Below are positions 1 through 64,000 of a DNA stretch of 64,000 nucleotides, piece after piece. The notes under the pieces were generated by a model. The model made no database searches and was not told the origin of the DNA. It saw only the letters and a list, made by a program, of their open reading frames with translations. Position 1 is the stretch's first letter. Each line of letters begins with the position of its first letter. A program made the position numbers and the translations under genes. Origin of the DNA: a virus. Location: positions 1 through 64,000 of IMG/VR virus record IMGVR_UViG_3300025880_000014; one strand, 5' to 3'.

Positions 1-1639
1 ATACAGTTGCGTCTATTATATAATTAATATATTGACCAGCTGGCGGTGTTGCCCAGTTTAAATCTCTAACGTCGTCACTTGAATAGTGTAAAGGGTATCC
101 TGTTATACCTAAACATATGTTGGTAGTGCTCCATGTTGTACCTGTCCATAGCCTTGCTGTTCCGTCTTTTTCATACCATTTGTTTCCGGTTGCAAGCGCT
201 CCGTTAAAATATAATTGTGTTCCGGAAACATTACCGGTTACCCAATCTATTCCAACCCCAGTCCATGTATATTGTAATTGTGTAATTGCATCACAGGCTG
301 CTTGTGAAGTATCTTGTGGAATAGAAAGTTGAATCGTTTCTGTTGGTATAACCGCACCGGGAACTGATTTCCAATATAAAGAAGTTTCACCTAAATTAAT
401 TAAATGAATCATTCTAGTTTGTTCGTATGTGTTTGATAATGTACTCCAGCTGTGCTGTATATCAGTAGTGTTAATATTAAGTGTATCAATATCATATCCT
501 GTGCTTGTTGCGTTGTAATTTGCGTCTATTTCTAAACTAGCACCTCCGATTATTATAGGTGTATTATCACCTCCGTTTGTTATTTGATCTTGATCTAGTC
601 CGTTAGAATCTATAGTAAAATTATAAGAATTTAAGTTAGGAACATCATGTGAAACTATACCTCCAAGTTCCCAAGTTTGTCCATTACATAAATACCATCC
701 TTCAAATGCGGTATCTAATCTTCCTCTACCATGCACGTTTTGTAATAAACCATCAACTCCATCAGTGATAGGATTATCAGCGTATAGATGAAAGTTAGTT
801 TCGTTAAATTCACTAAAAGGAATCGACATAATTGAACCAATTGGAAGAGCTCCAAAAACTTCATACTTACTTTTCCAAATAACTGTTCCATCATTATCTG
901 TTGAAATTAAGACTTGATCGTTTGCTGCGTTTAGTGTATATTTTAGAGTGTTTATATTTACTTCCTCATTAAATATACTTGATTTGTCTATTTTTAATAA
1001 AGTAGATTGAAAGGTAATTGCAGATTGTGTTGCTACATTATCACCAACATCATTGTTCGACGTGTATAAATTAATTGTAGTATTATCTAAATCAAAATTA
1101 ATATGCAAATTACCATTTTGATTAATTGGATCTCCAATATTTAATGTATTGTTTGCAAATGTATGTTTACCAGAAGCAACTTCAAAATCATTATCTAACG
1201 CAAAATTAGCTCTATCTACTGCTCCATAAAATACAGCAGCAGTCGATGATATTCCGTCAAATGGAAGTGCTACATCATAATCACTATTAGGTTGATTATT
1301 TTTACCTGTTATAAGACCTACTGCTGAGAATTCAACACCTTGCATTGCATTTGGCAGTAGCGTTATATTATTTTGACCAATATTTGATTTCCATATTGAT
1401 ATTGCTGGCGTTCCAACAAATCCCTGAGTTCCTCTAGGTCCTTGTGATCCTTCTACACCTTGATCTCCTCTAATACCAGTTTCTCCAGGAATTCCTTGAC
1501 TTCCCATAGGACCTGACATTCCTCCGTTTGATAGTTGACCAAAATTAAAATTAAGTTTATCTATTTTATCTTTTGCCCACCAATTAGAACTGTTAGGATC
1601 TAGATCACTCTTAAATATTTCTTTAATATTTATTGACAT
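1..1639 (-). CDS. Large virion/fibre protein with short collagen-like segment (3' end outside window)
   Basis: The reading frame opens at an ATG (complement of 1637-1639) and stays open to the window edge, giving at least 546 residues. After about 40 N-terminal residues come roughly a dozen Gly-X-Y triplets (MSGPMGSQGIPGETG and onward, complement of about 1410-1525). A long region without recognisable motif, rich in Asn, Thr and beta-type sequence, follows. The gene starts 5 nt beyond the stop of the 1535-residue gene and so closes the same late structural operon. Inference: a tail-fibre or baseplate-associated protein with a short triple-helical stalk. I do not recognise the globular part. 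Confidence 0.8.
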   Translation of the reverse strand, partial: MSINIKEIFKSDLDPNSSNWWAKDKIDKLNFNFGQLSNGGMSGPMGSQGIPGETGIRGDQGVEGSQGPRGTQGFVGTPAISIWKSNIGQNNITLLPNAMQGVEFSAVGLITGKNNQPNSDYDVALPFDGISSTAAVFYGAVDRANFALDNDFEVASGKHTFANNTLNIGDPINQNGNLHINFDLDNTTINLYTSNNDVGDNVATQSAITFQSTLLKIDKSSIFNEEVNINTLKYTLNAANDQVLISTDNDGTVIWKSKYEVFGALPIGSIMSIPFSEFNETNFHLYADNPITDGVDGLLQNVHGRGRLDTAFEGWYLCNGQTWELGGIVSHDVPNLNSYNFTIDSNGLDQDQITNGGDNTPIIIGGASLEIDANYNATSTGYDIDTLNINTTDIQHSWSTLSNTYEQTRMIHLINLGETSLYWKSVPGAVIPTETIQLSIPQDTSQAACDAITQLQYTWTGVGIDWVTGNVSGTQLYFNGALATGNKWYEKDGTARLWTGTTWSTTNICLGITGYPLHYSSDDVRDLNWATPPAGQYINYIIDATV

Positions 1640-1644
1640 ATTGG

Positions 1645-4600
1645 TTACGCTTGTATTTTGATATGTAGTTTTAAATGATATTTAAAACCTGGTTTTTTAT
1701 TATATATTAATCTAAAACTTAAACCGTCATTCTGATATCCTTGAATATCAAAGTTTGTTTGTTTAACAAATCTACCATCTGTTAATTCTTCTGGTGAATT
1801 AACTGAGATAAAACTAGTTGTTATATTTTTACCAGAGATTCCATATATTTCGGTGCTGTCTATAATAAATCTAGAAACAATATTAGAATAAACATATTTT
1901 TCTAAATCATCTTGTATTGTTGATTTGTCTCCGAAAGAATTTTCAGAAGTTAAATACTTACTAAATTTATGTTGAATCCCATCTTCTAGTAATTCGTTAT
2001 ATATTGTTTTTGGTAAATAAAAATCTGCAATAATTTCTGAATCATTTTCAATCCAGTGGATTGCTGTTTTATTTAATTTATTAAATCTAATATAATCTAA
2101 AGAATCAAGAGATTCTTCTAACGTATCTGAAAAACTAGTTAAATCATATTGATCTTTAACCTTCATAATTGTTGAAGCCATAAATGACTTTAATTCTACA
2201 GGGCTTAAAGTTCCATAAACTTCTTCACTAGTTGCCCCTGCGATAGATTTTGTAAAATAATCGCTAGCATACTTAGACTTAAATATATTAAAATCTTTTT
2301 TATCAATTGCGATCTCTCCAATAACAGGATATAGTGGTAATTTATCTGATGTTTCTGATAGTTTTAATAAATTTTTAGAATTTTCATCATTTACTTTATG
2401 ATAATAGTAATTATTTACGTAACCATAAGATTCGTTTACATTTTTATAAGATGCAAACGCTATTCCTAAGTTTTTAAATTTATTGTATATTAATCTTTCT
2501 CTCCATCTATCTTCTATTTCATCTGAGTATAATCCAATAGTTTGTTGGGTTAATGTCACTTCAGCGTCCGATTGACTTCCTGGATGGTCTATTGGATAAG
2601 GTATAATAATACCTTCTAGATCCCCGCCTGTTCTAGCGTTAGCAAAATTACCAGGGGCTGGACTTTGTAATAATCCTTCAACTATATTTAAATCTGGAAT
2701 TAAGGTAGATTGTACTGTATAGATATCTGTGAAATCTACTACATCGTTAAACATTGGATTATATTCGCCATTCATTCTTCTTAGAACAGTAAAGTATCCA
2801 CCATCTTCTCTTTCTTTTAATATTTTACCAATCTCTTCTGAACTTAATCTATAAGATCTTGGTCTGTCGCCGTCAATTGCAGTATCAAGCACTGAAGGTT
2901 TAACTACTTCAACACCGTCTTGTACTTCTAAAACAAAATCATCAATAAATTCTTGATCTGGAAAATTACCATCTACTCTAGTATAAAATACTTCTCCAAA
3001 ATTATTAAATCTCTTTGCAAAGTTGTACGATACTATTTCTTCTAGTATATTTTTCCAACCCGCTGAACCAGTTCTCCAATATTTAAACACAGTACTTGTT
3101 GGTATATAGTCTAATAATTGTGGATCTAATGGAAATCCTCCAAAGACTGGACCATCCTCTAACGTGAATGGGATAGGTAATCCAGAAACAATAATTTGAT
3201 CGTCATTAATAATTGAAACCACCTTCATACATGCGTATTGAGTTTGTCCATTTGCTTCATATGGAAAATATATCCATGAATATTTTCCATCTTCATTCAG
3301 CGTAATCTCTTTAGTAAATGCAGATGTTCCTCCACTTACTGCTAATTGACTTGCATATACTATAACTTCATCATTAGGATTTTGTGGCCAATCAGATCTA
3401 CTTAAGTCTATTTCAAAAGATATATCTGTGTCAATAATACTATCAATAGGATCGCCGTTAACGTCTAATATTTCTTCTTTAATATCTTGTAATTCATAAA
3501 CCGATGAACGATCTAAGTAATCTACTATATTTTCTTTAACATTTATTGTAATAACTACACAAATAAATTTAAATGTGTCGTTTTTAATAACTCGATATTG
3601 TACTGAATTAGATTCTCCATCTTTCTCATATTGTAGCGTAACTCCAAATTTAAAAGAATTAACATCTGTTGTTTTCTCAAATGAGGTAGGAGCACTTTTA
3701 ATGAACTCCTTTCTTTTTTTATAAATATATCGCAATCCTCTAAATACTGTACTAGGTTCTAACTCAGACGTACCTCCGTTGAATTTAGTGTATAGCTTTT
3801 TAGATTTATCATCTATCCACATTCCGTCATTTTGATTAACTGCTCCATTCCATCTAAAGTACAGACTAAAATAATCTACTAAGGTAGATTTTAATTGACC
3901 TAAACTTATTCCTTCAGTTGTTGTAAAGCTCGTGAATGAGGATAATCCAGTGAGGGTATTGTTATCATGAAAACTTGCTGGTATTTCGTTAAAATGGAAA
4001 TGCTCCATATTTAAGTTATCATAATTTCTACCTGATTCTAATCTTATTTCAGGAGAAAGATTGTTAGGACCGAATGCTTCACTTATATTTAAAATATAAG
4101 GTAAATTTCTAGCGTTTGTACCATTCTTTAATGAATATTTCATAATGGTAGGTACTATTCTACTTTTAAGAGAGGTTTCCTTTAACTCGTTTTCATGTAA
4201 TCTATCATATTCTGAGCTAATGTTAGCAGCTGCCGCATTTTCTTCTATAGTCTCTTGATATAATACGGGAGACAATCCTGCAAAATTATCAGAAGGCACA
4301 TAACCTTCACCAAAAGATTCATACTCTAATTCTCCTAATTCTGAATTTTTAGTTGAATAAAAATCAAAATCAAAATCTTTTATCGAATACGCACTAAATT
4401 TACCAAAACTAGGGGTAAACTTATTGTATAATTGAATTGTACCGTCACTTGGTATTTTAAATTCATTATTTAAAACAACTCTATACGTGTCTTTATTTGC
4501 ATGGTCCTCTACAATATCTATTATTCTAAAGTATTTAGTTAAATTAGAATGCTTTACATATTGGCCTACGCTGGCTTCTCCTAATTCGCTAGCATCTACC

Positions 4601-6252
4601 AAGAAAGCAGCTCCTACTTTAGATCCGCCCGATGCGGTATATAATGACCAGTCATCAAATTGAGTACCTGTGTAATTTTGTAACCCTGTATGATCTTCTT
4701 TAGCAACTTCAATATTTATAAAATCAGAAGCATTTAAATCATATAGTCCGAATGATAATCTATTTCTATTATCTCCATTTGCATAATCTTCAACAATAAC
4801 AGATCTACCGTCTACTTTTGTTTTATAATTAGATATATCTGCAATCAGTCTACTAATAGTTATTGCAACTTGCTCCAAAGTACCTTGGTTTGAAAACTTA
4901 TTACCAGAGAAATTACCAGCAGGTAAGTTATCATCTGCTATTAATGTAAAATCATAAATAACATGATTTGATATTTCAATCTCTGTTTTATCCCCAATAT
5001 AAAATCTATCGTTTATTATTGGCCTGTTCGTTATTTCAAACTTTATAAATGGTTTGTTTATAATTTTTTTAGAAAGAGCTTGCAGTTTATTTTGTGCAAT
5101 TGCATAATTAGTTGATTTTATTAAACTACTAATATCAATACTGCTAGTAACTGGTATTTGTAAATTTTCTACCTTTTGATTGTTCTTTATATGTAAAAAT
5201 GAATCTTCTCCTAAATTAATATAAGAAAGCGTAGGCAACTTTAGCTCAGCAGTTTTTGGTAACATATCCTCGTGAGTTATTCCCGCTCCGACAACGTCAT
5301 ATACCGTGTGTGTTGTATTTGGTTCAATACTTACAACGTTATTAGAAGATACTGAGTTAATATTAAAAGTACCTTCTTCAATATCATCAACATATAATCC
5401 AAAGTACCTGTAAATCTTATAATCTTCTGCTGAATAATCATCAAACATAAACTCAAGATTAATTAAATTAGCTGAGATTACACCATGTCTTTCAAACCCT
5501 TTTGTAATTATTTCATTGGTGTTAATTTCTAAATTATCTTGCTGAATATAGTCTTCTGCAATAAAGTCTTTCTTAGAAACAAATCCGCCTTTAGTTGTAT
5601 CGATTCCTTTGTATAATACGGCACAGTTGTCTGAAAAGTTAAATTCAATAGCAGACTCTGGCATGCCTTTATCAAATACATGTGAATGTAGATATCTTCC
5701 AATGTTACTTTTTCTAGTAAGATCAAATGCTTTAACAATTGTCGCAGATTCTAATAACTCTAGAATTCTATCATTTTGACCGAGAGTATTTTCGTTGTAT
5801 TTGTTTTTATAATCAACATCATCAACTCGATATACTATGAATTTTTTAGGGATTCTACGGTCTAACCAGATAGGAGCAAAAAGCTTATACTGTTCGTCGT
5901 ATAGCTTAGTTGAATTAAAACTTGCACCATAATTATATTGATCCTCATATTGAAATGAGTAATCTGAATATGGAGTAATGTCAGAGTATTTTTTTAATGT
6001 TTGAAACCTTTCGTCAACAGGTGCTCCTTTAAAAAATCGAGCAACATCATTTGAGTAAATTCCTGTATCTGAAACTTCAAACTTTTGATATTCTACCTTT
6101 GAAAGAACTTTGTTAGCCTTAAAGGCACCTAAAAACATATTCTCCGCAGAATCAACAATTAACTTTAAATTGCTAGTTAACTTTGGGTTTGTTCTTAGTA
6201 GTGCGAATGAAGATTCCTCCTCTTTATTATTTGTGTTAAAATTTATAGCCAT
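1645..6252 (-). CDS. Very large virion structural protein, function unknown
   Basis: This uninterrupted 1535-residue frame is one of the longest genes here and lies in the baseplate/tail operon. I see no signal peptide, membrane segment or enzymatic motif. The composition (Asp, Asn, Ser, Tyr, Ile) and length fit a multi-domain, mostly beta structural protein. The N-terminus (MAINFNTNNKEEESSFALL) is hydrophilic. The start codon lies 4 nt after the second arm of a 10-bp inverted repeat (6257-6303), so initiation could be affected by RNA structure. By position it is a candidate baseplate-periphery or long-tail-fibre component. No family was recognised. Confidence 0.8.
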   Translation of the reverse strand: MAINFNTNNKEEESSFALLRTNPKLTSNLKLIVDSAENMFLGAFKANKVLSKVEYQKFEVSDTGIYSNDVARFFKGAPVDERFQTLKKYSDITPYSDYSFQYEDQYNYGASFNSTKLYDEQYKLFAPIWLDRRIPKKFIVYRVDDVDYKNKYNENTLGQNDRILELLESATIVKAFDLTRKSNIGRYLHSHVFDKGMPESAIEFNFSDNCAVLYKGIDTTKGGFVSKKDFIAEDYIQQDNLEINTNEIITKGFERHGVISANLINLEFMFDDYSAEDYKIYRYFGLYVDDIEEGTFNINSVSSNNVVSIEPNTTHTVYDVVGAGITHEDMLPKTAELKLPTLSYINLGEDSFLHIKNNQKVENLQIPVTSSIDISSLIKSTNYAIAQNKLQALSKKIINKPFIKFEITNRPIINDRFYIGDKTEIEISNHVIYDFTLIADDNLPAGNFSGNKFSNQGTLEQVAITISRLIADISNYKTKVDGRSVIVEDYANGDNRNRLSFGLYDLNASDFINIEVAKEDHTGLQNYTGTQFDDWSLYTASGGSKVGAAFLVDASELGEASVGQYVKHSNLTKYFRIIDIVEDHANKDTYRVVLNNEFKIPSDGTIQLYNKFTPSFGKFSAYSIKDFDFDFYSTKNSELGELEYESFGEGYVPSDNFAGLSPVLYQETIEENAAAANISSEYDRLHENELKETSLKSRIVPTIMKYSLKNGTNARNLPYILNISEAFGPNNLSPEIRLESGRNYDNLNMEHFHFNEIPASFHDNNTLTGLSSFTSFTTTEGISLGQLKSTLVDYFSLYFRWNGAVNQNDGMWIDDKSKKLYTKFNGGTSELEPSTVFRGLRYIYKKRKEFIKSAPTSFEKTTDVNSFKFGVTLQYEKDGESNSVQYRVIKNDTFKFICVVITINVKENIVDYLDRSSVYELQDIKEEILDVNGDPIDSIIDTDISFEIDLSRSDWPQNPNDEVIVYASQLAVSGGTSAFTKEITLNEDGKYSWIYFPYEANGQTQYACMKVVSIINDDQIIVSGLPIPFTLEDGPVFGGFPLDPQLLDYIPTSTVFKYWRTGSAGWKNILEEIVSYNFAKRFNNFGEVFYTRVDGNFPDQEFIDDFVLEVQDGVEVVKPSVLDTAIDGDRPRSYRLSSEEIGKILKEREDGGYFTVLRRMNGEYNPMFNDVVDFTDIYTVQSTLIPDLNIVEGLLQSPAPGNFANARTGGDLEGIIIPYPIDHPGSQSDAEVTLTQQTIGLYSDEIEDRWRERLIYNKFKNLGIAFASYKNVNESYGYVNNYYYHKVNDENSKNLLKLSETSDKLPLYPVIGEIAIDKKDFNIFKSKYASDYFTKSIAGATSEEVYGTLSPVELKSFMASTIMKVKDQYDLTSFSDTLEESLDSLDYIRFNKLNKTAIHWIENDSEIIADFYLPKTIYNELLEDGIQHKFSKYLTSENSFGDKSTIQDDLEKYVYSNIVSRFIIDSTEIYGISGKNITTSFISVNSPEELTDGRFVKQTNFDIQGYQNDGLSFRLIYNKKPGFKYHLKLHIKIQA

Positions 6253-6256
6253 TACT

Positions 6257-6303
6257 GGGACCTCTTTTTAGTTAAATTATATATCATAATTTTAAGAGGT
6301 CCC
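6257..6303 (-). other. Inverted repeat (10-bp arms) next to a start codon
   Basis: GGGACCTCTT at 6257-6266 is the exact reverse complement of 6294-6303, with a 27-nt AT-rich spacer. It sits in the 66-bp gap between two large structural genes and ends 4 nt before the downstream ATG. No T-run follows either arm, so it is not a clear intrinsic terminator. It could be a weak terminator, an mRNA-processing site or a translational control hairpin. Confidence 0.6.
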
Positions 6304-6318
6304 TTTATCAGGTTATGT

Positions 6319-9300
6319 CTAAAATTCTTCTCTAATGTTAGGTAGTGAAAAATCAACGTTTCTACCTCTAAACGGAGTATATTTACCGGTTGTTGTATAA
6401 TTAGTTAACATTGATGACGTTATAGAATTTATATTTTTACCAGTCGCTCTATATTTAGAATATACTTCAATATCGAATTGGAAATCATTACCGTTTGAAT
6501 CTACGATATCTATACCAATTACTTTAGAATATGTTAAATTTTGTAAAGTGTTAGTAAGTATACCTCCAACTCTACCTCTAGTAGTATCTTCTTCACCATA
6601 ATAATCTGTCATTCTGTATTGATATACTAAATCAACCGTTATTGCGTTAGAGCTATTTCCTTCGATTATCTTTTTACCCCTTTTATTACTAGCATCAACT
6701 GTTAAGGCGTCTTTACCTAGCGGAGATATGTATAAGAAAGATCCACATGAATGTCCTCCTAATAAGTATTGATCATTCGGTTCAAATGAATTTTTTAAAG
6801 CAGTTCTTGTACCATACGTTAAATTTCCATTAGTAGCATCAATAATAGTCGGAGTTAATTTAAATGCGGTTTGTTGTTTTCCATGTAAATCACTAGCTCT
6901 TCTAGGTGCTGTTTTAGGTAATCCAATTAGACCGTTTTTAGCGATATCTAGTGCTGTTAAACCATCAGTACCTTTTGCTTGTTGTGAATATGGGTGAGAG
7001 TCGTGAATAAATATTGCATTATCGTATAAAGATACTGTAACATTGTCCGGTGATATTAAATTACGATCAAGTTCAGTTTCACCGTTCCAGATAAAACTAG
7101 TATCCCCTTGCACGAACGTTCCCCATGCTTCTTGTTGTGCAGTTGTAAATGATTTTGATCCGTTTGCAATATCAGTTACCCCTATTATTTTATATGCATC
7201 ATTAATACCATATTCATATTTGTCATACCCTGAAGTATCACCTAAATCAATGTCTCCATCACTACCATCAATGTCTCTTAAATAATGCCCATTGTCGTTT
7301 GCAAGATTCATAAACCTTGAATACATAAATTGACCTCTTAGTTGAGATGACTGTACCGGACTATCATTGAAATATGTTTCGTCAGATTCAGTAGCATCTA
7401 AATTTTGATAAACAACAGGTACTAAGTCGTATTTTCCTTCGGTTGTATAATATGTATCTGCTGCTATTATTGGATCAACTGCCCCTGTTTGTCTTCCCCA
7501 TACTTGAGTATCGGTAGAAGAGTATGCAGGTTGTTCAACATCTCCTAATATTCTTGCGATTAATTCTAAGTTAGACGCTTTAGTATTAGATAGATTTATT
7601 TTAAAGTTTTTAGTAACGATGAATCCTTTACCACCTGCTCCTGTTGGAATTTCATCAATATAATATCCAGCAAATAGTTTAACTTTACTATTATTAGATA
7701 CTGGCGTTACATTACCATCTTCATCGATTATTTGTACTAGTAATTCTCCAATAGTACCGTCGATTTGAGCTCTTAAAGATTCTACTTCGTTTTGAAGTTC
7801 TAAAAGCTTATCATATACTGAAATTGGATTTTGCTCTCCTGTTAAAAAGCCTGACGCTAATGAAGAGGCATTGTGTGCAAAATATTTTTCGTTTACAGTA
7901 AATGAATCTCCAACGTGATCATATACACCAACTGATTCTAAGTCTTCTTTTAAAGAAACTTTTAAATTGTCTAATTCGTTTTGTGAAATTAAGCCAGCTA
8001 GTGATTCTGTAGATAATTCACCTTCTGGGAATTCTACTTTAATAACATCAGTCCATTCACTTGTTATTGGATTAGCTGGGAAACCTGCTTCTGAAACAGA
8101 TTTAACCATAATCTCAACAATTTCTCCAGATCTTATTGGTAAATCAATTGAATTAAAATTAACTGCTTGTGCATCTTCTTCGCTTTCAACTATCCATTCA
8201 TATTTACCGTCTTCGTTTAACTCTCTCTTTCTAACAGGTCCATCGACTTCGATCCAGTTTGAGAATGCTGCAGTCTTTTTAGTACCGTTAGTTGTGTCAT
8301 CAAACGCGATTTGATCAATGTTTGATGTTTTTCCAGAAGTAGAAACGTATCTATATCTAGTTTTAAATTGAACTACTTCTTGCGAAAGCTCATCACCAAC
8401 AGTCTTGGGTGCCGGAATAGGCCAGAATCCTCTAACTCTAAATTTTGGAGTAGCTGAAGAAATATCTGCCGATTCTGCTGCTGCCTTAATTTCAGAAACA
8501 ATAGATGCAAATAATTTAACTTCAGATGCTTTTTCGTTTACAAGGGCTTTAAATTCATTAAGTTGTTTATCTCTCTCAACCTTAGACTTAAATTTCTTAG
8601 TATTTAGTAGAGATTTTTTAACCTTAATAGCCTCATTAATATTCTTTAAACTTTGTTCAGCTGCTAATTTATCTGACTTAAGTTGTTTAATTTTTTTAGT
8701 TGTGGTGTTATCTGTTAAATGCTTGTTTATTTGGATAACTTTTAAATCATTAGTAGAAACTGCTGGAGAATCCGGCTTTATACCAACTGCTGCTGGTGGA
8801 ATATAATCTACTTTAAGTGCTTTAATAAATTGCCCAAAATCAGCAACCTCATTTTTATAATAAGATGCTAATGTTTTAATAGTACCGTCTTCGGCTGCTA
8901 TTTGTAATTCGTTTGAATAAAAACCAATACCCGGAGAATATTCATTTGCCGGTATGTTTGATAAAGGATCAATTGGTTTGATAAATATTACTTGTCTTTC
9001 ATCAAATCCTACCTTAATTTCAACGTCTAAGTCTGTGTCAATATCTCTATATACTGATAACACATTTGAACCTACTTTAATCGATTCAAATCCTTCAATT
9101 AACTCTAATTCAATTTGTGATGTTGAACTATCAATAGATCTTACAATATATCTGGTCTTTAGCTCTCCAGAATTAACTACTAATGAATCAGAAACTTTTA
9201 AAACTTCAGTCTCTAGAAGTGTTTTAGATGCATCTGAGTATGTCAGTTTGTCAAGAGTAAATAACTTAACTGTTTTAGTTCGAGTGATACCATCAACAAC

Positions 9301-9978
9301 TTGTGACTTCTGCTCATTAGATATTTTAGTCACATCAAAGTTACCAAAATACTGTATTGATCTAATTGGCATTTCAATTACTTCTGAGTCTAAATAATAT
9401 TTTAAACCGCCTTCTGTAATTTTATCTTGTAAAGCCTTATATGTAATTTCGCTTTCTCCTTTGTATAATTCATCAAAAGAATCAGAAGTATTTCCGTCAG
9501 TTGAATCAAAGATAAATCTTTCAATATAAACTCTTTCAGTTTCCACTGGAATCTGACCGCTAACATCTAGTTTAACAGTTAATAGAGGATTTAAAAAGTC
9601 CTCAAAGAATTCATTTAATTTTGTATTAAATTGAGTAGGTGCTGCTAGTGATGTGATTGGCTTAGAAGGACCTTTAAGTTTAGAAGTATATACTTTTCTA
9701 TAAGAACCATCTTTTAATCTTACATTTGCTCCATTACCTTCAACACCAGAAATAGACTCTAAATTTTTATTTAGTCTTTCAATTTCTCTTTTTAAATATC
9801 CAAACGCAGGAATCTGCACGGACTTAACTCCTTCGCCAGAAGGGTCCCATAAATCTACAGTAACTGTTTCTTTATCAGTTGAGATCGCTTCATTAATACG
9901 ATTGAAAGTTTCTAGTGAATTAGTGTTTAATTCTAGAAACTGTTCGAGTAATTGTGATATTGAATTTTGTGCACTCAT
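6319..9978 (-). CDS. Large virion structural protein with coiled coil and fibronectin-like region
   Basis: The product has 1219 residues. The N-terminal 100 residues look helical. A Lys/Glu-rich coiled-coil segment lies at about residues 420-510 (repeated K-L-A-E-Q-S-L-K style heptads). It is followed by a beta-rich stretch (VRGFWPIPAPKT...FKTRYRYV) that resembles a fibronectin-III-like or Ig-like module. The C-terminal third is Asp/Asn/Thr rich. The gene lies in the tail operon between a 660-residue and a 1535-residue structural gene and is separated from the former by 2 nt. It is probably a baseplate-associated or fibre-attachment protein. The domain assignment is by eye and tentative. Confidence 0.78.
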   Translation of the reverse strand: MSAQNSISQLLEQFLELNTNSLETFNRINEAISTDKETVTVDLWDPSGEGVKSVQIPAFGYLKREIERLNKNLESISGVEGNGANVRLKDGSYRKVYTSKLKGPSKPITSLAAPTQFNTKLNEFFEDFLNPLLTVKLDVSGQIPVETERVYIERFIFDSTDGNTSDSFDELYKGESEITYKALQDKITEGGLKYYLDSEVIEMPIRSIQYFGNFDVTKISNEQKSQVVDGITRTKTVKLFTLDKLTYSDASKTLLETEVLKVSDSLVVNSGELKTRYIVRSIDSSTSQIELELIEGFESIKVGSNVLSVYRDIDTDLDVEIKVGFDERQVIFIKPIDPLSNIPANEYSPGIGFYSNELQIAAEDGTIKTLASYYKNEVADFGQFIKALKVDYIPPAAVGIKPDSPAVSTNDLKVIQINKHLTDNTTTKKIKQLKSDKLAAEQSLKNINEAIKVKKSLLNTKKFKSKVERDKQLNEFKALVNEKASEVKLFASIVSEIKAAAESADISSATPKFRVRGFWPIPAPKTVGDELSQEVVQFKTRYRYVSTSGKTSNIDQIAFDDTTNGTKKTAAFSNWIEVDGPVRKRELNEDGKYEWIVESEEDAQAVNFNSIDLPIRSGEIVEIMVKSVSEAGFPANPITSEWTDVIKVEFPEGELSTESLAGLISQNELDNLKVSLKEDLESVGVYDHVGDSFTVNEKYFAHNASSLASGFLTGEQNPISVYDKLLELQNEVESLRAQIDGTIGELLVQIIDEDGNVTPVSNNSKVKLFAGYYIDEIPTGAGGKGFIVTKNFKINLSNTKASNLELIARILGDVEQPAYSSTDTQVWGRQTGAVDPIIAADTYYTTEGKYDLVPVVYQNLDATESDETYFNDSPVQSSQLRGQFMYSRFMNLANDNGHYLRDIDGSDGDIDLGDTSGYDKYEYGINDAYKIIGVTDIANGSKSFTTAQQEAWGTFVQGDTSFIWNGETELDRNLISPDNVTVSLYDNAIFIHDSHPYSQQAKGTDGLTALDIAKNGLIGLPKTAPRRASDLHGKQQTAFKLTPTIIDATNGNLTYGTRTALKNSFEPNDQYLLGGHSCGSFLYISPLGKDALTVDASNKRGKKIIEGNSSNAITVDLVYQYRMTDYYGEEDTTRGRVGGILTNTLQNLTYSKVIGIDIVDSNGNDFQFDIEVYSKYRATGKNINSITSSMLTNYTTTGKYTPFRGRNVDFSLPNIREEF

Positions 9979-9980
9979 AA

Positions 9981-11963
9981 TTATCTTATAATTTCAAGTT
10001 CGAATGTCTTGTTTATTTCGTCAACGCAAACTAATTCGATATATGGCTTATTACTTAATAGATCGGTTGAGTTGATCGTATTTTTTAATACCCATTTATC
10101 TTTTTTACCTACGTATATATTAATTCCATTATTATCTAAGTCTAAAATAGGTGTTTTAAAAGCTAATTTAACAATATGTCCTAATTTAACAGGGATAACG
10201 CTGTCATCTAAGTATATATCCAAATCACTAGTGAACGTCTCTCCTTGCTCAGTGTATATTCTAATTAGATTATCATATCTCTTAAGTCTTGTCCATATCC
10301 CAATACCAGATGCAGCTTGTTGAGGATTCCAAGGTGATGTTTCACTTATTTTATCAACAACAACATTTCCACTAGAATCGTATGTGTGTAATTCATTAAG
10401 ACTATATCCGTTGTTTGTGTTTTGTATTTTTATTTTTTCCGGGTTACTTTTATCTATTAAGATACCATTTCCAGCTGCAATAACGTCTGTGTTGTATTGA
10501 ACTGCTGTTGGAATCTTACCACTGATAACCTGGTTTAATCTGTCATTTGTCTTAGATATAATATCTAAGATTGATCCAGCATTGCTAAAGTTTAATGATG
10601 CATCTTCGATAGATTGCTCTAATGCTTCTACTTTAACAGAGATAGAGCTTTGATCAACTGAAGTCATCATTAAATTTTCTAAACTATCTAATCTGTTAGA
10701 TATGATATTAAATCTATGACTAGCTTCTGCTAATATTTTAGCAGCATTTTCTAAAGAACTTGTAGTATCAAAAAACAAATCCATCGAGAACGTTGTAAAG
10801 TCATTGATGTTTGTTTCAATACCTACATTATCTAAAGATGAATTAAACTTAACGTTTAATTTTAAAGCAAATGCATTTCCGTTTAGTCCAGTTACTTCGT
10901 TTGGCTTATATTTACTTAATTCAGGTAGATACCATCCCGTATTAGCAGGATCATATTTCCAGTTGTCTAATATAATAACACCATATAGGTTAGTTGTTCT
11001 ATTTCCTGGGTTTGATTTAGAGTAAACATCATAGTATACTAAAATTGCATTGAATCTAAAATCTCCACCTCTTTTCGAGTAGTCTTGAATTGTACTTAAC
11101 TTAGAGTCTGCATCAATTGCAGCATAAGATACTGGATTCCATTCAATTCCGTAATTGTATGTTGAATTCGGATCGATATTAATTGTACCGTTTTCAGAAT
11201 CTGCAAGAGACTCTAATGAAATATTAGAATCTGGGTGAGCTTGACCATCTCTTCCGTTAATATAAGAACCTGGCTGATATGCGGTAGCTGTTGTGTTAAA
11301 GGTTGAATTTTTAAATAAAACTGTTGGAGTGTATCCAGCTGAAGTAGGAACATTAATGAAAACTTCATTATAAGTATCACCGTTATAATTTTTATCATTA
11401 GTTACGTCTACATTTCCTAAGTATTTCACTACTTGGCCGTATTCAGATCCACTTTGAATTGAATCATCTTCTTCAACTACTCTATTATAACCTGAAGTTG
11501 CTTCTTGCGAATTAGCAGGTCTTGTTCTAAATGCTCCAATTTCATTTAACCATTTAAAAAAGATTTTTTCTGAATCAGATGCATATATTGTGCTATCAAA
11601 ATCGTCATCCGTTAAGATAAAATTCTCAAGGTTGAGCGCATAATTCTGGAACGTAGTAGCAAAATGGCGATTTGCGTTATCGTCCGGAGAAGTCGCATCA
11701 TAATTAGGTGCAATCCCTGGTAAGCCGGTTACCGGGTCAACAGCAACTGGTCCACCCTCATGTAAATTACCGAATTGTATGTAATTGTTTGTTGAATTAC
11801 CTGAAGGTTCTGCAACCACTGGTAAATCTAATAGAGCGAATTTCGAATATTCAAAAACAACATCTGGATTATAGTATGCGCGTGTAAGATCTCTAGCAGC
11901 ACTAGAAAAAGCGTACATAGTACCTCCCTGTTCTTGAGGAATTCTAATTAATGGTGTAGCCAT
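9981..11963 (-). CDS. Virion structural protein (baseplate/fibre region)
   Basis: The product has 660 residues and starts MATPLIRIPQEQGGTMYAFS. The first two thirds are Asn/Asp/Tyr-rich and beta-like. A helical segment at about residues 400-480 (repeated S-L-E-N, L-E-Q-S-I-E patterns) could form a short trimeric coiled coil. The C-terminus is again beta-rich. It follows the 181-residue gene by 17 nt and precedes the 1219-residue gene by 2 nt. Its position downstream of the gp6- and tail-protein-I-like genes matches where T4-type phages keep wedge or fibre-connector proteins (gp8-gp11). Homology to any one of them is not visible. Confidence 0.75.
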   Translation of the reverse strand: MATPLIRIPQEQGGTMYAFSSAARDLTRAYYNPDVVFEYSKFALLDLPVVAEPSGNSTNNYIQFGNLHEGGPVAVDPVTGLPGIAPNYDATSPDDNANRHFATTFQNYALNLENFILTDDDFDSTIYASDSEKIFFKWLNEIGAFRTRPANSQEATSGYNRVVEEDDSIQSGSEYGQVVKYLGNVDVTNDKNYNGDTYNEVFINVPTSAGYTPTVLFKNSTFNTTATAYQPGSYINGRDGQAHPDSNISLESLADSENGTINIDPNSTYNYGIEWNPVSYAAIDADSKLSTIQDYSKRGGDFRFNAILVYYDVYSKSNPGNRTTNLYGVIILDNWKYDPANTGWYLPELSKYKPNEVTGLNGNAFALKLNVKFNSSLDNVGIETNINDFTTFSMDLFFDTTSSLENAAKILAEASHRFNIISNRLDSLENLMMTSVDQSSISVKVEALEQSIEDASLNFSNAGSILDIISKTNDRLNQVISGKIPTAVQYNTDVIAAGNGILIDKSNPEKIKIQNTNNGYSLNELHTYDSSGNVVVDKISETSPWNPQQAASGIGIWTRLKRYDNLIRIYTEQGETFTSDLDIYLDDSVIPVKLGHIVKLAFKTPILDLDNNGINIYVGKKDKWVLKNTINSTDLLSNKPYIELVCVDEINKTFELEIIR

Positions 11964-11980
11964 TTACTTGTTTTATTTTT

Positions 11981-12526
11981 TTAGAATGTTAATGTCGTGT
12001 TAGCATGAGAAATTACATACCATAATGAATTAACTTGTCTTAGTGTTAATGTTCCGTTATCGTTAATTGTGAAGTTAGCTGAAACCCCCGCAACGTTAGA
12101 TGCATCGATTTGAGTATCTTCATCTGCGATAAAAGTTACACATTGTCCTTCTACTCCTAATGCAACTACATTTACTCCTGTTAAAACAGAACCGTCTAAA
12201 ACGTATGTTGATTTTGTGTAAGTTGAGGGCATAACTGATACTGCACCGGTAGATACAGAATAAATTAAACCTTCTTCTAAAGTTAATGATCCTTCGATTG
12301 TTGTCGGTTTTGATAATATAACTGAAGTTGAATCTGCAGATAATACACCAGAGATATTTAATGATGATGCTGCAACCGCCCCGGTAAGGGTTAGTGTTTG
12401 AGTATTAACATCAAGTAAATTACCGATGCTAATCAGCTCGTCGTTCATCTGCTGAAAATTATCGTTTAATACGATTCTTGACGAAGATAGACTATCTGTT
12501 CCTAAAATTGTTGTGATACTTGCCAT
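11981..12526 (-). CDS. Small fibre-like structural protein
   Basis: The product has 181 residues. The N-terminus (MASITTILGTDSLSSSRIVL then NDNFQQMNDEL) is followed by short Ser/Thr/Val-rich repeats that resemble stacked beta strands (LNISGVLSADSTSVILSKPT, then TIEGSLTLEEGLIYSVSTGA). The C-terminus (LRQVNSLWYVISHAN) resembles the beta-rich ends of phage fibre or neck-appendage proteins. The gene ends 17 nt before the 660-residue gene and follows the 907-residue gene without a gap. Probably a small trimeric fibre or baseplate-decoration protein; this is inferred from composition and context. Confidence 0.7.
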   Translation of the reverse strand: MASITTILGTDSLSSSRIVLNDNFQQMNDELISIGNLLDVNTQTLTLTGAVAASSLNISGVLSADSTSVILSKPTTIEGSLTLEEGLIYSVSTGAVSVMPSTYTKSTYVLDGSVLTGVNVVALGVEGQCVTFIADEDTQIDASNVAGVSANFTINDNGTLTLRQVNSLWYVISHANTTLTF

Positions 12527-12527
12527 T

Positions 12528-15251
12528 TTAAATAATTTTTAATATGTTTTTATTTACTGTGTTTTTATTTCCGTTAGAATCCAATAAATCTAAAGATATT
12601 GTATAATATCCCTTGTCGCTAAACAAGTGAGTTAATATTGGATTACTATAATATATATCTTCGATATTTAATGTATTGTTAGTTAATTTCCACTGTTGGC
12701 TAATTATTCCTGGCATGTTACTTAAATCATACGAAAATGTCATATGATTTAAAAGATGCAATTCCGCCATACTATTTACTATATATGTGTCATCAAAACT
12801 AGGGTTATAACTTATAAAGTTAATCTCCTCGTTGATTGCATTCACAGAACTTAAAAAAGATATTGATTTAAAATCAAAACTCCTAGAAGGTTCTTTTCCA
12901 ACTACTAATATATATTCACATTTATCTTCAGTACCGTCCGCATCTATGTCTTTTAAAATTGGATTGTAATTAAATTTAGAAAACAATGGATGCTCTTCTG
13001 GATCTAAAGTTCTTAATTCAAACGCAACGTCATTCCATAAAGAGATTTCAGTATGTAAAGTTGGTAGTGTAGATGTAATTGTATATGAATCTTCGATAGA
13101 ATCTCCAGTTATCGGATCTTCCTGTGTAATTGTTAAAACATCTCCTTGTATTACATTAGTTAAATCTATCTGAAAAGAAGAATTAATGTCTGCGCCGACT
13201 CTTGTCATTTTCCAAGTAATCTCCGGTCCGTCGTCCCATACATGCGCCTTAAGAGATGCCCATTGATATGGGCCAGCAGTTTCACTAAAACCACTTGCAC
13301 TACTAGAATCTAAATATCTCCTAACAGTTGACGCTGCTATTCCATACTGATTTTGATCATATATGTAATTTGCACGATCCATTGTTAAATAATAAGTTCC
13401 AATTACTTCATCAACTGGCGTGATATTTTCTCTTGACCAATCCCAACTAGAACCAGCAGTATCCCATTTATGTTTATATTCTTTCCAGTCTAATTTTTTA
13501 GGTGCTAATTGAGTCAATCCATAAACTTCAACGTTTTTGTTTTTAACTTCAATCGCATCTTTTAAAATCTTAGTACTTTTAACGTTATATAAATCGTATG
13601 CATTTGCCTCAACAGTATAAGTACCAACATAAGGTAAAGTCATTGGAAAATGCAAATATTCTTCGATAGGCCCTCTGAAAGATCTTAGATAATTCTTTGG
13701 TCCTCTTAATACCCATTCAATTTCGTAAACTCCACGATGCCACCAATTATCCCAAGTCAATAGGTGATTACCAGTATCTTCGGCATCCATAAAAGAAAAT
13801 TCAGCAGCATCCCAGCTGTCTTCAATTCCTTCAATGTGTAAATTGATTGGGGCTCCAATTGGAATTCCATCAATTGTGTTAAATGTATCTAAATTGCTAT
13901 TGTAATATTCTGTATAAAAATCAGTAATAGATTCCGCGATAGTTAATTTATCTGAAGAACTAATAGAACCAAAGTCCTGTGCAAATCCTGTAAGTCTATA
14001 ATCAACTTTACGTAAATCTTCTATAAATATATTTCTACCAGACGGCTCAATGACAGGGTTAAATTCAACCCCAGCGTCTTGTGTTTTAATAGATTGTTGG
14101 TTGTTCCAAACGTTTTGATTAAATTGAGAAAAGTAATCACCTTCACCTGTAATATCTACAATCTTAGCTTGCAGTGGAAGATAATCTTTTTGTAATTTCT
14201 TTTTTAATCCGTATAATTTAATTAAAACTTCATCTGGTGAATAGTCAATAGTCTCCTGTACTGTTGGAATATCCCACTCATCTTGTAGCCCTGTTGGTGT
14301 ATTTAATCGATACACTAAACTAAACCTTGAGGTTTTCTTTTGATTTGAGTTTGGTAACTCTCCTCCTTTATTTTTGTCAGCTAAGAAACCAACAACATCT
14401 TGATTTGGAACAGCAACTGCTTTTAATTTTCCAAAGTTTTCAGATTGTTCATTGATATTTAGCCAATATTCTTTTAGTGTGATTTTATCGTATCCAAAGA
14501 AATCAATTGCATTTAGCAGAGCTTTATACGTTCCAATAAATGGCTTGATTTGAGAAGCTTGTAAAAGTAATTCTTTACGCTTTTGATTTAATATAATAAA
14601 ATCAGGAGATTGTTCTTGTATGTTAGAATCTTTAAAGATAAAATAATCTAAATCATCTAAGTTCATTCCCATGTTAGAAAGTAAAGTTCTTAGTCTTTCA
14701 TCCTCTCCTTCGACTTCACCGTATACTTTAATTTGTGCAATCTCTCTAGTTTCAACACCATCAACTAATTCAGTAATGCTTAAAGTTCTAATGTGAAAAC
14801 CTTCATCACTAGAATTTAGTGCAACTTGTGCAGTTATTGGTGTGGCTTTTAAATTATCTGTAACTACTTTTATATCGTTAGATGTTGAGGTTGAAGTAGT
14901 TGCCGGCAGTAGTTGACCTACTTGTGAATTATCTATTTGTATGTATAATTCTCCTGAATCTTGCTTAGCACTATATAGAAATAAATCTTCGCTCGTATTA
15001 TAGTCATCTTTAAATCTAAATTTAAAAGAAACTTCACCAGTAGATTCTGCAATTGGAGTTACGTGTAACTTTTCACCTAAAGGCCCTACGACTTCTTCTA
15101 ATATATGTAAAGTTAATGTCTCATATAGCTCAGTAGAAACAACTGGTAAATATGAAACCCCTTTCCAAATATTTAATTCATTGTCATAAATTAAATTTAA
15201 GTCATTAGATTCACTATCAAAAAATCTTAGATTGCTATAAGTGTTTGCCAT
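12528..15251 (-). CDS. Tail protein I / baseplate wedge gp7-like protein
   Basis: The product has 907 residues. Around residues 225-265 there is a segment (LLLQASQIKPFIGTYKALLN, then AIDFFGYDKITLKEYW) resembling the P2 gpI tail-protein family (a helix, conserved G-T, then an aromatic/acidic E-Y/W pair). The C-terminal part has Ig/PKD-like stretches (GTYTVEANAYDLYN; MTFSYDLSNMPGI). The gene directly follows the gp6/baseplate-J-like gene and one small gene. In T4, gp7 follows gp6 and gp25, so synteny supports a wedge role. Its start overlaps the stop of the 90-residue gene by 1 nt. The family link is tentative; a structural role is likely. Confidence 0.6.
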   Translation of the reverse strand: MANTYSNLRFFDSESNDLNLIYDNELNIWKGVSYLPVVSTELYETLTLHILEEVVGPLGEKLHVTPIAESTGEVSFKFRFKDDYNTSEDLFLYSAKQDSGELYIQIDNSQVGQLLPATTSTSTSNDIKVVTDNLKATPITAQVALNSSDEGFHIRTLSITELVDGVETREIAQIKVYGEVEGEDERLRTLLSNMGMNLDDLDYFIFKDSNIQEQSPDFIILNQKRKELLLQASQIKPFIGTYKALLNAIDFFGYDKITLKEYWLNINEQSENFGKLKAVAVPNQDVVGFLADKNKGGELPNSNQKKTSRFSLVYRLNTPTGLQDEWDIPTVQETIDYSPDEVLIKLYGLKKKLQKDYLPLQAKIVDITGEGDYFSQFNQNVWNNQQSIKTQDAGVEFNPVIEPSGRNIFIEDLRKVDYRLTGFAQDFGSISSSDKLTIAESITDFYTEYYNSNLDTFNTIDGIPIGAPINLHIEGIEDSWDAAEFSFMDAEDTGNHLLTWDNWWHRGVYEIEWVLRGPKNYLRSFRGPIEEYLHFPMTLPYVGTYTVEANAYDLYNVKSTKILKDAIEVKNKNVEVYGLTQLAPKKLDWKEYKHKWDTAGSSWDWSRENITPVDEVIGTYYLTMDRANYIYDQNQYGIAASTVRRYLDSSSASGFSETAGPYQWASLKAHVWDDGPEITWKMTRVGADINSSFQIDLTNVIQGDVLTITQEDPITGDSIEDSYTITSTLPTLHTEISLWNDVAFELRTLDPEEHPLFSKFNYNPILKDIDADGTEDKCEYILVVGKEPSRSFDFKSISFLSSVNAINEEINFISYNPSFDDTYIVNSMAELHLLNHMTFSYDLSNMPGIISQQWKLTNNTLNIEDIYYSNPILTHLFSDKGYYTISLDLLDSNGNKNTVNKNILKII

Positions 15252-15523
15252 TATCTAAAGTTTTTATAATCTTTTTTAGTTGTAAATGATTTGAATCCTT
15301 TTAAATAAGTTACCGAACCAACTAGATCCGATAATACCTTTTGGATTAAAACTATAAAATCATTCATTCTATTATTTCTAACAATATAAGGAGAAATAGA
15401 TTTTCTTAGCATGTTATTTGTATAATCATTACCTAAGTTTTTGCGATTATCCATCGCACTCTCTCGAATACTATAATTCCTTTTCTGTCTGCTCTTAAAT
15501 AGATTTTGTATTAATGATGCCAT
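15251..15523 (-). CDS. Small basic protein in the baseplate operon
   Basis: The product has 90 residues and is rich in Lys, Arg and Asn (KSRQKRNYSIRESAMDNRK near the N-terminus). It is squeezed between the gp6-like and tail-protein-I-like genes, with 1-nt overlaps on both sides, indicating tight translational coupling. The C-terminal half (FIVLIQKVLSDLVGSVTYLK) looks amphipathic helical. No family recognised. Context suggests a baseplate wedge accessory or assembly factor. Confidence 0.7.
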   Translation of the reverse strand: MASLIQNLFKSRQKRNYSIRESAMDNRKNLGNDYTNNMLRKSISPYIVRNNRMNDFIVLIQKVLSDLVGSVTYLKGFKSFTTKKDYKNFR

Positions 15524-17343
15524 TATAGTGCTTTTCTATTTTTAGCTTGTATTTTAGAAAATATTGTGTTTGGTACTGCGGGTTCATCAAAGTAAATTGA
15601 TAGTGCAGCCTGTTCTCCTAGTTTAGCATCGTCTGGGATTTCAACTCCATCACGATCTAACCAACCTCCTCTAAATAAGGCAACTTCTTCTTTACCTAAT
15701 AAAATATCTCCAAAAGAATCTAAATTAATAACATCCTCTGGTAAAGCAGCATTAGGTTCAAAACTTATCTTTCTTTCAGTAACTGTTCTCTTAAAGAAAA
15801 CATATTTTTGTTTTCCATTACCAATGTCTTCTAATATAGGAGTTGATGGTGTTACCATAACTTTCTCTAGAGTGTAGTATCCTTGTCTCCTTGCATCTTC
15901 TTCTACTTTCGAGATAAATCTTACATTTACGGAATCAATCCCCTCAATGCTCTCTAAAAGGGCTATGATGTCTGACTTTGGTAAACGATCTCTTCTTGTT
16001 ATATTAATTAAATAGTCTGATATTTTAGATCTGATTTCAGAATACAGTGCTGGTTTATTATAACCTTCAAAATATCTAACCTTTACATCCATACTAAAAT
16101 ATTGAACATCTGGCTCAACGATCTTAACTTCAGTTGTTACCATTTGTTGGCCACTATTTTCAAGTAATTCTAAGAATCCATTCTTTTCATCACTTGAGAA
16201 AAAGAATTCATCTAATTCTAAGTTAAAGTAATCTTTATTCTTAGTTAATTTTCTAGCAGTATCGGGTAGCATGAATAAATAAATCACGTTATCATCGTCA
16301 ATGTATCCGTCATCTGTTGTATTGTATGCATCTAAATAAGAGAACATTCCGTATCTTGATAGAAAGTGCTCGAATGCTTCTGGGTTTGCCAATACAAATG
16401 AGTGAGATTGCAATGGGGCAATTAATTTAGTTAATTCAGTAGGTTCTGGATCTGCTCCCATTTTAGGTGCCGCAGTAAAAGATGATTCTAATAACTCATT
16501 TAAGTCATAAGTTTCTCCTAAAGAATCAAATCCTTCAGTTATAAATTTAAAAGTAAGATCCTTTGATCCTGTTAAATTACCCTTTGCTCCGTCAGTAATT
16601 AAATATTCTACATCAATAGAAGAACCAGAGGCTGGAATTTCACCAAAAGAACCATTTCCAAAATAAATATCTAATCCTCCGTTGATTCCAGTTTTAACTA
16701 AATATCCTTTGGTACCAACTTTCATATCGTATAGTGAATCATATTTAGTCCATAGTTCACTGTTAACACTAACTCTAACTGAATGGTGATCTGTGTTTTT
16801 CTTAGTAATTACATTGAATGATTGTAATTTTTCACCAGTTGCTGTTATTGTTTGAGTTTCTATTTTACCTTGGGTTACTGGAATATAAATATAGTTAACA
16901 TTACTTTTTTCAATTCTAAATTGATCGTTGTTTGTCTTTAAAATATATTCTAAACCATTAGACGTACATTTTATAATAGAATTTTGTGGTATGTTAAGAG
17001 CGTCTCCTGCAATATCAGTAGCTGCTGTCGTGTTTAATCTTATTTTTATTTCACCGTATGCACTTGCTCCTCTAAATGCGTCGTGCCCTGCTAATCTAGC
17101 AAGTCCATAAATAGATTCATTATTTTGTGCAGTTAATATATTTTGTTCAACCGTTGCGTCTTCTATGTAGAAGAAAATAAGTTTAGTTATTTCAGATAAT
17201 ACATCTAATACTTGAGAGAATGGAGACGCTGTTGTGAATAATTCGCCAGTCCTTCCATATAAACGAGAAATATATGACCTCGTATCTGAGATCATTTCGT
17301 TTGCTCTTAATCTAGTTGCATTTAAAAATTTAAATTCAGCCAT
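15523..17343 (-). CDS. Baseplate wedge protein, gp6 / baseplate-J-like
   Basis: This 606-residue protein matches the pattern of T4 gp6 and the phage baseplate J family. An N-terminal helical part (LRANEMISDTRSYISRLYGR, YIEDATVEQNILTAQN) is followed by the typical beta domain (GDALNIPQNSIIKCTSNGLE, VTQGKIETQTITATGE) and the family-typical stretch GGLDIYFGNGSFGEIPASGS. A C-terminal domain with VEYLITDGAKGNLTG-type and ferredoxin-like segments completes it. In T4, gp6 forms the inner ring of the baseplate wedges and triggers sheath contraction. It lies directly downstream of the gp25-like gene, the usual order in contractile phages and related injection systems. Length agrees with T4 gp6 (660 residues). 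Confidence 0.88.
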   Translation of the reverse strand: MAEFKFLNATRLRANEMISDTRSYISRLYGRTGELFTTASPFSQVLDVLSEITKLIFFYIEDATVEQNILTAQNNESIYGLARLAGHDAFRGASAYGEIKIRLNTTAATDIAGDALNIPQNSIIKCTSNGLEYILKTNNDQFRIEKSNVNYIYIPVTQGKIETQTITATGEKLQSFNVITKKNTDHHSVRVSVNSELWTKYDSLYDMKVGTKGYLVKTGINGGLDIYFGNGSFGEIPASGSSIDVEYLITDGAKGNLTGSKDLTFKFITEGFDSLGETYDLNELLESSFTAAPKMGADPEPTELTKLIAPLQSHSFVLANPEAFEHFLSRYGMFSYLDAYNTTDDGYIDDDNVIYLFMLPDTARKLTKNKDYFNLELDEFFFSSDEKNGFLELLENSGQQMVTTEVKIVEPDVQYFSMDVKVRYFEGYNKPALYSEIRSKISDYLINITRRDRLPKSDIIALLESIEGIDSVNVRFISKVEEDARRQGYYTLEKVMVTPSTPILEDIGNGKQKYVFFKRTVTERKISFEPNAALPEDVINLDSFGDILLGKEEVALFRGGWLDRDGVEIPDDAKLGEQAALSIYFDEPAVPNTIFSKIQAKNRKAL

Positions 17344-17360
17344 TGTTTATTTTTATAATT

Positions 17361-17714
17361 TTATATATAGACTCCTAATTGGAATCTAGAATCTACTGTA
17401 ATATCTAAAAAGACTACGTGGTTTGCCACATCATCGACTACTTCAATACCAACACTAACGTTATATTTAGAAGCTAGTGGTATAAATTCAGCTATTTGAT
17501 TATCAATAACTGTTTTTAATTGATAGTCATTATATCTTAACTCATATACATAATCTTCTAAGTTTGCTCCAAAATTAGGTTGCCCTAATACTTCTCCCTT
17601 TCTAGTGAAAAGCATTGTTTGTATCTGCGTTAACAACATTGACAATTCACTGTCCTGTTGCATTACATCAGATTTATAGTTAGGTTCCCCAATATTTTTT
17701 ACGTAAAACTCCAT
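17361..17714 (-). CDS. Baseplate wedge protein, gp25-like
   Basis: This 117-residue protein belongs to the GPW/gp25 family. The visible signature is the segment ending in a short-loop motif (FTRKGEVLGQPNFGANLEDY), followed by a helix and a beta hairpin (HVVFLDITVDSRFQLGVYI). T4 gp25 is 132 residues. In contractile tails gp25 sits at the inner baseplate next to gp6 and gp53 and nucleates the sheath. The gene is 17 nt upstream of the gp6-like gene. T4 gp25 was once called a lysozyme, but this family is structural, and no lysozyme catalytic motif is seen here. Confidence 0.9.
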   Translation of the reverse strand: MEFYVKNIGEPNYKSDVMQQDSELSMLLTQIQTMLFTRKGEVLGQPNFGANLEDYVYELRYNDYQLKTVIDNQIAEFIPLASKYNVSVGIEVVDDVANHVVFLDITVDSRFQLGVYI

Positions 17715-17730
17715 ATGATTATATATACGT

Positions 17731-18561
17731 TTAAGAATGCATCATCCAATCCGTTCCTTCGTCTCCTTTTATTTCTTCAATTATTGCTTCTAATTCTCCT
17801 TCTCCTAATCCCTGTATAAGATCTGCATTTACTTGAATATTTCCAGGTAATGTAAATCCGAATATTCCTAGTTTTTGACCTAAAGAAACTTTGATCTTTG
17901 CTGCACAATATCTAAAGAATGCTTCATCTCCAAAGAGAGCGCATTCCGGAATAGTTTCGTAAACTTCAAGTATAATATCTCTTTTAGGTGTTTCTCCTGT
18001 GAATTTAAGTTCGTGTGTTAATTGGTTATAATTAAAACTAATTGGGTTATCTATGATTTGTCTAGCAAGATCATAAAAACTTTCGTTAATTACATATGAT
18101 TGTAGGTTTTCTGCAGCTGCTGCTGTGTTTGCACCGCCATATGTTCCTTGCATCATCATTCTTTCCATACTGAAATCTCCTTTTTGAAAATCAATATCGC
18201 TTGAACCTCCCCATCTTGAACCAGTTTCTGAACAACCATACACTGAGTATATTTCGTTTCCGCCAGTTGATGGGTCCATTCCTGGTAGTGTAAAAGATCT
18301 TGTTGCTTTAAATTTGTCAGACTCAAATAGAGCGTGAGGTAAAACCACAAAACTTTCTTTGACAGAATATTCATAGTTTTTATAAAACCATTTTTTAGCT
18401 CTTTTAACTATGTTTTGAACTTCCTTTTTTGGTAAATTCATTGGGATCATACAAGAACCTGTAACATCATCGGCTAATTCTAATACAAATGTATTAAAAC
18501 AATCATTTCCTGGTTCTATGTCGTCTAGCCATGATTCTTGACCTACAAAAATATTACTCAT
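17731..18561 (-). CDS. Conserved virion structural protein of the baseplate operon
   Basis: The product has 276 residues. An N-terminal acidic part (EPGNDCFNTFVLELADDVTG) precedes a helical region (VQNIVKRAKKWFYKNYEYSV), a Gly/Ser-rich loop region and a C-terminal helical domain with FFRYCAAKIKVSLGQKLGIF. No enzymatic motif is visible. The gene lies 16 nt upstream of the gp25-like gene and downstream of the amidoligase-like gene. It resembles uncharacterised structural proteins found beside gp25 in large myoviruses, but I cannot name the family. Baseplate or tail role by context. Confidence 0.7.
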   Translation of the reverse strand: MSNIFVGQESWLDDIEPGNDCFNTFVLELADDVTGSCMIPMNLPKKEVQNIVKRAKKWFYKNYEYSVKESFVVLPHALFESDKFKATRSFTLPGMDPSTGGNEIYSVYGCSETGSRWGGSSDIDFQKGDFSMERMMMQGTYGGANTAAAAENLQSYVINESFYDLARQIIDNPISFNYNQLTHELKFTGETPKRDIILEVYETIPECALFGDEAFFRYCAAKIKVSLGQKLGIFGFTLPGNIQVNADLIQGLGEGELEAIIEEIKGDEGTDWMMHS

Positions 18562-18578
18562 TTTTATTATTTTATTTT

Positions 18579-19871
18579 TTAAACTTCGTTGTATAGGATC
18601 TTTTCAGTTCCTTTAAACTTTGCTAATTTTTTATCGTATCTTCCTTCTCTAAATATACCGTCTTCCATAGTACCTTTTAAGATACCATCACCATATATAT
18701 AACCGTCTTTTACCGTAACACTCTGGTGAATATAACTGCTTTTTACTTTAGATGAAACAATTTCACAATTGTCATAAAAATTACAATCATGAATATCTGA
18801 ACCTTCTATTTTACATCTAAATAGATCACAGTAAAATAACTCACCACGAATATCACACTCGATAAAATCATATCTTTCTAATTCAACACAATATTTTAAT
18901 TCACCTTTATTAACTTGAATTTTACCGGTATCTGAATCATAATTAATATGCCCCTTAACAAGAGAACCATGTGTAAATAATCTAATTACCCTTTCTTTAA
19001 TATTTTGCCAATGTAGGTCTAAAATCTGAGCATCTTTTCTTAAATCAACCGTAAACTCTACGTTTTTCCAGTTTTTTTCAATTGCTCTCCAATTAGATCT
19101 AGCGTCGATAATTCTTTTGTTCTCAGCCAATATCCTTCTTAACTCTATTGCATTAAGTTGTGTGAAATGATTATCTTCAGTCGAATTCCAAAGTTGTATT
19201 AGAAATTGATCTAACATGTGTAGGATTGATGATGTTTTCTTTTCCCAATCAGCTCCTCCAATATATCTAAACTCTAAATAATTTTTATGTCTTTTATCGA
19301 AGTTGATTCCATAGTATTTAGAATCAGGGTAGATGAAGTTTTGTGAGTGTATATGTTCTCCGTTAAAAAAACTCATACCTGATTTTGGAAGTACAAATTT
19401 TATAGATTTAGCATATGCTGAATCTTCTCTTTCCGGAAAGAATTTAAAAACCTTGTCCTCTTTAAAATCTAATATAAATTTAAGAACATTCATTTTAGAA
19501 ATTCTGTTCTTTTCTTTTATCTGATTTTTATCAAAAGATAGGTTTAAGTGAATTGATGATCTGTCGTTAGTGTAACCATTTTCTTCAATCCATCTGCATA
19601 CATTAATGATCATCAGTCGAGCAGCGTAATATGGAAGTGCACCAGTAACAAGCTCCATTAGCTTTTCACCACCACTCATATCAGGCTCTATTTTAAACTC
19701 ATCTGCTGTAACTTCAAAATCGCTATGCGCCTTTGCTTCAACTCTTATTTTTTTACCAATAAGCTTTGCAAGTTCTTTTGCAGTTTCGTCAATTGTCTTA
19801 TTAGAATAGAATTCAAATTCTACTCCAACCAGACATTTTTTTAGTATTTCTGAATCGTTAAATGTGTTCAT
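18579..19871 (-). CDS. Amidoligase-like (COOH-NH2 ligase) protein with C-terminal beta-helix repeats
   Basis: This is a 430-residue two-part protein. The N-terminus carries VGVEFEFYS (residues 15-23), the G-x-E-x-E-F start typical of the amidoligase (glutamine-synthetase-like COOH-NH2 ligase) fold. DRSSIHLNLSF near residue 103 resembles the family's His-containing strand, and YLEFRYIGGADW near residue 198 the third conserved element. Residues of about 325-400 form pentapeptide-like repeats (FIECDIRGELFYCDLFRC) expected to fold as a right-handed beta helix. Amidoligases make ATP-dependent amide bonds to peptides or small molecules. The gene sits between small genes and the baseplate operon. 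Substrate unknown; it may modify a virion or host protein. Confidence 0.65.
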   Translation of the reverse strand: MNTFNDSEILKKCLVGVEFEFYSNKTIDETAKELAKLIGKKIRVEAKAHSDFEVTADEFKIEPDMSGGEKLMELVTGALPYYAARLMIINVCRWIEENGYTNDRSSIHLNLSFDKNQIKEKNRISKMNVLKFILDFKEDKVFKFFPEREDSAYAKSIKFVLPKSGMSFFNGEHIHSQNFIYPDSKYYGINFDKRHKNYLEFRYIGGADWEKKTSSILHMLDQFLIQLWNSTEDNHFTQLNAIELRRILAENKRIIDARSNWRAIEKNWKNVEFTVDLRKDAQILDLHWQNIKERVIRLFTHGSLVKGHINYDSDTGKIQVNKGELKYCVELERYDFIECDIRGELFYCDLFRCKIEGSDIHDCNFYDNCEIVSSKVKSSYIHQSVTVKDGYIYGDGILKGTMEDGIFREGRYDKKLAKFKGTEKILYNEV

Positions 19872-19935
19872 CCTAGAATATATGTTAAACTTAAGTTAGT
19901 TTATATATTCAAGATATATTATGATAATATTGAAA

Positions 19936-20166
19936 CTATCTTTCTAGAATCACAAAATCACCGAACGCATCATCAAAAACTTGAATTAGATTTTCATAAT
20001 CTCCACTTTGCATTTGTTTCAGTAGATCTTCATATGGCTTATCTAGGTCTTGTGAAAACTTTTTAGCATATGCAAGTAATGAAAACGCATTGCCGTCCGG
20101 TCCAGTTAAATCAATAATGATAGGTCCTCCTTGGTGTTTATGTATTTTCTTTCTAATCATCTCCAA
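19936..20166 (-). CDS. Small conserved phage protein of unknown function
   Basis: The product has 76 residues, with GGPIIIDLTGPDGNAFSLLA near the N-terminus and a C-terminal acidic segment SGDYENLIQVFDDAFGDFV. This arrangement recurs in hypothetical proteins of many T4-like phages, but no function is known to me. The gene overlaps the end of the 115-residue gene by 14 nt and belongs to the operon served by the promoter at 20758-20789. Confidence 0.75.
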   Translation of the reverse strand: MEMIRKKIHKHQGGPIIIDLTGPDGNAFSLLAYAKKFSQDLDKPYEDLLKQMQSGDYENLIQVFDDAFGDFVILER

Positions 20167-20500
20167 GTAAATTAGTTGCTATAATAAAATTAGAAATCTC
20201 ATCTTCAGTTATATTATCTATCAATGGGAATATTTCATCAATATCTTCACGGCCTACCCATCCAATAACATCATCATTAATTCCCGGCTTTACTAGTTTA
20301 GTAAAAAAAGGTATATTATCTTTATGTAATATTGCAATCTCAAAAGAAGAATGTTCTTTTTCAGAATTTAAATCTTCTCTTGGCGTACAGTATGCTGTTT
20401 TACCAGCAGCAACACTCAATATTAATCCGTTATCGAAGTGATGTGTTGCGTTTATTCCTCCCCATCCTAATTTTCTAAATTTTAATTCTTTAAATTTCAT
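20153..20500 (-). CDS. Hypothetical protein
   Basis: The product has 115 residues and starts MKFKELKFRKLGWGGINATH. Mixed alpha/beta composition is seen, with no recognisable motif. The segment HHFDNGLILSVAAGKTAYCT suggests a small beta domain, and the acidic C-terminal half looks helical. The gene lies 11 nt downstream of the 73-residue gene, and the gene after it starts within its last codons, consistent with translational coupling. Confidence 0.7.
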   Translation of the reverse strand: MKFKELKFRKLGWGGINATHHFDNGLILSVAAGKTAYCTPREDLNSEKEHSSFEIAILHKDNIPFFTKLVKPGINDDVIGWVGREDIDEIFPLIDNITEDEISNFIIATNLLGDD

Positions 20501-20511
20501 GTTTTAATTTT

Positions 20512-20733
20512 TTAAAGTTCAAAGTTTTCTTGAAGTTCTTTGATTAATTTTTTGATCTCACTCTTATTAAGGGTGATATGTGTGAAGAAGTCTTCTTGTG
20601 CTCTCATTGTTAATTGGAGTTTCATACCTTCTTTACCTCCACTGAATCTTGTCAATGACATTTCAGTGTTTTCCATTTCGTTTGTCTTTTGACTGTGAAA
20701 TTGACCTTTAAGTGATTTTAGTTCGGTTGACAT
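20512..20733 (-). CDS. Small hypothetical protein, first gene of a short operon
   Basis: The product has 73 residues from the ATG at 20733 (MSTELKSLKGQFHSQKTNEM). A longer frame with a GTG start at 20769 is possible, but that codon lies inside the promoter element at 20758-20789, so the internal ATG, 24 nt past that element, is preferred. Sequence is Lys/Glu-rich (FFTHITLNKSEIKKLIKEL), probably one beta hairpin and one helix. No known family. It is the first gene after the S1-gene terminator. Confidence 0.7.
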   Translation of the reverse strand: MSTELKSLKGQFHSQKTNEMENTEMSLTRFSGGKEGMKLQLTMRAQEDFFTHITLNKSEIKKLIKELQENFEL

Positions 20734-20757
20734 ATCTATTACGTTTTTAATTATAAT

Positions 20758-20789
20758 TAAATATAACACTTTTTATTGATATAAAAAAA
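20758..20789 (-). promoter_or_regulatory. Promoter-like element, copy A
   Basis: Read on the minus strand: seven T, then ATATCA, ten variable bases, then TTATATTTA. The same 13+10+9 arrangement occurs at 38003-38034 and 41951-41982. TATATTTA fits the Bacteroidetes -7 consensus (TAnnTTTG) except for the last base. It lies 24 nt upstream of an ATG and just downstream of a terminator. Confidence 0.7.
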
Positions 20790-20810
20790 CTTTTGGGCAA
20801 TTATTTTGTA

Positions 20811-20829
20811 ATTTATAATGATTATAAAT
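20811..20829. promoter_or_regulatory. Perfect 9-bp palindrome (operator-like)
   Basis: ATTTATAAT-G-ATTATAAAT is a perfect inverted repeat with a 1-bp centre, 21 bp upstream of promoter element A. The following three bases (AAG) are also shared with the near-identical copy at 38066-38087. It may bind a dimeric regulator. It also overlaps the tail of the S1-gene terminator. Confidence 0.5.
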
Positions 20830-20832
20830 AAG

Positions 20833-20863
20833 AAAGGCCCAAACATAAAATGAATGGGCCTTT
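20833..20863 (-). terminator. Intrinsic terminator after the S1-like gene
   Basis: On the minus strand AAAGGCCCA pairs with TGGGCCTTT (9 bp, 13-nt loop), followed by a T-rich stretch (CTTATTTAT). It lies 23 nt beyond the stop codon of the S1-like gene. Confidence 0.75.
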
Positions 20864-20885
20864 AGTTTATAAAAATAAAGTCGTC

Positions 20886-22154
20886 TTAGATTTTCAAGAA
20901 AATCTTTCTAGAGTCTGGATCGATTCTAGTAACCTGTACTGTGATATTATCTCCAGGTTTAATAGTTTCTAAATCTATAACATCTTCAATTTCTGAAATA
21001 TGTAATAGCCCAGCAACTCCTTTTTCAATGTCTACAAAGATACCATAGTCTTTTACTGCTCGAACTGTTCCAACAATTTCACTTGGTGTTTTGATTCTAT
21101 CAGTAATACCATCCCATAAGTCAACAACTGGTTTAGCATCAATCTGAGTTAAGATAATCTTTTCGTTAGATACTACTTCTTTAATCTTAAAGTTAATATC
21201 ATCTCCTGGTTTGATTTCTCTAGCTCGGTGTGCTTTTAATAGTTCAGGAGTTAGATCATTTACGTGAATCATTCCAGTTAAACATTCATCAAACTCTACA
21301 AATACTCCGTATTTTGCAGAACCTGTAACTTTACCAGTAAGATCTTGTGTTAGATTTTCCTTTAGTGCTTCAATTTTAGAAGGAATCATTGCTTTTAAGT
21401 ATTCTCTGTGAGATACTACAATAGTTCCTCTTTTTTCTGAAAAACTAACTGGCACAACATACATATTCCCGCCTACAATAGATTCAAAATCCGCTAATTT
21501 GTTGATTCCAGCTAAAGAGCCTGGCATGAAACAATCAACCCCCTGTACAGTAACGATGTAACCTCCGCCTGGTATCATTTGAGAAACTGTCCCCATATAA
21601 CCAGTGTTACCTTCGTCAATTGAAGCCATGATTTCTTTAACTACCGCTGATTTAATACCTGCACTAATAGATCCTAATACAAATCCTCGGCCTCCGCCCA
21701 TCTGAGTAACTTGAATTTTAACCTCAGCATCTGGTACAAATAATTCTCTAACGCTTGCTTCTTCTTTTAGTACATTAACATATACATTTTCACGATATCC
21801 AATATCGACTGATACCCATTCTTGATTTATACTATAAATAGTACCTGCATATATTTCACCAACCTCAACTTTCATCTGAGCTGGTTTAGATGCTTCATAT
21901 CCGTTAAGTAAATCTACGAAATCTTGTGCGTATGGTTCATGTGAGTATACATTAAACCTACCTGTGTTTTTAAGGCTTTTATTTATCTTTCTAGATCTAG
22001 AAGGACAATCTGCCTCATGTGCATCCCAATCAAATTTTTCAACTGGAACATTAGCATTTTTTAAATATGCTAATTTGTCTTTTTGTTTTGTTTCTTGAGC
22101 TACTGGTTCTTCTTTAGCCAGCCTTACTCTTTTTGTTTTAACGTCTGTGGACAT
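20886..22154 (-). CDS. S1-domain RNA-binding protein (ribosomal protein S1-like)
   Basis: The product has 422 residues with four S1-type OB domains at about residues 96-165, 178-254, 266-340 and 355-422. The last two are the clearest (GKVTGSAKYGVFVEFDECLT; GTVRAVKDYGIFVDIEKGVA followed by GLLHISEIED). The N-terminal 95 residues are charged and lack a recognisable fold. Ribosomal S1 binds mRNA 5' regions and helps initiation; bacterial S1 has four to six repeats. The gene stands alone between tail genes, with its own terminator. Inference: it steers ribosomes to phage mRNAs or protects RNA. The alternative of a general RNA-binding or PNPase-like partner cannot be excluded. Confidence 0.88.
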   Translation of the reverse strand: MSTDVKTKRVRLAKEEPVAQETKQKDKLAYLKNANVPVEKFDWDAHEADCPSRSRKINKSLKNTGRFNVYSHEPYAQDFVDLLNGYEASKPAQMKVEVGEIYAGTIYSINQEWVSVDIGYRENVYVNVLKEEASVRELFVPDAEVKIQVTQMGGGRGFVLGSISAGIKSAVVKEIMASIDEGNTGYMGTVSQMIPGGGYIVTVQGVDCFMPGSLAGINKLADFESIVGGNMYVVPVSFSEKRGTIVVSHREYLKAMIPSKIEALKENLTQDLTGKVTGSAKYGVFVEFDECLTGMIHVNDLTPELLKAHRAREIKPGDDINFKIKEVVSNEKIILTQIDAKPVVDLWDGITDRIKTPSEIVGTVRAVKDYGIFVDIEKGVAGLLHISEIEDVIDLETIKPGDNITVQVTRIDPDSRKIFLKI

Positions 22155-22212
22155 TCTTTTTTTAATTTAAATTGTTAATAGTGAATAAATAATTATAGTT
22201 TATATATACTTT

Positions 22213-24039
22213 TTAAAACGCAACTGGCATGAAACCAATCATAGGGATTGGACCACCCGGCGTTGAAATTCCTCCCAAGTATAAAAATTTTAATTGTAAT
22301 AGGTGTTTAGCACATGCGGCAGCAACCGCAGTTGCAACTAATTTTGCGGCGACTGGTGTTGATGCCTGTACCTCAAAAAACTTACCATTGTTCCATGCTC
22401 TTCTTAAATCATTTGCTAACATTGATTTACTACCGTAATATATTGGAGCAAACGTGCCACCTAAAGGAGCAGTTATATTACACGGAGGTATTGGCGGTGT
22501 TTTTTTAAATGGTTGTAAAGCGGCTGATTGCCAATATTTAATAATAGCACCTGCCATTATTTCATACGGATCTTCTCCTTCTTCCTCAATCTCTTGTTTG
22601 TTTATCTCCTCTAAATATCTAGCCCATTTTTTCTGAGTTTCCCACCATCTCTTTCTTTCCTTTTTGTATAGCGCTACTTTATTACGATTTCTTGCAAAGA
22701 TCTGTGCAATATTGTTATATGCGGAGTTATATTTATCTATTGACGGAACATATGTAAATGTTGTTATCAATTTTATTTTTATATCTTCCGGGATGTCATC
22801 AGGCCTTTGCTCATGATCTTCTTGAAATATATATTGATTAATAGAATCATCCGCTGGTATAGGTGGGATAATATTATTTTTAGTTAGAGCATGTGCAACA
22901 TTACCTCTTTTTATTATTGCGCCTCTTTCCGCTTTTTCAGCAGCTCTCCACTTTGATTCTATTTCTTTTATTCTATCATATACTTCTCGGCTCAATGAAG
23001 TACTTTGGCCTAATCTATTACTATTTAAAGTATCTACCCATTGTTTAAAATCATAAGTACCATCATTACTTAAAAGTATTCTATTTGCAAGTGCATCTAT
23101 TTTCTCTTCTTTAGTTAAATCAGGGACTGTGTTTCTAACTGGTTTAGTAATACTTTCTGGATAATCAGCAGCGTCTCCTTGTAGTTTAGTATCAATATCG
23201 CTTAACTTTTCTAAAACCCCTCCATCACCTATAGTTATTGATTTAGTTCTATTAATTTTTTTTATTGAAGTTTCTCCAGATAGATCTAATATTTCTTTAA
23301 AAGAATATGTATATTTACCTGGCTCCTGTGGAACATTTAACGATGTGAAAGCCTCAGCTCCAACGCCAGCCCCGCTTCCTGAACCTGCCGAAAGTCCTCC
23401 CGATCCAACACTCCCTATTGTTAATAAAGGTTGTTCGATTTCGTTTATGGTATATCTTATCTTAAAAGATTGTTCAGGGTTAAATTTTTTAATGATAAAC
23501 CTGACAACATAATTATGAGTTTGTGAATTTATATCTGAACTTGCTTTAGTAACTACACTAAAATCTATATCCCCATCATTTGTAGTGTCATTTGGGTCCT
23601 CCTCTGGATATGGAACCGGACATGTTGATTTATATAATGGATAAAAGTTAAACTTCTGTAGAGTGTCTGTGTTCTCTAGGGTCCATTTTTCGATCTCGCA
23701 ATGTGCGTCGAATGTTAAATCGGCTTCTGGTAATATTTCTGTAATAGACTGATACTGTGATAAAGATTTTCTGTCTTCTAGTGATGTAGTGTAATCAGTG
23801 TATAACTTTTTAAATGCTTTGTCAAATCCTGCCTCTAATACAGTCTTTATTCCTGCATTACTGTGTGTATTTCCAAATGGTGTTTGTGCAGTTGCAACAG
23901 CGTTAACGTATTCATCAGCAAGAAACTTTGCAAAGTCTCCAATTCCTGGAGTATCTGGGGGTAATCCCATACTCTTTGCACTTCTGCTTGCTAATTTTGC
24001 AGATACATTATTAATAAATAAAGGCCATTTTGCCGGCAT
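22213..24039 (-). CDS. Virion structural protein (tail/baseplate region)
   Basis: This 608-residue protein has a helical N-terminal part with Ala/Lys-rich segments. A central beta region includes YVVRFIIKKFNPEQSFKIRY, followed by a Gly/Ser-rich linker (GSVGSGGLSAGSGSGAG). A long charged helical segment spans about residues 370-500 (KKERKRWWETQKKWARYLEE), and the C-terminus is hydrophobic and Gly/Pro-rich (PVAAKLVATAVAAACAKHLL and onward). The gene follows the spike-like gene by 28 nt. Its length and place fit a tail-tip or baseplate component. The C-terminal hydrophobic stretch could contact the membrane during injection. No family recognised. Confidence 0.7.
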   Translation of the reverse strand: MPAKWPLFINNVSAKLASRSAKSMGLPPDTPGIGDFAKFLADEYVNAVATAQTPFGNTHSNAGIKTVLEAGFDKAFKKLYTDYTTSLEDRKSLSQYQSITEILPEADLTFDAHCEIEKWTLENTDTLQKFNFYPLYKSTCPVPYPEEDPNDTTNDGDIDFSVVTKASSDINSQTHNYVVRFIIKKFNPEQSFKIRYTINEIEQPLLTIGSVGSGGLSAGSGSGAGVGAEAFTSLNVPQEPGKYTYSFKEILDLSGETSIKKINRTKSITIGDGGVLEKLSDIDTKLQGDAADYPESITKPVRNTVPDLTKEEKIDALANRILLSNDGTYDFKQWVDTLNSNRLGQSTSLSREVYDRIKEIESKWRAAEKAERGAIIKRGNVAHALTKNNIIPPIPADDSINQYIFQEDHEQRPDDIPEDIKIKLITTFTYVPSIDKYNSAYNNIAQIFARNRNKVALYKKERKRWWETQKKWARYLEEINKQEIEEEGEDPYEIMAGAIIKYWQSAALQPFKKTPPIPPCNITAPLGGTFAPIYYGSKSMLANDLRRAWNNGKFFEVQASTPVAAKLVATAVAAACAKHLLQLKFLYLGGISTPGGPIPMIGFMPVAF

Positions 24040-24067
24040 GATTATATTGTTTTATAGACTATATATC

Positions 24068-24787
24068 TTATTTACCTGTCTGTTGATATTTGATGTGATC
24101 CCTTTTTAACTCGTTAACAATGTATGGTGTCGGAAATAATGGAGGCCCAGTAGGCCCTGTCCCCGTTGGGTGAAAGTGTCGATTGTAATCATCTAGTAAT
24201 TTGTTTAACCATTTCTCTAAAGAAACTCCTCGAACGGCTGGTTCGCTTTCGTCTGCTCCGCCTTCTCCAGTGTTGCTTAAGAATATATCACCAGAATCTA
24301 AAAATATTTTTTGATCGGTTGAGATCTTAATAATACCTTCTTCGTCTATTTGAATTAGCGGACGCTCTTTGGCTCCAGATCCTCTTGTGATTACCAACCC
24401 ATCTTCAGGAGAATGATAAATCCTAACATTACGTTCAGCGTCATACACTAAACTGACAACATCATGTGCTGCCCCTGAAGGATCTAATATATCTTCTTTT
24501 AATTCTTTGTTTTGATTGATTTGAAACCAATATTCAGGGTGATATATGTTACCGTTATCAAAACGAACTGCTACAATATCTCCAATTCTCGGAACATGGT
24601 GAGAACCAACTAAGTCCCTATTCATAGGGGTTGCCCATGGGATAGATTCAGTTTCTAATAAGTCGAACTTACCATAAACTTTAACTCGGCATCTACTTAA
24701 ATTTGAAGGATCTACATTATCAACTACCTCACCTAACCAGTGAGTTTCTCTAATATTATCTTTTTCTAATTCCTTGTCTCTTGCCAT
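24068..24787 (-). CDS. Baseplate spike / hub protein with gp5-type OB domain
   Basis: The product has 239 residues. The N-terminal ~90 residues have the hallmarks of the T4 gp5/VgrG OB-fold domain: THWLGEVVDNVDPSNLSRCR, VKVYGKFD, IPWATPM, and HVPRIGDIVAVRFDNGN. The middle (IQIDEEGIIKISTDQKIFLD) looks like the start of a beta-helical spike. The C-terminus (FHPTGTGPTGPPLFP) is typical of Gp5/Gp45-like ends. No lysozyme domain is present, unlike T4 gp5. It starts right at the end of the 393-residue gene (1-nt overlap). Likely role: the central membrane-piercing baseplate hub. Confidence 0.85.
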   Translation of the reverse strand: MARDKELEKDNIRETHWLGEVVDNVDPSNLSRCRVKVYGKFDLLETESIPWATPMNRDLVGSHHVPRIGDIVAVRFDNGNIYHPEYWFQINQNKELKEDILDPSGAAHDVVSLVYDAERNVRIYHSPEDGLVITRGSGAKERPLIQIDEEGIIKISTDQKIFLDSGDIFLSNTGEGGADESEPAVRGVSLEKWLNKLLDDYNRHFHPTGTGPTGPPLFPTPYIVNELKRDHIKYQQTGK

Positions 24788-25968
24788 TATTCATATATAT
24801 TACCAAGTGATTTTGCCGCTGCTGTGTTTAGCGCATCACCTATTGTTTGACCTTGATCTACTAAACCATGTACGTTATCCGCAATTGCGGTTTGTACGTT
24901 ATTTGCGTTTACTTTAGGATTTGCTATATTATCAACACCTTGTACAAAATCCTTGTATAAATTGTCAACAACAGCGTTTACCCTACCTATTGTAGCGTTT
25001 CTTGCTTGTTGCTTTAGTTCATTAACCTTATTGATTGATGCATTTTTTAAATCTCCAACTGCTCTATCTGCAAATGCGGTTCCTTTTTGTACGGCTTGAT
25101 CTTTTAACCAATCTCCGACACTATTAATTTCTTTATTTTCAGAATCAGGTGCCGGCGATAAATCGTCTGTATTATAAGTAGATTCTACAATACCATTCAA
25201 TACTCTAGCTTCCATATCATATAGTGCTTCATATCTTATTGATATTTCGCCAGTTGCGGCTTCAGATGTTGTTTTCTGTAAATCTGCAAATAGTGTTGTT
25301 CCTGATTTTAAATCAAATTCACAGAACTTAAGAGCAAACATAAAGTAAGGTTTTGCACCTGTGCCTGAAATTCCGGCATTTGCATTTTTTACACCAACTT
25401 TAGGTTTAAAGTTATCTGGGAATCCTCCTAGATCAGCTCCGCTTAATGAAGGCGAAGACATGTTTTTAATAGATCTAACTTCAGTGACATAAATATACAT
25501 TCTAAATTTTCTTAAGTTAGTCGGTAAAACGTATGACCATTTTCTTTCATCGAAAACAGCCTTTCTATATAAGTGCATTAAACCAGATATTGTCAGGTTA
25601 ATTGACTCTAAAGTTCCTATAGTTATTGTAGAATCATCCCCTCCAAGATAAGGATTTAACGGATCATATTGCTGTATTTTTTCTAAGCCTGCTAAACTTT
25701 GCCAGAACCAAGGCATTTCGTTATTAATAAGCTTTAAAGCTTTTTTAAAGTTTTGAAGTGCTTCTAGTTTTTCTCCGTAATATTCAGAAGTTTCACCATC
25801 AGCTGCTAATTTTTTTAAAAAATCCTCGGCAGGCTGAGATAATAAGGGTGAATTGGCAGCGTCCGCAAAGTCAAACAACATAAGGAACGACATATAAGTC
25901 GGGTCTTGGTATTGTTGACTGGCTCTTTTACCTTTTCTAAAATCTGATATTTTCTTGAAATCTGACAT
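24787..25968 (-). CDS. Tail-tube/baseplate junction protein (gp48/gp54-type, tentative)
   Basis: The product has 393 residues. The middle contains a tube-like beta segment (YVLPTNLRKFRMYIYVTEVR; PYFMFALKFCEFDLKSGTTL; EISIRYEALYDMEARVLNGI) of the kind seen in proteins at the tube-baseplate interface. A C-terminal Ala/Asn/Val-rich helical tail (about residues 280-393) resembles membrane-active or chaperone-like tails. It is directly upstream of the gp5-like gene and downstream of the hub-like gene. A role as tube-initiation or baseplate-cap protein is inferred from context. Confidence 0.6.
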   Translation of the reverse strand: MSDFKKISDFRKGKRASQQYQDPTYMSFLMLFDFADAANSPLLSQPAEDFLKKLAADGETSEYYGEKLEALQNFKKALKLINNEMPWFWQSLAGLEKIQQYDPLNPYLGGDDSTITIGTLESINLTISGLMHLYRKAVFDERKWSYVLPTNLRKFRMYIYVTEVRSIKNMSSPSLSGADLGGFPDNFKPKVGVKNANAGISGTGAKPYFMFALKFCEFDLKSGTTLFADLQKTTSEAATGEISIRYEALYDMEARVLNGIVESTYNTDDLSPAPDSENKEINSVGDWLKDQAVQKGTAFADRAVGDLKNASINKVNELKQQARNATIGRVNAVVDNLYKDFVQGVDNIANPKVNANNVQTAIADNVHGLVDQGQTIGDALNTAAAKSLGNIYE

Positions 25969-25999
25969 ATAGTATTTATCTTGTTTTTGTAAGAGCCTT

Positions 26000-27493
26000 T
26001 TATTGTATATTGTTTATTCTACTCGGCCACTCTCTACGTAAAAGAGTTAAATGTTGTCTAATAGTACCTGCCTTATAAACATACTTAATAGCCCCAACAA
26101 TGTAAAATCCACTTAAGAATTCATCAACCACCGTTGAATAACCTGCAACGGCATCATCTGGGTCAGCTGCAGGTGCAGCATCAAATCCTAGTTCGTCTTT
26201 TGTTTTTTTCACAGCAGCATCTAGACCTATTTGATTTTGAGTTTCATGGAATATTGCCACCGGTATTCTTTGATATCTGTATATCGCAGGGTTCCATGTT
26301 TCTAGCTCCACCTCTAAAGTCATTTTATCTAACTCCTGTAGGTTTTGTTGATTGTGTATCCCGGCAAAGTTGTAATTTAAGTGTGTATTCGAAGTCTCAG
26401 GATCACTGTTTCTCCTACCTACATATTTATACTTTATTTCTTGTTTGTATCTCTCCTCATCCCTACGACCTTTCAGGGGCTCAACAATATCCTTTAGTTT
26501 ATCGGTTGTTAATGGCTCAATATCAAAGTTAACTAATCCTTCTTCAGAATCGTTTTCAAAGTACTGTAATACTCTTTTGTATCCATTTCTTTTAGCTATT
26601 GTGCCAGCATTATTTTTAAGAGAATACTTATCAATGTATAAATTCGTTCCCTGTAATTCGTTTTTAGTCGACAGGATTAAAGTAGACTCTATTTCATTGG
26701 TAGTATTGGTAGCGTCCGATCCTTTTGTATCGTTTAAGTCCGTGTCAAGGGCTAATAAGGCATCTTCAAAATCATCAGATGCATTTAACATTACATTTAA
26801 ATCAACATAAGTTAAATAATAAAAAGGATCAATGCAAAAAGTTTGGAAAGAATCATCATTAACATACGAGTGTTTTACTAAATCAGTCATAGTATCTAAA
26901 ATAGGTTCGAAAGTTGTAACGCAATTCATTTCATCATCAGTTGAATCTATATTAGATGCAAAACCTATTTTTAAATCGGTTGCTATTTTTTCTAAATGAT
27001 CCATTGTAGTTCCTTTGCCGTATGACTTACATTGTTCTGCATTCAGTCCAGGTATTTTTATTTCTCCGGTAAAAAAATACTTACCCCCACCAGATCCTCT
27101 GGCTACCCCGTTGACTGGCGGTGATTCAACATTAGTAATATCGAAATCTATTCTAATATCTTTGTAATCATTCTTAGGCCTTGCTGCTAATCTGACGGTG
27201 ATCACATCACCATCTCTTGGAAACGACTCCACGTTAAAATTAGATTCATTATCAATTATCCCTAACGCTATTGTTGGAACAACTCCTTCTAATGAAATTT
27301 CAAATGATTTTATATCTTCTCTACTAAATCTTTTTCCATTAATGATTATCAATGGATATTCAACCCCCATTTCTCGAGTACTGTTAGAATCTCCTGGATT
27401 ATCAGCATCAACTTCACCTTCTGATTTAAATTTATATTTATCCAGCTCTATTGTAGGTTCTAACCTGGTTAAAATTTTACCTTCTAATGCCAT
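26000..27493 (-). CDS. Baseplate hub protein (gp27 / late-control-D-like)
   Basis: The product has 497 residues. FEISLEGVVPTIALGIIDNE, followed by FPRDGDVITVRLAARPKN, matches the first barrel of gp27/gpD-type hub proteins, where short beta strands encode 'property, displacement and units' loops. GEIKIPGLNAEQCKSYGKGT, then helical TTMDHLEKIATDLKIGFASN, resembles the linker domain that measures tail length. The C-terminus has FYIVGAIKYVYKAGTIRQHL, also typical of the second barrel. It lies two genes upstream of the gp5-like spike, with which T4 gp27 forms the hub. The fit is good by pattern but not proven. Confidence 0.7.
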   Translation of the reverse strand: MALEGKILTRLEPTIELDKYKFKSEGEVDADNPGDSNSTREMGVEYPLIIINGKRFSREDIKSFEISLEGVVPTIALGIIDNESNFNVESFPRDGDVITVRLAARPKNDYKDIRIDFDITNVESPPVNGVARGSGGGKYFFTGEIKIPGLNAEQCKSYGKGTTMDHLEKIATDLKIGFASNIDSTDDEMNCVTTFEPILDTMTDLVKHSYVNDDSFQTFCIDPFYYLTYVDLNVMLNASDDFEDALLALDTDLNDTKGSDATNTTNEIESTLILSTKNELQGTNLYIDKYSLKNNAGTIAKRNGYKRVLQYFENDSEEGLVNFDIEPLTTDKLKDIVEPLKGRRDEERYKQEIKYKYVGRRNSDPETSNTHLNYNFAGIHNQQNLQELDKMTLEVELETWNPAIYRYQRIPVAIFHETQNQIGLDAAVKKTKDELGFDAAPAADPDDAVAGYSTVVDEFLSGFYIVGAIKYVYKAGTIRQHLTLLRREWPSRINNIQ

Positions 27494-27494
27494 T

Positions 27495-27986
27495 TTATAA
27501 TATTATAGTGTCTCCGTTAATATCAATATTCTTGTCTCCGTCCTTTAAGATGTTAGGTGGAAGGATCTGCTTTGATCCATTTTCTTTTTGAGCAGCTTTC
27601 TTTTTTAAGTATTCTGCTCGCTTAGCGTCCTTAATTGTTAATCTTTTAGAATTAACAAATTGATCTTTAATAGAATCTTCCTTAGTGTCTCCCTCTCCTT
27701 TAATTGTTTTCCAAGCTCTAAATACTATATCGCGAGATGGTATATTTAAAACGTCTCCTTCATTTATTGAAAACGGGTTTGAGATATTATTAAATTTTAA
27801 AATAAGTTCCGCGTAATCTGCAATATTAAAATATTTAATAGATATCATATCTATTCTACATATCTCTTCTGAGGATACCTCATGAACTGCAACTACAGGC
27901 GTGTTTTTCGGAAATAATACAACGGGTTCTGTTATTCTTAACTTACCGTCTTTTATTTTTTTATTTTGTATAGATTTAAAATTCAT
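27495..27986 (-). CDS. Baseplate wedge gp53-like protein with LysM-like segment
   Basis: The product has 163 residues. Residues 50-85 (SIKYFNIADYAELILKFNNI, then SNPFSINEGDVLNIPS) have the LysM-like pattern: aromatic start, central N-N-I-x-N and final G-D-V-L-x-I-P. T4 gp53 carries such a LysM-like fold in the baseplate wedge. The C-terminus (LPPNILKDGDKNIDINGDTI) resembles the ends of other phage gp53-type proteins. It is adjacent to the hub gene, with 1 nt between stop and start. LysM here is probably structural, not peptidoglycan-binding. Confidence 0.65.
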   Translation of the reverse strand: MNFKSIQNKKIKDGKLRITEPVVLFPKNTPVVAVHEVSSEEICRIDMISIKYFNIADYAELILKFNNISNPFSINEGDVLNIPSRDIVFRAWKTIKGEGDTKEDSIKDQFVNSKRLTIKDAKRAEYLKKKAAQKENGSKQILPPNILKDGDKNIDINGDTIIL

Positions 27987-27987
27987 A

Positions 27988-29736
27988 TTAACCGTTTGAA
28001 TGTTTTCTTAATTCTCCATCGAGACTTGATTTTTGAGTTTTACCATAAGCATTAACATCAACTGTTGCGTTAGCATCTATTCCGTCAGCTGGCTGAATGT
28101 AGAATCGGCCTCTACCTGTGTTAAACATACTTTCTATTTCTGCCTTATCTCTTGGCCTTGCTGGTTTTAGTGTAATCTCGACAACCATTCTTTCTGGAAA
28201 ATCCTGTAATCCCATAGGACCTTCGAAATTAATTGCAGTATCAGTACATGCTAAATTACCAATAACACAAATAGGATTTAATGGATTACCTATTGTAACA
28301 TGCCATTGACCTGTCGAATCTCCAGATAATAGTGCAGCAACAGCTTGTCCTCCTTGTGGAGAATTAAACATTTTCATCATACTACCCGACATTAAGTTAT
28401 TAATAGTCTTTCCAATTCCACCTTCTTTTACAAAATCTTTAATACCTGCGGTGATATCGCCGAACATATCCCCAGTATTCTTGCCTGATAAATCAGATAC
28501 AACAGATTTCATATATCCCATATAATCTCCGCTCTTTAACAGATCATTTTTACCTAAAGGTCTTGCAACAGATCCATCCCCAATATACCTAACATCCCCA
28601 CCCCAGAAAGGTGCGTTGTTATAAGTTAGTGCTAGTATATTAGCCAGTTGATCTAACATTAATACTTTAGGATTTGCTCCTCCTAGATCTCTAAGCTCAT
28701 ATTCAAACTTTAGTTTAAATTCTTGATTAAACTCAAGGCCCTGTTCTCTGACCATTGTTTTCTTAATAACATTTAAAGGACCAAACACATGATTTGGGTA
28801 TGTGTTGCTAAATGAATCGTAGCCTGCATCTCCATTATCTAATCTTTCTTGTTGTTCCTGTGATCTACCTGATGCAGCGTTACTAGCCGCTTTCAGAATT
28901 TTATTATTATTAATAAATCCTCCAGCTGTACCAGATCTTGCCTTCTGTTGTGATTGTACAGTTTGAACTTCAGCCTCTGCGTTTTTCCAATTAAAACCAT
29001 GTGAGAAATTTAAGATATCTGACATATTATTTCCAGTTGCTTCACTCAGCCATGTGACTGCTCTTGCGATATCAGGCTCTTGTGTGTTAGCTCCGTTTAA
29101 TCCTAAAGGACTAATAATATCATCTGGGCTCGGTGACGAAAATCTTCTTAAAGTTATCATCATATTGTTAGGTATCTTACCAAAGTATTTTGCCATTGCA
29201 AAATCAGAATATTGGTATCGATAACCATTACCTCCACTAGCGTCTGTTAATTCAATAATTTTAGATGCGGTCGGGTTAACTAAAGTTCTAGGATCTATTT
29301 TATTAAAAAACTTACTTTTACCATCTGCTTTTCCTCCTTCTCCGTTAAGCGGAGTACCTCTAAAGTTAACTAAAGAGTATTTATTAAATAAAGAATATGG
29401 GCGTTTCCCTAGGGTTATATTGGCATTTCCATTCCCATCTTTGTGCTTATATGATTCAACGTCTTGATTATAGAAAACTCCACTATTTCTAGTACCTCTG
29501 TTTTCTTGAGTTGGGGTACCTTTAGTTGCTGCTACGTTTAAACTAGAATCTTCTTCAATAGAAGACTTTAGAGAATTTTCATCATTCCTAGTTTTTAATT
29601 GAGCATTAACCCCGTCTGGATTTTCAATATCGAACAATTTATTAAGTCCGTCCTTTACGGCGTTAGTTCCTAATTCTGATATGTTTGTGATTGCGTCGTT
29701 TGAGTTGTTTATACCCCCGCTGATGTCTAAGCTCAT
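27988..29736 (-). CDS. Tail/baseplate structural protein with tube-like C-terminal domain
   Basis: The product has 582 residues. The first ~110 residues are low-complexity (Asn/Gly/Ser/Lys). The C-terminal part contains WHVTIGNPLNPICVIGNLAC, then TAINFEGPMGLQDFPERMVV and ITLKPARPRDKAEIESMF, a beta-barrel pattern typical of tail-tube-like and tube-cap proteins. It opens the baseplate operon, 52 nt downstream of the 196-residue gene, and is followed by the gp53-like gene. It is likely a tube terminator, baseplate cap or first tube-ring protein. The precise T4 equivalent is not decidable from sequence alone. Confidence 0.65.
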   Translation of the reverse strand: MSLDISGGINNSNDAITNISELGTNAVKDGLNKLFDIENPDGVNAQLKTRNDENSLKSSIEEDSSLNVAATKGTPTQENRGTRNSGVFYNQDVESYKHKDGNGNANITLGKRPYSLFNKYSLVNFRGTPLNGEGGKADGKSKFFNKIDPRTLVNPTASKIIELTDASGGNGYRYQYSDFAMAKYFGKIPNNMMITLRRFSSPSPDDIISPLGLNGANTQEPDIARAVTWLSEATGNNMSDILNFSHGFNWKNAEAEVQTVQSQQKARSGTAGGFINNNKILKAASNAASGRSQEQQERLDNGDAGYDSFSNTYPNHVFGPLNVIKKTMVREQGLEFNQEFKLKFEYELRDLGGANPKVLMLDQLANILALTYNNAPFWGGDVRYIGDGSVARPLGKNDLLKSGDYMGYMKSVVSDLSGKNTGDMFGDITAGIKDFVKEGGIGKTINNLMSGSMMKMFNSPQGGQAVAALLSGDSTGQWHVTIGNPLNPICVIGNLACTDTAINFEGPMGLQDFPERMVVEITLKPARPRDKAEIESMFNTGRGRFYIQPADGIDANATVDVNAYGKTQKSSLDGELRKHSNG

Positions 29737-29792
29737 ATATATTATTACTATTGTTTTTATACCTAGTAAGTATATATATTAAGATTAATCTA

Positions 29793-30383
29793 CTACCCTT
29801 TTAAGTTATCGTATTCTGGGCCCATTGGTCGAAATAATAATTTATTGAAGTATTCTGGATCTGTAGGAACTCTATCACCTAGGAACTTTTTAAGGTGAGC
29901 CTCAAAGACACCTTTAGATTCATAATAGTATTTACCTTTAGAATAAGAACGTCTTGAGGATTTCTCGTATAGCTCTCTGATTTCTTTTTCAATTAAAAAG
30001 TCTTGAATATTAAGGTAAAGTTCTTGGATTTGATTAAAAGTTTTAGCACACATTACTGAATCTATTGTAATCATATACGTTTCAGCGTTTGCGTCTAAAT
30101 ATTTTTGAAGCTCTTTTTTATTTTTGATGCTTGTTCGGTTAAATCCAAACTGAGTTGTACCTCCTTCAAAATTTTTATCAAATTTCATGCCAAAGAAATA
30201 TCTTTTAAGAAAATTAATATCATCGTAAAACTTAACGATTCTAACCTTATATTTAGGCATAGTCTCGTCAAACTTAACGTCATATATTAATACTCTAACT
30301 GGAAATACTATATTTGAATATCTAGAGTTTGAAATAAGAGCATGTACATATTCACCTTTATTAAATAAACGGTGTCTAATCAT
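29793..30383 (-). CDS. Hypothetical protein
   Basis: The product has 196 residues, basic and aromatic-rich. The N-terminal half looks like a small beta domain (KGEYVHALISNSRYSNIVFP, VRVLIYDVKF). The C-terminal half is helical (IQELYLNIQDFLIEKEIREL). The gene starts within the last codons of the 135-residue gene (8-nt overlap) and ends just before the baseplate operon. No known family recognised. It could be a tail-completion or sheath-associated factor by position only. Confidence 0.7.
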   Translation of the reverse strand: MIRHRLFNKGEYVHALISNSRYSNIVFPVRVLIYDVKFDETMPKYKVRIVKFYDDINFLKRYFFGMKFDKNFEGGTTQFGFNRTSIKNKKELQKYLDANAETYMITIDSVMCAKTFNQIQELYLNIQDFLIEKEIRELYEKSSRRSYSKGKYYYESKGVFEAHLKKFLGDRVPTDPEYFNKLLFRPMGPEYDNLKG

Positions 30384-30783
30384 TATCTATAAATTTAACA
30401 AAATCAAATTGATTTAAAATATTCTTGCTTGGCACTCTGTCCATATTTAAGGAATTAAGAACAAACTTAATTTCCCTATCAGTATAACTAGAGACCATTT
30501 CTTTAAAGTTAGATATAACTGTAGCGTCTAAATCTCTGAATGTATATACTATTGTTGAAGTTTTTTTCTTTTCAGAATTCATTGCAGTTTTGAAAGAATT
30601 CATGATATTTAAACCTATCACAGAATCGCTAGGTTCATTACTATATGGATCTGCTTTAATAAGTTTATTCTTAATTATAGAAAAGTCGATAACAGTCAAT
30701 TGCGGATCTTCAATAGCTCTTACGAACTTGTTAAAATCTCTCTTTGACTGATACCAAACACATTCTATATTTAAGTTATCCAT
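30376..30783 (-). CDS. Hypothetical protein
   Basis: The product has 135 residues. It looks alpha/beta (IECVWYQSKRDFNKFVRAIE; TVIDFSIIKNKLIKADPYSN) with a Lys-rich central segment. It overlaps both neighbours by 8 nt, indicating translational coupling. No motif of a known family is visible. Confidence 0.68.
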   Translation of the reverse strand: MDNLNIECVWYQSKRDFNKFVRAIEDPQLTVIDFSIIKNKLIKADPYSNEPSDSVIGLNIMNSFKTAMNSEKKKTSTIVYTFRDLDATVISNFKEMVSSYTDREIKFVLNSLNMDRVPSKNILNQFDFVKFIDND

Positions 30784-31090
30784 TGTTTATTTGTTCAAGA
30801 TTCGATATTCGAGCCTTGAGATTCTTTATTTTAAAGGAAATTTCCTTTTCAGTTGGTTTGTAATTATCTCCCCAATCAGTCTCTACTTTAATTTGATTTT
30901 TAGAATTAGAATTACCAAACTCTAATCCCAAATCAATACATAGCTCTTCTATGAATTTAATTTTATTTAAAGCGGAATCAAATTCATATACGGTAGTTGA
31001 TTCATATTCTTGACCACCTCCGTTTATATTGTCATCATGGACGCTTTTAATAACCCCATTGTCCGCCAGTGTTATTTTAATTTGCTGCAT
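30776..31090 (-). CDS. Hypothetical protein with C-terminal coiled coil
   Basis: The product has 104 residues, starting MQQIKITLADNGVIKSVHDD. The first ~60 residues are predicted beta/alpha. The last 25 (EISFKIKNLKARISNLEQIN) form a short heptad pattern. It overlaps the 130-residue gene by 14 nt and the 135-residue gene by 8 nt. Function unknown; a small adaptor is one possibility. Confidence 0.66.
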   Translation of the reverse strand: MQQIKITLADNGVIKSVHDDNINGGGQEYESTTVYEFDSALNKIKFIEELCIDLGLEFGNSNSKNQIKVETDWGDNYKPTEKEISFKIKNLKARISNLEQINNG

Positions 31091-31469
31091 TTTTTCTAGC
31101 TAATAAAGATTGTTGAGCTTCTTTTCTTAATACATTAGCCTGCTTCTTATCGGCTCTGTATGTTTCTGAATCTTTAATTGCTGTTAAGGTCCATGCCTCT
31201 TCTAATTTTGCGATTTCTTCGGTATTATATCCTATCGTCGCCCAGTTTACTTTTAATTTATTTAAACTTGCCGTTAGCTGTTCTTCAATAGAATCTAATC
31301 TTCTGTTTTCATTAGCACTTTCCATTGCTCGACCATCTTCTGCCATCTTATTGTGCCATGCGATCCCTTGTTCTGAAAATCTACCAAACATGTTTTTAAT
31401 TTTTAAAAAACCTGCTCTTTTGAATTCTCCTCTTCTTTGTCTTCTTGATCCTGATGCTCCTTTTGCCAT
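31077..31469 (-). CDS. Basic small hypothetical protein
   Basis: The product has 130 residues. The N-terminus is strongly basic (MAKGASGSRRQRRGEFKRAG). Helical segments with a heptad-like pattern follow (RLDSIEEQLTASLNKLKVNW; AKLEEAWTLTAIKDSETYRA), and the C-terminus is Lys/Ala-rich. This suggests a nucleic-acid-contacting or virion-assembly helical protein. No family recognised. Confidence 0.66.
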   Translation of the reverse strand: MAKGASGSRRQRRGEFKRAGFLKIKNMFGRFSEQGIAWHNKMAEDGRAMESANENRRLDSIEEQLTASLNKLKVNWATIGYNTEEIAKLEEAWTLTAIKDSETYRADKKQANVLRKEAQQSLLARKNAAN

Positions 31470-31515
31470 TATGTTCTTTGTATTATATTGTTAAATATTA
31501 TTTATCTTGATTTTA

Positions 31516-32052
31516 TTAACCGTAGTATTCTGATAAAAAATCAGTAACACTTGATCTAATGTATTCTTGTAATTTATCCATTTCAATTTGCGATAAAGCA
31601 ACCCCCGTAATTTCTTCATTCAAATCTTGCTCTTCCATACCTTCACCTAACATACTATATAATTGGGGTGTTGGGATATTAAGATTTATTTGAATAGGAA
31701 TATTTACAACATTCTTCTTACTCATCTTTAAGATCATCTTACCCATAATTGAAGGCTCCTTAGTTTGTGTAGGTTCCTGTGCAATAGGTTGTGTAGGTTT
31801 CTGTACAGACGGCTGGGGCGTATGTTGTACATTACTTTTATTAGAGCTTGATCCTACTCGCATAGGAGCCGGAAATGGTACGTTTCCATCAATGACTGGT
31901 TCTAAAAACTCAGACAAAACGCTTTTAAAAATACGAGTACCGTTCGTGAAATTTACGAATTCGCCTTCTTCAGATAGAACATCTACAACTTCTCCAAAGT
32001 TGTCACCTTTTTTCCATTGATACTGTTTTAACTTATCTTGCACTTCTTTCAT
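31516..32052 (-). CDS. Hypothetical protein with Pro/Gln-rich linker
   Basis: The product has 178 residues. An N-terminal 60-residue domain (YQWKKGDNFGEVVDVLSEEG, EFVNFTNGTRIFKSVLSEFL) resembles a small SH3-like beta module. A Pro/Gln/Thr linker (about residues 80-105, PQPSVQKPTQPIAQEPTQ) leads to a C-terminal acidic helical domain (EQDLNEEITGVALSQIEMDK). The two-domain plan with a flexible linker suggests an adaptor. Function unknown. Confidence 0.66.
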   Translation of the reverse strand: MKEVQDKLKQYQWKKGDNFGEVVDVLSEEGEFVNFTNGTRIFKSVLSEFLEPVIDGNVPFPAPMRVGSSSNKSNVQHTPQPSVQKPTQPIAQEPTQTKEPSIMGKMILKMSKKNVVNIPIQINLNIPTPQLYSMLGEGMEEQDLNEEITGVALSQIEMDKLQEYIRSSVTDFLSEYYG

Positions 32053-32093
32053 TTTAAATTATTTAATAGTTATATTAAAAAAATCTGTTTTGT

Positions 32094-32282
32094 TTATTTT
32101 AAAGATCCCATGAACTCTATTCCAAACTTATTTATATAATCCATTGATTCAGTAGGGCCTATGATCGCGTCTGGGTTCGCTATGTATATTTTAAAGAACA
32201 TATCGTCTCCTACTGTTTTTCTTTTTAGCTCTAGTTCCTTTAATTCCGGTACGTATCTTTTATTAAATCCCATTCCATGCAT
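32094..32282 (-). CDS. Small hypothetical protein
   Basis: The product has 62 residues, starting inside the end of the dCMP deaminase gene (20-nt overlap; an ATG three codons later would shorten the overlap to 11 nt). It contains KRYVPELKELELKRKTVGDD and a C-terminal hydrophobic stretch. No family recognised. Confidence 0.55.
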   Translation of the reverse strand: MHGMGFNKRYVPELKELELKRKTVGDDMFFKIYIANPDAIIGPTESMDYINKFGIEFMGSLK

Positions 32283-32775
32283 TTACTTGTTCAACAATAA
32301 TATTAGCTTGTTGTAATAACTCAACTCCACTCATATCTCTATAATCTTCTGTATAATATACTTTTGAAATTCCAGCCTGTATAATTAATTTAGCACATCC
32401 AAAACATGGGCATGTTGTTGTGTATAATTCAGCGCCTTCGCAACTCATAGTCGATTTTGCAACTTTCATAATTGCATTTGATTCTGCGTGAAGAACTTCA
32501 GGTTTTGTTATTGCATTATGTTTGTGACATATGCCATTATCGCATTCATACCCTTGATCCATTAAATCTAGAGCGTGGTCTGGACTTTCATAATGCCTAA
32601 TATCGGTTTCTTCACAGGCGTTATTAAATCCATGTGGCATTCCATTATAACCGAATGAAATTACTTGATGGTCTTTTACAATGACACAGCCGACCTTACG
32701 TCGTTCAGCATAACTCAGTTTTGAAAACTGATACGCGGTTTGCATGTATACTAATTCAATTGGTATCTTTGGCAT
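32263..32775 (-). CDS. Deoxycytidylate (dCMP) deaminase
   Basis: The product has 170 residues. The zinc-binding catalytic signature is complete: H-A-E at residues 96-98 and P-C-F-G-C at 123-127. The insert between residues 50 and 90 carries several Cys/His (C54, C78, C83, H84, H86), as in T4 gpCd, which binds a second zinc. The enzyme converts dCMP to dUMP, feeding dTMP synthesis and raising the dTTP pool. No thymidylate synthase or dUTPase is in this window. It is the first gene after a terminator (32820-32851). Confidence 0.9.
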   Translation of the reverse strand: MPKIPIELVYMQTAYQFSKLSYAERRKVGCVIVKDHQVISFGYNGMPHGFNNACEETDIRHYESPDHALDLMDQGYECDNGICHKHNAITKPEVLHAESNAIMKVAKSTMSCEGAELYTTTCPCFGCAKLIIQAGISKVYYTEDYRDMSGVELLQQANIIVEQVNAWNGI

Positions 32776-32819
32776 ATTATTATATTATAATATTTATACT
32801 AATTAGTGCGGCATTGTTT

Positions 32820-32851
32820 ACAAAAAAAAGCCCGGATTTCTCCAGGCTTTT
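32820..32851 (-). terminator. Intrinsic terminator with GAAA tetraloop
   Basis: The minus-strand RNA folds as AAAGCCUGGA-GAAA-UCCGGGCUUU (10-bp stem with one G-U pair) followed by a run of U. It lies 24 nt after the acidic tagged gene at 32875-33678 and ends the tagged-protein operon. Confidence 0.85.
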
Positions 32852-32874
32852 AGTTTTATATTTAATTAAATTAA

Positions 32875-33678
32875 TTACTCTACGTCTTCAGCGTCTTCTG
32901 CTGAATCAGATTCTTTCATTTCATTAATTTTAGTAGTATATGATTCGATCATTGAATTACAAGCTGCTTCATATGTTTCAGTTGAATAATCTTCTTTCAT
33001 TTCTTTAAGAGCTCCAGCTGCTAATGCTGCAACTAACGCTGCGTTTTCAGCCATGTAAGATTCTACAGTGTGAGAGTCGTGTGCGTCTTCTTCCCATGCT
33101 TTAGCTTCGTTTTTACAAGATTCATAAGCTTCTTTTAACATCGATGCTACTGCTATTGCAGCTGCAGGATTTTCGTTTACTTCTTCAGTCTCTTCAGATT
33201 CTTCTACTTTGTAAGTTTCTCCTTCGAATTCGAATTCATCTTCACCAGCTTCTTTAGCTTTTCTAACTGCGTCTCCGAATGCATTACCTTCTTCAACCTC
33301 TTCAACTTCTTCGTCAGCCTCTTCAACTTCTTCTTCGTTTAAAGATTTTACTCTAACTGTTGCAGTTTCTTCTGATTCTTCGATATACTCTGATAAACCA
33401 GCGTCATCCCATCCGTATTGAGAATCTGCTAATACTGTTTCAAGATCTTCTCTTTTTCCTGTTAGTTCAACTTCTGGAAATCCTGAAGGACCGTCTTGGT
33501 CGATAACTTCCATAGAAACATTGTTCTTTTTAAGTAATTTTGCAAGACCTTTTGATTTTGGATCAACTGCGTCCATTACTACTGAAGCTTCTTGTACTTC
33601 TTGGTTGGTTGCTGTTTCTTGGGCAGCGTTTGCTTGTTTTTCAGCAACATACTGTTCAAATGATTTTAATTTTGCCAT
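32875..33678 (-). CDS. Acidic virion-internal or scaffold-like protein with N-terminal targeting-like tag
   Basis: The product has 267 residues and is very acidic. It starts with the shared tag (MAKLKSFEQYVAEKQAN). A central Glu/Val-rich linker (EEVEEADEEVEEVEEG) leads to GNAFGDAVRKAKEAGEDEFE, then FEGETYKVEE. This motif recurs in phage proteins of unknown function and resembles a small beta module. The C-terminal ~90 residues are helical and Ala/Glu-rich. Such acidity and helicity fit a prohead core/internal protein. The gene closes the operon of tagged genes before a terminator. Whether it is scaffold or injected effector is open. Confidence 0.72.
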   Translation of the reverse strand: MAKLKSFEQYVAEKQANAAQETATNQEVQEASVVMDAVDPKSKGLAKLLKKNNVSMEVIDQDGPSGFPEVELTGKREDLETVLADSQYGWDDAGLSEYIEESEETATVRVKSLNEEEVEEADEEVEEVEEGNAFGDAVRKAKEAGEDEFEFEGETYKVEESEETEEVNENPAAAIAVASMLKEAYESCKNEAKAWEEDAHDSHTVESYMAENAALVAALAAGALKEMKEDYSTETYEAACNSMIESYTTKINEMKESDSAEDAEDVE

Positions 33679-33728
33679 AATATAATTTATTTTAATTGTT
33701 TTTTATTATTAATCTATATATCTATGAA

Positions 33729-34760
33729 TTAAATGATGATTTCTTTGCCATCAATAACGTCTTGATAGTTAACTCGGCATTTAGATCTTTTAATTTGATC
33801 TTCATTCTCTTCTAGGTTAATTTTATAAATAGGTCTAATATACTCTTCATTTAAGTATGTTTTAAACTCTCTTGGTAGTTCCTCTTTGTAAAAATCCTCG
33901 TATATTGCAACATAAACCCTAGCCATTTTATCTGCGGCCATTCCTGAGGCTGAATTGATCTCAGCAACCCAGCATTCGCCGGATTTATCTACCATTAGAT
34001 CAATTGACCAAAGTCCAAGTTTTAATTTTTCTCTAACTGTTTTACAAATATCAGTTATTTTATCCATGAAATCTAACTTACTCATATCTTGATCTACATA
34101 AGTAAATTCGGTTTTTTCACCAGATTTTTTATCTTTAATTTCATTTTCAGTTGCTGATACTCTTTCATGTACTAATATAACATTATCATTTACTAATAAA
34201 ATTCTAAACTCTGTATCTAAGTCTTTAGCTTCTGAATAGTTTTGAAATTCACCTTTACTTTTTTCTAAGTCTTCATAAGTATCAAAAATTTCAATACCCA
34301 TTCCGGAGTGCCCGTCGTCTGGTTTTGCAATTACTGGAAATTCTAAATCTTTTGCATCTTCTTTTTTGTATACGGCCTTTGGTATAAAATCTGAATCGCC
34401 AAACATTTTATAAAAGTCAGTTTTATTACCGCTAATCTTCATAGCTTCGGGTACATTGTACATATCATCTTCTGATATATTATACTTCTCTAGAAAATCT
34501 AAGCCTTCTTTTGAATTTCCGCCATAATAAATAAGAGGTAGTTTTGAATTAACTTCCAAGTCTTTTCCATAATCTCCTTTTGCGTAAAAAGCGTTATAAA
34601 GCTCTTTTAAACAAATCTCATTTACTTCGCCGTAAATACTATTGTTTGTGCCAGTAAGTCCTTTTACCTCTTTTCCTGCTAATATAAAATTAACTTTTTT
34701 TAGATAATCTTTATTAGACTTTTCAAATAGAAATTTCTCAAAGAGTTTAACTTTTTTCAT
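33729..34760 (-). CDS. ATP-grasp ligase with N-terminal targeting-like tag
   Basis: The product has 343 residues. The tag MKKVKLFEKFLFEKS is followed by an ATP-grasp fold: FPVIAKPDDGHSGMGIEIF (residues 141-159) is the glycine-rich ATP loop, and WSIDLMV (251-257) with VAEINSASG (265-273) carries the Mg2+-binding Asp/Glu/Asn set. ATP-grasp enzymes of the RimK/glutathione-synthetase type join a carboxylate to an amine through an acyl-phosphate. The product is unknown. If the tag targets it to the capsid, it could be injected and act early on host proteins or metabolites. Confidence 0.8.
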   Translation of the reverse strand: MKKVKLFEKFLFEKSNKDYLKKVNFILAGKEVKGLTGTNNSIYGEVNEICLKELYNAFYAKGDYGKDLEVNSKLPLIYYGGNSKEGLDFLEKYNISEDDMYNVPEAMKISGNKTDFYKMFGDSDFIPKAVYKKEDAKDLEFPVIAKPDDGHSGMGIEIFDTYEDLEKSKGEFQNYSEAKDLDTEFRILLVNDNVILVHERVSATENEIKDKKSGEKTEFTYVDQDMSKLDFMDKITDICKTVREKLKLGLWSIDLMVDKSGECWVAEINSASGMAADKMARVYVAIYEDFYKEELPREFKTYLNEEYIRPIYKINLEENEDQIKRSKCRVNYQDVIDGKEIII

Positions 34761-34774
34761 TATAATCTTTTTAT

Positions 34775-35122
34775 TTATAGCATATATATCTTAATTCTAA
34801 GATCGGTTGTTCCTTTTATGATTCTGTGTATATTTCCTTTAGGAATCTTAAGGTCGATCCCTGTAATTAATGGAGTTGGCAATTCATTGTCATATTGAAA
34901 TCTCCAGTCAGAATCTTCTAATACTTCAATGACCCTATCCTCAGGGTCGCTGTGCCATTTATATAAGTGTTCTGGATAACTTGGATCGAATGTTCTTATA
35001 ACATAACCATCATATTGCTCTTCAACGAAGGGCTTGGTTTGATCATTAATGTTAGCTATCAATTCTTCCATTGACATGCTACCGCATTTACAAGATTTAC
35101 ATTTACAATCTTTGTTTACCAT
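34775..35122 (-). CDS. Small Cys-rich/cupin-like protein
   Basis: The product has 115 residues from the ATG at 35122, which overlaps the previous stop as ATGGTAA. A frame from 35176 is possible but would overlap the neighbour by 61 nt. The N-terminus is Cys-rich (MVNKDCKCKSCKCGSM, CxCxxCxC). The rest (HSDPEDRVIEVLEDSDWRFQ; LKIPKGNIHRIIKGTTDLRI) resembles a small cupin-like beta barrel with a His-containing last strand. It lacks the N-terminal tag of its neighbours. It may bind a metal; function unknown. Confidence 0.7.
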   Translation of the reverse strand: MVNKDCKCKSCKCGSMSMEELIANINDQTKPFVEEQYDGYVIRTFDPSYPEHLYKWHSDPEDRVIEVLEDSDWRFQYDNELPTPLITGIDLKIPKGNIHRIIKGTTDLRIKIYML

Positions 35123-35655
35123 GGTTGATCTGATTTTAAACCTAATTGCTTTCCAAAAAGAGTTGGTCCATAACATGCCCAGAATCCAGCTTTCATTGGA
35201 TCCATCTTTGTGGCTTTATCACAACCATGTCGAGCCCAAAAACTAGCTGCTTTTCCAGGATCATCATTTTTAACAGAAAGATTTGGATCTCCCCATTCAA
35301 CCTTTTTAGCGATGATGTTTCCTTCTTTGTCTTTTCTACCTCCGTCTCGATATACAATAAACTTTTTACCTCCACCTCTTTCAGGTGAATCTAATTTAAC
35401 TTTGATTGTTTTTCCGCCACGTGGAGTATAGACTGCTGGTTTACCTACATCAAGATTTTTAGCCATCCAGCCTGAAGGTCCTTTTAGAACAATGTTGTTT
35501 TTGTCCCAGTATTCTTTAACCTCTTCGAATAATTTAGAATATGCATCGCTGCCTAATCTAAAAAAAGAATTAGTTAAATCTAAATCTTCATTAAGATGTG
35601 CCTTTAATTCCGGTGAAACCTTTTCCCAAGCTTCGAATGTTTTTATAAATTTCAT
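35116..35655 (-). CDS. Tagged phage protein with conserved C-terminal Cys/Trp motif
   Basis: The product has 179 residues from the ATG at 35655; the longer frame begins with TTG. The N-terminus is the shared tag (MKFIKTFEAWEKVSPEL). The C-terminal ~90 residues (VEWGDPNLSVKNDDPGKAAS, then SFWARHGCDKATKMDPMKAG, then FWACYGPTLFG) match a motif widespread in phages: S-F-x-A-R-H-x-C followed by W-A-C. Here two Cys remain, perhaps a small metal or redox site. No enzymatic function is known to me. Probably packaged if the tag works as proposed. Confidence 0.72.
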   Translation of the reverse strand: MKFIKTFEAWEKVSPELKAHLNEDLDLTNSFFRLGSDAYSKLFEEVKEYWDKNNIVLKGPSGWMAKNLDVGKPAVYTPRGGKTIKVKLDSPERGGGKKFIVYRDGGRKDKEGNIIAKKVEWGDPNLSVKNDDPGKAASFWARHGCDKATKMDPMKAGFWACYGPTLFGKQLGLKSDQPW

Positions 35656-35659
35656 ATTT

Positions 35660-35965
35660 CTACTTTTCCATGTTATCAATTAAATCCTGTCGGTCTAATT
35701 GCTTATAAACTTCTTTACGAACTTTTTCCATTTTCTCAGCATATTTTGGATCGTCATTACGATTAAATACAACTTGTTGAGTTAGTGAACCACTGATCTT
35801 CTTAACATCACCTTTACGAGTCTTTATTAACCATGCTGCTAAATCTTTAATACCTAAGTCTTTAAATCTACCCTCAGCTTCAGGTGCATCTGACTGATAA
35901 AAATCTGGAGCTCCTGGTGGTTTTTTCTCTGTAATAAACTGTTCGAATAATTTAATGCGGTTCAT
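35660..35965 (-). CDS. Small tagged protein with conserved helical C-terminus
   Basis: The product has 101 residues, starting with the tag MNRIKLFEQFITEKKPP. The remainder (IKDLAAWLIKTRKGDVKKIS, GSLTQQVVFNRNDDPKYAEK) is a conserved small phage domain, basic and helical, often seen as a separate hypothetical protein. Its role is unknown. It sits between the acetyltransferase-like and the Cys/Trp-motif genes in the same operon. Confidence 0.72.
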   Translation of the reverse strand: MNRIKLFEQFITEKKPPGAPDFYQSDAPEAEGRFKDLGIKDLAAWLIKTRKGDVKKISGSLTQQVVFNRNDDPKYAEKMEKVRKEVYKQLDRQDLIDNMEK

Positions 35966-35966
35966 A

Positions 35967-36314
35967 TTAATTAGGGTATTTTACCATTGTATTTCTTGTT
36001 AGACTCTTATCGTTATTTTTTACAAATCCTAAATCTTTATAAAAACTAGTAAGTCTACTAATTGAAGTGGCTCCAAAATCTTTAGATGGTGTTAGAAATA
36101 TAGGCTTGCCTTCTTTGTTTGCAAAATCTATAATTAATTTCATTACTTTAGTTCCGATGCCCTCTCCTCTTTTTTCTTTGGGTATTTCAATTCTAGATAA
36201 TTCTAAATATCTTTCAGTATTATATAAATCTAATACAACTCCAAATTCATCTTCTAAATGTTGGAGTGCCATTTCTTCATTTAAAAATTCCTCGAATAAT
36301 TTAACCCTTTTCAC
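35967..36314 (-). CDS. GNAT-type acetyltransferase with N-terminal targeting-like tag
   Basis: The product has 115 residues from a GTG at 36314 (MKRVKLFEEFLNEEMAL), 1 nt beyond the stop of the upstream gene. The frame extends to an upstream GTG (36395), but this would add 27 residues overlapping the neighbour, and the shared tag marks the real start. The GNAT acetyl-CoA loop is visible as KEKRGEGIGTKVM (residues 47-59) and the C-terminal FYKDLGF motif (91-97). It is short for a GNAT, so the core may be minimal. Target unknown; it may acetylate a host protein after injection. Confidence 0.75.
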   Translation of the reverse strand: MKRVKLFEEFLNEEMALQHLEDEFGVVLDLYNTERYLELSRIEIPKEKRGEGIGTKVMKLIIDFANKEGKPIFLTPSKDFGATSISRLTSFYKDLGFVKNNDKSLTRNTMVKYPN

Positions 36315-36315
36315 G

Positions 36316-36780
36316 TTAATCTTCTTTTGATTTAAATGGTAACTTTTTATCGTGACCTCCGTCTCTAACTTCTTTAGCGACGTCTTTGTCAGCACCTCCC
36401 CAAGTTCCTTTTCCTTTTTCTAAGAATGCATTTATTCTAGCGTATCCCCATCCTTCTTGCGTCATACCTGGATGGTGTCCGCTGTTCCAAGCGTCCATTC
36501 CGCGTCTCATTATAATTCTCAATAATGGTACAGGTACTCCACTTTCCTTTGATTTATTCTTGATTCCGGTTTCTACAGCCTTGCCTTTGAGTGGGCTTCT
36601 GTCTCCTTTAGCTTTTTCTGCTTCATTAACAGATTCTCCTAAAATTGGAGTATTATCATAACCACATTCGTGACATATATAAGGTTCTTTTCCACCTTCA
36701 TCTAATCTCCACGACCAATCGCAACCTTCACAAGATACTTTGTTGGCTGAAAACTCTTCAAATAGTTTAATATATTTCAT
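36316..36780 (-). CDS. Tagged protein with zinc-ribbon-like pair and DUF5824-like domain
   Basis: The product has 154 residues. The tag MKYIKLFEEFSANKV is followed by CEGCDW and CHECGYD, two CxxC pairs about 20 residues apart, as in a zinc ribbon. The C-terminal part (VPLLRIIMRRGMDAWNSGHH, then PGMTQEGWGYARINAFLEKG) matches a domain common in phage hypothetical proteins (tentatively DUF5824-like). The domain is of unknown function. The gene opens the run of tagged genes, 29 nt after the UV endonuclease gene. Confidence 0.75.
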   Translation of the reverse strand: MKYIKLFEEFSANKVSCEGCDWSWRLDEGGKEPYICHECGYDNTPILGESVNEAEKAKGDRSPLKGKAVETGIKNKSKESGVPVPLLRIIMRRGMDAWNSGHHPGMTQEGWGYARINAFLEKGKGTWGGADKDVAKEVRDGGHDKKLPFKSKED

Positions 36781-36809
36781 GATTGATTTTTCTTGATTTA
36801 TATTATATA

Positions 36810-37739
36810 TCAGGATAAAACTAGATCATTTAAATATTCTTTACGATATTTGATTAAGGCAAGTTCTTTTGCTTTTACTTCTAATTCAATGTCAAGATCC
36901 ATATTGTATGTTTCAATCTTTTCGTATATGTAGTCAGCATGTGCTCGTAAGATAACTGAATCATCCTCGTGCAGTTTTTTTGAAGATGAGTAGTGGCATA
37001 GCTGTCGAATACCTGCGGGCCAAGTTGATGCTGCTAATTTAAGAGCATCTTCTTCGGGCATTGGATCTTCGTAGCACCTGTGGTGGTGGTAATCGAACGT
37101 AATTGGAGTGCCAATTTTTTCGTAGATGTCATATAGATCTTGTACGGAATATTGTGCTGGTTTGTCGTCATTTTCTAGAACTAATCTAGCTTGAGCAGAT
37201 GGACTTAGTCTTTTAAAATTCTCGACAAAACGTTGTTTTGCAGCTTCTTTGTCGCCATAAGAACCCCCGACATGGATATTCATAGAATATGTGTGATTTT
37301 GTGGTAGTCCCATTGTATCTAATATAAGAGCAGACTGATCTAATTCTCGGATAGCAGCTGTAACAACCTTTGGAGTTGGGCTTGGTAAAACACAAAACTG
37401 ACCTGGGTGAAAACCTACACGTTGGCCGTATTTTTGAACAAGCGTGCCAGCGCCTTTAAGTAAATTAGATATTGTTTGCCAATTAGGTAAATCAGATAAT
37501 TCATACTCACTCATCCAAGGAAACATAGAGCTACTCATACGATAAACATTAATGCCTTGTTTGTGATTCCACTTTATAATCTCAATAAGATCTCGTACAT
37601 TTGCTTCGGCCAATTCTCCGGCGTATTTGCTACCTTTAGCTGTGAATGTTCGTTTAATCATTGATCGACCGATCTTGATGTCGTGATCTTTTTGTAGTGT
37701 TAAATTAATGCAACAGTATCCGTAGTTTGCTTTTCCCAT
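36810..37739 (-). CDS. uvsE: UV damage endonuclease (UvdE/UvsE family)
   Basis: The product has 309 residues and is a TIM-barrel UV endonuclease. The start MGKANYGYCCINLTLQ is the family's N-terminal strand (substrate pocket); GINVYRMSSSMFPWMS, GFHPGQFCVLPSPTPK and TFDYHHHRCYEDPMPEEDAL carry the conserved metal-binding His/Asp/Glu residues. The enzyme nicks DNA 5' of UV photoproducts and abasic sites in a repair pathway independent of UvrABC. Light-exposed habitats favour this gene in phages. It is followed by the tagged operon and preceded by the 81-residue gene. Confidence 0.93.
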   Translation of the reverse strand: MGKANYGYCCINLTLQKDHDIKIGRSMIKRTFTAKGSKYAGELAEANVRDLIEIIKWNHKQGINVYRMSSSMFPWMSEYELSDLPNWQTISNLLKGAGTLVQKYGQRVGFHPGQFCVLPSPTPKVVTAAIRELDQSALILDTMGLPQNHTYSMNIHVGGSYGDKEAAKQRFVENFKRLSPSAQARLVLENDDKPAQYSVQDLYDIYEKIGTPITFDYHHHRCYEDPMPEEDALKLAASTWPAGIRQLCHYSSSKKLHEDDSVILRAHADYIYEKIETYNMDLDIELEVKAKELALIKYRKEYLNDLVLS

Positions 37740-37748
37740 GTTTGTTAT

Positions 37749-37994
37749 TTATATGTTATATAGTAATTCTTTGATTTTGTTTACAAATCTTTCAGCATCA
37801 CATGCCTCGTCTAGCGTAAAAACGTCTAGATCTTGAAATAATAATCCAGTGCCTGTGTTTACAAATACGATGTCACCGACAACTTCAACGTCCACAACCT
37901 CGTGGATCGTCATATCCTCTAAGTATATTATTTTAGAGGTGGTTAGAATTCTATCCATCCTTTGTCGAGTATTCATCATTTTGGTACTATTCAT
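37749..37994 (-). CDS. Small hypothetical protein under promoter element B
   Basis: The product has 81 residues from ATG 37994 (MNSTKMMNTRQRMDRILTTS). Start is uncertain: promoter element B ends at 38003, only 8 nt upstream, so Met6 or Met7 (37979 or 37976) would leave a more normal leader. The rest (VVDVEVVGDIVFVNTGTGLL, LFQDLDVFTLDEACDAERFV) suggests a small beta barrel and a helix. No known family. It begins the operon that also contains the UV endonuclease and tagged genes. Confidence 0.65.
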   Translation of the reverse strand: MNSTKMMNTRQRMDRILTTSKIIYLEDMTIHEVVDVEVVGDIVFVNTGTGLLFQDLDVFTLDEACDAERFVNKIKELLYNI

Positions 37995-38002
37995 TTATAT
38001 AG

Positions 38003-38034
38003 TAAATATAATCAATATAAATGATATAAAAAAA
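38003..38034 (-). promoter_or_regulatory. Promoter-like element, copy B
   Basis: Read on the minus strand: seven T, ATATCA, ten variable bases, TTATATTTA, matching copies A and C in every fixed position and spacing. It lies directly upstream of the 81-residue gene and just past a terminator, as expected for the start of a transcription unit. Confidence 0.7.
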
Positions 38035-38065
38035 TATAAAGTGATTTATTTTCACAAAAAGTCCT

Positions 38066-38087
38066 ATTTATAATGATTCTAAATAAG
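38066..38087. promoter_or_regulatory. Near-perfect palindrome, second copy of operator-like site
   Basis: ATTTATAATGATTCTAAATAAG differs from the copy at 20811-20832 at one base only. The first 19 bases form an inverted repeat with one mismatch. It lies 31 bp upstream of promoter element B, between it and the terminator. Confidence 0.5.
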
Positions 38088-38089
38088 AC

Positions 38090-38111
38090 AAAAAAAGGGA
38101 CCGAAGTCCCT
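38090..38111 (-). terminator. Intrinsic terminator with UUCG tetraloop
   Basis: The minus-strand RNA folds as AGGGAC-UUCG-GUCCCU followed by seven U. It closes the unit containing RNase HII and the small membrane protein. A second small hairpin (CTCGACTG/CAGTCAAG with one mismatch) lies directly upstream of it at 38117-38133. Confidence 0.85.
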
Positions 38112-38134
38112 GATTGCTCGACTGGCAGTCAAGC

Positions 38135-38479
38135 TTATTTCCAAAATAATTGTATTCCTATAATGCAACATGCTAATAATAAACATATTGCTGTTTTTGT
38201 TGTAATTCCCTCGTCTAATAAATAATATGTTAGGGCGGTAAAGGTTATGATTCCACAGGTAAATCCAATAAACCTGCCAGGCCATATTTGACCATCATAA
38301 TATTCTGCTATAAATCTAGTTGCAAGTATAAACATGTAACTAATTAAAGTACCTCCAATTATCGAAATGGTTAATGGATTCTTTTTAAACCATGGCCATA
38401 CGAATTGTCCGTTAGTTTGAATCCATATCATGGACTGTCCTAACGCGAATAGTAAAACGCCTGCTAATAAGCCTCTCAA
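38135..38479 (-). CDS. Small four-helix membrane protein
   Basis: The product has 114 residues with four hydrophobic stretches (about residues 4-18, 36-55, 70-88, 95-112) separated by short charged loops, consistent with a four-helix inner-membrane protein. Between them WPWFKKNPLTISIIGGTLIS and YYDGQIWPGRFIGFTCGIIT are the most distinctive segments. Size and topology resemble small transporter-like or holin-sized proteins, but there is no clear holin signature. It overlaps the RNase HII stop by 4 nt and ends before a terminator. Function unknown. Confidence 0.75.
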   Translation of the reverse strand: MRGLLAGVLLFALGQSMIWIQTNGQFVWPWFKKNPLTISIIGGTLISYMFILATRFIAEYYDGQIWPGRFIGFTCGIITFTALTYYLLDEGITTKTAICLLLACCIIGIQLFWK

Positions 38480-39114
38480 AACAATTCTCCGGTTGTGGTT
38501 AATAAATGCGAGATGAAACTATGCCTGTGATGTTCATTAGGTCCTGATTCTTTAATAGCATTTATATGTTGTTTGGTTCCATATCCTTTATTTGAATTCC
38601 AACCATACTGCATAAACTCTTCTTTTTCGCTTAATTCTTTCATAAGAGAATCTCGGCTTGTTTTAGCTAAAATTGAAGCAGCTGCTATCGAAGTATATTT
38701 GTTATCTCCACCTACGATTGTTTCAAATGGAATTCCATGATACCCGTGGAATTGATCGCCGTCTACTAAAATAAAATCAAACTTATGAGCATGTTCGTCA
38801 AGATTAGATAGACACTTATACATTCCTTGCATAGTTGCTCTAAGTATGTTTGTGTTTTCAATGTCTTCAACATTGACATGTTCAACGTGGAACGCGATCG
38901 CATTATTTAATACAATGTCAAGCGCAGTTTTCCTGTCTTTTTCATTTAGAAGCTTTGAGTCTTTAATTAATGGGTGAGTAAATCCGTGTGGCATTATACA
39001 TGCTGCAACCGTGACAGGCCCTGCCAGCGCTCCGCGACCTGCTTCATCTATTCCAACCTCTATGATATTTCTATCTTCGTTGAGAAATCCTTTAAGTAAT
39101 ATGTGTTTAGACAT
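38476..39114 (-). CDS. rnhB: Ribonuclease HII
   Basis: The product has 212 residues from the ATG at 39114; an upstream TTG would add 13 residues. GIDEAGRGALAGPV (residues 21-34) is the RNase HII signature with catalytic Asp and Glu; the later LVDGDQF and ASILAKTSRD segments supply the other acidic and conserved residues. The enzyme cuts the RNA strand of RNA-DNA hybrids and single ribonucleotides, so it could remove primers during phage replication. It follows the PhoH gene by 48 nt. The membrane protein gene overlaps its end. Confidence 0.93.
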   Translation of the reverse strand: MSKHILLKGFLNEDRNIIEVGIDEAGRGALAGPVTVAACIMPHGFTHPLIKDSKLLNEKDRKTALDIVLNNAIAFHVEHVNVEDIENTNILRATMQGMYKCLSNLDEHAHKFDFILVDGDQFHGYHGIPFETIVGGDNKYTSIAAASILAKTSRDSLMKELSEKEEFMQYGWNSNKGYGTKQHINAIKESGPNEHHRHSFISHLLTTTGELF

Positions 39115-39162
39115 TTCTATTTGGTATTTAAGTATTATACCTAAATATTTCAAATAGTTTAC

Positions 39163-39879
39163 TTATTCATTGTCTAATTTCCATCTGTCATATCTTTCAA
39201 CAACATCAATTAAGATCTTAGCTCTTACAATATCTTTTTGTGTAAATTGGTGGTGACCTATTCCTTTGATCCCTTTCATTAGTTCAGTAAACGGCTCAAT
39301 ACCTGCCGAGTTCTTTGAAATATCGTACTGACTCACATCACCTGTTACGATCACTTTAGAGGTCTTTCCCATTCTGGTAACAAATAACATAAGTTGTTTA
39401 AACGTGGCGTTCTGTGCCTCATCAAGTATCATGAGTGAGTCATCATAGGTATCACCTCTCATAAATGCCAAGGGTCTAAATTGAATAATTTCAGATTGGA
39501 CTAATTGTTCGGTTAATACCGGTCCGACTATTTTTGTTAAATTAGATATGTATGATTGCATGTATGGATCTATCTTTTCTCCGATATCTCCAGGAAGAAA
39601 CCCTAGTTTCTCACCAGCCTCTTGGATAGGCTTACATAAAATAATGTTTTTAATTTTGTTGTCTGCGAATAGTTTTAATGCAGCATAACATGCTGTAAAT
39701 GTTTTTGAAGTTCCGGCAGGACCTGAGCAAAAGGTTATTTCATTTTCTAATATATTTTGTAAATACGCTTTTTGTGATTGCCTTAATTGCGCTTTTATGT
39801 CTGCTGGTTTAATAACGACTTTACGTCTATTGATTCTGTTGTTTCCGTTTCCGTTGTTGTTATCAGAATTCTTCTTCAT
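39163..39879 (-). CDS. phoH: PhoH-family ATPase/helicase-like protein
   Basis: The product has 238 residues. Walker A is GPAGTSKT (residues 53-60), where the usual Gly before Lys is Ser. Walker B is ILDEAQ (151-156), followed by MGKTSKVIVTGDVSQYD, the sensor typical of the PhoH fold. A Lys/Asn-rich N-terminus of ~30 residues precedes it. PhoH is a common marine-phage gene; its ATPase may act on RNA, but its role in infection is not settled. Confidence 0.9.
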   Translation of the reverse strand: MKKNSDNNNGNGNNRINRRKVVIKPADIKAQLRQSQKAYLQNILENEITFCSGPAGTSKTFTACYAALKLFADNKIKNIILCKPIQEAGEKLGFLPGDIGEKIDPYMQSYISNLTKIVGPVLTEQLVQSEIIQFRPLAFMRGDTYDDSLMILDEAQNATFKQLMLFVTRMGKTSKVIVTGDVSQYDISKNSAGIEPFTELMKGIKGIGHHQFTQKDIVRAKILIDVVERYDRWKLDNE

Positions 39880-39898
39880 ATATTATATGTATTTATGT

Positions 39899-40156
39899 TT
39901 AGTCCCCTGCCATTATAACAAGTTCTTTTAATTTCATCAATTTATCACACTTCTCATATTCCTCTAATCCTTCAAAATATTCTACTAAAATATCAATAAA
40001 TTCACTTCTTTGCCCGATCCCATGTGGAATCTCGATTATGTCGTTTCCCTCTTTGAAAACAACAAACCTATTTACAGTTTTTGTAAAGTTTCGTGTAATT
40101 GTATAATATGAAGATCTCATCAAAGAGTCTCTGTCTTCTCCTAAAATATCTTTCAT
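39899..40156 (-). CDS. Small UVR-like protein, paralogue 1
   Basis: The product has 85 residues. The C-terminus (YFEGLEEYEKCDKLMKLKEL) matches the ends of the 84- and 86-residue genes nearby and resembles the UVR helix hairpin of UvrB/McsA. The N-terminal half differs from the paralogues (SYYTITRNFTKTVNRFVVFK). UVR motifs usually mediate protein-protein contacts. The gene is preceded by a 110-bp intergenic gap and followed by phoH. Confidence 0.65.
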   Translation of the reverse strand: MKDILGEDRDSLMRSSYYTITRNFTKTVNRFVVFKEGNDIIEIPHGIGQRSEFIDILVEYFEGLEEYEKCDKLMKLKELVIMAGD

Positions 40157-40266
40157 TTGATTGTTTCTATTTTTACCTTTTTCCGGTATACATTATATAT
40201 TAAATAGTGTCACGGGATACTACCCATTACGTGAAAAAAAATATAATGATATTATATTATCAAATG
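40157..40266. other. Intergenic region between bS21 and the first UVR-like gene
   Basis: 110 bp of AT-rich sequence. CACGGGATACTACCCATTACGTG at 40211-40233 is partly self-complementary, followed on the plus strand by eight A. No T-run in the right place and no conserved promoter copy were found. It may hold the promoter of the downstream gene. Confidence 0.4.
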
Positions 40267-40455
40267 CTATTCTGGATTTTTGAATTTTTGCTCTACGTAT
40301 TTTGCTTTTTGGATTTTAGCACGCTTTGCTATTGACGGTTTTGTATATTGTTTACCATCGCGAAGAGCTTGAGTTTGCCCTGTATTTCTTACTTTATATT
40401 TATATGACTTTAAAGCCTTTTCTATGTTTCCTTTTTCTACCTTGATTATTAACAT
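40267..40455 (-). CDS. rpsU: Ribosomal protein bS21
   Basis: The product has 62 residues and matches bS21 through its full length: an acidic/hydrophobic start (MLIIKVEKGNIEKALKSYK), then KVRNTGQTQALRDGKQYTKP, then the basic helix SIAKRAKIQKAKYVEQ. Cellular bS21 is 57-71 residues. It binds the 30S platform next to the anti-Shine-Dalgarno end of 16S rRNA. In Bacteroidetes ribosomes bS21 takes part in occluding that site, so phage bS21 could replace the host protein to favour phage mRNA. It overlaps the upstream 84-residue gene by 7 nt. Confidence 0.92.
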   Translation of the reverse strand: MLIIKVEKGNIEKALKSYKYKVRNTGQTQALRDGKQYTKPSIAKRAKIQKAKYVEQKFKNPE

Positions 40456-40703
40456 TGTATCTTGTCGATAATTTTTTTAATATTAGAGCATTTCTCATAT
40501 TCTTCTAATCCTATGAAAAAGTTTAAAATATTGTTAAGTGCATTTACTTTTTCTTCAGGATCTGTTTCGCTCTTAAGAGCTTTTTCTTCTCCATTAACAA
40601 CTGCATTATAAATCATGTTCATCATTGTTTCCTTTGAATCTTCTTTAAGGATTTCAATTCTATTTGAATCATTTTTTTCGGGAGTATCTCCTAAATCATG
40701 CAT
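40449..40703 (-). CDS. Small UVR-like protein, paralogue 2
   Basis: The product has 84 residues. The C-terminus (NFFIGLEEYEKCSNIKKIID) aligns with the 85- and 86-residue genes; the N-terminus is acidic (MHDLGDTPEKNDSNRIEILK). It overlaps the J-protein gene by 8 nt and bS21 by 7 nt, so it is translated with them. Function unknown; the UVR-type hairpin suggests protein binding. Confidence 0.65.
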   Translation of the reverse strand: MHDLGDTPEKNDSNRIEILKEDSKETMMNMIYNAVVNGEEKALKSETDPEEKVNALNNILNFFIGLEEYEKCSNIKKIIDKIQC

Positions 40704-41487
40704 TGCTTAATTTTTTAATTTGTTTAACGTGCTCTAACTGTTCTTCTGTTAGTTCAATATTAGATGTTCTTAATTTAATCATTAAGTTACCATACTGATT
40801 TGTATTATATATCGGAAATCCCATGCCCATAATTCTCAAAACTTTACCGTCATTAGAATTACTAGGTACTTTTACCTTAACACTATTAACTTTAGTGGTG
40901 ACTTTAAATTCTCCACCTAGTAAAATATCATAAAATGGTAAAGTATAATCTATCCAAATATCTCCATTGGTTACGATCATTTCAGAATCTGGCATAATAT
41001 TCATTATCAATATAACATCTCCATTTGGAGCAGATGAATTGACCGGGTGCGGCATGCCTTTTCCTTTTAATTTAAGTTTAGCACCTTCGTGAATTCCTTT
41101 AGGTATATTGACTTTAAATGTAGATTGCCCGGTATCGATTCTCTTGGTAGTTCCGTGATATACTTCCTCTAATGTTATACCAAGTCTAATCGTGATATCA
41201 GATCCTTTAGCGCTTTGATTAAACGCATTATCAAACATATTAGAAAAGTCTCCTCCGAATTGATTGTAGAAATTATCGAAGTTACCTGACCTGAAAGTAT
41301 TTTTAAGATCATACTCCTTTTTCTTGGTAGAATCACTTAAAGTCTCATATGCCTGTGAGATATTTTTAAATCGCTCTTCAGATCCTCCAATATCAGGGTG
41401 GTGTACTTTAACAAGGTTTCTATATGCCTTCTTAATGTCTGACTGGTTTGCGTCAGATTTTAAACCAAGAACCTCGTAGTAGTCCAT
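40696..41487 (-). CDS. DnaJ/CbpA-type J-domain co-chaperone
   Basis: The product has 263 residues. The J domain is complete (MDYYEVLGLKSDANQSDIKK, then AYRNLVKVHHPDIGG, with H-P-D at 30-32). A Gly/Phe-rich segment (FRSGNFDNFYNQFGGDFSNM) follows, then the C-terminal substrate domains (FKVNIPKGIHEGAKLKLKGK; VKVPSNSNDGKVLRIMGMGF). There is no CxxCxGxG zinc region, so it is the CbpA/DnaJ class B type. It stimulates DnaK; the phage presumably uses the host's DnaK. Its start overlaps the stop of the 54-residue gene by 1 nt. Confidence 0.9.
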   Translation of the reverse strand: MDYYEVLGLKSDANQSDIKKAYRNLVKVHHPDIGGSEERFKNISQAYETLSDSTKKKEYDLKNTFRSGNFDNFYNQFGGDFSNMFDNAFNQSAKGSDITIRLGITLEEVYHGTTKRIDTGQSTFKVNIPKGIHEGAKLKLKGKGMPHPVNSSAPNGDVILIMNIMPDSEMIVTNGDIWIDYTLPFYDILLGGEFKVTTKVNSVKVKVPSNSNDGKVLRIMGMGFPIYNTNQYGNLMIKLRTSNIELTEEQLEHVKQIKKLSNA

Positions 41488-41651
41488 TACTTGGATTCTT
41501 TAAGAGGGTTTGGCTTTTGATTTTTTGTAGCTTTTTTAGCTTCTTTAATTTCATTTCTTTTTAAATTAACTTCTCTCTTTTCAGAGTTTTCCATTAATTT
41601 AGCGATCTTTTCTAAAGCTATTGCTATTCTTTCTACTTGCTGTTCAGTCAT
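41487..41651 (-). CDS. Small Lys-rich helical protein, 54 residues
   Basis: The frame runs from the ATG at 41651 to a TAA that overlaps the next ATG by 1 nt (TAATG). It is open and contains MTEQQVERIAIALEKIAKLM followed by a Lys/Asn-rich tail. It lies between the UVR-like gene (15-nt gap) and the J-protein gene, and its spacing and coupling fit a real gene. It should form one or two helices; function unknown. Confidence 0.6.
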   Translation of the reverse strand: MTEQQVERIAIALEKIAKLMENSEKREVNLKRNEIKEAKKATKNQKPNPLKESK

Positions 41652-41666
41652 AGTGTATTATATATC

Positions 41667-41927
41667 TTACTTAAATAATTCAATCTCTCTTTTAAGATTT
41701 GCACACTTTTCATACTCTTCAATCTCTTCAAAGTAAAACATGGTCTCTTCTATAATGTGCCTGATCATATCAGGATCCCGTGTTTTATCCTTATCGATTC
41801 CATGTTTAACTATAGCTTCATAGTTTGCACGTGCAAGGCGGTCCTTGAGGTTATCCAGATGCTCTTGATCCTGGATTTCAATTCCACCTTCTTCGTTAAA
41901 TTCCGGTTCAAATTCAAAATTATCCAT
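41667..41927 (-). CDS. Small UVR-like protein, paralogue 3
   Basis: The product has 86 residues. The end (YFEEIEEYEKCANLKREIEL) is the best UVR-like copy, with the A-x-x-L-R-x-x-I style spacing. The start is acidic (MDNFEFEPEFNEEGGIEIQD). It is the first gene after promoter element C, so it should be expressed together with the J-protein and bS21. The three paralogues differ in their N-terminal halves. Confidence 0.68.
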   Translation of the reverse strand: MDNFEFEPEFNEEGGIEIQDQEHLDNLKDRLARANYEAIVKHGIDKDKTRDPDMIRHIIEETMFYFEEIEEYEKCANLKREIELFK

Positions 41928-41950
41928 AGTGTTTGTTTATTTGTTATAAG

Positions 41951-41982
41951 TAAATATAAACCTTTTATTTGATATAAAAAAA
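41951..41982 (-). promoter_or_regulatory. Promoter-like element, copy C
   Basis: Read on the minus strand: seven T, ATATCA, ten variable bases, TTATATTTA, at 23 nt before the start codon of the UVR-like gene. Same 13+10+9 layout as copies A and B. No copy of the palindrome is seen here. Confidence 0.7.
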
Positions 41983-42009
41983 TCCTGGTGAAAAAACTTT
42001 CAATTATTT

Positions 42010-42732
42010 TTAAATAATTGGCATGCTAGATATTTTCAATAAGATATTCATAGTTGCAAGAACATCTTTTTCACAGTAGTCTTTAATTCTTTCCAATCCT
42101 CCTTGCCAATATACTCTATTAACGTCTGATCCTGAGATATCATCTTTAGGCGTTGGGATTCCAAGAACATTACATAAAATTCCAAGAGATGCTCCATTAT
42201 ATCCTCCAAATTTCCAAACCTCTAAAGTATCTAATAGGCAGTTTTCCCACGGCTTTTGTTTGTGTAGGTGTAATTTAGTCGTAGGCATAATTCCGTTTAT
42301 CAAACACCTTTTAATAATCCAAGGAGCATCGAACTTTTTAATGTTATGCCCTGTTAGTTTTACGTTTTGATTTTTGTTAAAGACTGCAATTAAAATTTGG
42401 TTAAATTCAGATAGTAATGTATGTTCATCATCTCCATAAAAAGATTTAATCTTAGATTGTATTGGCATTCCAATTTCGTCAAACTGAATTTGACCAATTG
42501 ATATTGTAACTATCTTTCCGAATTCTGGATGTAGTGATGCGTTTGACTGATAAAAATCTTCATCGCTCAAATCAGCTTTTTCTTTTTCATATGATTTAAT
42601 CTGTTCTGCCTTTTGGAGCCATAAATCATATAGACCTTTACCAAACTTTTTTAAATCTTCTAATGTTTCGTATTGAGCAGTTGTCTCAATATCTAAGAAT
42701 AACATTTCTTTTAACTCAGATTGACTATACAT
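42010..42732 (-). CDS. 3'-5' exonuclease, DnaQ/PolB-exonuclease-like
   Basis: The product has 240 residues with an RNase H-like exonuclease fold. MLFLDIETTAQYETL (residues 10-24) holds the D-x-E motif at 14/16. KLTGHNIKKFDAPWIIKRC is motif II, with the Asp typical of the predicted PolB-like 3'-5' exonuclease family (DNA_pol_B_exo2). DYCEKDVLATMNIL is motif III with its Asp. It could process 3' ends during replication or recombination or degrade host nucleic acid. It overlaps the 78-residue gene by 8 nt. A proofreading role is not shown. Confidence 0.85.
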   Translation of the reverse strand: MYSQSELKEMLFLDIETTAQYETLEDLKKFGKGLYDLWLQKAEQIKSYEKEKADLSDEDFYQSNASLHPEFGKIVTISIGQIQFDEIGMPIQSKIKSFYGDDEHTLLSEFNQILIAVFNKNQNVKLTGHNIKKFDAPWIIKRCLINGIMPTTKLHLHKQKPWENCLLDTLEVWKFGGYNGASLGILCNVLGIPTPKDDISGSDVNRVYWQGGLERIKDYCEKDVLATMNILLKISSMPII

Positions 42733-42961
42733 TTCTTATTAATTCGTTACGGGTTAATGCTATTTGTCGAATGCTTACAGGATATTTGGTGCCATCTGTT
42801 GTAATAAATGAACAGAATTTTTCACCATAGTGTTTTGATAGACTTTTAGATTCTGCGTAGAATGTTCCGTGTAAAACAGAACCTGCAAAACTAAAGTAGT
42901 ATTTCTCTCCTATTTTAGGAGATTTTACTGTAATGCTTCTTTGTATTTTTTTCTTTGCCAT
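42725..42961 (-). CDS. Small basic hypothetical protein
   Basis: The product has 78 residues, starting MAKKKIQRSITVKSPKIGEK. Later FSFAGSVLHGTFYAESKSLS and the C-terminal half suggest a small SH3-like or OB-like barrel. No known family. It is translated with the exonuclease gene (8-nt overlap). Confidence 0.66.
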   Translation of the reverse strand: MAKKKIQRSITVKSPKIGEKYYFSFAGSVLHGTFYAESKSLSKHYGEKFCSFITTDGTKYPVSIRQIALTRNELIRNV

Positions 42962-42992
42962 ATACTTATTATATATGGAAATCTAAAAAAGT

Positions 42993-43226
42993 TTATAGTT
43001 CCATCCAACTAGAATGTTCCCTAACCTCCCTAATCATTGTATATACCTCATAGTTGACGTTTATCTCTAGGAACCCTCCAGAAATAGTTTCTGGAAGGTC
43101 TTTAGGATTAATCCAATATTCCGGTAGCTTATCTGTTCTCTTATTAATAAAATCAAATAGAGCATCTACCTCCATATGGTGGACGTATAATGTGATATGC
43201 ATGCAGTTCATGTTTGGATATGCCAT
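42993..43226 (-). CDS. Small hypothetical protein
   Basis: The product has 77 residues: MAYPNMNCMHITLYVHHMEV, then a helix and a final strand (GGFLEINVNYEVYTMIREVR). It looks like a small alpha/beta domain. It lies 7 nt after the oxygenase gene's stop, between that island and the exonuclease genes. No family recognised. Confidence 0.66.
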   Translation of the reverse strand: MAYPNMNCMHITLYVHHMEVDALFDFINKRTDKLPEYWINPKDLPETISGGFLEINVNYEVYTMIREVREHSSWMEL

Positions 43227-43233
43227 AGCTTAA

Positions 43234-43827
43234 TTATTTGTAATGTCCTCCTCCTAGCCATAAGACAAAAGATTTTCTAGTACCTTTAGTTACGGGTTTA
43301 ACTGAGTGTAACATATAACTTGGAAATAAGACTACATTTCCTTTTCCTCGAGGAGCGGTCAATACATTTGTATCTAGAGATTCTCCACCTAGCCAAAAGC
43401 ATAAATCTCCACCTTCGTATTCATTACTATCAGACAATTGAACAGTAATAGATACCTTTCTAATAGATAAATTCTTATCTCCAACGTCTTGGTGCCAATC
43501 ATATTTACCAAACTCAGACGCTTCATATTCAGTATATTGAATTAGCTCAGGAGCAGTATGTAAATCGAAATTCCATAGGGTTTGATTTGCTTCAGTTGCC
43601 ATGGCAATTAATTTTTCATAAAGCCATGCCCATTCTTCGCTCTGTGGAATCCATTTAATATTAGATTTTCTGTCTTCTGTTTCTCCACCTTGAGTTTCTG
43701 CTCGAACGTATTCAATATTAGCAACCCCTTGCTCAATACTTCTTAATTCTTCAGCTGAAAATCCTTGATCAAACCAGTAATACTGTTGAGCTTCGTTTTG
43801 TTTTGGTTCAAATGTAAAATTATTCAT
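43234..43827 (-). CDS. Fe(II)/2-oxoglutarate-dependent oxygenase (prolyl/PKHD hydroxylase-like)
   Basis: The product has 197 residues. The metal triad is H112-x-D114 (YDWHQDVGDKN) and H174 (LFPSYMLHSVKPVTKGTR), with R184 for 2-oxoglutarate binding. The strand EYEGGDLCFWLGGE and FPSYMLHSVKPVT are typical of PKHD/P4H-type hydroxylases. The substrate may be a protein or a small molecule. It overlaps the 617-residue double glycosyltransferase gene by 8 nt and lies downstream of the collagen-like fibre genes, hence the proposal that it modifies fibre lysines or prolines. This link is inferred. Confidence 0.85.
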   Translation of the reverse strand: MNNFTFEPKQNEAQQYYWFDQGFSAEELRSIEQGVANIEYVRAETQGGETEDRKSNIKWIPQSEEWAWLYEKLIAMATEANQTLWNFDLHTAPELIQYTEYEASEFGKYDWHQDVGDKNLSIRKVSITVQLSDSNEYEGGDLCFWLGGESLDTNVLTAPRGKGNVVLFPSYMLHSVKPVTKGTRKSFVLWLGGGHYK

Positions 43828-45673
43828 CTTCTCTATATGTTATATTTACTGCACCTTCTTCTTCACCAAATCTAGATCTTGCGTTAATAGGCCATTGTGG
43901 ATCCTCTTCATATGCCCAATCATGCTGACCTAATTCTTCAAATCTTTCTTTAATTCTTTCATTATATCTTGAAGCGATTGTACGTGTTCTTCTTTGTATA
44001 TCTGCTCTAGATAGATCATGTGTATTTCTATGACCTTGATTACTATATAAAAATTGAATATAGCTTAACTTAGGTATCTTACACATGATAGTGTTTAAGA
44101 ATGTTCTAATAATTAATTCGTAATCATCAACAACTGTTAAACTTCTATTATGTCCTCCGATTGCAAAGTATGTAGATCTTCTCCACGCTCTAATGTGATT
44201 AGGAACTCCAACAATGTGTCTAATTGTTTTTGGATTAATATTCTGTTGATTTGCAGGACTTAGCATTCTACCTTGATATTCTTCTTCTCTATAATTACCA
44301 TATCCTAATGCAAAACCAGGACCGTATTTTTGATTTTCCCATTGTTCATTTACTTCTGCAGTATCACCGTAAAAGAATCCGCATTCAGGGTGTTTTTGTG
44401 CGGCGTTATGTAAATCCTGTGCGCATGTTACTGCGAGTAAATCATCGTGATCTAGTTCTGCGATAATATATCCTCTAGCCATTGCGTTTGCTCTCCACTT
44501 GACCTCTCCGATAATCCCACCTGATTTTTCTCTAAAATCGTATAGCTTAACTCTAGGGTCATTTGCTGCAATCTGCTCGGCAATCTTAAGTGTTTTACCA
44601 CCATCAGTTGAATCGTTCATTAATACCCATTCCCAGTTGTCATACGTTTGAGCAGCGACTGAGTTATATGTGTTTATTAACTTTTCACCTGTGTTATATA
44701 TTGGAGTTGTAAAAGATATCATGCTATGATCGTCCATATTTGTCGGATCTAACATTGCATTTTCAGAAACATTATACGCAATATCTCCTACATTTTTTAA
44801 ATCATTATCATTATCTATATTGATCCATTTTCTCCTAAATTGAAGAGGTAGTTTTGATAGATATCTAAAATCAGAAGAACTCTTTCCTCGAGTTACTATT
44901 GCATCTGGTTTAAAACTGGATATTTTTTTTCTAATATCAGTATCATCCTTTGCATATTTAACCTCTAAGTTGTCATCCTCGTAATCAAGTATTTTAGTAG
45001 TTTTCATTACTGGTTCTCCAGGTCCTATATATAAAATCCTAGGTAGTTTAGGTGTTGACACTTTTTCTAATTCATTGTAATATGAAAGAATTTCATTAAT
45101 CCAAACGAATGTATCTGGGTGGTTCTTATATACTTCTTCGATAAAGTAACCATCTGCTGCATAATCTGCTGTGAAACCATATTTTTCAAAAAGCTCTGAT
45201 CTAAATAATATTTGAGCTATGTCTGTTTTTCTGAAACCAGTAGATTCTGGAGTAGATTCTCTGTATTTTAATCCGGTAAAATCTTTACCATCAACTGCTT
45301 GTCCAACCATTATGATTTTCTTTTCAGAATTTACAGGTAGCATTACGAAATCCTCGACTCTTTGATAAAATTCAGGATGCATTATATTGTCGTCATCTAA
45401 TAAATAAAACCACGAATGATCTAAGCTCCTTATTAGACTGGTTGTTTCAGGGTACATCATCCCGCCATGTTGTCCTTTAATAAAATGTATTGTTGTATTT
45501 GACTGATCTAAAATAGATAATAGATTCGCATCAATATCCTTCAGAGCACCTGTGTCAAACATAATGTGCCAATGTACCTCTACTCCTCTTGTTTTAGAAG
45601 TATCGAATACAGTTGGTTGTATTTTTAATAAATTAGATGTTCTAGTACATCTTGTGATTACGTTAATTTTCAT
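43820..45673 (-). CDS. Double glycosyltransferase (two GT-A domains)
   Basis: The product has 617 residues. Residues 1-~200 form a GT-A-like domain with MKINVITRCTRTSNL and a D-D-D triplet at 93-95 (FYLLDDDNIMHPEFY). A linker domain resembling a GT-B-like or Rossmann piece (RILYIGPGEPVMKTTKILDY) follows. From about residue 320, ISFTTPIYNTGEKLINTYNS begins a classic GT2 domain, with its D-x-D (IIAELDHDDLLAV) near residue 405. Two catalytic domains in one chain suggest two sugar additions in sequence. It lies between two oxygenase genes and downstream of collagen-like fibre genes. Confidence 0.85.
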   Translation of the reverse strand: MKINVITRCTRTSNLLKIQPTVFDTSKTRGVEVHWHIMFDTGALKDIDANLLSILDQSNTTIHFIKGQHGGMMYPETTSLIRSLDHSWFYLLDDDNIMHPEFYQRVEDFVMLPVNSEKKIIMVGQAVDGKDFTGLKYRESTPESTGFRKTDIAQILFRSELFEKYGFTADYAADGYFIEEVYKNHPDTFVWINEILSYYNELEKVSTPKLPRILYIGPGEPVMKTTKILDYEDDNLEVKYAKDDTDIRKKISSFKPDAIVTRGKSSSDFRYLSKLPLQFRRKWINIDNDNDLKNVGDIAYNVSENAMLDPTNMDDHSMISFTTPIYNTGEKLINTYNSVAAQTYDNWEWVLMNDSTDGGKTLKIAEQIAANDPRVKLYDFREKSGGIIGEVKWRANAMARGYIIAELDHDDLLAVTCAQDLHNAAQKHPECGFFYGDTAEVNEQWENQKYGPGFALGYGNYREEEYQGRMLSPANQQNINPKTIRHIVGVPNHIRAWRRSTYFAIGGHNRSLTVVDDYELIIRTFLNTIMCKIPKLSYIQFLYSNQGHRNTHDLSRADIQRRTRTIASRYNERIKERFEELGQHDWAYEEDPQWPINARSRFGEEEGAVNITYREDE

Positions 45674-45684
45674 TTAATGTGGTT

Positions 45685-46617
45685 TTATTGTTCAATGTCA
45701 AAAAAGAACATGTGGAAAAATCTTGCATTATCAATTGCATCTCCAAAGTATTCAGTTGCTGCGTGTAATTGCGATGAGTTAAATATTACTAGTCTATTAT
45801 ATACGTTTCCAATATCATCAATCTTTTCAAATTGAGTTCCATCGTAGAAGTTCATTTCTTTATTAGTACCTCTGAATGTATCTACGTATTCATCTCCCAT
45901 TCTAGATTCTTGACCCGGAAACGATGAAATTCCTGTAACTTTACTTCGATACATTGCAGTTCCTGTTTGTGGAGGTGCGTCTGGGGTTAAGTAAACCATT
46001 GCAGCATACATTTGACTATCTACATGGTATACTATAGGTTGATCTGCTGTACAGAATTGAAATACACCATTAGCGTATCCACCATTGTTCCAGTTTGTTA
46101 TTTTTCTACCTAATACTTCTTCAAGTTTTTCCTTAGTGCCATCTATAATATATCTAGATTGAGATCTTTGTCCTTTGTGATATTTAGACGGTAAAAACTC
46201 TAAATTATTCATAGCATATTCTCTGACTAAATCAGGATCTGCATAGAAATTATCAACAACAATAACGTCTTTATCTGTTTTATTAAATCCAGATGAAGAA
46301 GCTGGCCATTTTGCTAAAGAAATAAGTTCAACTGGCGCTGCATTATTTAAACTAATCCATAGTTTTTTCGTAATATCTTCGTGTAGAATCATTATATTAA
46401 ATCCTACATTTTCCGGAATTGTTCCTTTATAAAAAGAAAAAACATCTGGCCTTTTTTCCCATTCAATATTCAAGGATTTTCCATCTAATAGAACGTCAGT
46501 TACTATAGTATCTTTAGTTATTGAACCTACCCATCCTCTTGCGTACCAATATCCATCGGTGCCTTTTTTAATAGAATCAATGTTTAATTTTACATTGTTT
46601 AAATTAGTTTCGTGCAT
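45685..46617 (-). CDS. 2-oxoglutarate-oxygenase-like protein (DUF6445-like) with N-terminal beta domain
   Basis: The product has 310 residues. Residues 1-~105 are a beta domain (GYWYARGWVGSITKDTIVTD). The C-terminal 200 residues have VDNFYADPDLVREYAMNNLE, then H198-x-D200 (PIVYHVDSQMYAAMVYLT) and a later H285 (SSQLHAATEY), an H-x-D...H triad. The layout matches the DUF6445 group of putative Fe(II)/2OG oxygenases. It is the first gene after the collagen-gene terminator, 11 nt upstream of the double glycosyltransferase. The N-terminal domain may bind a glycan or fibre; that is speculative. Confidence 0.78.
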   Translation of the reverse strand: MHETNLNNVKLNIDSIKKGTDGYWYARGWVGSITKDTIVTDVLLDGKSLNIEWEKRPDVFSFYKGTIPENVGFNIMILHEDITKKLWISLNNAAPVELISLAKWPASSSGFNKTDKDVIVVDNFYADPDLVREYAMNNLEFLPSKYHKGQRSQSRYIIDGTKEKLEEVLGRKITNWNNGGYANGVFQFCTADQPIVYHVDSQMYAAMVYLTPDAPPQTGTAMYRSKVTGISSFPGQESRMGDEYVDTFRGTNKEMNFYDGTQFEKIDDIGNVYNRLVIFNSSQLHAATEYFGDAIDNARFFHMFFFDIEQ

Positions 46618-46670
46618 TACTTTAAATTTTAATAATTATACATTAAATGTTTGATTTGTTTATATATTAC

Positions 46671-46702
46671 AAAAAAAAGGATCCCAATGGGATCCTTTTT
46701 TA
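46671..46702 (-). terminator. Strong intrinsic terminator after the collagen-like genes
   Basis: GGATCCC-AAT-GGGATCC with A-run on one side and T-run on the other, so it can work in both directions. It is 20 nt past the stop codon of the 864-residue fibre gene and separates the fibre operon from the modification island. The modification genes thus probably have their own promoter in 46618-46670. Confidence 0.88.
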
Positions 46703-46722
46703 ATATTAAGTATGTGAGTTGA

Positions 46723-49317
46723 TTATATTTGCCCTTTGAGGCCTCCACCAGCGCCTCCGGTTTGCGTAACTAATCCATTAACGAATGTGACATTGTGTCC
46801 CGTACTAAAGTAAATGGTTTCACTAATCCCACTAGTTGGTCCGTTAGTTCCTTGAGATCCTCGAGGACCCTTTACTCCCGCAGGACCAAGTTGGCCCGTA
46901 TTTCCAGTAAATCCTTTATAACCTTGTGCTCCATTGGTACCTTTAGCTCCTGGAGCTCCTTTAGCTCCTTGAGAACCATTATTACCCTTAAGACCCTGTG
47001 GCCCTCTTGGTCCGGTGCTACCATTTAGTCCTTTATAACCTGTTGGTCCTACTAGCCGTGCTCCTTGTGGTCCTCTATATCCAACTCCTAGACTACTACC
47101 AGTAGTTCCTTGGAATCCTCGAACTGTTCCAGTTGGTCCTTTATAGCCGGTAAGTCCTTTAAATCCTGTATAGCCTGTAATAGTAGATCCAGTGGTTCCT
47201 TTTAAACCCTGTGGCCCGACATATCCTTGAACTCCTTTTGGACTTGCTCCAGTATTACCTTGTGCTCCTTGAGGTCCAGTATATCCTTTTGCTCCTCCTG
47301 GTTGTGATCCTTTAAGACCTTGATCTCCCTGAACACCAATAAATCCAATATACCCCTTAGGCATTGCTCCTTTAGCACCCTGATTTCCTTGGGCTCCTTG
47401 TGGTCCTCTATGTCCAGTTGGAGAATCTCCAATCGGTCCGGTGTTACCATTTAGTCCTTTATAACCTGTAACTCCTTTATATGAGGTTGGACGTACACCT
47501 TGAGTTCCCTGTGGTCCTCTTGGTCCAGTGCTTCCGGTTGGTTGTGCTCCTTTATCTCCTTGAGTACCTTGTGCTCCTTGTGGTCCTCTTGATCCTCCGG
47601 GCTGTGCTCCTTTATTTCCTTGGAATCCTCTTGGTCCTGTTACTCCAATAAATCCTTTTGGCTGAGCTCCTGTATATCCTTGAACTCCTTGAGCTCCTTG
47701 AACTCCTCTAAATCCTGTTGGATTTGCTCCTTGGAAACCTCTTTCTCCATTAATTCCTGTGTAACCGGTTGCTCCTGTTGGTGAAGATCCTTGAACTCCT
47801 CTATAACCAGTTGCTCCAATAAATCCAATATACCCCTTTGGCATTGCTCCTTTTAATCCTTGGAAACCTCTTGGTCCTGTTGGTCCAGTTGGCGAAGTTG
47901 GTCTAGCTCCTTGGAAACCTCTTGGTCCCGTATTTCCAGGATCACCGATAATTGCGTCATATGCAGGTCCTGTTGGTCCTGTATATCCTGTTGGTCCGTT
48001 TGGTCCTATGTGTCCTTTTGGACTTGCTCCGATATTACCCTGTGCTCCTTGAGATCCTTTAAGACCAGTATATCCCTTTGGACTTGGTCCTGTATATCCT
48101 GTTGGTCCGTTTACTCCTTTATCTCCTTGGAATCCTCTATTAGTACTTCCTTGAGATCCTCTAATACCCTGTACTCCTTGAAACCCTCTTGGTCCTGTTG
48201 GTGAATTACCAATAGCTCCTTGAAAACCTCTTGGTCCAGGATCTCCTGTTTGAGCAGCTGGCGTACTTCCAGTATTTCCTTGAAAACCTCTTTCTCCGTT
48301 TAATCCTTTGTCTCCAACTGGATTTGCTCCTTGTGCTCCTTTAAAACCAGGATAACCTTCAGCTCCTTGAAAACCTTTTGGACTATTTCCAACGTCTCCT
48401 TGAAAACCTCTATCTCCGTTTAATCCTTTGTCTCCAACTGGATTTGCTCCTTGTGCTCCTTTAAAACCAGGATGACCTTCAGCTCCTTGGAAACCTTTTG
48501 GTGAATCACCAACATTTCCTTGAAAACCTCTGTCTCCAGTTTGTCCTACTTGTGCAGTTTGAGTTGAACCCTGTGCTCCTTTTAGTCCGGTAGCACCCTG
48601 TGAACCTTTATGTCCTTTTTGATTTGTACCTGCAGAACCTTGAAATCCTACATGTCCAACAAAACCAGTTGCTCCACCTGGATTTAAACCCGTAGTACCT
48701 TGATCTCCTTGAAAACCTCTGAAACCAGTTGCTCCTGTTAATTGATCTCCCTGAAACCCTCTTGGTCCATCAGGTCCAATATCACCAACGTAAGCTGTAA
48801 TTACATTACCCTGTGATCCAGTTGAACCTTGATCTCCTTTTATTCCTTTAAGACCATTAGTTATTTTACCTGCATCTCCATCTGTTCCTTGATTTCCTCT
48901 AAAACCTTCTGGTCCTTCTGGTGAATCTCCAATTGTTCCTTGGAATCCTCTAAAACCTTGATCAGCAGTACCTTTATTTCCTTGAAAACCTCGATCTCCT
49001 TGAAAACCTATATTACCTTCATAACCTTGATGTCCTTGTGGACTGTCTCCTTGAAAACCTCTGAAACCAGTATCTCCAACAGGTTCTAAACCTGCAGATC
49101 CTTGAACTCCTTTATCTCCTTGAAAACCTCTATCTCCTTGAAAACCTTGAGCTCCAACAATACCTTGAAAACCTTGATCTCCTTGAAAACCTTGAGCTCC
49201 AACAATACCTTGGTCTCCCTGGTCTCCTTTCAATTCAGGATAGTTATTAGCATCAAAGTTACCAGTATGTAAGGGAGTTTCTCCCCCTACAAGTGATCCT
49301 GTATTTAATTTTGCCAT
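46723..49317 (-). CDS. Collagen-like fibre protein with periodic interruptions
   Basis: The product has 864 residues, nearly all Gly-X-Y from about residue 30 to 820. The N-terminus ([20 protein letters not shown], then [11 protein letters not shown]) is shared in pattern with the next two fibre genes and may be the attachment domain. From about residue 240 on, the helix is broken at regular intervals by G-x-x-P-x units such as GNSPK, GANPV, GAMPK and GAQPG, commonly followed by five triplets, giving a 20-residue period. Lys, Gln, Thr and Arg dominate the Y position, Pro the X position. C-terminus: [13 protein letters not shown]. Likely a trimeric side fibre or surface fibre. Confidence 0.88.
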
Positions 49318-49357
49318 GTTATTTTTATTCTTTTTTTATATATAATTAACTTATTGG

Positions 49358-52015
49358 TTATTGGATAAATCCGTTTGAAACAATATAGCCTGTTCCATTA
49401 TCGTCTGTGAAAAATCCGTTAAAACCATTACCTATAGATCCACTTCCATGATAACCTTGTGGTCCTCTTGGTCCTGTTGGTCCATATCCGACTGGTCCCA
49501 TACTTCCAGTTAATCCTCTTGCTCCTGCTGTTCCAGCTCCTCCGCCAGATCCTTGGAATCCTCTTGGTCCTGTTGATCCATTTGCTCCTTGATATCCGAC
49601 TGATCCTACTATCTGATTTCCTTGTGCTCCTGTTGCACCCTGGGCTCCTGGTATTCCTGTATATCCTTGAGGTCCTCTTGCTCCTTGAACTCCGTTTGGT
49701 CCTTTATATCCTGTTGGTCCATTATTACCTTGTGGTCCTCTTGACCCCGTTGGTCCTGTTGAACCTGTAGCTCCCTGTGGTCCCGTATTTCCTTGTGATC
49801 CCTGTGGACCAGTTGGTCCTTTATAACCTCCACCTCCGGCGGATCCGGATCCTCCTTGATATCCTCTTGGTCCTGTATTACCAGTGGCTCCTTGTGCACC
49901 TTGGAATCCTGATATTCCTTTGTTTCCAGTGGCTCCTTGTGTTCCTCTATCTCCCACTGCCGAAGTAGTTCCAGTAAGTCCTTTATTACCAATAAATCCA
50001 GTATAACCTTTTGCTCCAGTTACTCCTTGTGCTCCAGTTGATCCCTGTGCTCCTTGATTTCCTTTAGCTCCAGTATTTCCCTGTGCTCCTGTTAATCCAG
50101 TTGCTCCTTTTAATCCAGTATATCCAGTTACTCCCTGTGCTCCTTGATTTCCTTGTGATCCGTTAACTCCTGTTTTACCAATAAATCCAGTATAACCTGT
50201 TGCTCCAGTTCCTCCTTGTGAACCGTTAACTCCAGGATAACCAGTTGGTCCCGTTGGTCCTTGATTTCCAACGGCTCCAGTTCCTCCAGTTGCTCCTTTA
50301 GCTCCAACAAGTCCAGTATATCCTTTTGGTCCGGTTGCACCCTGTGCTCCTGTAAATCCAGTAGGTCCTGTTGAACCTTTAGCTCCCTGTGCTCCTTGTG
50401 CTCCTTTTACATTAGTAAATCCTTGAGGTCCCGTTGGCCCTTGAGGACCGGTGTTACCAACCGCAGATGTTGTTCCTGTTAATCCTTTAAAACCAGTAGC
50501 TCCTTTTGCTCCTTGTGCTCCTTGTACTCCTGTTAATCCTTTAAAACCAGTAGCTCCTTTTGCTCCTTGTGCTCCTTGTGCTCCTTTAGGTCTTTGAGAT
50601 CCCTGAGGTCCCTGAGCTCCTTTTGCTCCTTGAGAACCTTTATTACCAGTAGCTCCTTTAGCTCCTATTGCTCCCTGGAATCCTCTTTCACCAAGTGAAC
50701 CTTGATTTCCGATAACACCCTGGGGTCCAGTTGATCCCTGTGCTCCTTGATTTCCTTTTACTCCTTCAAATCCTGTTGAACCAACAATTCCTATATAACC
50801 AGTATCTCCTTTGAAACCGGTAAATCCTGTAGATCCTTTAGCACCCTGTGCTCCAGTAACTCCTTGGAATCCCTTTGGTCCCGTAACTCCTTGTGGTCCT
50901 CTTCCACCAGCTCCGCCAGTTAATCCTTGATAACCAGTTGCTCCAATATTACCTTTAGCTCCTTGATTTCCTTTAGCTCCAGTATCTCCTTTAAGTCCGT
51001 TAGATCCTGTAATACCAACATACCCAGTAGAACCTGTAGCTCCTGTTGCTCCTTGATAACCAGTTGCTCCAATATTACCTTTAGCTCCTTGATTTCCTTT
51101 AGCTCCAGTATCTCCTTTAAGTCCGTTAGATCCTGTAATACCAACATACCCAGTAGAACCTGTAGCTCCAGTATCTCCTTGATAACCTGTTGCTCCAGTA
51201 GATCCTTGCGCTCCTTGAGATCCAGTACTTCCTTTATCTCCTAAAAGACCTTGAAATCCTCTTTCACCAGGATCTCCTGGTAAAGAATCCGAAGCAGTTG
51301 CTCCTTTAAATCCTTTTTGTCCTGTTGAACCTTTAGCTCCCTGAGATCCTTTAACTCCATTAGTTCCAGGTAATCCTTCAAAACCGGTAGATCCTTTAGA
51401 TCCCTGTGCTCCATCAACTCCGGTAAATCCTTTTAAACCGGTTGAACCTTGTGATCCTTTATTTCCTTTAACTGATGTTGCTCCTTTTGCTCCTTGGAAT
51501 CCTCTTTCTCCAGTATCTCCTTGTGTACCTTGTGTACCTTTAATACCGACAGAACCTTGACTTCCTTGAAAACCTCTTTCTCCGTTAATTCCTTTTACAC
51601 CCTGTGCTCCAGTAAAACCTTGGAATCCTTGAAGTCCAATAGAACCTTGATCGCCGACTTGTCCTTGATAACCATTAGAACCATTAGGACCTAATATACC
51701 TGTTATTCCTTTTTCTCCTCTAATTCCAGTAGCTCCGGTAAAACCTTGAAGACCAGTAGATCCTTGATTACCTTTACTACCAGTAGATCCTTGATCACCT
51801 TGACTACCTTGATAACCCCCAGTTCCAACGAAACCTTGATTACCTGTATCACCTTGATGACCGACACTACCGTCGGATCCAACAGATCCTTGGGATCCTT
51901 GAGATCCCAATTCACCGTTCGGTCCAATAAGCTGAGGAAAATTCGTGCTATTAAGGTTACCACTGTGTAATACGAGATTACCGTCTAACGTAGTACCTAA
52001 GATAAATTTTGCCAT
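49358..52015 (-). CDS. Collagen-like fibre protein
   Basis: The product has 885 residues. N-terminus [20 protein letters not shown], then LNSTNFPQL. The triple-helical region follows, with motifs such as [13 protein letters not shown] and [10 protein letters not shown]. Interruptions are few (for instance [17 protein letters not shown]). A 126-bp direct repeat at 50925-51050 and 51051-51176 encodes the same 42 residues twice. C-terminus: [20 protein letters not shown] and GFIQ. It lies between the 864- and 957-residue collagen-like genes. A fibre or virion-surface role is probable. Confidence 0.88.
50925..51176. repeat. 126-bp tandem repeat in the 885-residue collagen-like gene
   Basis: 50925-51050 and 51051-51176 are near-identical tandem copies (42 codons, 14 triplets), and a partial third copy begins at 51177. 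The 126-bp unit length matches that in the neighbouring 957-residue gene. Confidence 0.8.
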
Positions 52016-52050
52016 GTTATTATTTTTATATTTTTATTTGTTTTATATTG

Positions 52051-54924
52051 TTATCCAATATTTACACCGTTTTGGATAGTACGTACTCCACGCGTATGAA
52101 ATATTTGACCGCTAAATCCTCCGGTTGCATTATTACCTTGATAACCCTGTGGTCCTCTTGCTCCGGTACCAGATCCACCCTGGACTCCTTGATAACCTTG
52201 TGGTCCTCTTGCAGGTGCAGGCTGTCCTCCAGCGCCTTGATAACCTTGAGGTCCTGATGTTGCGGAAGCTCCTTTTGCTCCTTGTGTTCCTTGTGCTCCT
52301 GTTGCTCCTTTTAAACCTTGAGGTCCTCTTGGTCCTGCACCACCATTAAGTCCTACATAACCTTGTGCTCCACGTGCTCCAACGTTTCCGTTTGCACCTT
52401 GTACTCCTTGAGGTCCTGTATATCCTTGAACTCCTTGAGCTCCCTGGGTTCCTTGAGCTCCTCTTACAGTACCTGCAGGTCCAATAAAACCTTTAAGTCC
52501 GGTTGAACCTTGTGGTCCTCTTACTCCCTGTGGCCCTGTTGGTCCTGTATATCCTTTTGGTCCTGTTGCTCCTTGGAATCCTCTGTGACCTGGCGCACCA
52601 CTATAACCTTGTGGTCCAGTTAGTCCTTTATAACCCTGTACTCCTTGAGTTCCTCTTGCAGCCGCAGTTCCCTGTGGTCCAGTTATTCCTTTATCACCAG
52701 TAGCTCCTTGTGGTCCTCTTGGTCCAGTAGATCCTTTAAAACCTGTATCTCCTTTTGCTCCTTGTGCTCCTCTAATTCCTTGTGGTCCAAGATCTCCAGT
52801 AGGTCCAGTTGCTCCTTTAGGTCCGATATATCCGATATATCCTTTTGGTCCAGTTGCTCCTTGAGGTCCTTTAATTCCTTTTGCTCCAGTTGCTCCTTGA
52901 TTACCCTTTGGTCCAGTTATTCCCTGAACTCCTTTTGCTCCTTGAACACCAATTGTTCCCTGAGCTCCTTGAGGTCCAGTATTTCCTTGAGGTCCTCTAA
53001 TAGTTCCAGTACTTCCGGTTGCTCCTTGAAAACCTTTATTACCAGTAGCTCCGGTTGCTCCTTGATTACCTTTAATTCCTTGGAATCCTCTGTCTCCAGT
53101 TGCTGCAGTAGATCCTTTAAGACCTTGTGCTCCTCTAACTCCTTGATTTCCTTGGAATCCTCTTGGTGCAGCAGTTCCCTGTGCTCCAGTATTTCCTTGA
53201 AATCCAATCTTTCCAGTTGGTCCTAAATCACCAATTGCTCCGGTATTTCCTTGAACTCCAATAAATCCTTTATCTCCTTTAATTGCACTTGGTGCGATAT
53301 ATCCAGTATCTCCCTGGAATCCTCTGTCTCCAGTTGCTCCTTGATTACCCTGTGCTCCTGTTACTCCAGTATATCCTTTTGCACCAGTAGTACCTTTAGC
53401 TCCTTGGAATCCTCTTGGTCCGCTAGATCCTTGATGTCCTCTTTCACCAGCATCTCCTTGAACTCCTTTTGAACCTTGTGGTCCAACTGCTCCAACAGAT
53501 CCCTGTGCTCCTATTATTCCAGTGTTTCCTTGAACTCCAGTTGCTCCAGTTGCTCCTTTATCTCCAGTTGCTCCTTGAGGTCCTGTATAACCTTTTGCTC
53601 CTTGTGCTCCAAGAGGTCCTGTTAAACCTTTAGCTCCTTGATCTCCTTTGAAACCTTGATCTCCTTTAAGACCAACATTTCCAATAACACCTTGGTTTCC
53701 TTGAAAACCTCTTGGACCAGTGTTACCCTGTGCTCCAGTTGATCCTTTTAAACCTTTAGCTCCTTGATCTCCTTTGAAACCTTGATCTCCTTTAAGACCA
53801 ACATTTCCAATAACACCTTGGTTTCCTTGAAAACCTCTTGGACCAGTGTTACCCTGTGCTCCAGTTGATCCTTTTAAACCTTTAGCTCCCTGTGATCCTT
53901 TAAAACCTCTTTCACCAATGATACCATCGGCTCCAGTAGATCCTTGATAACCTGTTGCTCCAGTAGATCCTTGTGTTCCTATTACTTTATTAATACCAGC
54001 GTCTCCTTGAGTTCCTTGATTTCCTTGAAAACCTCTGTCTCCTACGGGTCCGTTAATACCTGTTGTTCCTTTAATTCCTTTGTCTCCTTGGAATCCTCTG
54101 GCTCCATTTGAACCATTATTTCCTTTTGCTCCTTGAGGTCCTGTAAATCCAACGTCTCCTTGTGCTCCTCTGTTTCCATCAAGTCCTTTATAACCTGTTG
54201 CTCCAGTTGAACCTTTAAAACCTTGATCTCCGATTACTCCATCAGAACCTTGATCACCTTTATAACCGGTAACCCCTTGATTTCCCTGAACTCCAATAGG
54301 TCCAGTAACTCCTTTGTTTCCGATAGATCCTTGGAATCCTCTGGCACCGTCTACGCCTGTTAAACCCTTAGTACCTTGAGTACCTTTAGTTCCTTGGTTT
54401 CCTTGGAATCCTCTTTCACCTTGATTTCCAACAATACCTTTAGATCCTTGAAATCCTCTTTCACCTTTAGCCCCAGTAGTACCTGAAATACCAATATCTC
54501 CTACTAATCCTTTACTACCACGTGATCCTTCACTACCAGTATCTCCTACTAATCCAGTATTTCCGAGAGAACCTTTATCTCCACGAAAACCTTCATCACC
54601 GGTATTTCCTTTTACTCCTTTTAAAGAAGAGAAATCACTAGGTGTAAAATTACCAGGTCTTAATATTAGATTGCCACCGATTGTTGAATCAGCCTTAAAG
54701 CTTCCGCCACCATCAAAAATACCACCCGCTATAATTGCGGAATCAGTACTCCTAATAGTTAACACATTCCCCGCAGGGAATGTGTTTAACTCTTCTAGGT
54801 AAGACGGCGTATAGACGATAGCTGAATCTTGGTCAATTCCTGCTCTGTTCGAGTTTTCATCGATCTGAGCCTGGAATTCTCCGGTAGATTGTACTAGTTT
54901 TATCGCTATTTTATTAAATGCCAT
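52051..54924 (-). CDS. Collagen-like fibre protein with larger N-terminal domain
   Basis: The product has 957 residues. The first ~95 residues are a non-collagen domain (KLVQSTGEFQAQIDENSNRA; AGGIFDGGGSFKADSTIGG, ending GNLILRPGNFTPSDFSSLKG). The rest is Gly-X-Y. Two exact 126-bp copies (53624-53749 and 53750-53875) encode 42 residues containing [21 protein letters not shown]-terminus: GQIFHTRGVRTIQNGVNIG. Its N-terminus is longer than in the two neighbours but shares the GNx...LKG junction into the helix. It probably binds the virion through this domain. Confidence 0.88.
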   Translation of the reverse strand: MAFNKIAIKLVQSTGEFQAQIDENSNRAGIDQDSAIVYTPSYLEELNTFPAGNVLTIRSTDSAIIAGGIFDGGGSFKADSTIGGNLILRPGNFTPSDFSSLKGVKGNTGDEGFRGDKGSLGNTGLVGDTGSEGSRGSKGLVGDIGISGTTGAKGERGFQGSKGIVGNQGERGFQGNQGTKGTQGTKGLTGVDGARGFQGSIGNKGVTGPIGVQGNQGVTGYKGDQGSDGVIGDQGFKGSTGATGYKGLDGNRGAQGDVGFTGPQGAKGNNGSNGARGFQGDKGIKGTTGINGPVGDRGFQGNQGTQGDAGINKVIGTQGSTGATGYQGSTGADGIIGERGFKGSQGAKGLKGSTGAQGNTGPRGFQGNQGVIGNVGLKGDQGFKGDQGAKGLKGSTGAQGNTGPRGFQGNQGVIGNVGLKGDQGFKGDQGAKGLTGPLGAQGAKGYTGPQGATGDKGATGATGVQGNTGIIGAQGSVGAVGPQGSKGVQGDAGERGHQGSSGPRGFQGAKGTTGAKGYTGVTGAQGNQGATGDRGFQGDTGYIAPSAIKGDKGFIGVQGNTGAIGDLGPTGKIGFQGNTGAQGTAAPRGFQGNQGVRGAQGLKGSTAATGDRGFQGIKGNQGATGATGNKGFQGATGSTGTIRGPQGNTGPQGAQGTIGVQGAKGVQGITGPKGNQGATGAKGIKGPQGATGPKGYIGYIGPKGATGPTGDLGPQGIRGAQGAKGDTGFKGSTGPRGPQGATGDKGITGPQGTAAARGTQGVQGYKGLTGPQGYSGAPGHRGFQGATGPKGYTGPTGPQGVRGPQGSTGLKGFIGPAGTVRGAQGTQGAQGVQGYTGPQGVQGANGNVGARGAQGYVGLNGGAGPRGPQGLKGATGAQGTQGAKGASATSGPQGYQGAGGQPAPARGPQGYQGVQGGSGTGARGPQGYQGNNATGGFSGQIFHTRGVRTIQNGVNIG
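53624..53875. repeat. 126-bp exact tandem duplication in the 957-residue collagen-like gene
   Basis: Two copies, 53624-53749 and 53750-53875, appear identical base for base. Such an exact duplication indicates recent slippage or unequal recombination in the fibre gene. Confidence 0.85.
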
Positions 54925-54978
54925 ATCTTTGTTTTTATTATTTTTTAGTTACTCCTGTTTTATTTATTCCAATTAATA

Positions 54979-57900
54979 TTAATCGAATGAGAATGTAATG
55001 TCTCCATTTGCATCTCTTTCAATTCTTGCCGTTGGGTTACCGTTAGCATCTTCGAAATAAATAGCTTTATCATTGGCGATTGTTATTGAATCTCCATCAA
55101 ATGCTCCAGTTTCTCCTTGGAATCCTTGATCTCCTTTAGCTCCAGTTAAACCCTGTGCTCCAGTATCTCCTTTGAAACCTTGATCTCCTTTGAATCCTTG
55201 GTCTCCTTTAGCTCCAGTTAAACCCTGTGCTCCAGTATCTCCTTTGAAACCTTGATCTCCTTTGAATCCTTGGTCTCCTTTAATACCTTGAATACCATCG
55301 TCTCCTTTAGTACCTTGAACTCCTTGAATACCTTGAATACCATCGTCTCCTTTGAATCCTTGATCTCCTTTTAAACCAGTATCTCCTTTGAAACCTTGAT
55401 CTCCTTTAAGACCTTGAATACCTTGAATACCATCGTCTCCTTTAGTACCCTGAACTCCAATAACTCCTTGTTCCCCTTGGAAACCTTGAATACCTTGCTC
55501 TCCAGTATCTCCTTTGAAACCTTGATCTCCTTTAAGACCTTGAATACCTTGAATACCATCGTCTCCTTTAGTACCTTGAACTCCTTGAATACCTTGAATA
55601 CCATCGTCTCCTTTGAATCCTTGATCTCCTTTTAAACCAGTATCTCCTTTGAAACCTTGATCTCCTTTTAAACCAGTATCTCCTTTGAAACCTTGATCTC
55701 CTTTAAGACCTTGAATACCTTGAATACCATCGTCTCCTTTAGTACCCTGAACTCCAATAACTCCTTGTTCCCCTTGGAAACCTTGAATACCTTGCTCTCC
55801 AGTATCTCCTTTGAAACCTTGATCTCCTTTGAAACCTTGATCTCCTTTAGCTCCTAAAGTACCTGATTCTCCTTGGAAACCTTGATCTCCTTTAAGACCT
55901 TGAATACCTTGAATACCATCGTCTCCTTTAAGACCTGTATCTCCTTTAAGACCAGTTTCTCCTTGGAATCCTTGATCTCCTTTAGCTCCAGTATCTCCCT
56001 GGAAACCTTGAATACCTTGTTCTCCTTGATCTCCTTTAAGACCATCAATACCTTGGAAACCTTGATCTCCTTTAGCTCCAGTATCTCCTTGGAAACCTTG
56101 ATCTCCTTGGAAACCTTGGAAACCTTGATCACCCTGTGCTCCAATTTTCATTGGTGTGAAAGATACAATAATTTGACCATTTGCTGATGGGATGTTCGCT
56201 GCGTACGCGTCGTTAGTCATGTGTTCCGCAGAAGAAGTACCACCATCGTAATTACTGTTTGAACCACCAACTCTTACCATGTCTACTCTAAGATCTCCTC
56301 TTCCGGCAGAACCTAAAATAATGGAAGCGTTTGATGCTTCATATAAATGATATTTACTAGAGTCTCCATTCTTAGAAACTTTTACGTAAATTCTATCGTA
56401 ACCATCAGATACCATATTTGTAAATAAAGAATTCATGTGGTTGATATCTTGCAATCCGTTTGCGATATCTGAGAACCACCATTCTTGAGAACCTCCATAA
56501 ATAAATGAAGATGCTTCAGTATGTCCTAATTGATTAACGTTTGTGTATTTATTATCTGAGAAGGTAATACCATCATAAACAACTGATAAACCACCAGCGT
56601 TACCTACAGTACCTTGGAATCCTTGATCTCCTTGATCTCCTTTAAGACCTTGGAAACCTTGATCTCCTTGGAAACCTTGGAAACCTTGATCTCCAGTTTC
56701 TCCTTGAATACCTTGTTCTCCTTGATCTCCTTTAAGACCAGTATCTCCTTGGAAACCTTGATCACCTTGGAAACCTTGATCACCTTGGAAACCTTGGAAA
56801 CCTTGATCTCCTTTAGCTCCTAATGTACCATCAACTCCTTGGAAACCTTGATCTCCTTTAGCTCCAGTATCTCCTTGGAATCCTTGATCTCCTTTAGTAC
56901 CCTGAACTCCGATAACTCCTTGTTCTCCAGTATCTCCTTTGAAACCTTGAATACCTTGCTCTCCAGTATCTCCTTTGAAACCTTGATCTCCTTTAAGACC
57001 TTGAATACCTTGCTCTCCTGTATCTCCTTTAGTACCCTGAACTCCAATAACTCCTTGTTCCCCTTGGAAACCTTGAATACCTTGCTCTCCTGTATCTCCT
57101 TTAAGACCAGTTTCTCCTTGGATACCTTGGATACCTTGTTCTCCAGTATCTCCTTTAAAACCTTGATCTCCTTTAAGACCTTGAATACCTTGAATACCAT
57201 CGTCTCCTTTAAGACCTGTATCTCCTTTAAGACCAGTTTCTCCTTGGATACCTTGGATACCTTGTTCTCCAGTATCTCCTTTAAAACCTTGATCTCCTTT
57301 AAGACCTGTATCTCCTTTAAGACCAGTTTCTCCTTGGATACCTTGCTCTCCTGTATCTCCTTTAAAACCTTGATCTCCTTTAAGACCTTGAATACCTTGT
57401 TCTCCAGTGTCTCCTTTGAATCCTTGATCTCCTTTAAGACCAGTTTCTCCTTGGATACCTTGGATACCTTGTTCTCCAGTATCTCCTTTAAGACCAGTTT
57501 CTCCTTGGATACCTTGAATACCTTGTTCTCCAGTATCTCCTTTAGTACCCTGAACTCCAATAACTCCTTGTTCCCCTTGGAAACCTTGAATACCTTGCTC
57601 TCCTGTATCTCCTTTAAGACCTGTATCTCCTTGGAATCCTTGATCTCCTTTAAGACCAGTTTCTCCTTGGATACCTTGGATACCTTGTTCTCCAGTATCT
57701 CCTTTGAAACCTTGATCTCCTTTAAGACCTTGAATACCTTGTTCTCCAGTATCTCCTTTAAAACCTTGATCTCCTTTAAGACCTTGAATACCTTGCTCTC
57801 CTGTATCTCCTTTAAGACCTGTATCTCCTTGGAATCCTTGATCTCCTTTAAGACCAGTTTCTCCTTGGATACCTTGTTCTCCAGTATCTCCTTTAAGACC

Positions 57901-58818
57901 AGTTTCTCCTTGGATACCTTGAATACCTTGTTCTCCAGTATCTCCTTTAGTACCTACAGTACCTTGAACTCCGATAACTCCTTGTTCCCCTTGGAAACCT
58001 TGAATACCTTGTTCTCCAGTGTCTCCTTTGAATCCTTGATCTCCTTTAAGACCAGTTTCTCCTTGGATACCTTGGATACCTTGTTCTCCAGTATCTCCTT
58101 TAAGACCAGTTTCTCCTTGGATACCTTGAATACCTTGTTCTCCAGTATCTCCTTTAAAACCTTGATCTCCTTTAAGACCTTGAATACCTTGTTCCCCAGT
58201 ATCTCCTTTAGTACCTACAGTACCTTGAACTCCGATAACTCCTTGTTCCCCTTGGAAACCTTGAATACCTTGATCTCCTTTAAGACCAGTTTCTCCTTGA
58301 ATACCTTGTTCTCCTTGATCTCCTTGGATACCTTGGTCTCCTTGGATACCTTGATCTCCTTTTAATCCTTGATCTCCTTTAATACCTTGAATACCATCGT
58401 CTCCTTTGAAACCTTGATCTCCTTGAAGACCTTGATCTCCTGTATCTCCTTTAGTACCTACAGTACCTTGAACTCCGATAACTCCTTGTTCCCCTTGGAA
58501 ACCTTGAATACCTTGATCTCCTTTAAGACCAGTTTCTCCTTGAATACCTTGTTCTCCTTGATCTCCTTTAAGACCAGTTTCTCCTTTAAGACCAGTTTCT
58601 CCTTTGAAACCTTGATCTCCTTTAATACCTTGAATACCTTGTTCACCGGTATCTCCTTTAAAACCTTGATCTCCTTGAAGACCTTGATCTCCTTGAAAAC
58701 CTTGAACCCCATCAATACCCTGATCTCCTTGGAAACCTTGATCTCCTTGTGTACCTTGATATCCGGATCCTTGATCTCCCTGAGGACCTGCGGTAGAAAT
58801 ATATGCTGAATATGCCAT
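54979..58818 (-). CDS. Giant collagen-like fibre protein, almost proline-free
   Basis: The product has 1279 residues. Two Gly-X-Y arms (about residues 10-740 and 892-1237) surround a globular domain of ~150 residues (SSFIYGGSQEWWFSDIANGL and onward). The arms are built of a few triplets (GDQ, GFK, GDT, GEQ, GIQ, GLK, GFQ) in varied order. Apart from one early Pro, proline is essentially absent from the arms. Lys is almost always at Y and commonly followed by Gly-Asp, an arrangement known to stabilise triple helices by salt bridges. C-terminus: GDSITIANDKAIYFEDANGN, a beta domain seen in fibre proteins. At 0.286 nm per residue the arms would be about 210 and 100 nm long. Confidence 0.88.
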   Translation of the reverse strand: MAYSAYISTAGPQGDQGSGYQGTQGDQGFQGDQGIDGVQGFQGDQGLQGDQGFKGDTGEQGIQGIKGDQGFKGETGLKGETGLKGDQGEQGIQGETGLKGDQGIQGFQGEQGVIGVQGTVGTKGDTGDQGLQGDQGFKGDDGIQGIKGDQGLKGDQGIQGDQGIQGDQGEQGIQGETGLKGDQGIQGFQGEQGVIGVQGTVGTKGDTGEQGIQGLKGDQGFKGDTGEQGIQGIQGETGLKGDTGEQGIQGIQGETGLKGDQGFKGDTGEQGIQGFQGEQGVIGVQGTVGTKGDTGEQGIQGIQGETGLKGDTGEQGIQGETGLKGDQGFQGDTGLKGDTGEQGIQGLKGDQGFKGDTGEQGIQGLKGDQGFKGDTGEQGIQGIQGETGLKGDQGFQGDTGLKGDTGEQGIQGFQGEQGVIGVQGTKGDTGEQGIQGIQGETGLKGDTGEQGIQGIQGETGLKGDQGFKGDTGEQGIQGLKGDQGFKGDTGEQGIQGETGLKGDTGLKGDQGFKGDTGEQGIQGIQGETGLKGDTGLKGDDGIQGIQGLKGDQGFKGDTGEQGIQGIQGETGLKGDTGEQGIQGFQGEQGVIGVQGTKGDTGEQGIQGLKGDQGFKGDTGEQGIQGFKGDTGEQGVIGVQGTKGDQGFQGDTGAKGDQGFQGVDGTLGAKGDQGFQGFQGDQGFQGDQGFQGDTGLKGDQGEQGIQGETGDQGFQGFQGDQGFQGLKGDQGDQGFQGTVGNAGGLSVVYDGITFSDNKYTNVNQLGHTEASSFIYGGSQEWWFSDIANGLQDINHMNSLFTNMVSDGYDRIYVKVSKNGDSSKYHLYEASNASIILGSAGRGDLRVDMVRVGGSNSNYDGGTSSAEHMTNDAYAANIPSANGQIIVSFTPMKIGAQGDQGFQGFQGDQGFQGDTGAKGDQGFQGIDGLKGDQGEQGIQGFQGDTGAKGDQGFQGETGLKGDTGLKGDDGIQGIQGLKGDQGFQGESGTLGAKGDQGFKGDQGFKGDTGEQGIQGFQGEQGVIGVQGTKGDDGIQGIQGLKGDQGFKGDTGLKGDQGFKGDTGLKGDQGFKGDDGIQGIQGVQGTKGDDGIQGIQGLKGDQGFKGDTGEQGIQGFQGEQGVIGVQGTKGDDGIQGIQGLKGDQGFKGDTGLKGDQGFKGDDGIQGIQGVQGTKGDDGIQGIKGDQGFKGDQGFKGDTGAQGLTGAKGDQGFKGDQGFKGDTGAQGLTGAKGDQGFQGETGAFDGDSITIANDKAIYFEDANGNPTARIERDANGDITFSFD
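55100..58780. repeat. Dense short tandem repeats encoding collagen-like arms
   Basis: The stretch is built of a handful of near-identical 9-bp codon groups (complement of tctcctttgaaaccttgat-type blocks) with larger shuffled repeats, broken only by the globular-domain coding region (about 56150-56600). Long apparent frames on the opposite strand are a consequence of this composition. Confidence 0.85.
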
Positions 58819-58846
58819 AGTTTAATTTACTTTATTTTTATTTTTA

Positions 58847-59611
58847 TTAGTCTAATGAGTTTTTCTCGTATACTATATCGAAAAGATCTCCTCCTCCGAT
58901 TTCATATCCTGCGAAATTTGAATTCCAAAACAGTTCATCACCAGCTTCTAAATCTGCAACAGATTTGGCAGTGATACCTGCGTTGTTAGAGAAATATACA
59001 TCTCCTGTTTTTTCTCCGTAAGTTTCAGTAACAGCTACACCGTTAATATAAACCTGTACAGTTGAATCTGCGAAAGGAGTATAGTCTAATGTAATACCTG
59101 TTGCCGATTCATCTCCGTTAGATGCAAGAGGTGTTAAATCAGCCTGTGTGTATTCAGAACCCTGTGCTACCTGAGTTGGACCTAAACTTGGTCTCCATGG
59201 TAGAACTTGTGCTTTTGTTGCTGAAATCGCTTGTAAAACTGGATTGCTGTATGCATACGCTGGATCAGAAGCATCTACAAACGCTGCGATAGAACCTGAA
59301 TCAGATTCATCAACTACGTAAAAAGTACCTGGAGTTAAATTCCAAGTCGATACTTCAATGTTACCAATTTGTACTGCAATAAAATTAGAATCATCAGTAG
59401 CTTCTTCAACTACTAATCTTCCCAATTTGTCGGCAGTTTTAGAATCTGCTAAAACCCAAGAACCGTTAAAGAATGCAATAACATTCCCTGCTGCAAAACC
59501 ATGAGCAGCTTGTTCATAACTTGATTTTAAAGATCCTGATGCCAGTTGAGAATCGATAGACTCTAACTTTGTCTGTAAGCCTTCGATTTGCTTAATTTTT
59601 AATTGTGACAT
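58847..59611 (-). CDS. Small tail-fibre or receptor-binding-type protein
   Basis: The product has 254 residues. N-terminus MSQLKIKQIEGLQTKLESID is a short helix as found at the tips of phage fibre chains. The rest is Ala/Ser/Asp/Thr-rich and beta-like (AAGNVIAFFNGSWVLADSKT; TVQVYINGVAVTETYGEK), similar to distal-end domains. It is the first gene of the collagen operon, 28 nt upstream of the giant collagen gene. A distal-tip or receptor-contact role is inferred. Confidence 0.7.
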   Translation of the reverse strand: MSQLKIKQIEGLQTKLESIDSQLASGSLKSSYEQAAHGFAAGNVIAFFNGSWVLADSKTADKLGRLVVEEATDDSNFIAVQIGNIEVSTWNLTPGTFYVVDESDSGSIAAFVDASDPAYAYSNPVLQAISATKAQVLPWRPSLGPTQVAQGSEYTQADLTPLASNGDESATGITLDYTPFADSTVQVYINGVAVTETYGEKTGDVYFSNNAGITAKSVADLEAGDELFWNSNFAGYEIGGGDLFDIVYEKNSLD

Positions 59612-59736
59612 AGATTTTTAATTTTTTTTATTTTTTTATAATTTAAAAGAGGCTTTTTAACCTAATTTATCAATTCTATATATCATGATTAAAGAGGCGT
59701 AATGTCTATATACCTCCATAATATGGTAATATAATT
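59612..59736. promoter_or_regulatory. Divergent intergenic region
   Basis: This gap lies between the only plus-strand gene and the leftward fibre operon, so it should hold both promoters. It includes caattctatatatcatgatt at 59671-59690, similar to the sequence upstream of the 1535-residue gene (6274-6293). No copy of the 32-bp promoter element is present. Confidence 0.45.
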
Positions 59737-60339
59737 ATGATAATAATTATGATAAATAGTATAATGAATAGTATTACTAAGAAGATAGTTAGAGATTACA
59801 TATATTTTAGAGAAACATTAGATGACGTAAAATCTATTTCTAGTGATGCGGAAGGTATGTTCAGAGACGCAATGCACGAGCATAACGAGGTTGCACTAAC
59901 AGCTCTCACTCCACCGGAAGGAGCACCTCCTATTAAAAAAATTGATGAAGAACTTGTTGTAAAATTTGAAGACAAGCTCTTTAAAAAGCTTTTTAGAAAG
60001 ATAGCGGTATTATGCCATCCAGATAAATTAGATGATTCCTACTCTGAAAGAGAAGCTGCATTTTTAAAAAAATGCTATGAAGATCTTAATACTTCTAACC
60101 AAACATATGATTGGGGATTGTTGTTAAAGGTTGCTATGGAACTGGATGTTGAAATTCCGGAATTGAGCGATGAGCAATTTATTAATATTAATAATAATAT
60201 AGAATCTATTAAAAATACTATTAACCAGTTTGAAGGATCTATGGCTTATAAATGGTATACCCTCTCTGACACTGATGCCAAGAAAGGGTATTTAGAAAGC
60301 TGTGCTTCTATATTTATGAATAGTTTAAAGAATCGTTAA
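59737..60339 (+). CDS. J-domain-like protein, the only plus-strand gene
   Basis: The product has 200 residues from the ATG at 59737; ATGs at 59749 and 59764 are also possible. The central part (KLFKKLFRKIAVLCHPDKLD) has the H-P-D tripeptide between helices II and III of a J domain, followed by a helix (REAAFLKKCYEDLNTSNQTY). The typical flanks are shorter than in DnaJ. It probably recruits DnaK, or is a degenerate J-like virion/host factor. It converges with the GT2 gene with a 4-bp overlap of stop codons. No second plus-strand gene is near. Confidence 0.75.
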   Translation: MIIIMINSIMNSITKKIVRDYIYFRETLDDVKSISSDAEGMFRDAMHEHNEVALTALTPPEGAPPIKKIDEELVVKFEDKLFKKLFRKIAVLCHPDKLDDSYSEREAAFLKKCYEDLNTSNQTYDWGLLLKVAMELDVEIPELSDEQFININNNIESIKNTINQFEGSMAYKWYTLSDTDAKKGYLESCASIFMNSLKNR

Positions 60340-61118
60340 ACGTCCCACTTATCAGTTAGATGGCATCTTACATAAACAGGTGCCTGATACGCAATACCAT
60401 TAGGATATTCTGATTGCAATCTCGTATAAAAGTCTACATCTTCTGACGTGTCTTTAGAGATAACATCTCTCCATTTTGTTGATAAATTAGCTTTGTGCAT
60501 AAATAACCAGGGTGCCATTATCTGTCTGCCTGGTTTTATTTGAATTGGCTTCCATGCCTCTGGTAAACCTTCTATCTGAATTGCCGGTGTTTCTGAAGGA
60601 TCTAATATAGCATTCCCATTAGTTAGCTCAGTTGAAACGGACTCATGATCAAACCATGAGGTATTTATCCACCAATCTTTTTCTGGGTTTGCGTTAAAAT
60701 ATAAAAGAGATGTCATCGTTGCATTTGGCATTAAAAAATCATCTGAATCCATATACATTACAACGTGGCCGGTTGCTGCAGCTGCACCTAGTCTTCTACC
60801 GAATCCTCTATAATATCTTCCTTTATCTTCTATTTCCTCGTACATTTGAGGAGTATCTGTTCTATCGAAATATATTAGTTTTATATTTGGTGTGTTCTTG
60901 TGTGATCTATTAAATAGTTGATGTGTTTTATTACACCCATCTGCTACTATAATAAGTTCGCAGTTTTTATATGTTTGGTTTTGAAAACTTTCGACTGCCC
61001 TGTGAAATTTACCAATAGGATCTTTTCTTGAATTTTCGTAGTTTTCTAGGTTTACTTGCATCACTATAGATATTTTTATCTTGTTTAGTGATTCGAATAT
61101 TTCTTTAAAATTGCTCAT
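60336..61118 (-). CDS. Glycosyltransferase family 2
   Basis: The product has 260 residues. IKISIVMQVNLENYEN opens a GT-A fold; the A-H-x/GHVVMYMDSDDFLMP segment holds the D-x-D-D motif (124-127) that binds the metal-nucleotide sugar. The C-terminal part (ISKDTSEDVDFYTRLQSEYP) resembles the acceptor-binding region of GT2 enzymes. It overlaps the 398-residue GT gene by 1 nt and probably works with it. Likely target: fibre protein or host-surface glycan, or phage DNA; not decidable here. Confidence 0.87.
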   Translation of the reverse strand: MSNFKEIFESLNKIKISIVMQVNLENYENSRKDPIGKFHRAVESFQNQTYKNCELIIVADGCNKTHQLFNRSHKNTPNIKLIYFDRTDTPQMYEEIEDKGRYYRGFGRRLGAAAATGHVVMYMDSDDFLMPNATMTSLLYFNANPEKDWWINTSWFDHESVSTELTNGNAILDPSETPAIQIEGLPEAWKPIQIKPGRQIMAPWLFMHKANLSTKWRDVISKDTSEDVDFYTRLQSEYPNGIAYQAPVYVRCHLTDKWDV

Positions 61119-62314
61119 TATTTATATAGGTTTGTTTTCCAATTATATTCATAAGATAATTCATGTGTTCCTGGTTTAAATAAATTATCTATTAACTTTT
61201 TATATGTATCTACGAGATCTACGTTAGTTGACAAATAACGGTCTAATACTTTTTTACTGTTTTCATTATATTGATCTAGATTATTGTCATGTTCCTCAAG
61301 TGCCAATTTTAATTGATCGGCTCCTTGTGATATATTAAATCCTTCATAATAATATCCTGCATCCTTTATCATGTCTGCGTTGTGCACTATAGGGTACCCG
61401 AAATAGAGTGCGTCTAGGTATGCATAGTTTAATGGGTTTTCCCATTGGTGTGATAAGACTATGTCTGTTTCACTTGCTAAGAACGTCGATACTGGGTACC
61501 TTCCAACATACTTTATTTTGTTATCTGGAGAGTTAACTATGTCGAAATTCTTAATCATCGCTAAATAGTATTTATTCTTTAGTAATTTCTTGCCAGATCC
61601 TATGTATATTTGTTTAAACGCGTTTTTACCAGATTCTCTAAAAACTCTTTCAGCAATCATGATAGTCATCAATGAATATTTAACAACATTTATATTTGGT
61701 TCCATTACAGATAGCTTTTTATCTTTAGCATCCTTTGGAATATATCCCGGAATCAATTTGCCGGCACGTTTTAGTAATTTATTAAATTCATCAAGCGGCT
61801 CAGGGTCCCATATGAAAGGAACTGTTTTTATCTGAGAATCCTCTTGTCTGTATATTGTTTTAAAGTATTCTAGGTTTTGATATTCCTGTTGAGGTATTAC
61901 CCATGTTTCGTCGTGGCCTCCGTCCCATGAAGGAACCATTGACTCGGTAATTGTATCAAACATTACTCGTTCCATGTCAACTACATAACTATTTCCACAT
62001 TGGTATTTTACTACTTTTAAATTTGGATTTTTGCTTTTCATTAAAGATATCCTACTTGTAGGCAAAGAAGCACCTACCATAAACATTAAGTCTATCTCAT
62101 TCTCCATCGCTGTGAATTTTGCGATTTTATATTTATTATAATCCCAGTTTACTTTAGTTAAATCAGAAACATTCTTAGCTGCGTCTAAAATATAAACATC
62201 AAGTCCTTCTATTTGGTTTAACATTTTAGATAGGTTCAGCGCATTTAATTTAATGCCGTTGATCCACATGCTTTCATATTCCTTTGTTAGAGATATTATA
62301 ATTCCTACTTTCAT
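61118..62314 (-). CDS. Glycosyltransferase-like protein (DUF2827-like, GT-B)
   Basis: The product has 398 residues. The start MKVGIIISLTKEYESMWING, then IKLNALNLSKMLNQIEGL, and NLKVVKYQCGNSYVVDMERV match the DUF2827 group of predicted GT-B glycosyltransferases; later segments (KYVGRYPVSTFLASETDIVL; EGFNISQGADQLKLALEEHD) resemble the donor-binding domain. GT-B enzymes need no metal D-x-D motif. It is paired with the GT2 gene (1-nt overlap) and follows the coiled-coil fibre gene across a terminator. Confidence 0.75.
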   Translation of the reverse strand: MKVGIIISLTKEYESMWINGIKLNALNLSKMLNQIEGLDVYILDAAKNVSDLTKVNWDYNKYKIAKFTAMENEIDLMFMVGASLPTSRISLMKSKNPNLKVVKYQCGNSYVVDMERVMFDTITESMVPSWDGGHDETWVIPQQEYQNLEYFKTIYRQEDSQIKTVPFIWDPEPLDEFNKLLKRAGKLIPGYIPKDAKDKKLSVMEPNINVVKYSLMTIMIAERVFRESGKNAFKQIYIGSGKKLLKNKYYLAMIKNFDIVNSPDNKIKYVGRYPVSTFLASETDIVLSHQWENPLNYAYLDALYFGYPIVHNADMIKDAGYYYEGFNISQGADQLKLALEEHDNNLDQYNENSKKVLDRYLSTNVDLVDTYKKLIDNLFKPGTHELSYEYNWKTNLYK

Positions 62315-62346
62315 AAATTATACTTTATTTATTATATCTATATATT

Positions 62347-62380
62347 TAAAAAAGAAAGGGTCCCCGTTAGAGGACCCTTA
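62347..62380 (-). terminator. Intrinsic terminator after the coiled-coil fibre gene
   Basis: AAGGGTCC (62356-62363) pairs with GGACCCTT (62072+300 offset: 62372-62379), with an 8-nt loop. On the minus strand the hairpin is followed by TTCTTTTTT. It lies 40 nt after the stop codon of the fibre gene. Confidence 0.8.
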
Positions 62381-62419
62381 ATTTAAAAACTATGAATTAA
62401 TACTTTCGTATTTTTCTTC

Positions 62420-64000
62420 TTAGTGTTGGTAAACGAATACTACTTCGTCTTGTGCATCAATCACATAACCTGGGTTAGCTAAAGTAACTTGTGGTCCTGC
62501 AACTGTTTGAACAAATACTCTGTGCCCGTTAACGAATACATCTACTAAAGATGCTTGGTCTTCCTGTACAGGGTTTGCTAAAGTATAAACGAATCCAGCT
62601 CCTGGGAATGTTTCAGTAGCCATTTGATCATCTTCGATGATAGCAGCTTCTAATACATCTAATCTACCGTCTTGAACTGATTGCTCAGCGTTAGTAGAAG
62701 CGATTTCAGCAGCTAGTGCAGAATCAATTCTTGTAACGTCAGCGTTAGTAGCAGCGATTTCAGCGTTTAACTGAGCTTGTAAGTCAGCATCGGCGTCTCC
62801 TCTTAATTGAGCCTCAGCAGCCATTTCAGCGTCATGCTTAGCTTCTAATGAAGTAAAGTCTGCGTTAGTAGCAGCGATTTCAGCAGTTAATGCAGCTTCT
62901 ACACCAGATACTCTAGTATCGATTGAAGTGAATTCTGCAGTGATAGCTCCTTCTAAAGAAATAACATCAGAATTAGTAGCAGTGATTTCAGCTTGTAAAG
63001 CATTATCGATTCTAGTAACATCAGAGTTAGTAGCAGCGATTTCAGCAGATAAAGCAGAATTGATACTAGTGATATCAGAATCAGTAGCAGCGATTTCAGC
63101 GTTTAAGTTAGAAATTACTACAGCTAAAGCGTCATCATTTACAGTATCAACAGCGTTGATTAAAGAAACAACCTCAACGAATGTATCTTTGTCAGCGTCA
63201 GCAGCTAATAAGATTGCGTCGATTCTTGCGTTTTCTGCATCAATGTTAGCTTGTAACGTTGAGTCAGCAGCAGCATAAGCAGCTTCAACTCTTACGAAGT
63301 CAGAATTAGTAGATGCAATTTCTGCAGCTAATTCTCCTTCAACTCTTGTAAAGTCAGAGTTTGTAGCAGCGATTTCAGCTTGTAAAGCAGAATCAATACT
63401 TGTAACGTCTCCATTAGTAGCTAAAATTTCTGCAGCTAAAGCAACTTCTAAAGAATCAACTGAATCAACTAAGTCTCCAGATACTGCACCTAATCTTAAG
63501 TCAATAGAAGTAACATCAGAATTAGTAGATGCGATTTCATTGTCTAAAGCAGATTGTAAAGCAGTGTCAGCTAGTGCTCTTGCTGATTCCTCAGCAGCCA
63601 TTTCAGCGTCATGCTTAGCCTCTAATGAAGTGAAGTCAGAGTTAGTAGCTGCAATCTCTGCAGATAATTCTCCTTCAACTCTTGTAAAGTCAGAGTTTGT
63701 TGCAGCGATCTCTTGAGAGATTGCTAAGTTAATGCTTGTGAAATCTGCGTTAGTTGCAGAGATCTCATTGTTTAAGTCAACGATTACCGCTCCTAAAGCG
63801 TTATCATTTTCTAAATCAACAGCATTGATTAAAGAAACAACCTCAACGAATGTATCTTTATCAGCATCAGCTGCTAATAAGATTGCGTCGATTCTTGCAT
63901 TTTCTGCATCAATGTTAGCTTGTAACGTTGATTCAGCGCCTGTCGCTCTAGTTTGTTCAGCAGATAAATCTCCTTCTAATCTAGTAACGTCTGCGTTTGT
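62420..64000 (-). CDS. Coiled-coil tail-fibre protein (5' end outside window)
   Basis: The frame is open from a stop at 62420 to the window edge, at least 526 residues. The ATG at 63601 is internal; the frame continues upstream without a stop. The sequence is built of coiled-coil repeats such as AEIAATNSDVTRIDNALQ and a longer unit starting NIDAENARIDAILLAADADK, present twice 669 bp apart. The C-terminus (VDVFVNGHRVFVQTVAGPQV) is a typical beta-type fibre tip or chaperone domain. A trimeric coiled-coil shaft fits best. Asn/Ser/Thr at helix core positions suggest ion-binding trimers. Confidence 0.85.
   Translation of the reverse strand, partial: TNADVTRLEGDLSAEQTRATGAESTLQANIDAENARIDAILLAADADKDTFVEVVSLINAVDLENDNALGAVIVDLNNEISATNADFTSINLAISQEIAATNSDFTRVEGELSAEIAATNSDFTSLEAKHDAEMAAEESARALADTALQSALDNEIASTNSDVTSIDLRLGAVSGDLVDSVDSLEVALAAEILATNGDVTSIDSALQAEIAATNSDFTRVEGELAAEIASTNSDFVRVEAAYAAADSTLQANIDAENARIDAILLAADADKDTFVEVVSLINAVDTVNDDALAVVISNLNAEIAATDSDITSINSALSAEIAATNSDVTRIDNALQAEITATNSDVISLEGAITAEFTSIDTRVSGVEAALTAEIAATNADFTSLEAKHDAEMAAEAQLRGDADADLQAQLNAEIAATNADVTRIDSALAAEIASTNAEQSVQDGRLDVLEAAIIEDDQMATETFPGAGFVYTLANPVQEDQASLVDVFVNGHRVFVQTVAGPQVTLANPGYVIDAQDEVVFVYQH
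63148..63930. repeat. Diverged direct repeat inside coiled-coil fibre gene
   Basis: A segment of about 115 bp beginning at 63148 recurs at 63817 with few mismatches (caacagcgttgattaaagaa and onward), a 669-bp (223-codon) period. A different duplicate pair (62823 and 63600) is 777 bp apart, so the gene is a mosaic of shuffled repeats. Confidence 0.7.

Follow-up and report, generated by a model that had tools for sequence, protein, structure and literature searches.

A scaffold-like N-terminal tag on unrelated proteins of T4-like phages: a probable variant of the T4 capsid-targeting sequence

Six of seven consecutive genes in a viral DNA stretch of 64,000 nucleotides (the window) encode proteins with a common short N-terminal tag and unrelated bodies. 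With a probability of roughly 0.8, the tag is a T4-type capsid-targeting sequence (CTS), and the cargo behind it would be packed into the head, cut free of the tag and delivered to the next host with the DNA. Read this way, it is a novel and greatly expanded form of the T4 CTS. We infer packaging, cleavage and injection from the sequence, and the tagged proteins need not all be injected effectors. Judged by their capsid relatives, the tagged T4-like phages probably infect Bacteroidota. No description of the tag or of a CTS in such phages was found among the titles and abstract openings listed from the open-licence literature.

The gene run extends on the minus strand from 36780 to 32875, as determined from the open reading frames and translations of the window. 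The sequence-only reading had described a common N-terminus on six of seven neighbouring proteins, and all six starts were found at that place and on that strand. The consensus of the six is M-[KNA]-x-[IVL]-K-[LTS]-F-E-x-[FYW]. The claim that the bodies are unrelated also held, as their PHROGs and Pfam matches are to different families or to none. None of these matches is to a T4 internal-protein family (IPI, IPII, IPIII). All of the following genes are on the minus strand. Tagged protein 1 (36316..36780, 154 aa) carries the tag MKYIKLFEEF, a Zn ribbon, the triplets L-G-E/V-N-E and then a DUF5824 domain (E 2.8e-10). Tagged protein 2 (35967..36314, 115 aa) carries the tag MKRVKLFEEFLNE (MKRVKLFEEF) on a GNAT domain, and its GTG start lies immediately past the stop of the preceding gene. 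The GNAT domain also matches phrog_10691, a profile of 3925 positions. Tagged protein 3 (35660..35965, 101 aa) is a small basic protein with the tag MNRIKLFEQFITE (MNRIKLFEQF) and no family match in PHROGs or Pfam. In two other loci (L024 and L126), its domain is fused to a DUF5824-like domain with the same tag in front.

Tagged protein 4 (35116..35655, 179 aa) carries the tag MKFIKTFEAW and matches phrog_7595 (E 1.2e-4); its AlphaFold2 model was discarded at a mean pLDDT of 41. The untagged seventh gene (34775..35120, 114 aa; MVNKDCKCKSCKCG) starts at the ATG at 35120 and has a Cys-rich N-terminus. A longer open reading frame from 35176 was rejected, as it would overlap the gene before it. 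Tagged protein 5 (33729..34760, 343 aa) is an ATP-grasp ligase with the tag MKKVKLFEKFLFE (MKKVKLFEKF). Tagged protein 6 (32875..33678, 267 aa) is acidic, carries the tag MAKLKSFEQYVAE (MAKLKSFEQY) and matches phrog_5922 (E 2.2e-4). A terminator-like hairpin with a T tract, a consensus match only, lies past this last tagged gene (32826..32851, minus strand). The flanking genes, a dCMP deaminase (32263-32775) and UvdE (36810-37739), are without the tag. PADLOC gave weak, single matches (best E 0.00015) that were not relied on.

The tag is concentrated at gene starts. A stricter pattern was found at 34 of 737 starts in the records G000-G003, versus 9 of the 3711 ATG/GTG codons further along in frame, with one start counted per reading frame, the 5'-most ATG/GTG. 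The nine internal matches include true tags in upstream-extended reading frames, such as that of the window GNAT. When several starts were allowed per reading frame, 58 loose matches were counted, of which 43 were strict (G000 6, G001 12, G002 15, G003 10); counting in this way makes gene starts stand out too strongly from internal positions.

The tag is also detached from what follows it. It precedes 32 unrelated body families in the window and 63 fetched loci, none of which was selected by the tag, and [ILVM]-x-E directly follows it in 28 of the 32. The background for this triplet is 0.019 per body position (1.9%), and 45 of 1333 after internal aromatic pairs. A DNA-pattern scan extended the count to at least 302 tagged proteins in at least 137 body families, with 119 of the 183 sources having been selected by a tag pattern. 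The "strong" tag pattern demands [FY]E, so that E8 is invariant by construction. Bodies behind the tag in other loci include nucleotide adenylyltransferase-like proteins, an Acb1-like phosphoesterase, lysozyme, CHAP and a kinase.

The head genes of relatives link the tag to the prohead core. Pfam found no protease or capsid gene in the window's own record or in G001, and the head operon was seen only in relatives. G001 stops within the portal gene, and L238 continues the same gene (69% nucleotide identity). An S77 protease and a gp23 capsid protein are both present in three of seven related records (Pfam). For a wider comparison, 42 protease-domain loci from the best 80 of 106 were analyzed. 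They were chosen by eye, with redundant or truncated-looking ones omitted; two lack a complete reading frame and nine repeat another's first 150 residues, and the 31 distinct complete proteins left still contain near-identical pairs. Between portal and protease, the slot of T4 gp67/68, a reading frame of at least 80 aa is found in 23 of these 31 loci (from the best 80 of 106), and five divergent loci are without one. The tag is present in 23 of the 23 (18 in full, four as FxxF only, one at a downstream Met), and they are assigned as core components by position only.

The scaffold in the same loci resembles the tag. It is fused to the protease and is built on the repeat unit [YF]-x-x-[YH]-[LIV]-A-E, with 6-9 motif copies in 31 of 31 proteins from the best 80 of 106 loci. 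The mean is 7.0 copies versus 0.07 in shuffled sequences, and 173 of 201 spacings are multiples of 7. T4 gp22 and the PTm1, pT24 and PAU proteins of the scaffold region have at most one copy each, which leaves a single lineage group as the basis of the scaffold-imitation idea.

The residue register of the tag agrees with that of T4. The N-terminus of T4 IPII and IPIII is MKTYQEFIAE, and the mapped T4 CTS residues 4, 7, 8 and 10 align with F7, F10, I11 and E13 of the tag. Section 10 of PMC9026906 assigns residues 4 and 7 mainly to targeting, and 8 and 10 to processing. This register, the tagged core-slot protein and the likeness to the scaffold repeats support the CTS-type tag proposed by the sequence-only reading. 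The cut site of that proposal is refined: judged by motif conservation, a prohead protease cut after F-[IVL]-x-E, at residue 13, is more likely than one after L-F-E. In 20 distinct core tags (loci from the best 80 of 106), F-x-x-F-[ILVM]-x-E occurs in 16, one with an extra residue, and [LI]-[FY]-E in only six. The gp21 protease motif is given as L/I-X-E in section 9 of PMC9026906. In four of the six tagged window proteins, residues 11-13 already read [ILV]-x-E. The other two have a later site: in the Zn-ribbon protein it is L-G-E at 47-49, and in the 179-aa protein it is L-N-E at 21-23, the first [IL]-x-E past the tag. In the capsid pro-regions, L-Y-E is found at about residue 44 in 24 of 25 listed and L-N-E in one (loci from the best 80 of 106); other I/L-x-E triplets are present too, and the cut site there is a guess.

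A mechanism can be proposed. The tag peptide, M-K-x-[IV]-K-L-F-E-x-F-[IVL]-N-E with its 13 residues, is probably a short amphipathic helix that would enter the growing prohead core by mimicking the repeated scaffold unit. During head maturation, the prohead protease would cut the scaffold units and the tag alike after [IVL]-x-E, as the conserved site suggests, and the cargo would be released inside the head. By analogy with T4 IPI, Alt and P1 DarB, it would then accompany the DNA into the host and act early. The window cassette would be one cargo locus of this kind.

The tag might also target the prohead core while the proteins serve as assembly helpers or filler, which are digested or leave the head, with few or none injected. 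T4 gp67 and gp22 are core proteins that are digested or lost from the head. The tag is indeed carried by the core-slot protein and by the window's acidic protein, and the putative cut site is common to the scaffold units and the tag. Acidic tagged protein 6 could be such a core-type protein, digested rather than injected. A relation of this protein to the G003 scaffold is not claimed, as blastp aligned only 14 residues (E 0.012, in a 14-sequence set). The bodies that can be named speak against the filler explanation as a whole, since they are enzymes and do not resemble core proteins (GNAT, ATP-grasp, Acb1-like, adenylyltransferase-like, lysozyme, CHAP, kinase). This argument is limited, as most bodies are silent: a Pfam match of any kind was obtained for no more than 39 of the 140 tagged proteins (the family representatives with one of 137 omitted and four other proteins added). 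Close relatives also differ in cargo, the GNAT gene being missing at the equivalent place in L003. We consider this explanation unlikely, and it is still the strongest competitor to head packaging with injection.

Still less probable is a helix that docks elsewhere, for instance at the tail, the inner membrane or a replication compartment. Short amphipathic N-termini do dock in many ways; however, this leaves unexplained the [IVL]-x-E end, the tagged protein in the core slot and the matching scaffold repeats. Finally, a likeness at the DNA level, from a recombination hot spot, a translation signal or a recent duplication of gene starts, would suit the window's extra GNAT gene, which starts and stops at tags, but is very improbable given the many synonymous differences among tags of unrelated genes (L6 is encoded by CTA, TTA, TTG, CTT and CTC) and an amino-acid pattern that survives other codons and partly other residues in the LR756500 and PAU lineages. 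The variation of synonymous codons within the tag speaks for selection on the tag peptide. Since the extra GNAT gene is bounded by tags, the tags may act as recombination seams.

The favoured reading, a CTS that loads injected cargo, was compared with known systems. The T4 CTS is likewise a short N-terminal peptide on unrelated proteins (IPI, IPII, IPIII, Alt; Mullaney and Black 1996, as cited in PMC9026906 and PMC9391042). Both share aromatic-x-x-aromatic-[IL]-x-E, an S77 prohead protease with a gp23-type capsid protein (here in relatives), and cargo that appears in part host-directed. Unlike in T4, the tag here is 13 residues long and has K-x-[IV]-K-L-F-E as its head, the scaffold is fused to the protease and made of tag-like repeats, and the cargo differs. 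Single records here hold 10, 12 and 15 tagged genes by the strict protein pattern and 17 by the DNA pattern, compared with three internal proteins and Alt in T4.

In phage P1, a packaging signal within the N-terminal 30 residues of DarB directs antirestriction cargo to the head (PMC9024508), and the window GNAT domain is related to a domain in proteins annotated as DarB-like (antirestriction). The Dar N-termini are described in PMC9024508 as lacking a consensus, whereas here a single consensus is found on many proteins. The polyvalent proteins described in PMC5512222 include GNATs, NTases, lysozymes and other domains that are proposed to be coinjected with DNA. Polyvalent proteins join the domains into a single long chain; most of the tagged proteins here are small and separate, and the window GNAT is a 115-aa solo protein rather than part of a giant multi-effector chain of polyvalent or DarB-like type. 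The phiKZ and SPN3US ejection proteins have cleaved N-terminal propeptides with a suggested role in head targeting, but several of these exceed 100 residues, and the phiKZ sites are S/A-X-E, as reported in PMC5694885 and PMC9026906. Phage PAU has an analogous tagged array, in which two members are annotated "internal capsid protein" in the deposit. L-N-E follows in only five of the 13 PAU tags read. N-terminal data in Table 1 of PMC5646251 place the cut of the PAU capsid protein at or beside L-M-E64.

Injected proteins of tailed phages are hard to infer from sequence, and one tag may mark them here, on at least 137 body families, most without a recognised domain. Scaffold-repeat imitation offers a mechanism by which a short peptide could enter the prohead. 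The tagged genes supply candidates for counter-defence proteins that act early, and the tag may serve as a natural address for loading proteins into T4-like heads. A broader idea, to which we give even odds, is that the cargo system is open: a 13-codon copy of the scaffold unit, acquired by any gene, would suffice for the product to be co-assembled into the prohead core, released by the scaffold protease and injected. The injected effectors could then be read off the sequence from the tagged genes. They would include counter-defence that is loaded in advance and works before the phage expresses its genes (Acb1-like cyclic-oligonucleotide phosphoesterase, NAD-related nucleotidyltransferases).

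A separate observation concerns the tagged proteins with a Zn ribbon. In 10 of 11 of them, [LIM]-x-E stands immediately behind the ribbon, and the ribbon may be part of the removed segment.

The window carries a minus-strand cassette of seven tightly packed genes (36780 to 32875), with a terminator-like hairpin on its 3' side (32851-32826, minus strand). A sequence-only reading had described a common N-terminal tag on six of seven consecutive proteins with unrelated bodies behind it, and both points were confirmed. In 6/7 proteins, the first ten residues fit M-[KNA]-x-[IVL]-K-[LTS]-F-E-x-[FYW]. The six bodies received six differing assignments: a Zn ribbon with DUF5824 (36316-36780, minus strand), a GNAT, a small basic protein, a protein of 179 aa that matches phrog_7595 weakly, an ATP-grasp ligase, and an acidic protein. 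No tag is present on the seventh gene (34775-35120, minus strand) or on the two flanking genes, for dCMP deaminase and UvdE. The source record has 71584 bases, and the window is its first 64000.

A stricter tag pattern was matched by 34/737 ORFs of four records (G000-G003) with one start per ORF, vs 9/3711 later in-frame ATG or GTG codons, a count that includes some true starts. Relatives of the Zn-ribbon/DUF5824 protein occur at 33 loci in public viral contigs, and a first scan of these loci gave many further bodies with the tag. At other loci, the DUF5824 protein starts directly with MKHIKLFEQFINE-like tags. The stricter pattern was found in at least 302 distinct proteins, spread over 149 of 183 examined sources. 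Comparison by blastp from residue 17 on sorts these into at least 137 body families, including 97 singletons. Because 119 of the 183 sources had been chosen by the DNA pattern of the tag itself, from among the matches listed, the tag profile was measured only on sources not chosen by the tag (95 proteins, 32 families). It reads M-K-H-I-K-L-F-E-Q-F-I-N-E. The triplet [ILVM]-x-E directly follows the tag in 28/32 families, against a background of 0.019 per position in bodies and 45/1333 after internal aromatic pairs.

The tag is a module detachable from its bodies. In the related locus L003, the corresponding place lacks the GNAT gene of the window (349 bases, two alignment gaps 9 bases apart), and the ends of the gap coincide with tags. 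Domains found here reappear in other combinations behind the tag. L076 has a Zn ribbon with a GNAT-like end; similarly, a basic domain is joined to a DUF5824-like end behind the tag in L024 and L126. Synonymous positions vary between tags of unrelated genes, and therefore the peptide, not the DNA, is kept.

The T4 internal proteins IPII and IPIII start with MKTYQEFIAE, and IPI starts with MKTFKEFTSTTTPVSTITE. According to a review on T4 (PMC9026906), residues 4 and 7 of the T4 capsid-targeting sequence (CTS) mainly govern targeting, residues 8 and 10 govern processing, and gp21 cuts after L/I-X-E. In the tag described here, the residues corresponding to 4, 7, 8, and 10 are F7, F10, I11, and E13. 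A T4-derived motif, [FY]xx[FYW][ILVM]xE near the N-terminus, was found at the 5'-most starts of 3/70, 10/206, 13/229, and 10/232 ORFs in G000, G001, G002, and G003, and at 1/349, 3/985, 5/1016, and 8/1361 later starts, respectively. T4 already shows this kind of signal; new here are the longer tag, the scale, the cargo, and the scaffold of a like unit. No description of such a tag was found in the open-licence papers searched. A T4-type CTS, with core entry, protease cleavage, and cargo injection, would be the best explanation of the tag, with a probability of roughly 0.8, lowered slightly for the looser fit of the capsid cut sites and the PAU tags.

The head operon is found neither in the window's record nor in that of G001. 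An S77 protease and a gp23-type capsid protein are present in 3/7 related records. The end of G001 falls inside the portal gene, which locus L238 continues with 69% nucleotide identity. Further loci were selected with the protease domain as the only criterion. Of the best 80 of 106 such loci, 42 were analysed, and 31 complete protease-scaffold proteins, distinct in the first 150 residues, were kept. In T4, gp67 and gp68 lie between portal and protease. Among the 31 loci, from the best 80 of 106, an ORF of at least 80 aa occupies this slot in 23; three loci stop short of the portal, and the slot holds no ORF in five divergent loci. All 23 core-slot ORFs from this collection are tagged. The tag is full in 18 (including L218, with one extra residue), reduced to F-x-x-F in four, and verified as full at a downstream Met in L238. 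Comparative evidence gives good support to a T4-like CTS that targets proteins to the head core.

Behind the protease domain, the motif [FYWH]xx[FYWH][ILVM]xE occurs in 6-9 copies in 31/31 protease-scaffold proteins. The mean over residues 191-380 is 7.0, vs 0.07 after shuffling, and 173/201 spacings are multiples of 7, with 121 exactly 14. Every other ORF of G001-G003 has at most three copies. The simplest reading of these repeats is that the tag would be a single unit of a heptad-based scaffold, built into the core as such. This reading was tested only within this lineage group, because T4 gp22 and the PTm1, pT24, and PAU proteins of that region have at most one copy; LR756500 has four. In G003 (L048:8201-10336) and relatives, the prohead protease is fused to a scaffold whose repeats are 14 residues long. 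Both G003 (MENKARF...) and G002 (MAESKF...) have an internal Met right before these repeats, where a separate scaffold product could start.

The L-F-E triplet had been proposed as the cut site. It is disfavoured as a general site, because L/I-[FY]-E is present in only 6 of 20 distinct core tags vs the full site in 16. Cleavage at residue 13 is likely from the tag sequences. In the 25 capsid proteins listed, L-Y-E stands at about residue 44 in 24 and L-N-E in one. Further I/L-x-E triplets lie upstream, so that L-Y-E is one candidate capsid cut site among several. A Zn ribbon lies between the F-x-x-F half of the tag and the [LIM]-x-E site in 10/11 proteins (window 36316-36780; L008, L010, L012, L019), and therefore it may be removed together with the tag. 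A 50-aa ORF at L018:9771-9923 holds nothing but tag and Zn ribbon, ends in V-L-G-E-Q, and is either a truncated gene or a stand-alone form.

Among named capsid proteins, the nearest come from an uncultured 462-kb phage (LR756500), Prevotella Lak phages, other uncultured megaphages, Tenacibaculum phages PTm1/PTm5/pT24, and phage PAU. These relatives suggest that the host belongs to the Bacteroidota. Phage PAU (NC_019521; L186, L189) has its own array, MKT[LI]xxL[YF]E.... This pattern is matched 19 times forward and once in reverse, with 0 matches in the control; 12/20 lie at 100.2-113.4 kb, a stretch with portal, protease, and scaffold. Matches of this pattern elsewhere (control in brackets) are 1 (1) in T4, 1 (0) in PTm1, 1 (1) in pT24, 4 (5) in LR756500, and 3 (0) in Lak-B1. 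L-N-E follows in 5 of 13 PAU tags read. The deposited annotation of PAU gp142 and gp154 reads 'internal capsid protein'. Table 1 of PMC5646251 gives the mature PAU capsid protein, by N-terminal sequencing, as 520/585 residues and 56.2 kDa, which puts the cut at L62-M63-E64 or one residue away; the masses calculated for the alternative cuts, 56.1 and 56.0 kDa, do not discriminate between them. LR756500 has a divergent tag of the MKYIKEYEEF[VI]xE type (looser pattern, 11 matches vs 0), and a 234-kb record has 17 matches.

A Pfam scan took in 140 tagged proteins (136 of 137 family representatives and four more), and at most 39 had any match. The names include GNATs, DUF5824, Phage_lysozyme, CHAP, AAA_33/zeta-like kinase, CTP_transf_like, methyltransferases, PAP2, and Acb1. 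The G002 cluster holds both a relative of the window's Zn-ribbon gene and a tagged 2H phosphoesterase (L012:3684-4226), which scores 30 bits against the Pfam Acb1 cut-off of 27; a second relative, at 24 bits, is below it. The fetched loci contain nine tagged members of its family, some of them near-identical, and an untagged relative exists in Maribacter phage Molly_1. Both H-x-T motifs are retained in 8/8 relatives. The predicted model (pLDDT 83) matches phage phosphodiesterase, Usb1, and Acb1 structures, and the tag is modelled with low confidence, outside the confidently predicted fold; the sequence match to Acb1 in the PDB reaches E 0.028 only. Since the model matches several kinds of structure, an Acb1-type substrate is one candidate among others for this 2H phosphoesterase. 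Four tagged proteins resembling nicotinamide-nucleotide or pantetheine-phosphate adenylyltransferases (L077:7917-8522, L089:336-917, L147:6396-6992, L182:633-1229) are possible NAD-related counter-defence cargo. The window GNAT has relatives in 37 phage records; among the ten listed, three (from two phages) are annotated as DarB-like antirestriction proteins. P1 DarB is packaged via an N-terminal signal, according to PMC9024508, and GNATs are among the polyvalent-protein domains proposed as injected in PMC5512222. By analogy, the tagged cargo may be injected.

A further tagged protein (L147:4919-6034) carries a second, internal motif copy, AFEQFVSESG, near residue 83; its body has no Pfam match and is nucleotidyltransferase-like by eye. 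Elsewhere in the window, four very long ORFs lie on the minus strand at 46723-58818, where G+C is elevated (up to 0.44). Some contain collagen-like GxQG repeats, and the four are probably tail fibres.
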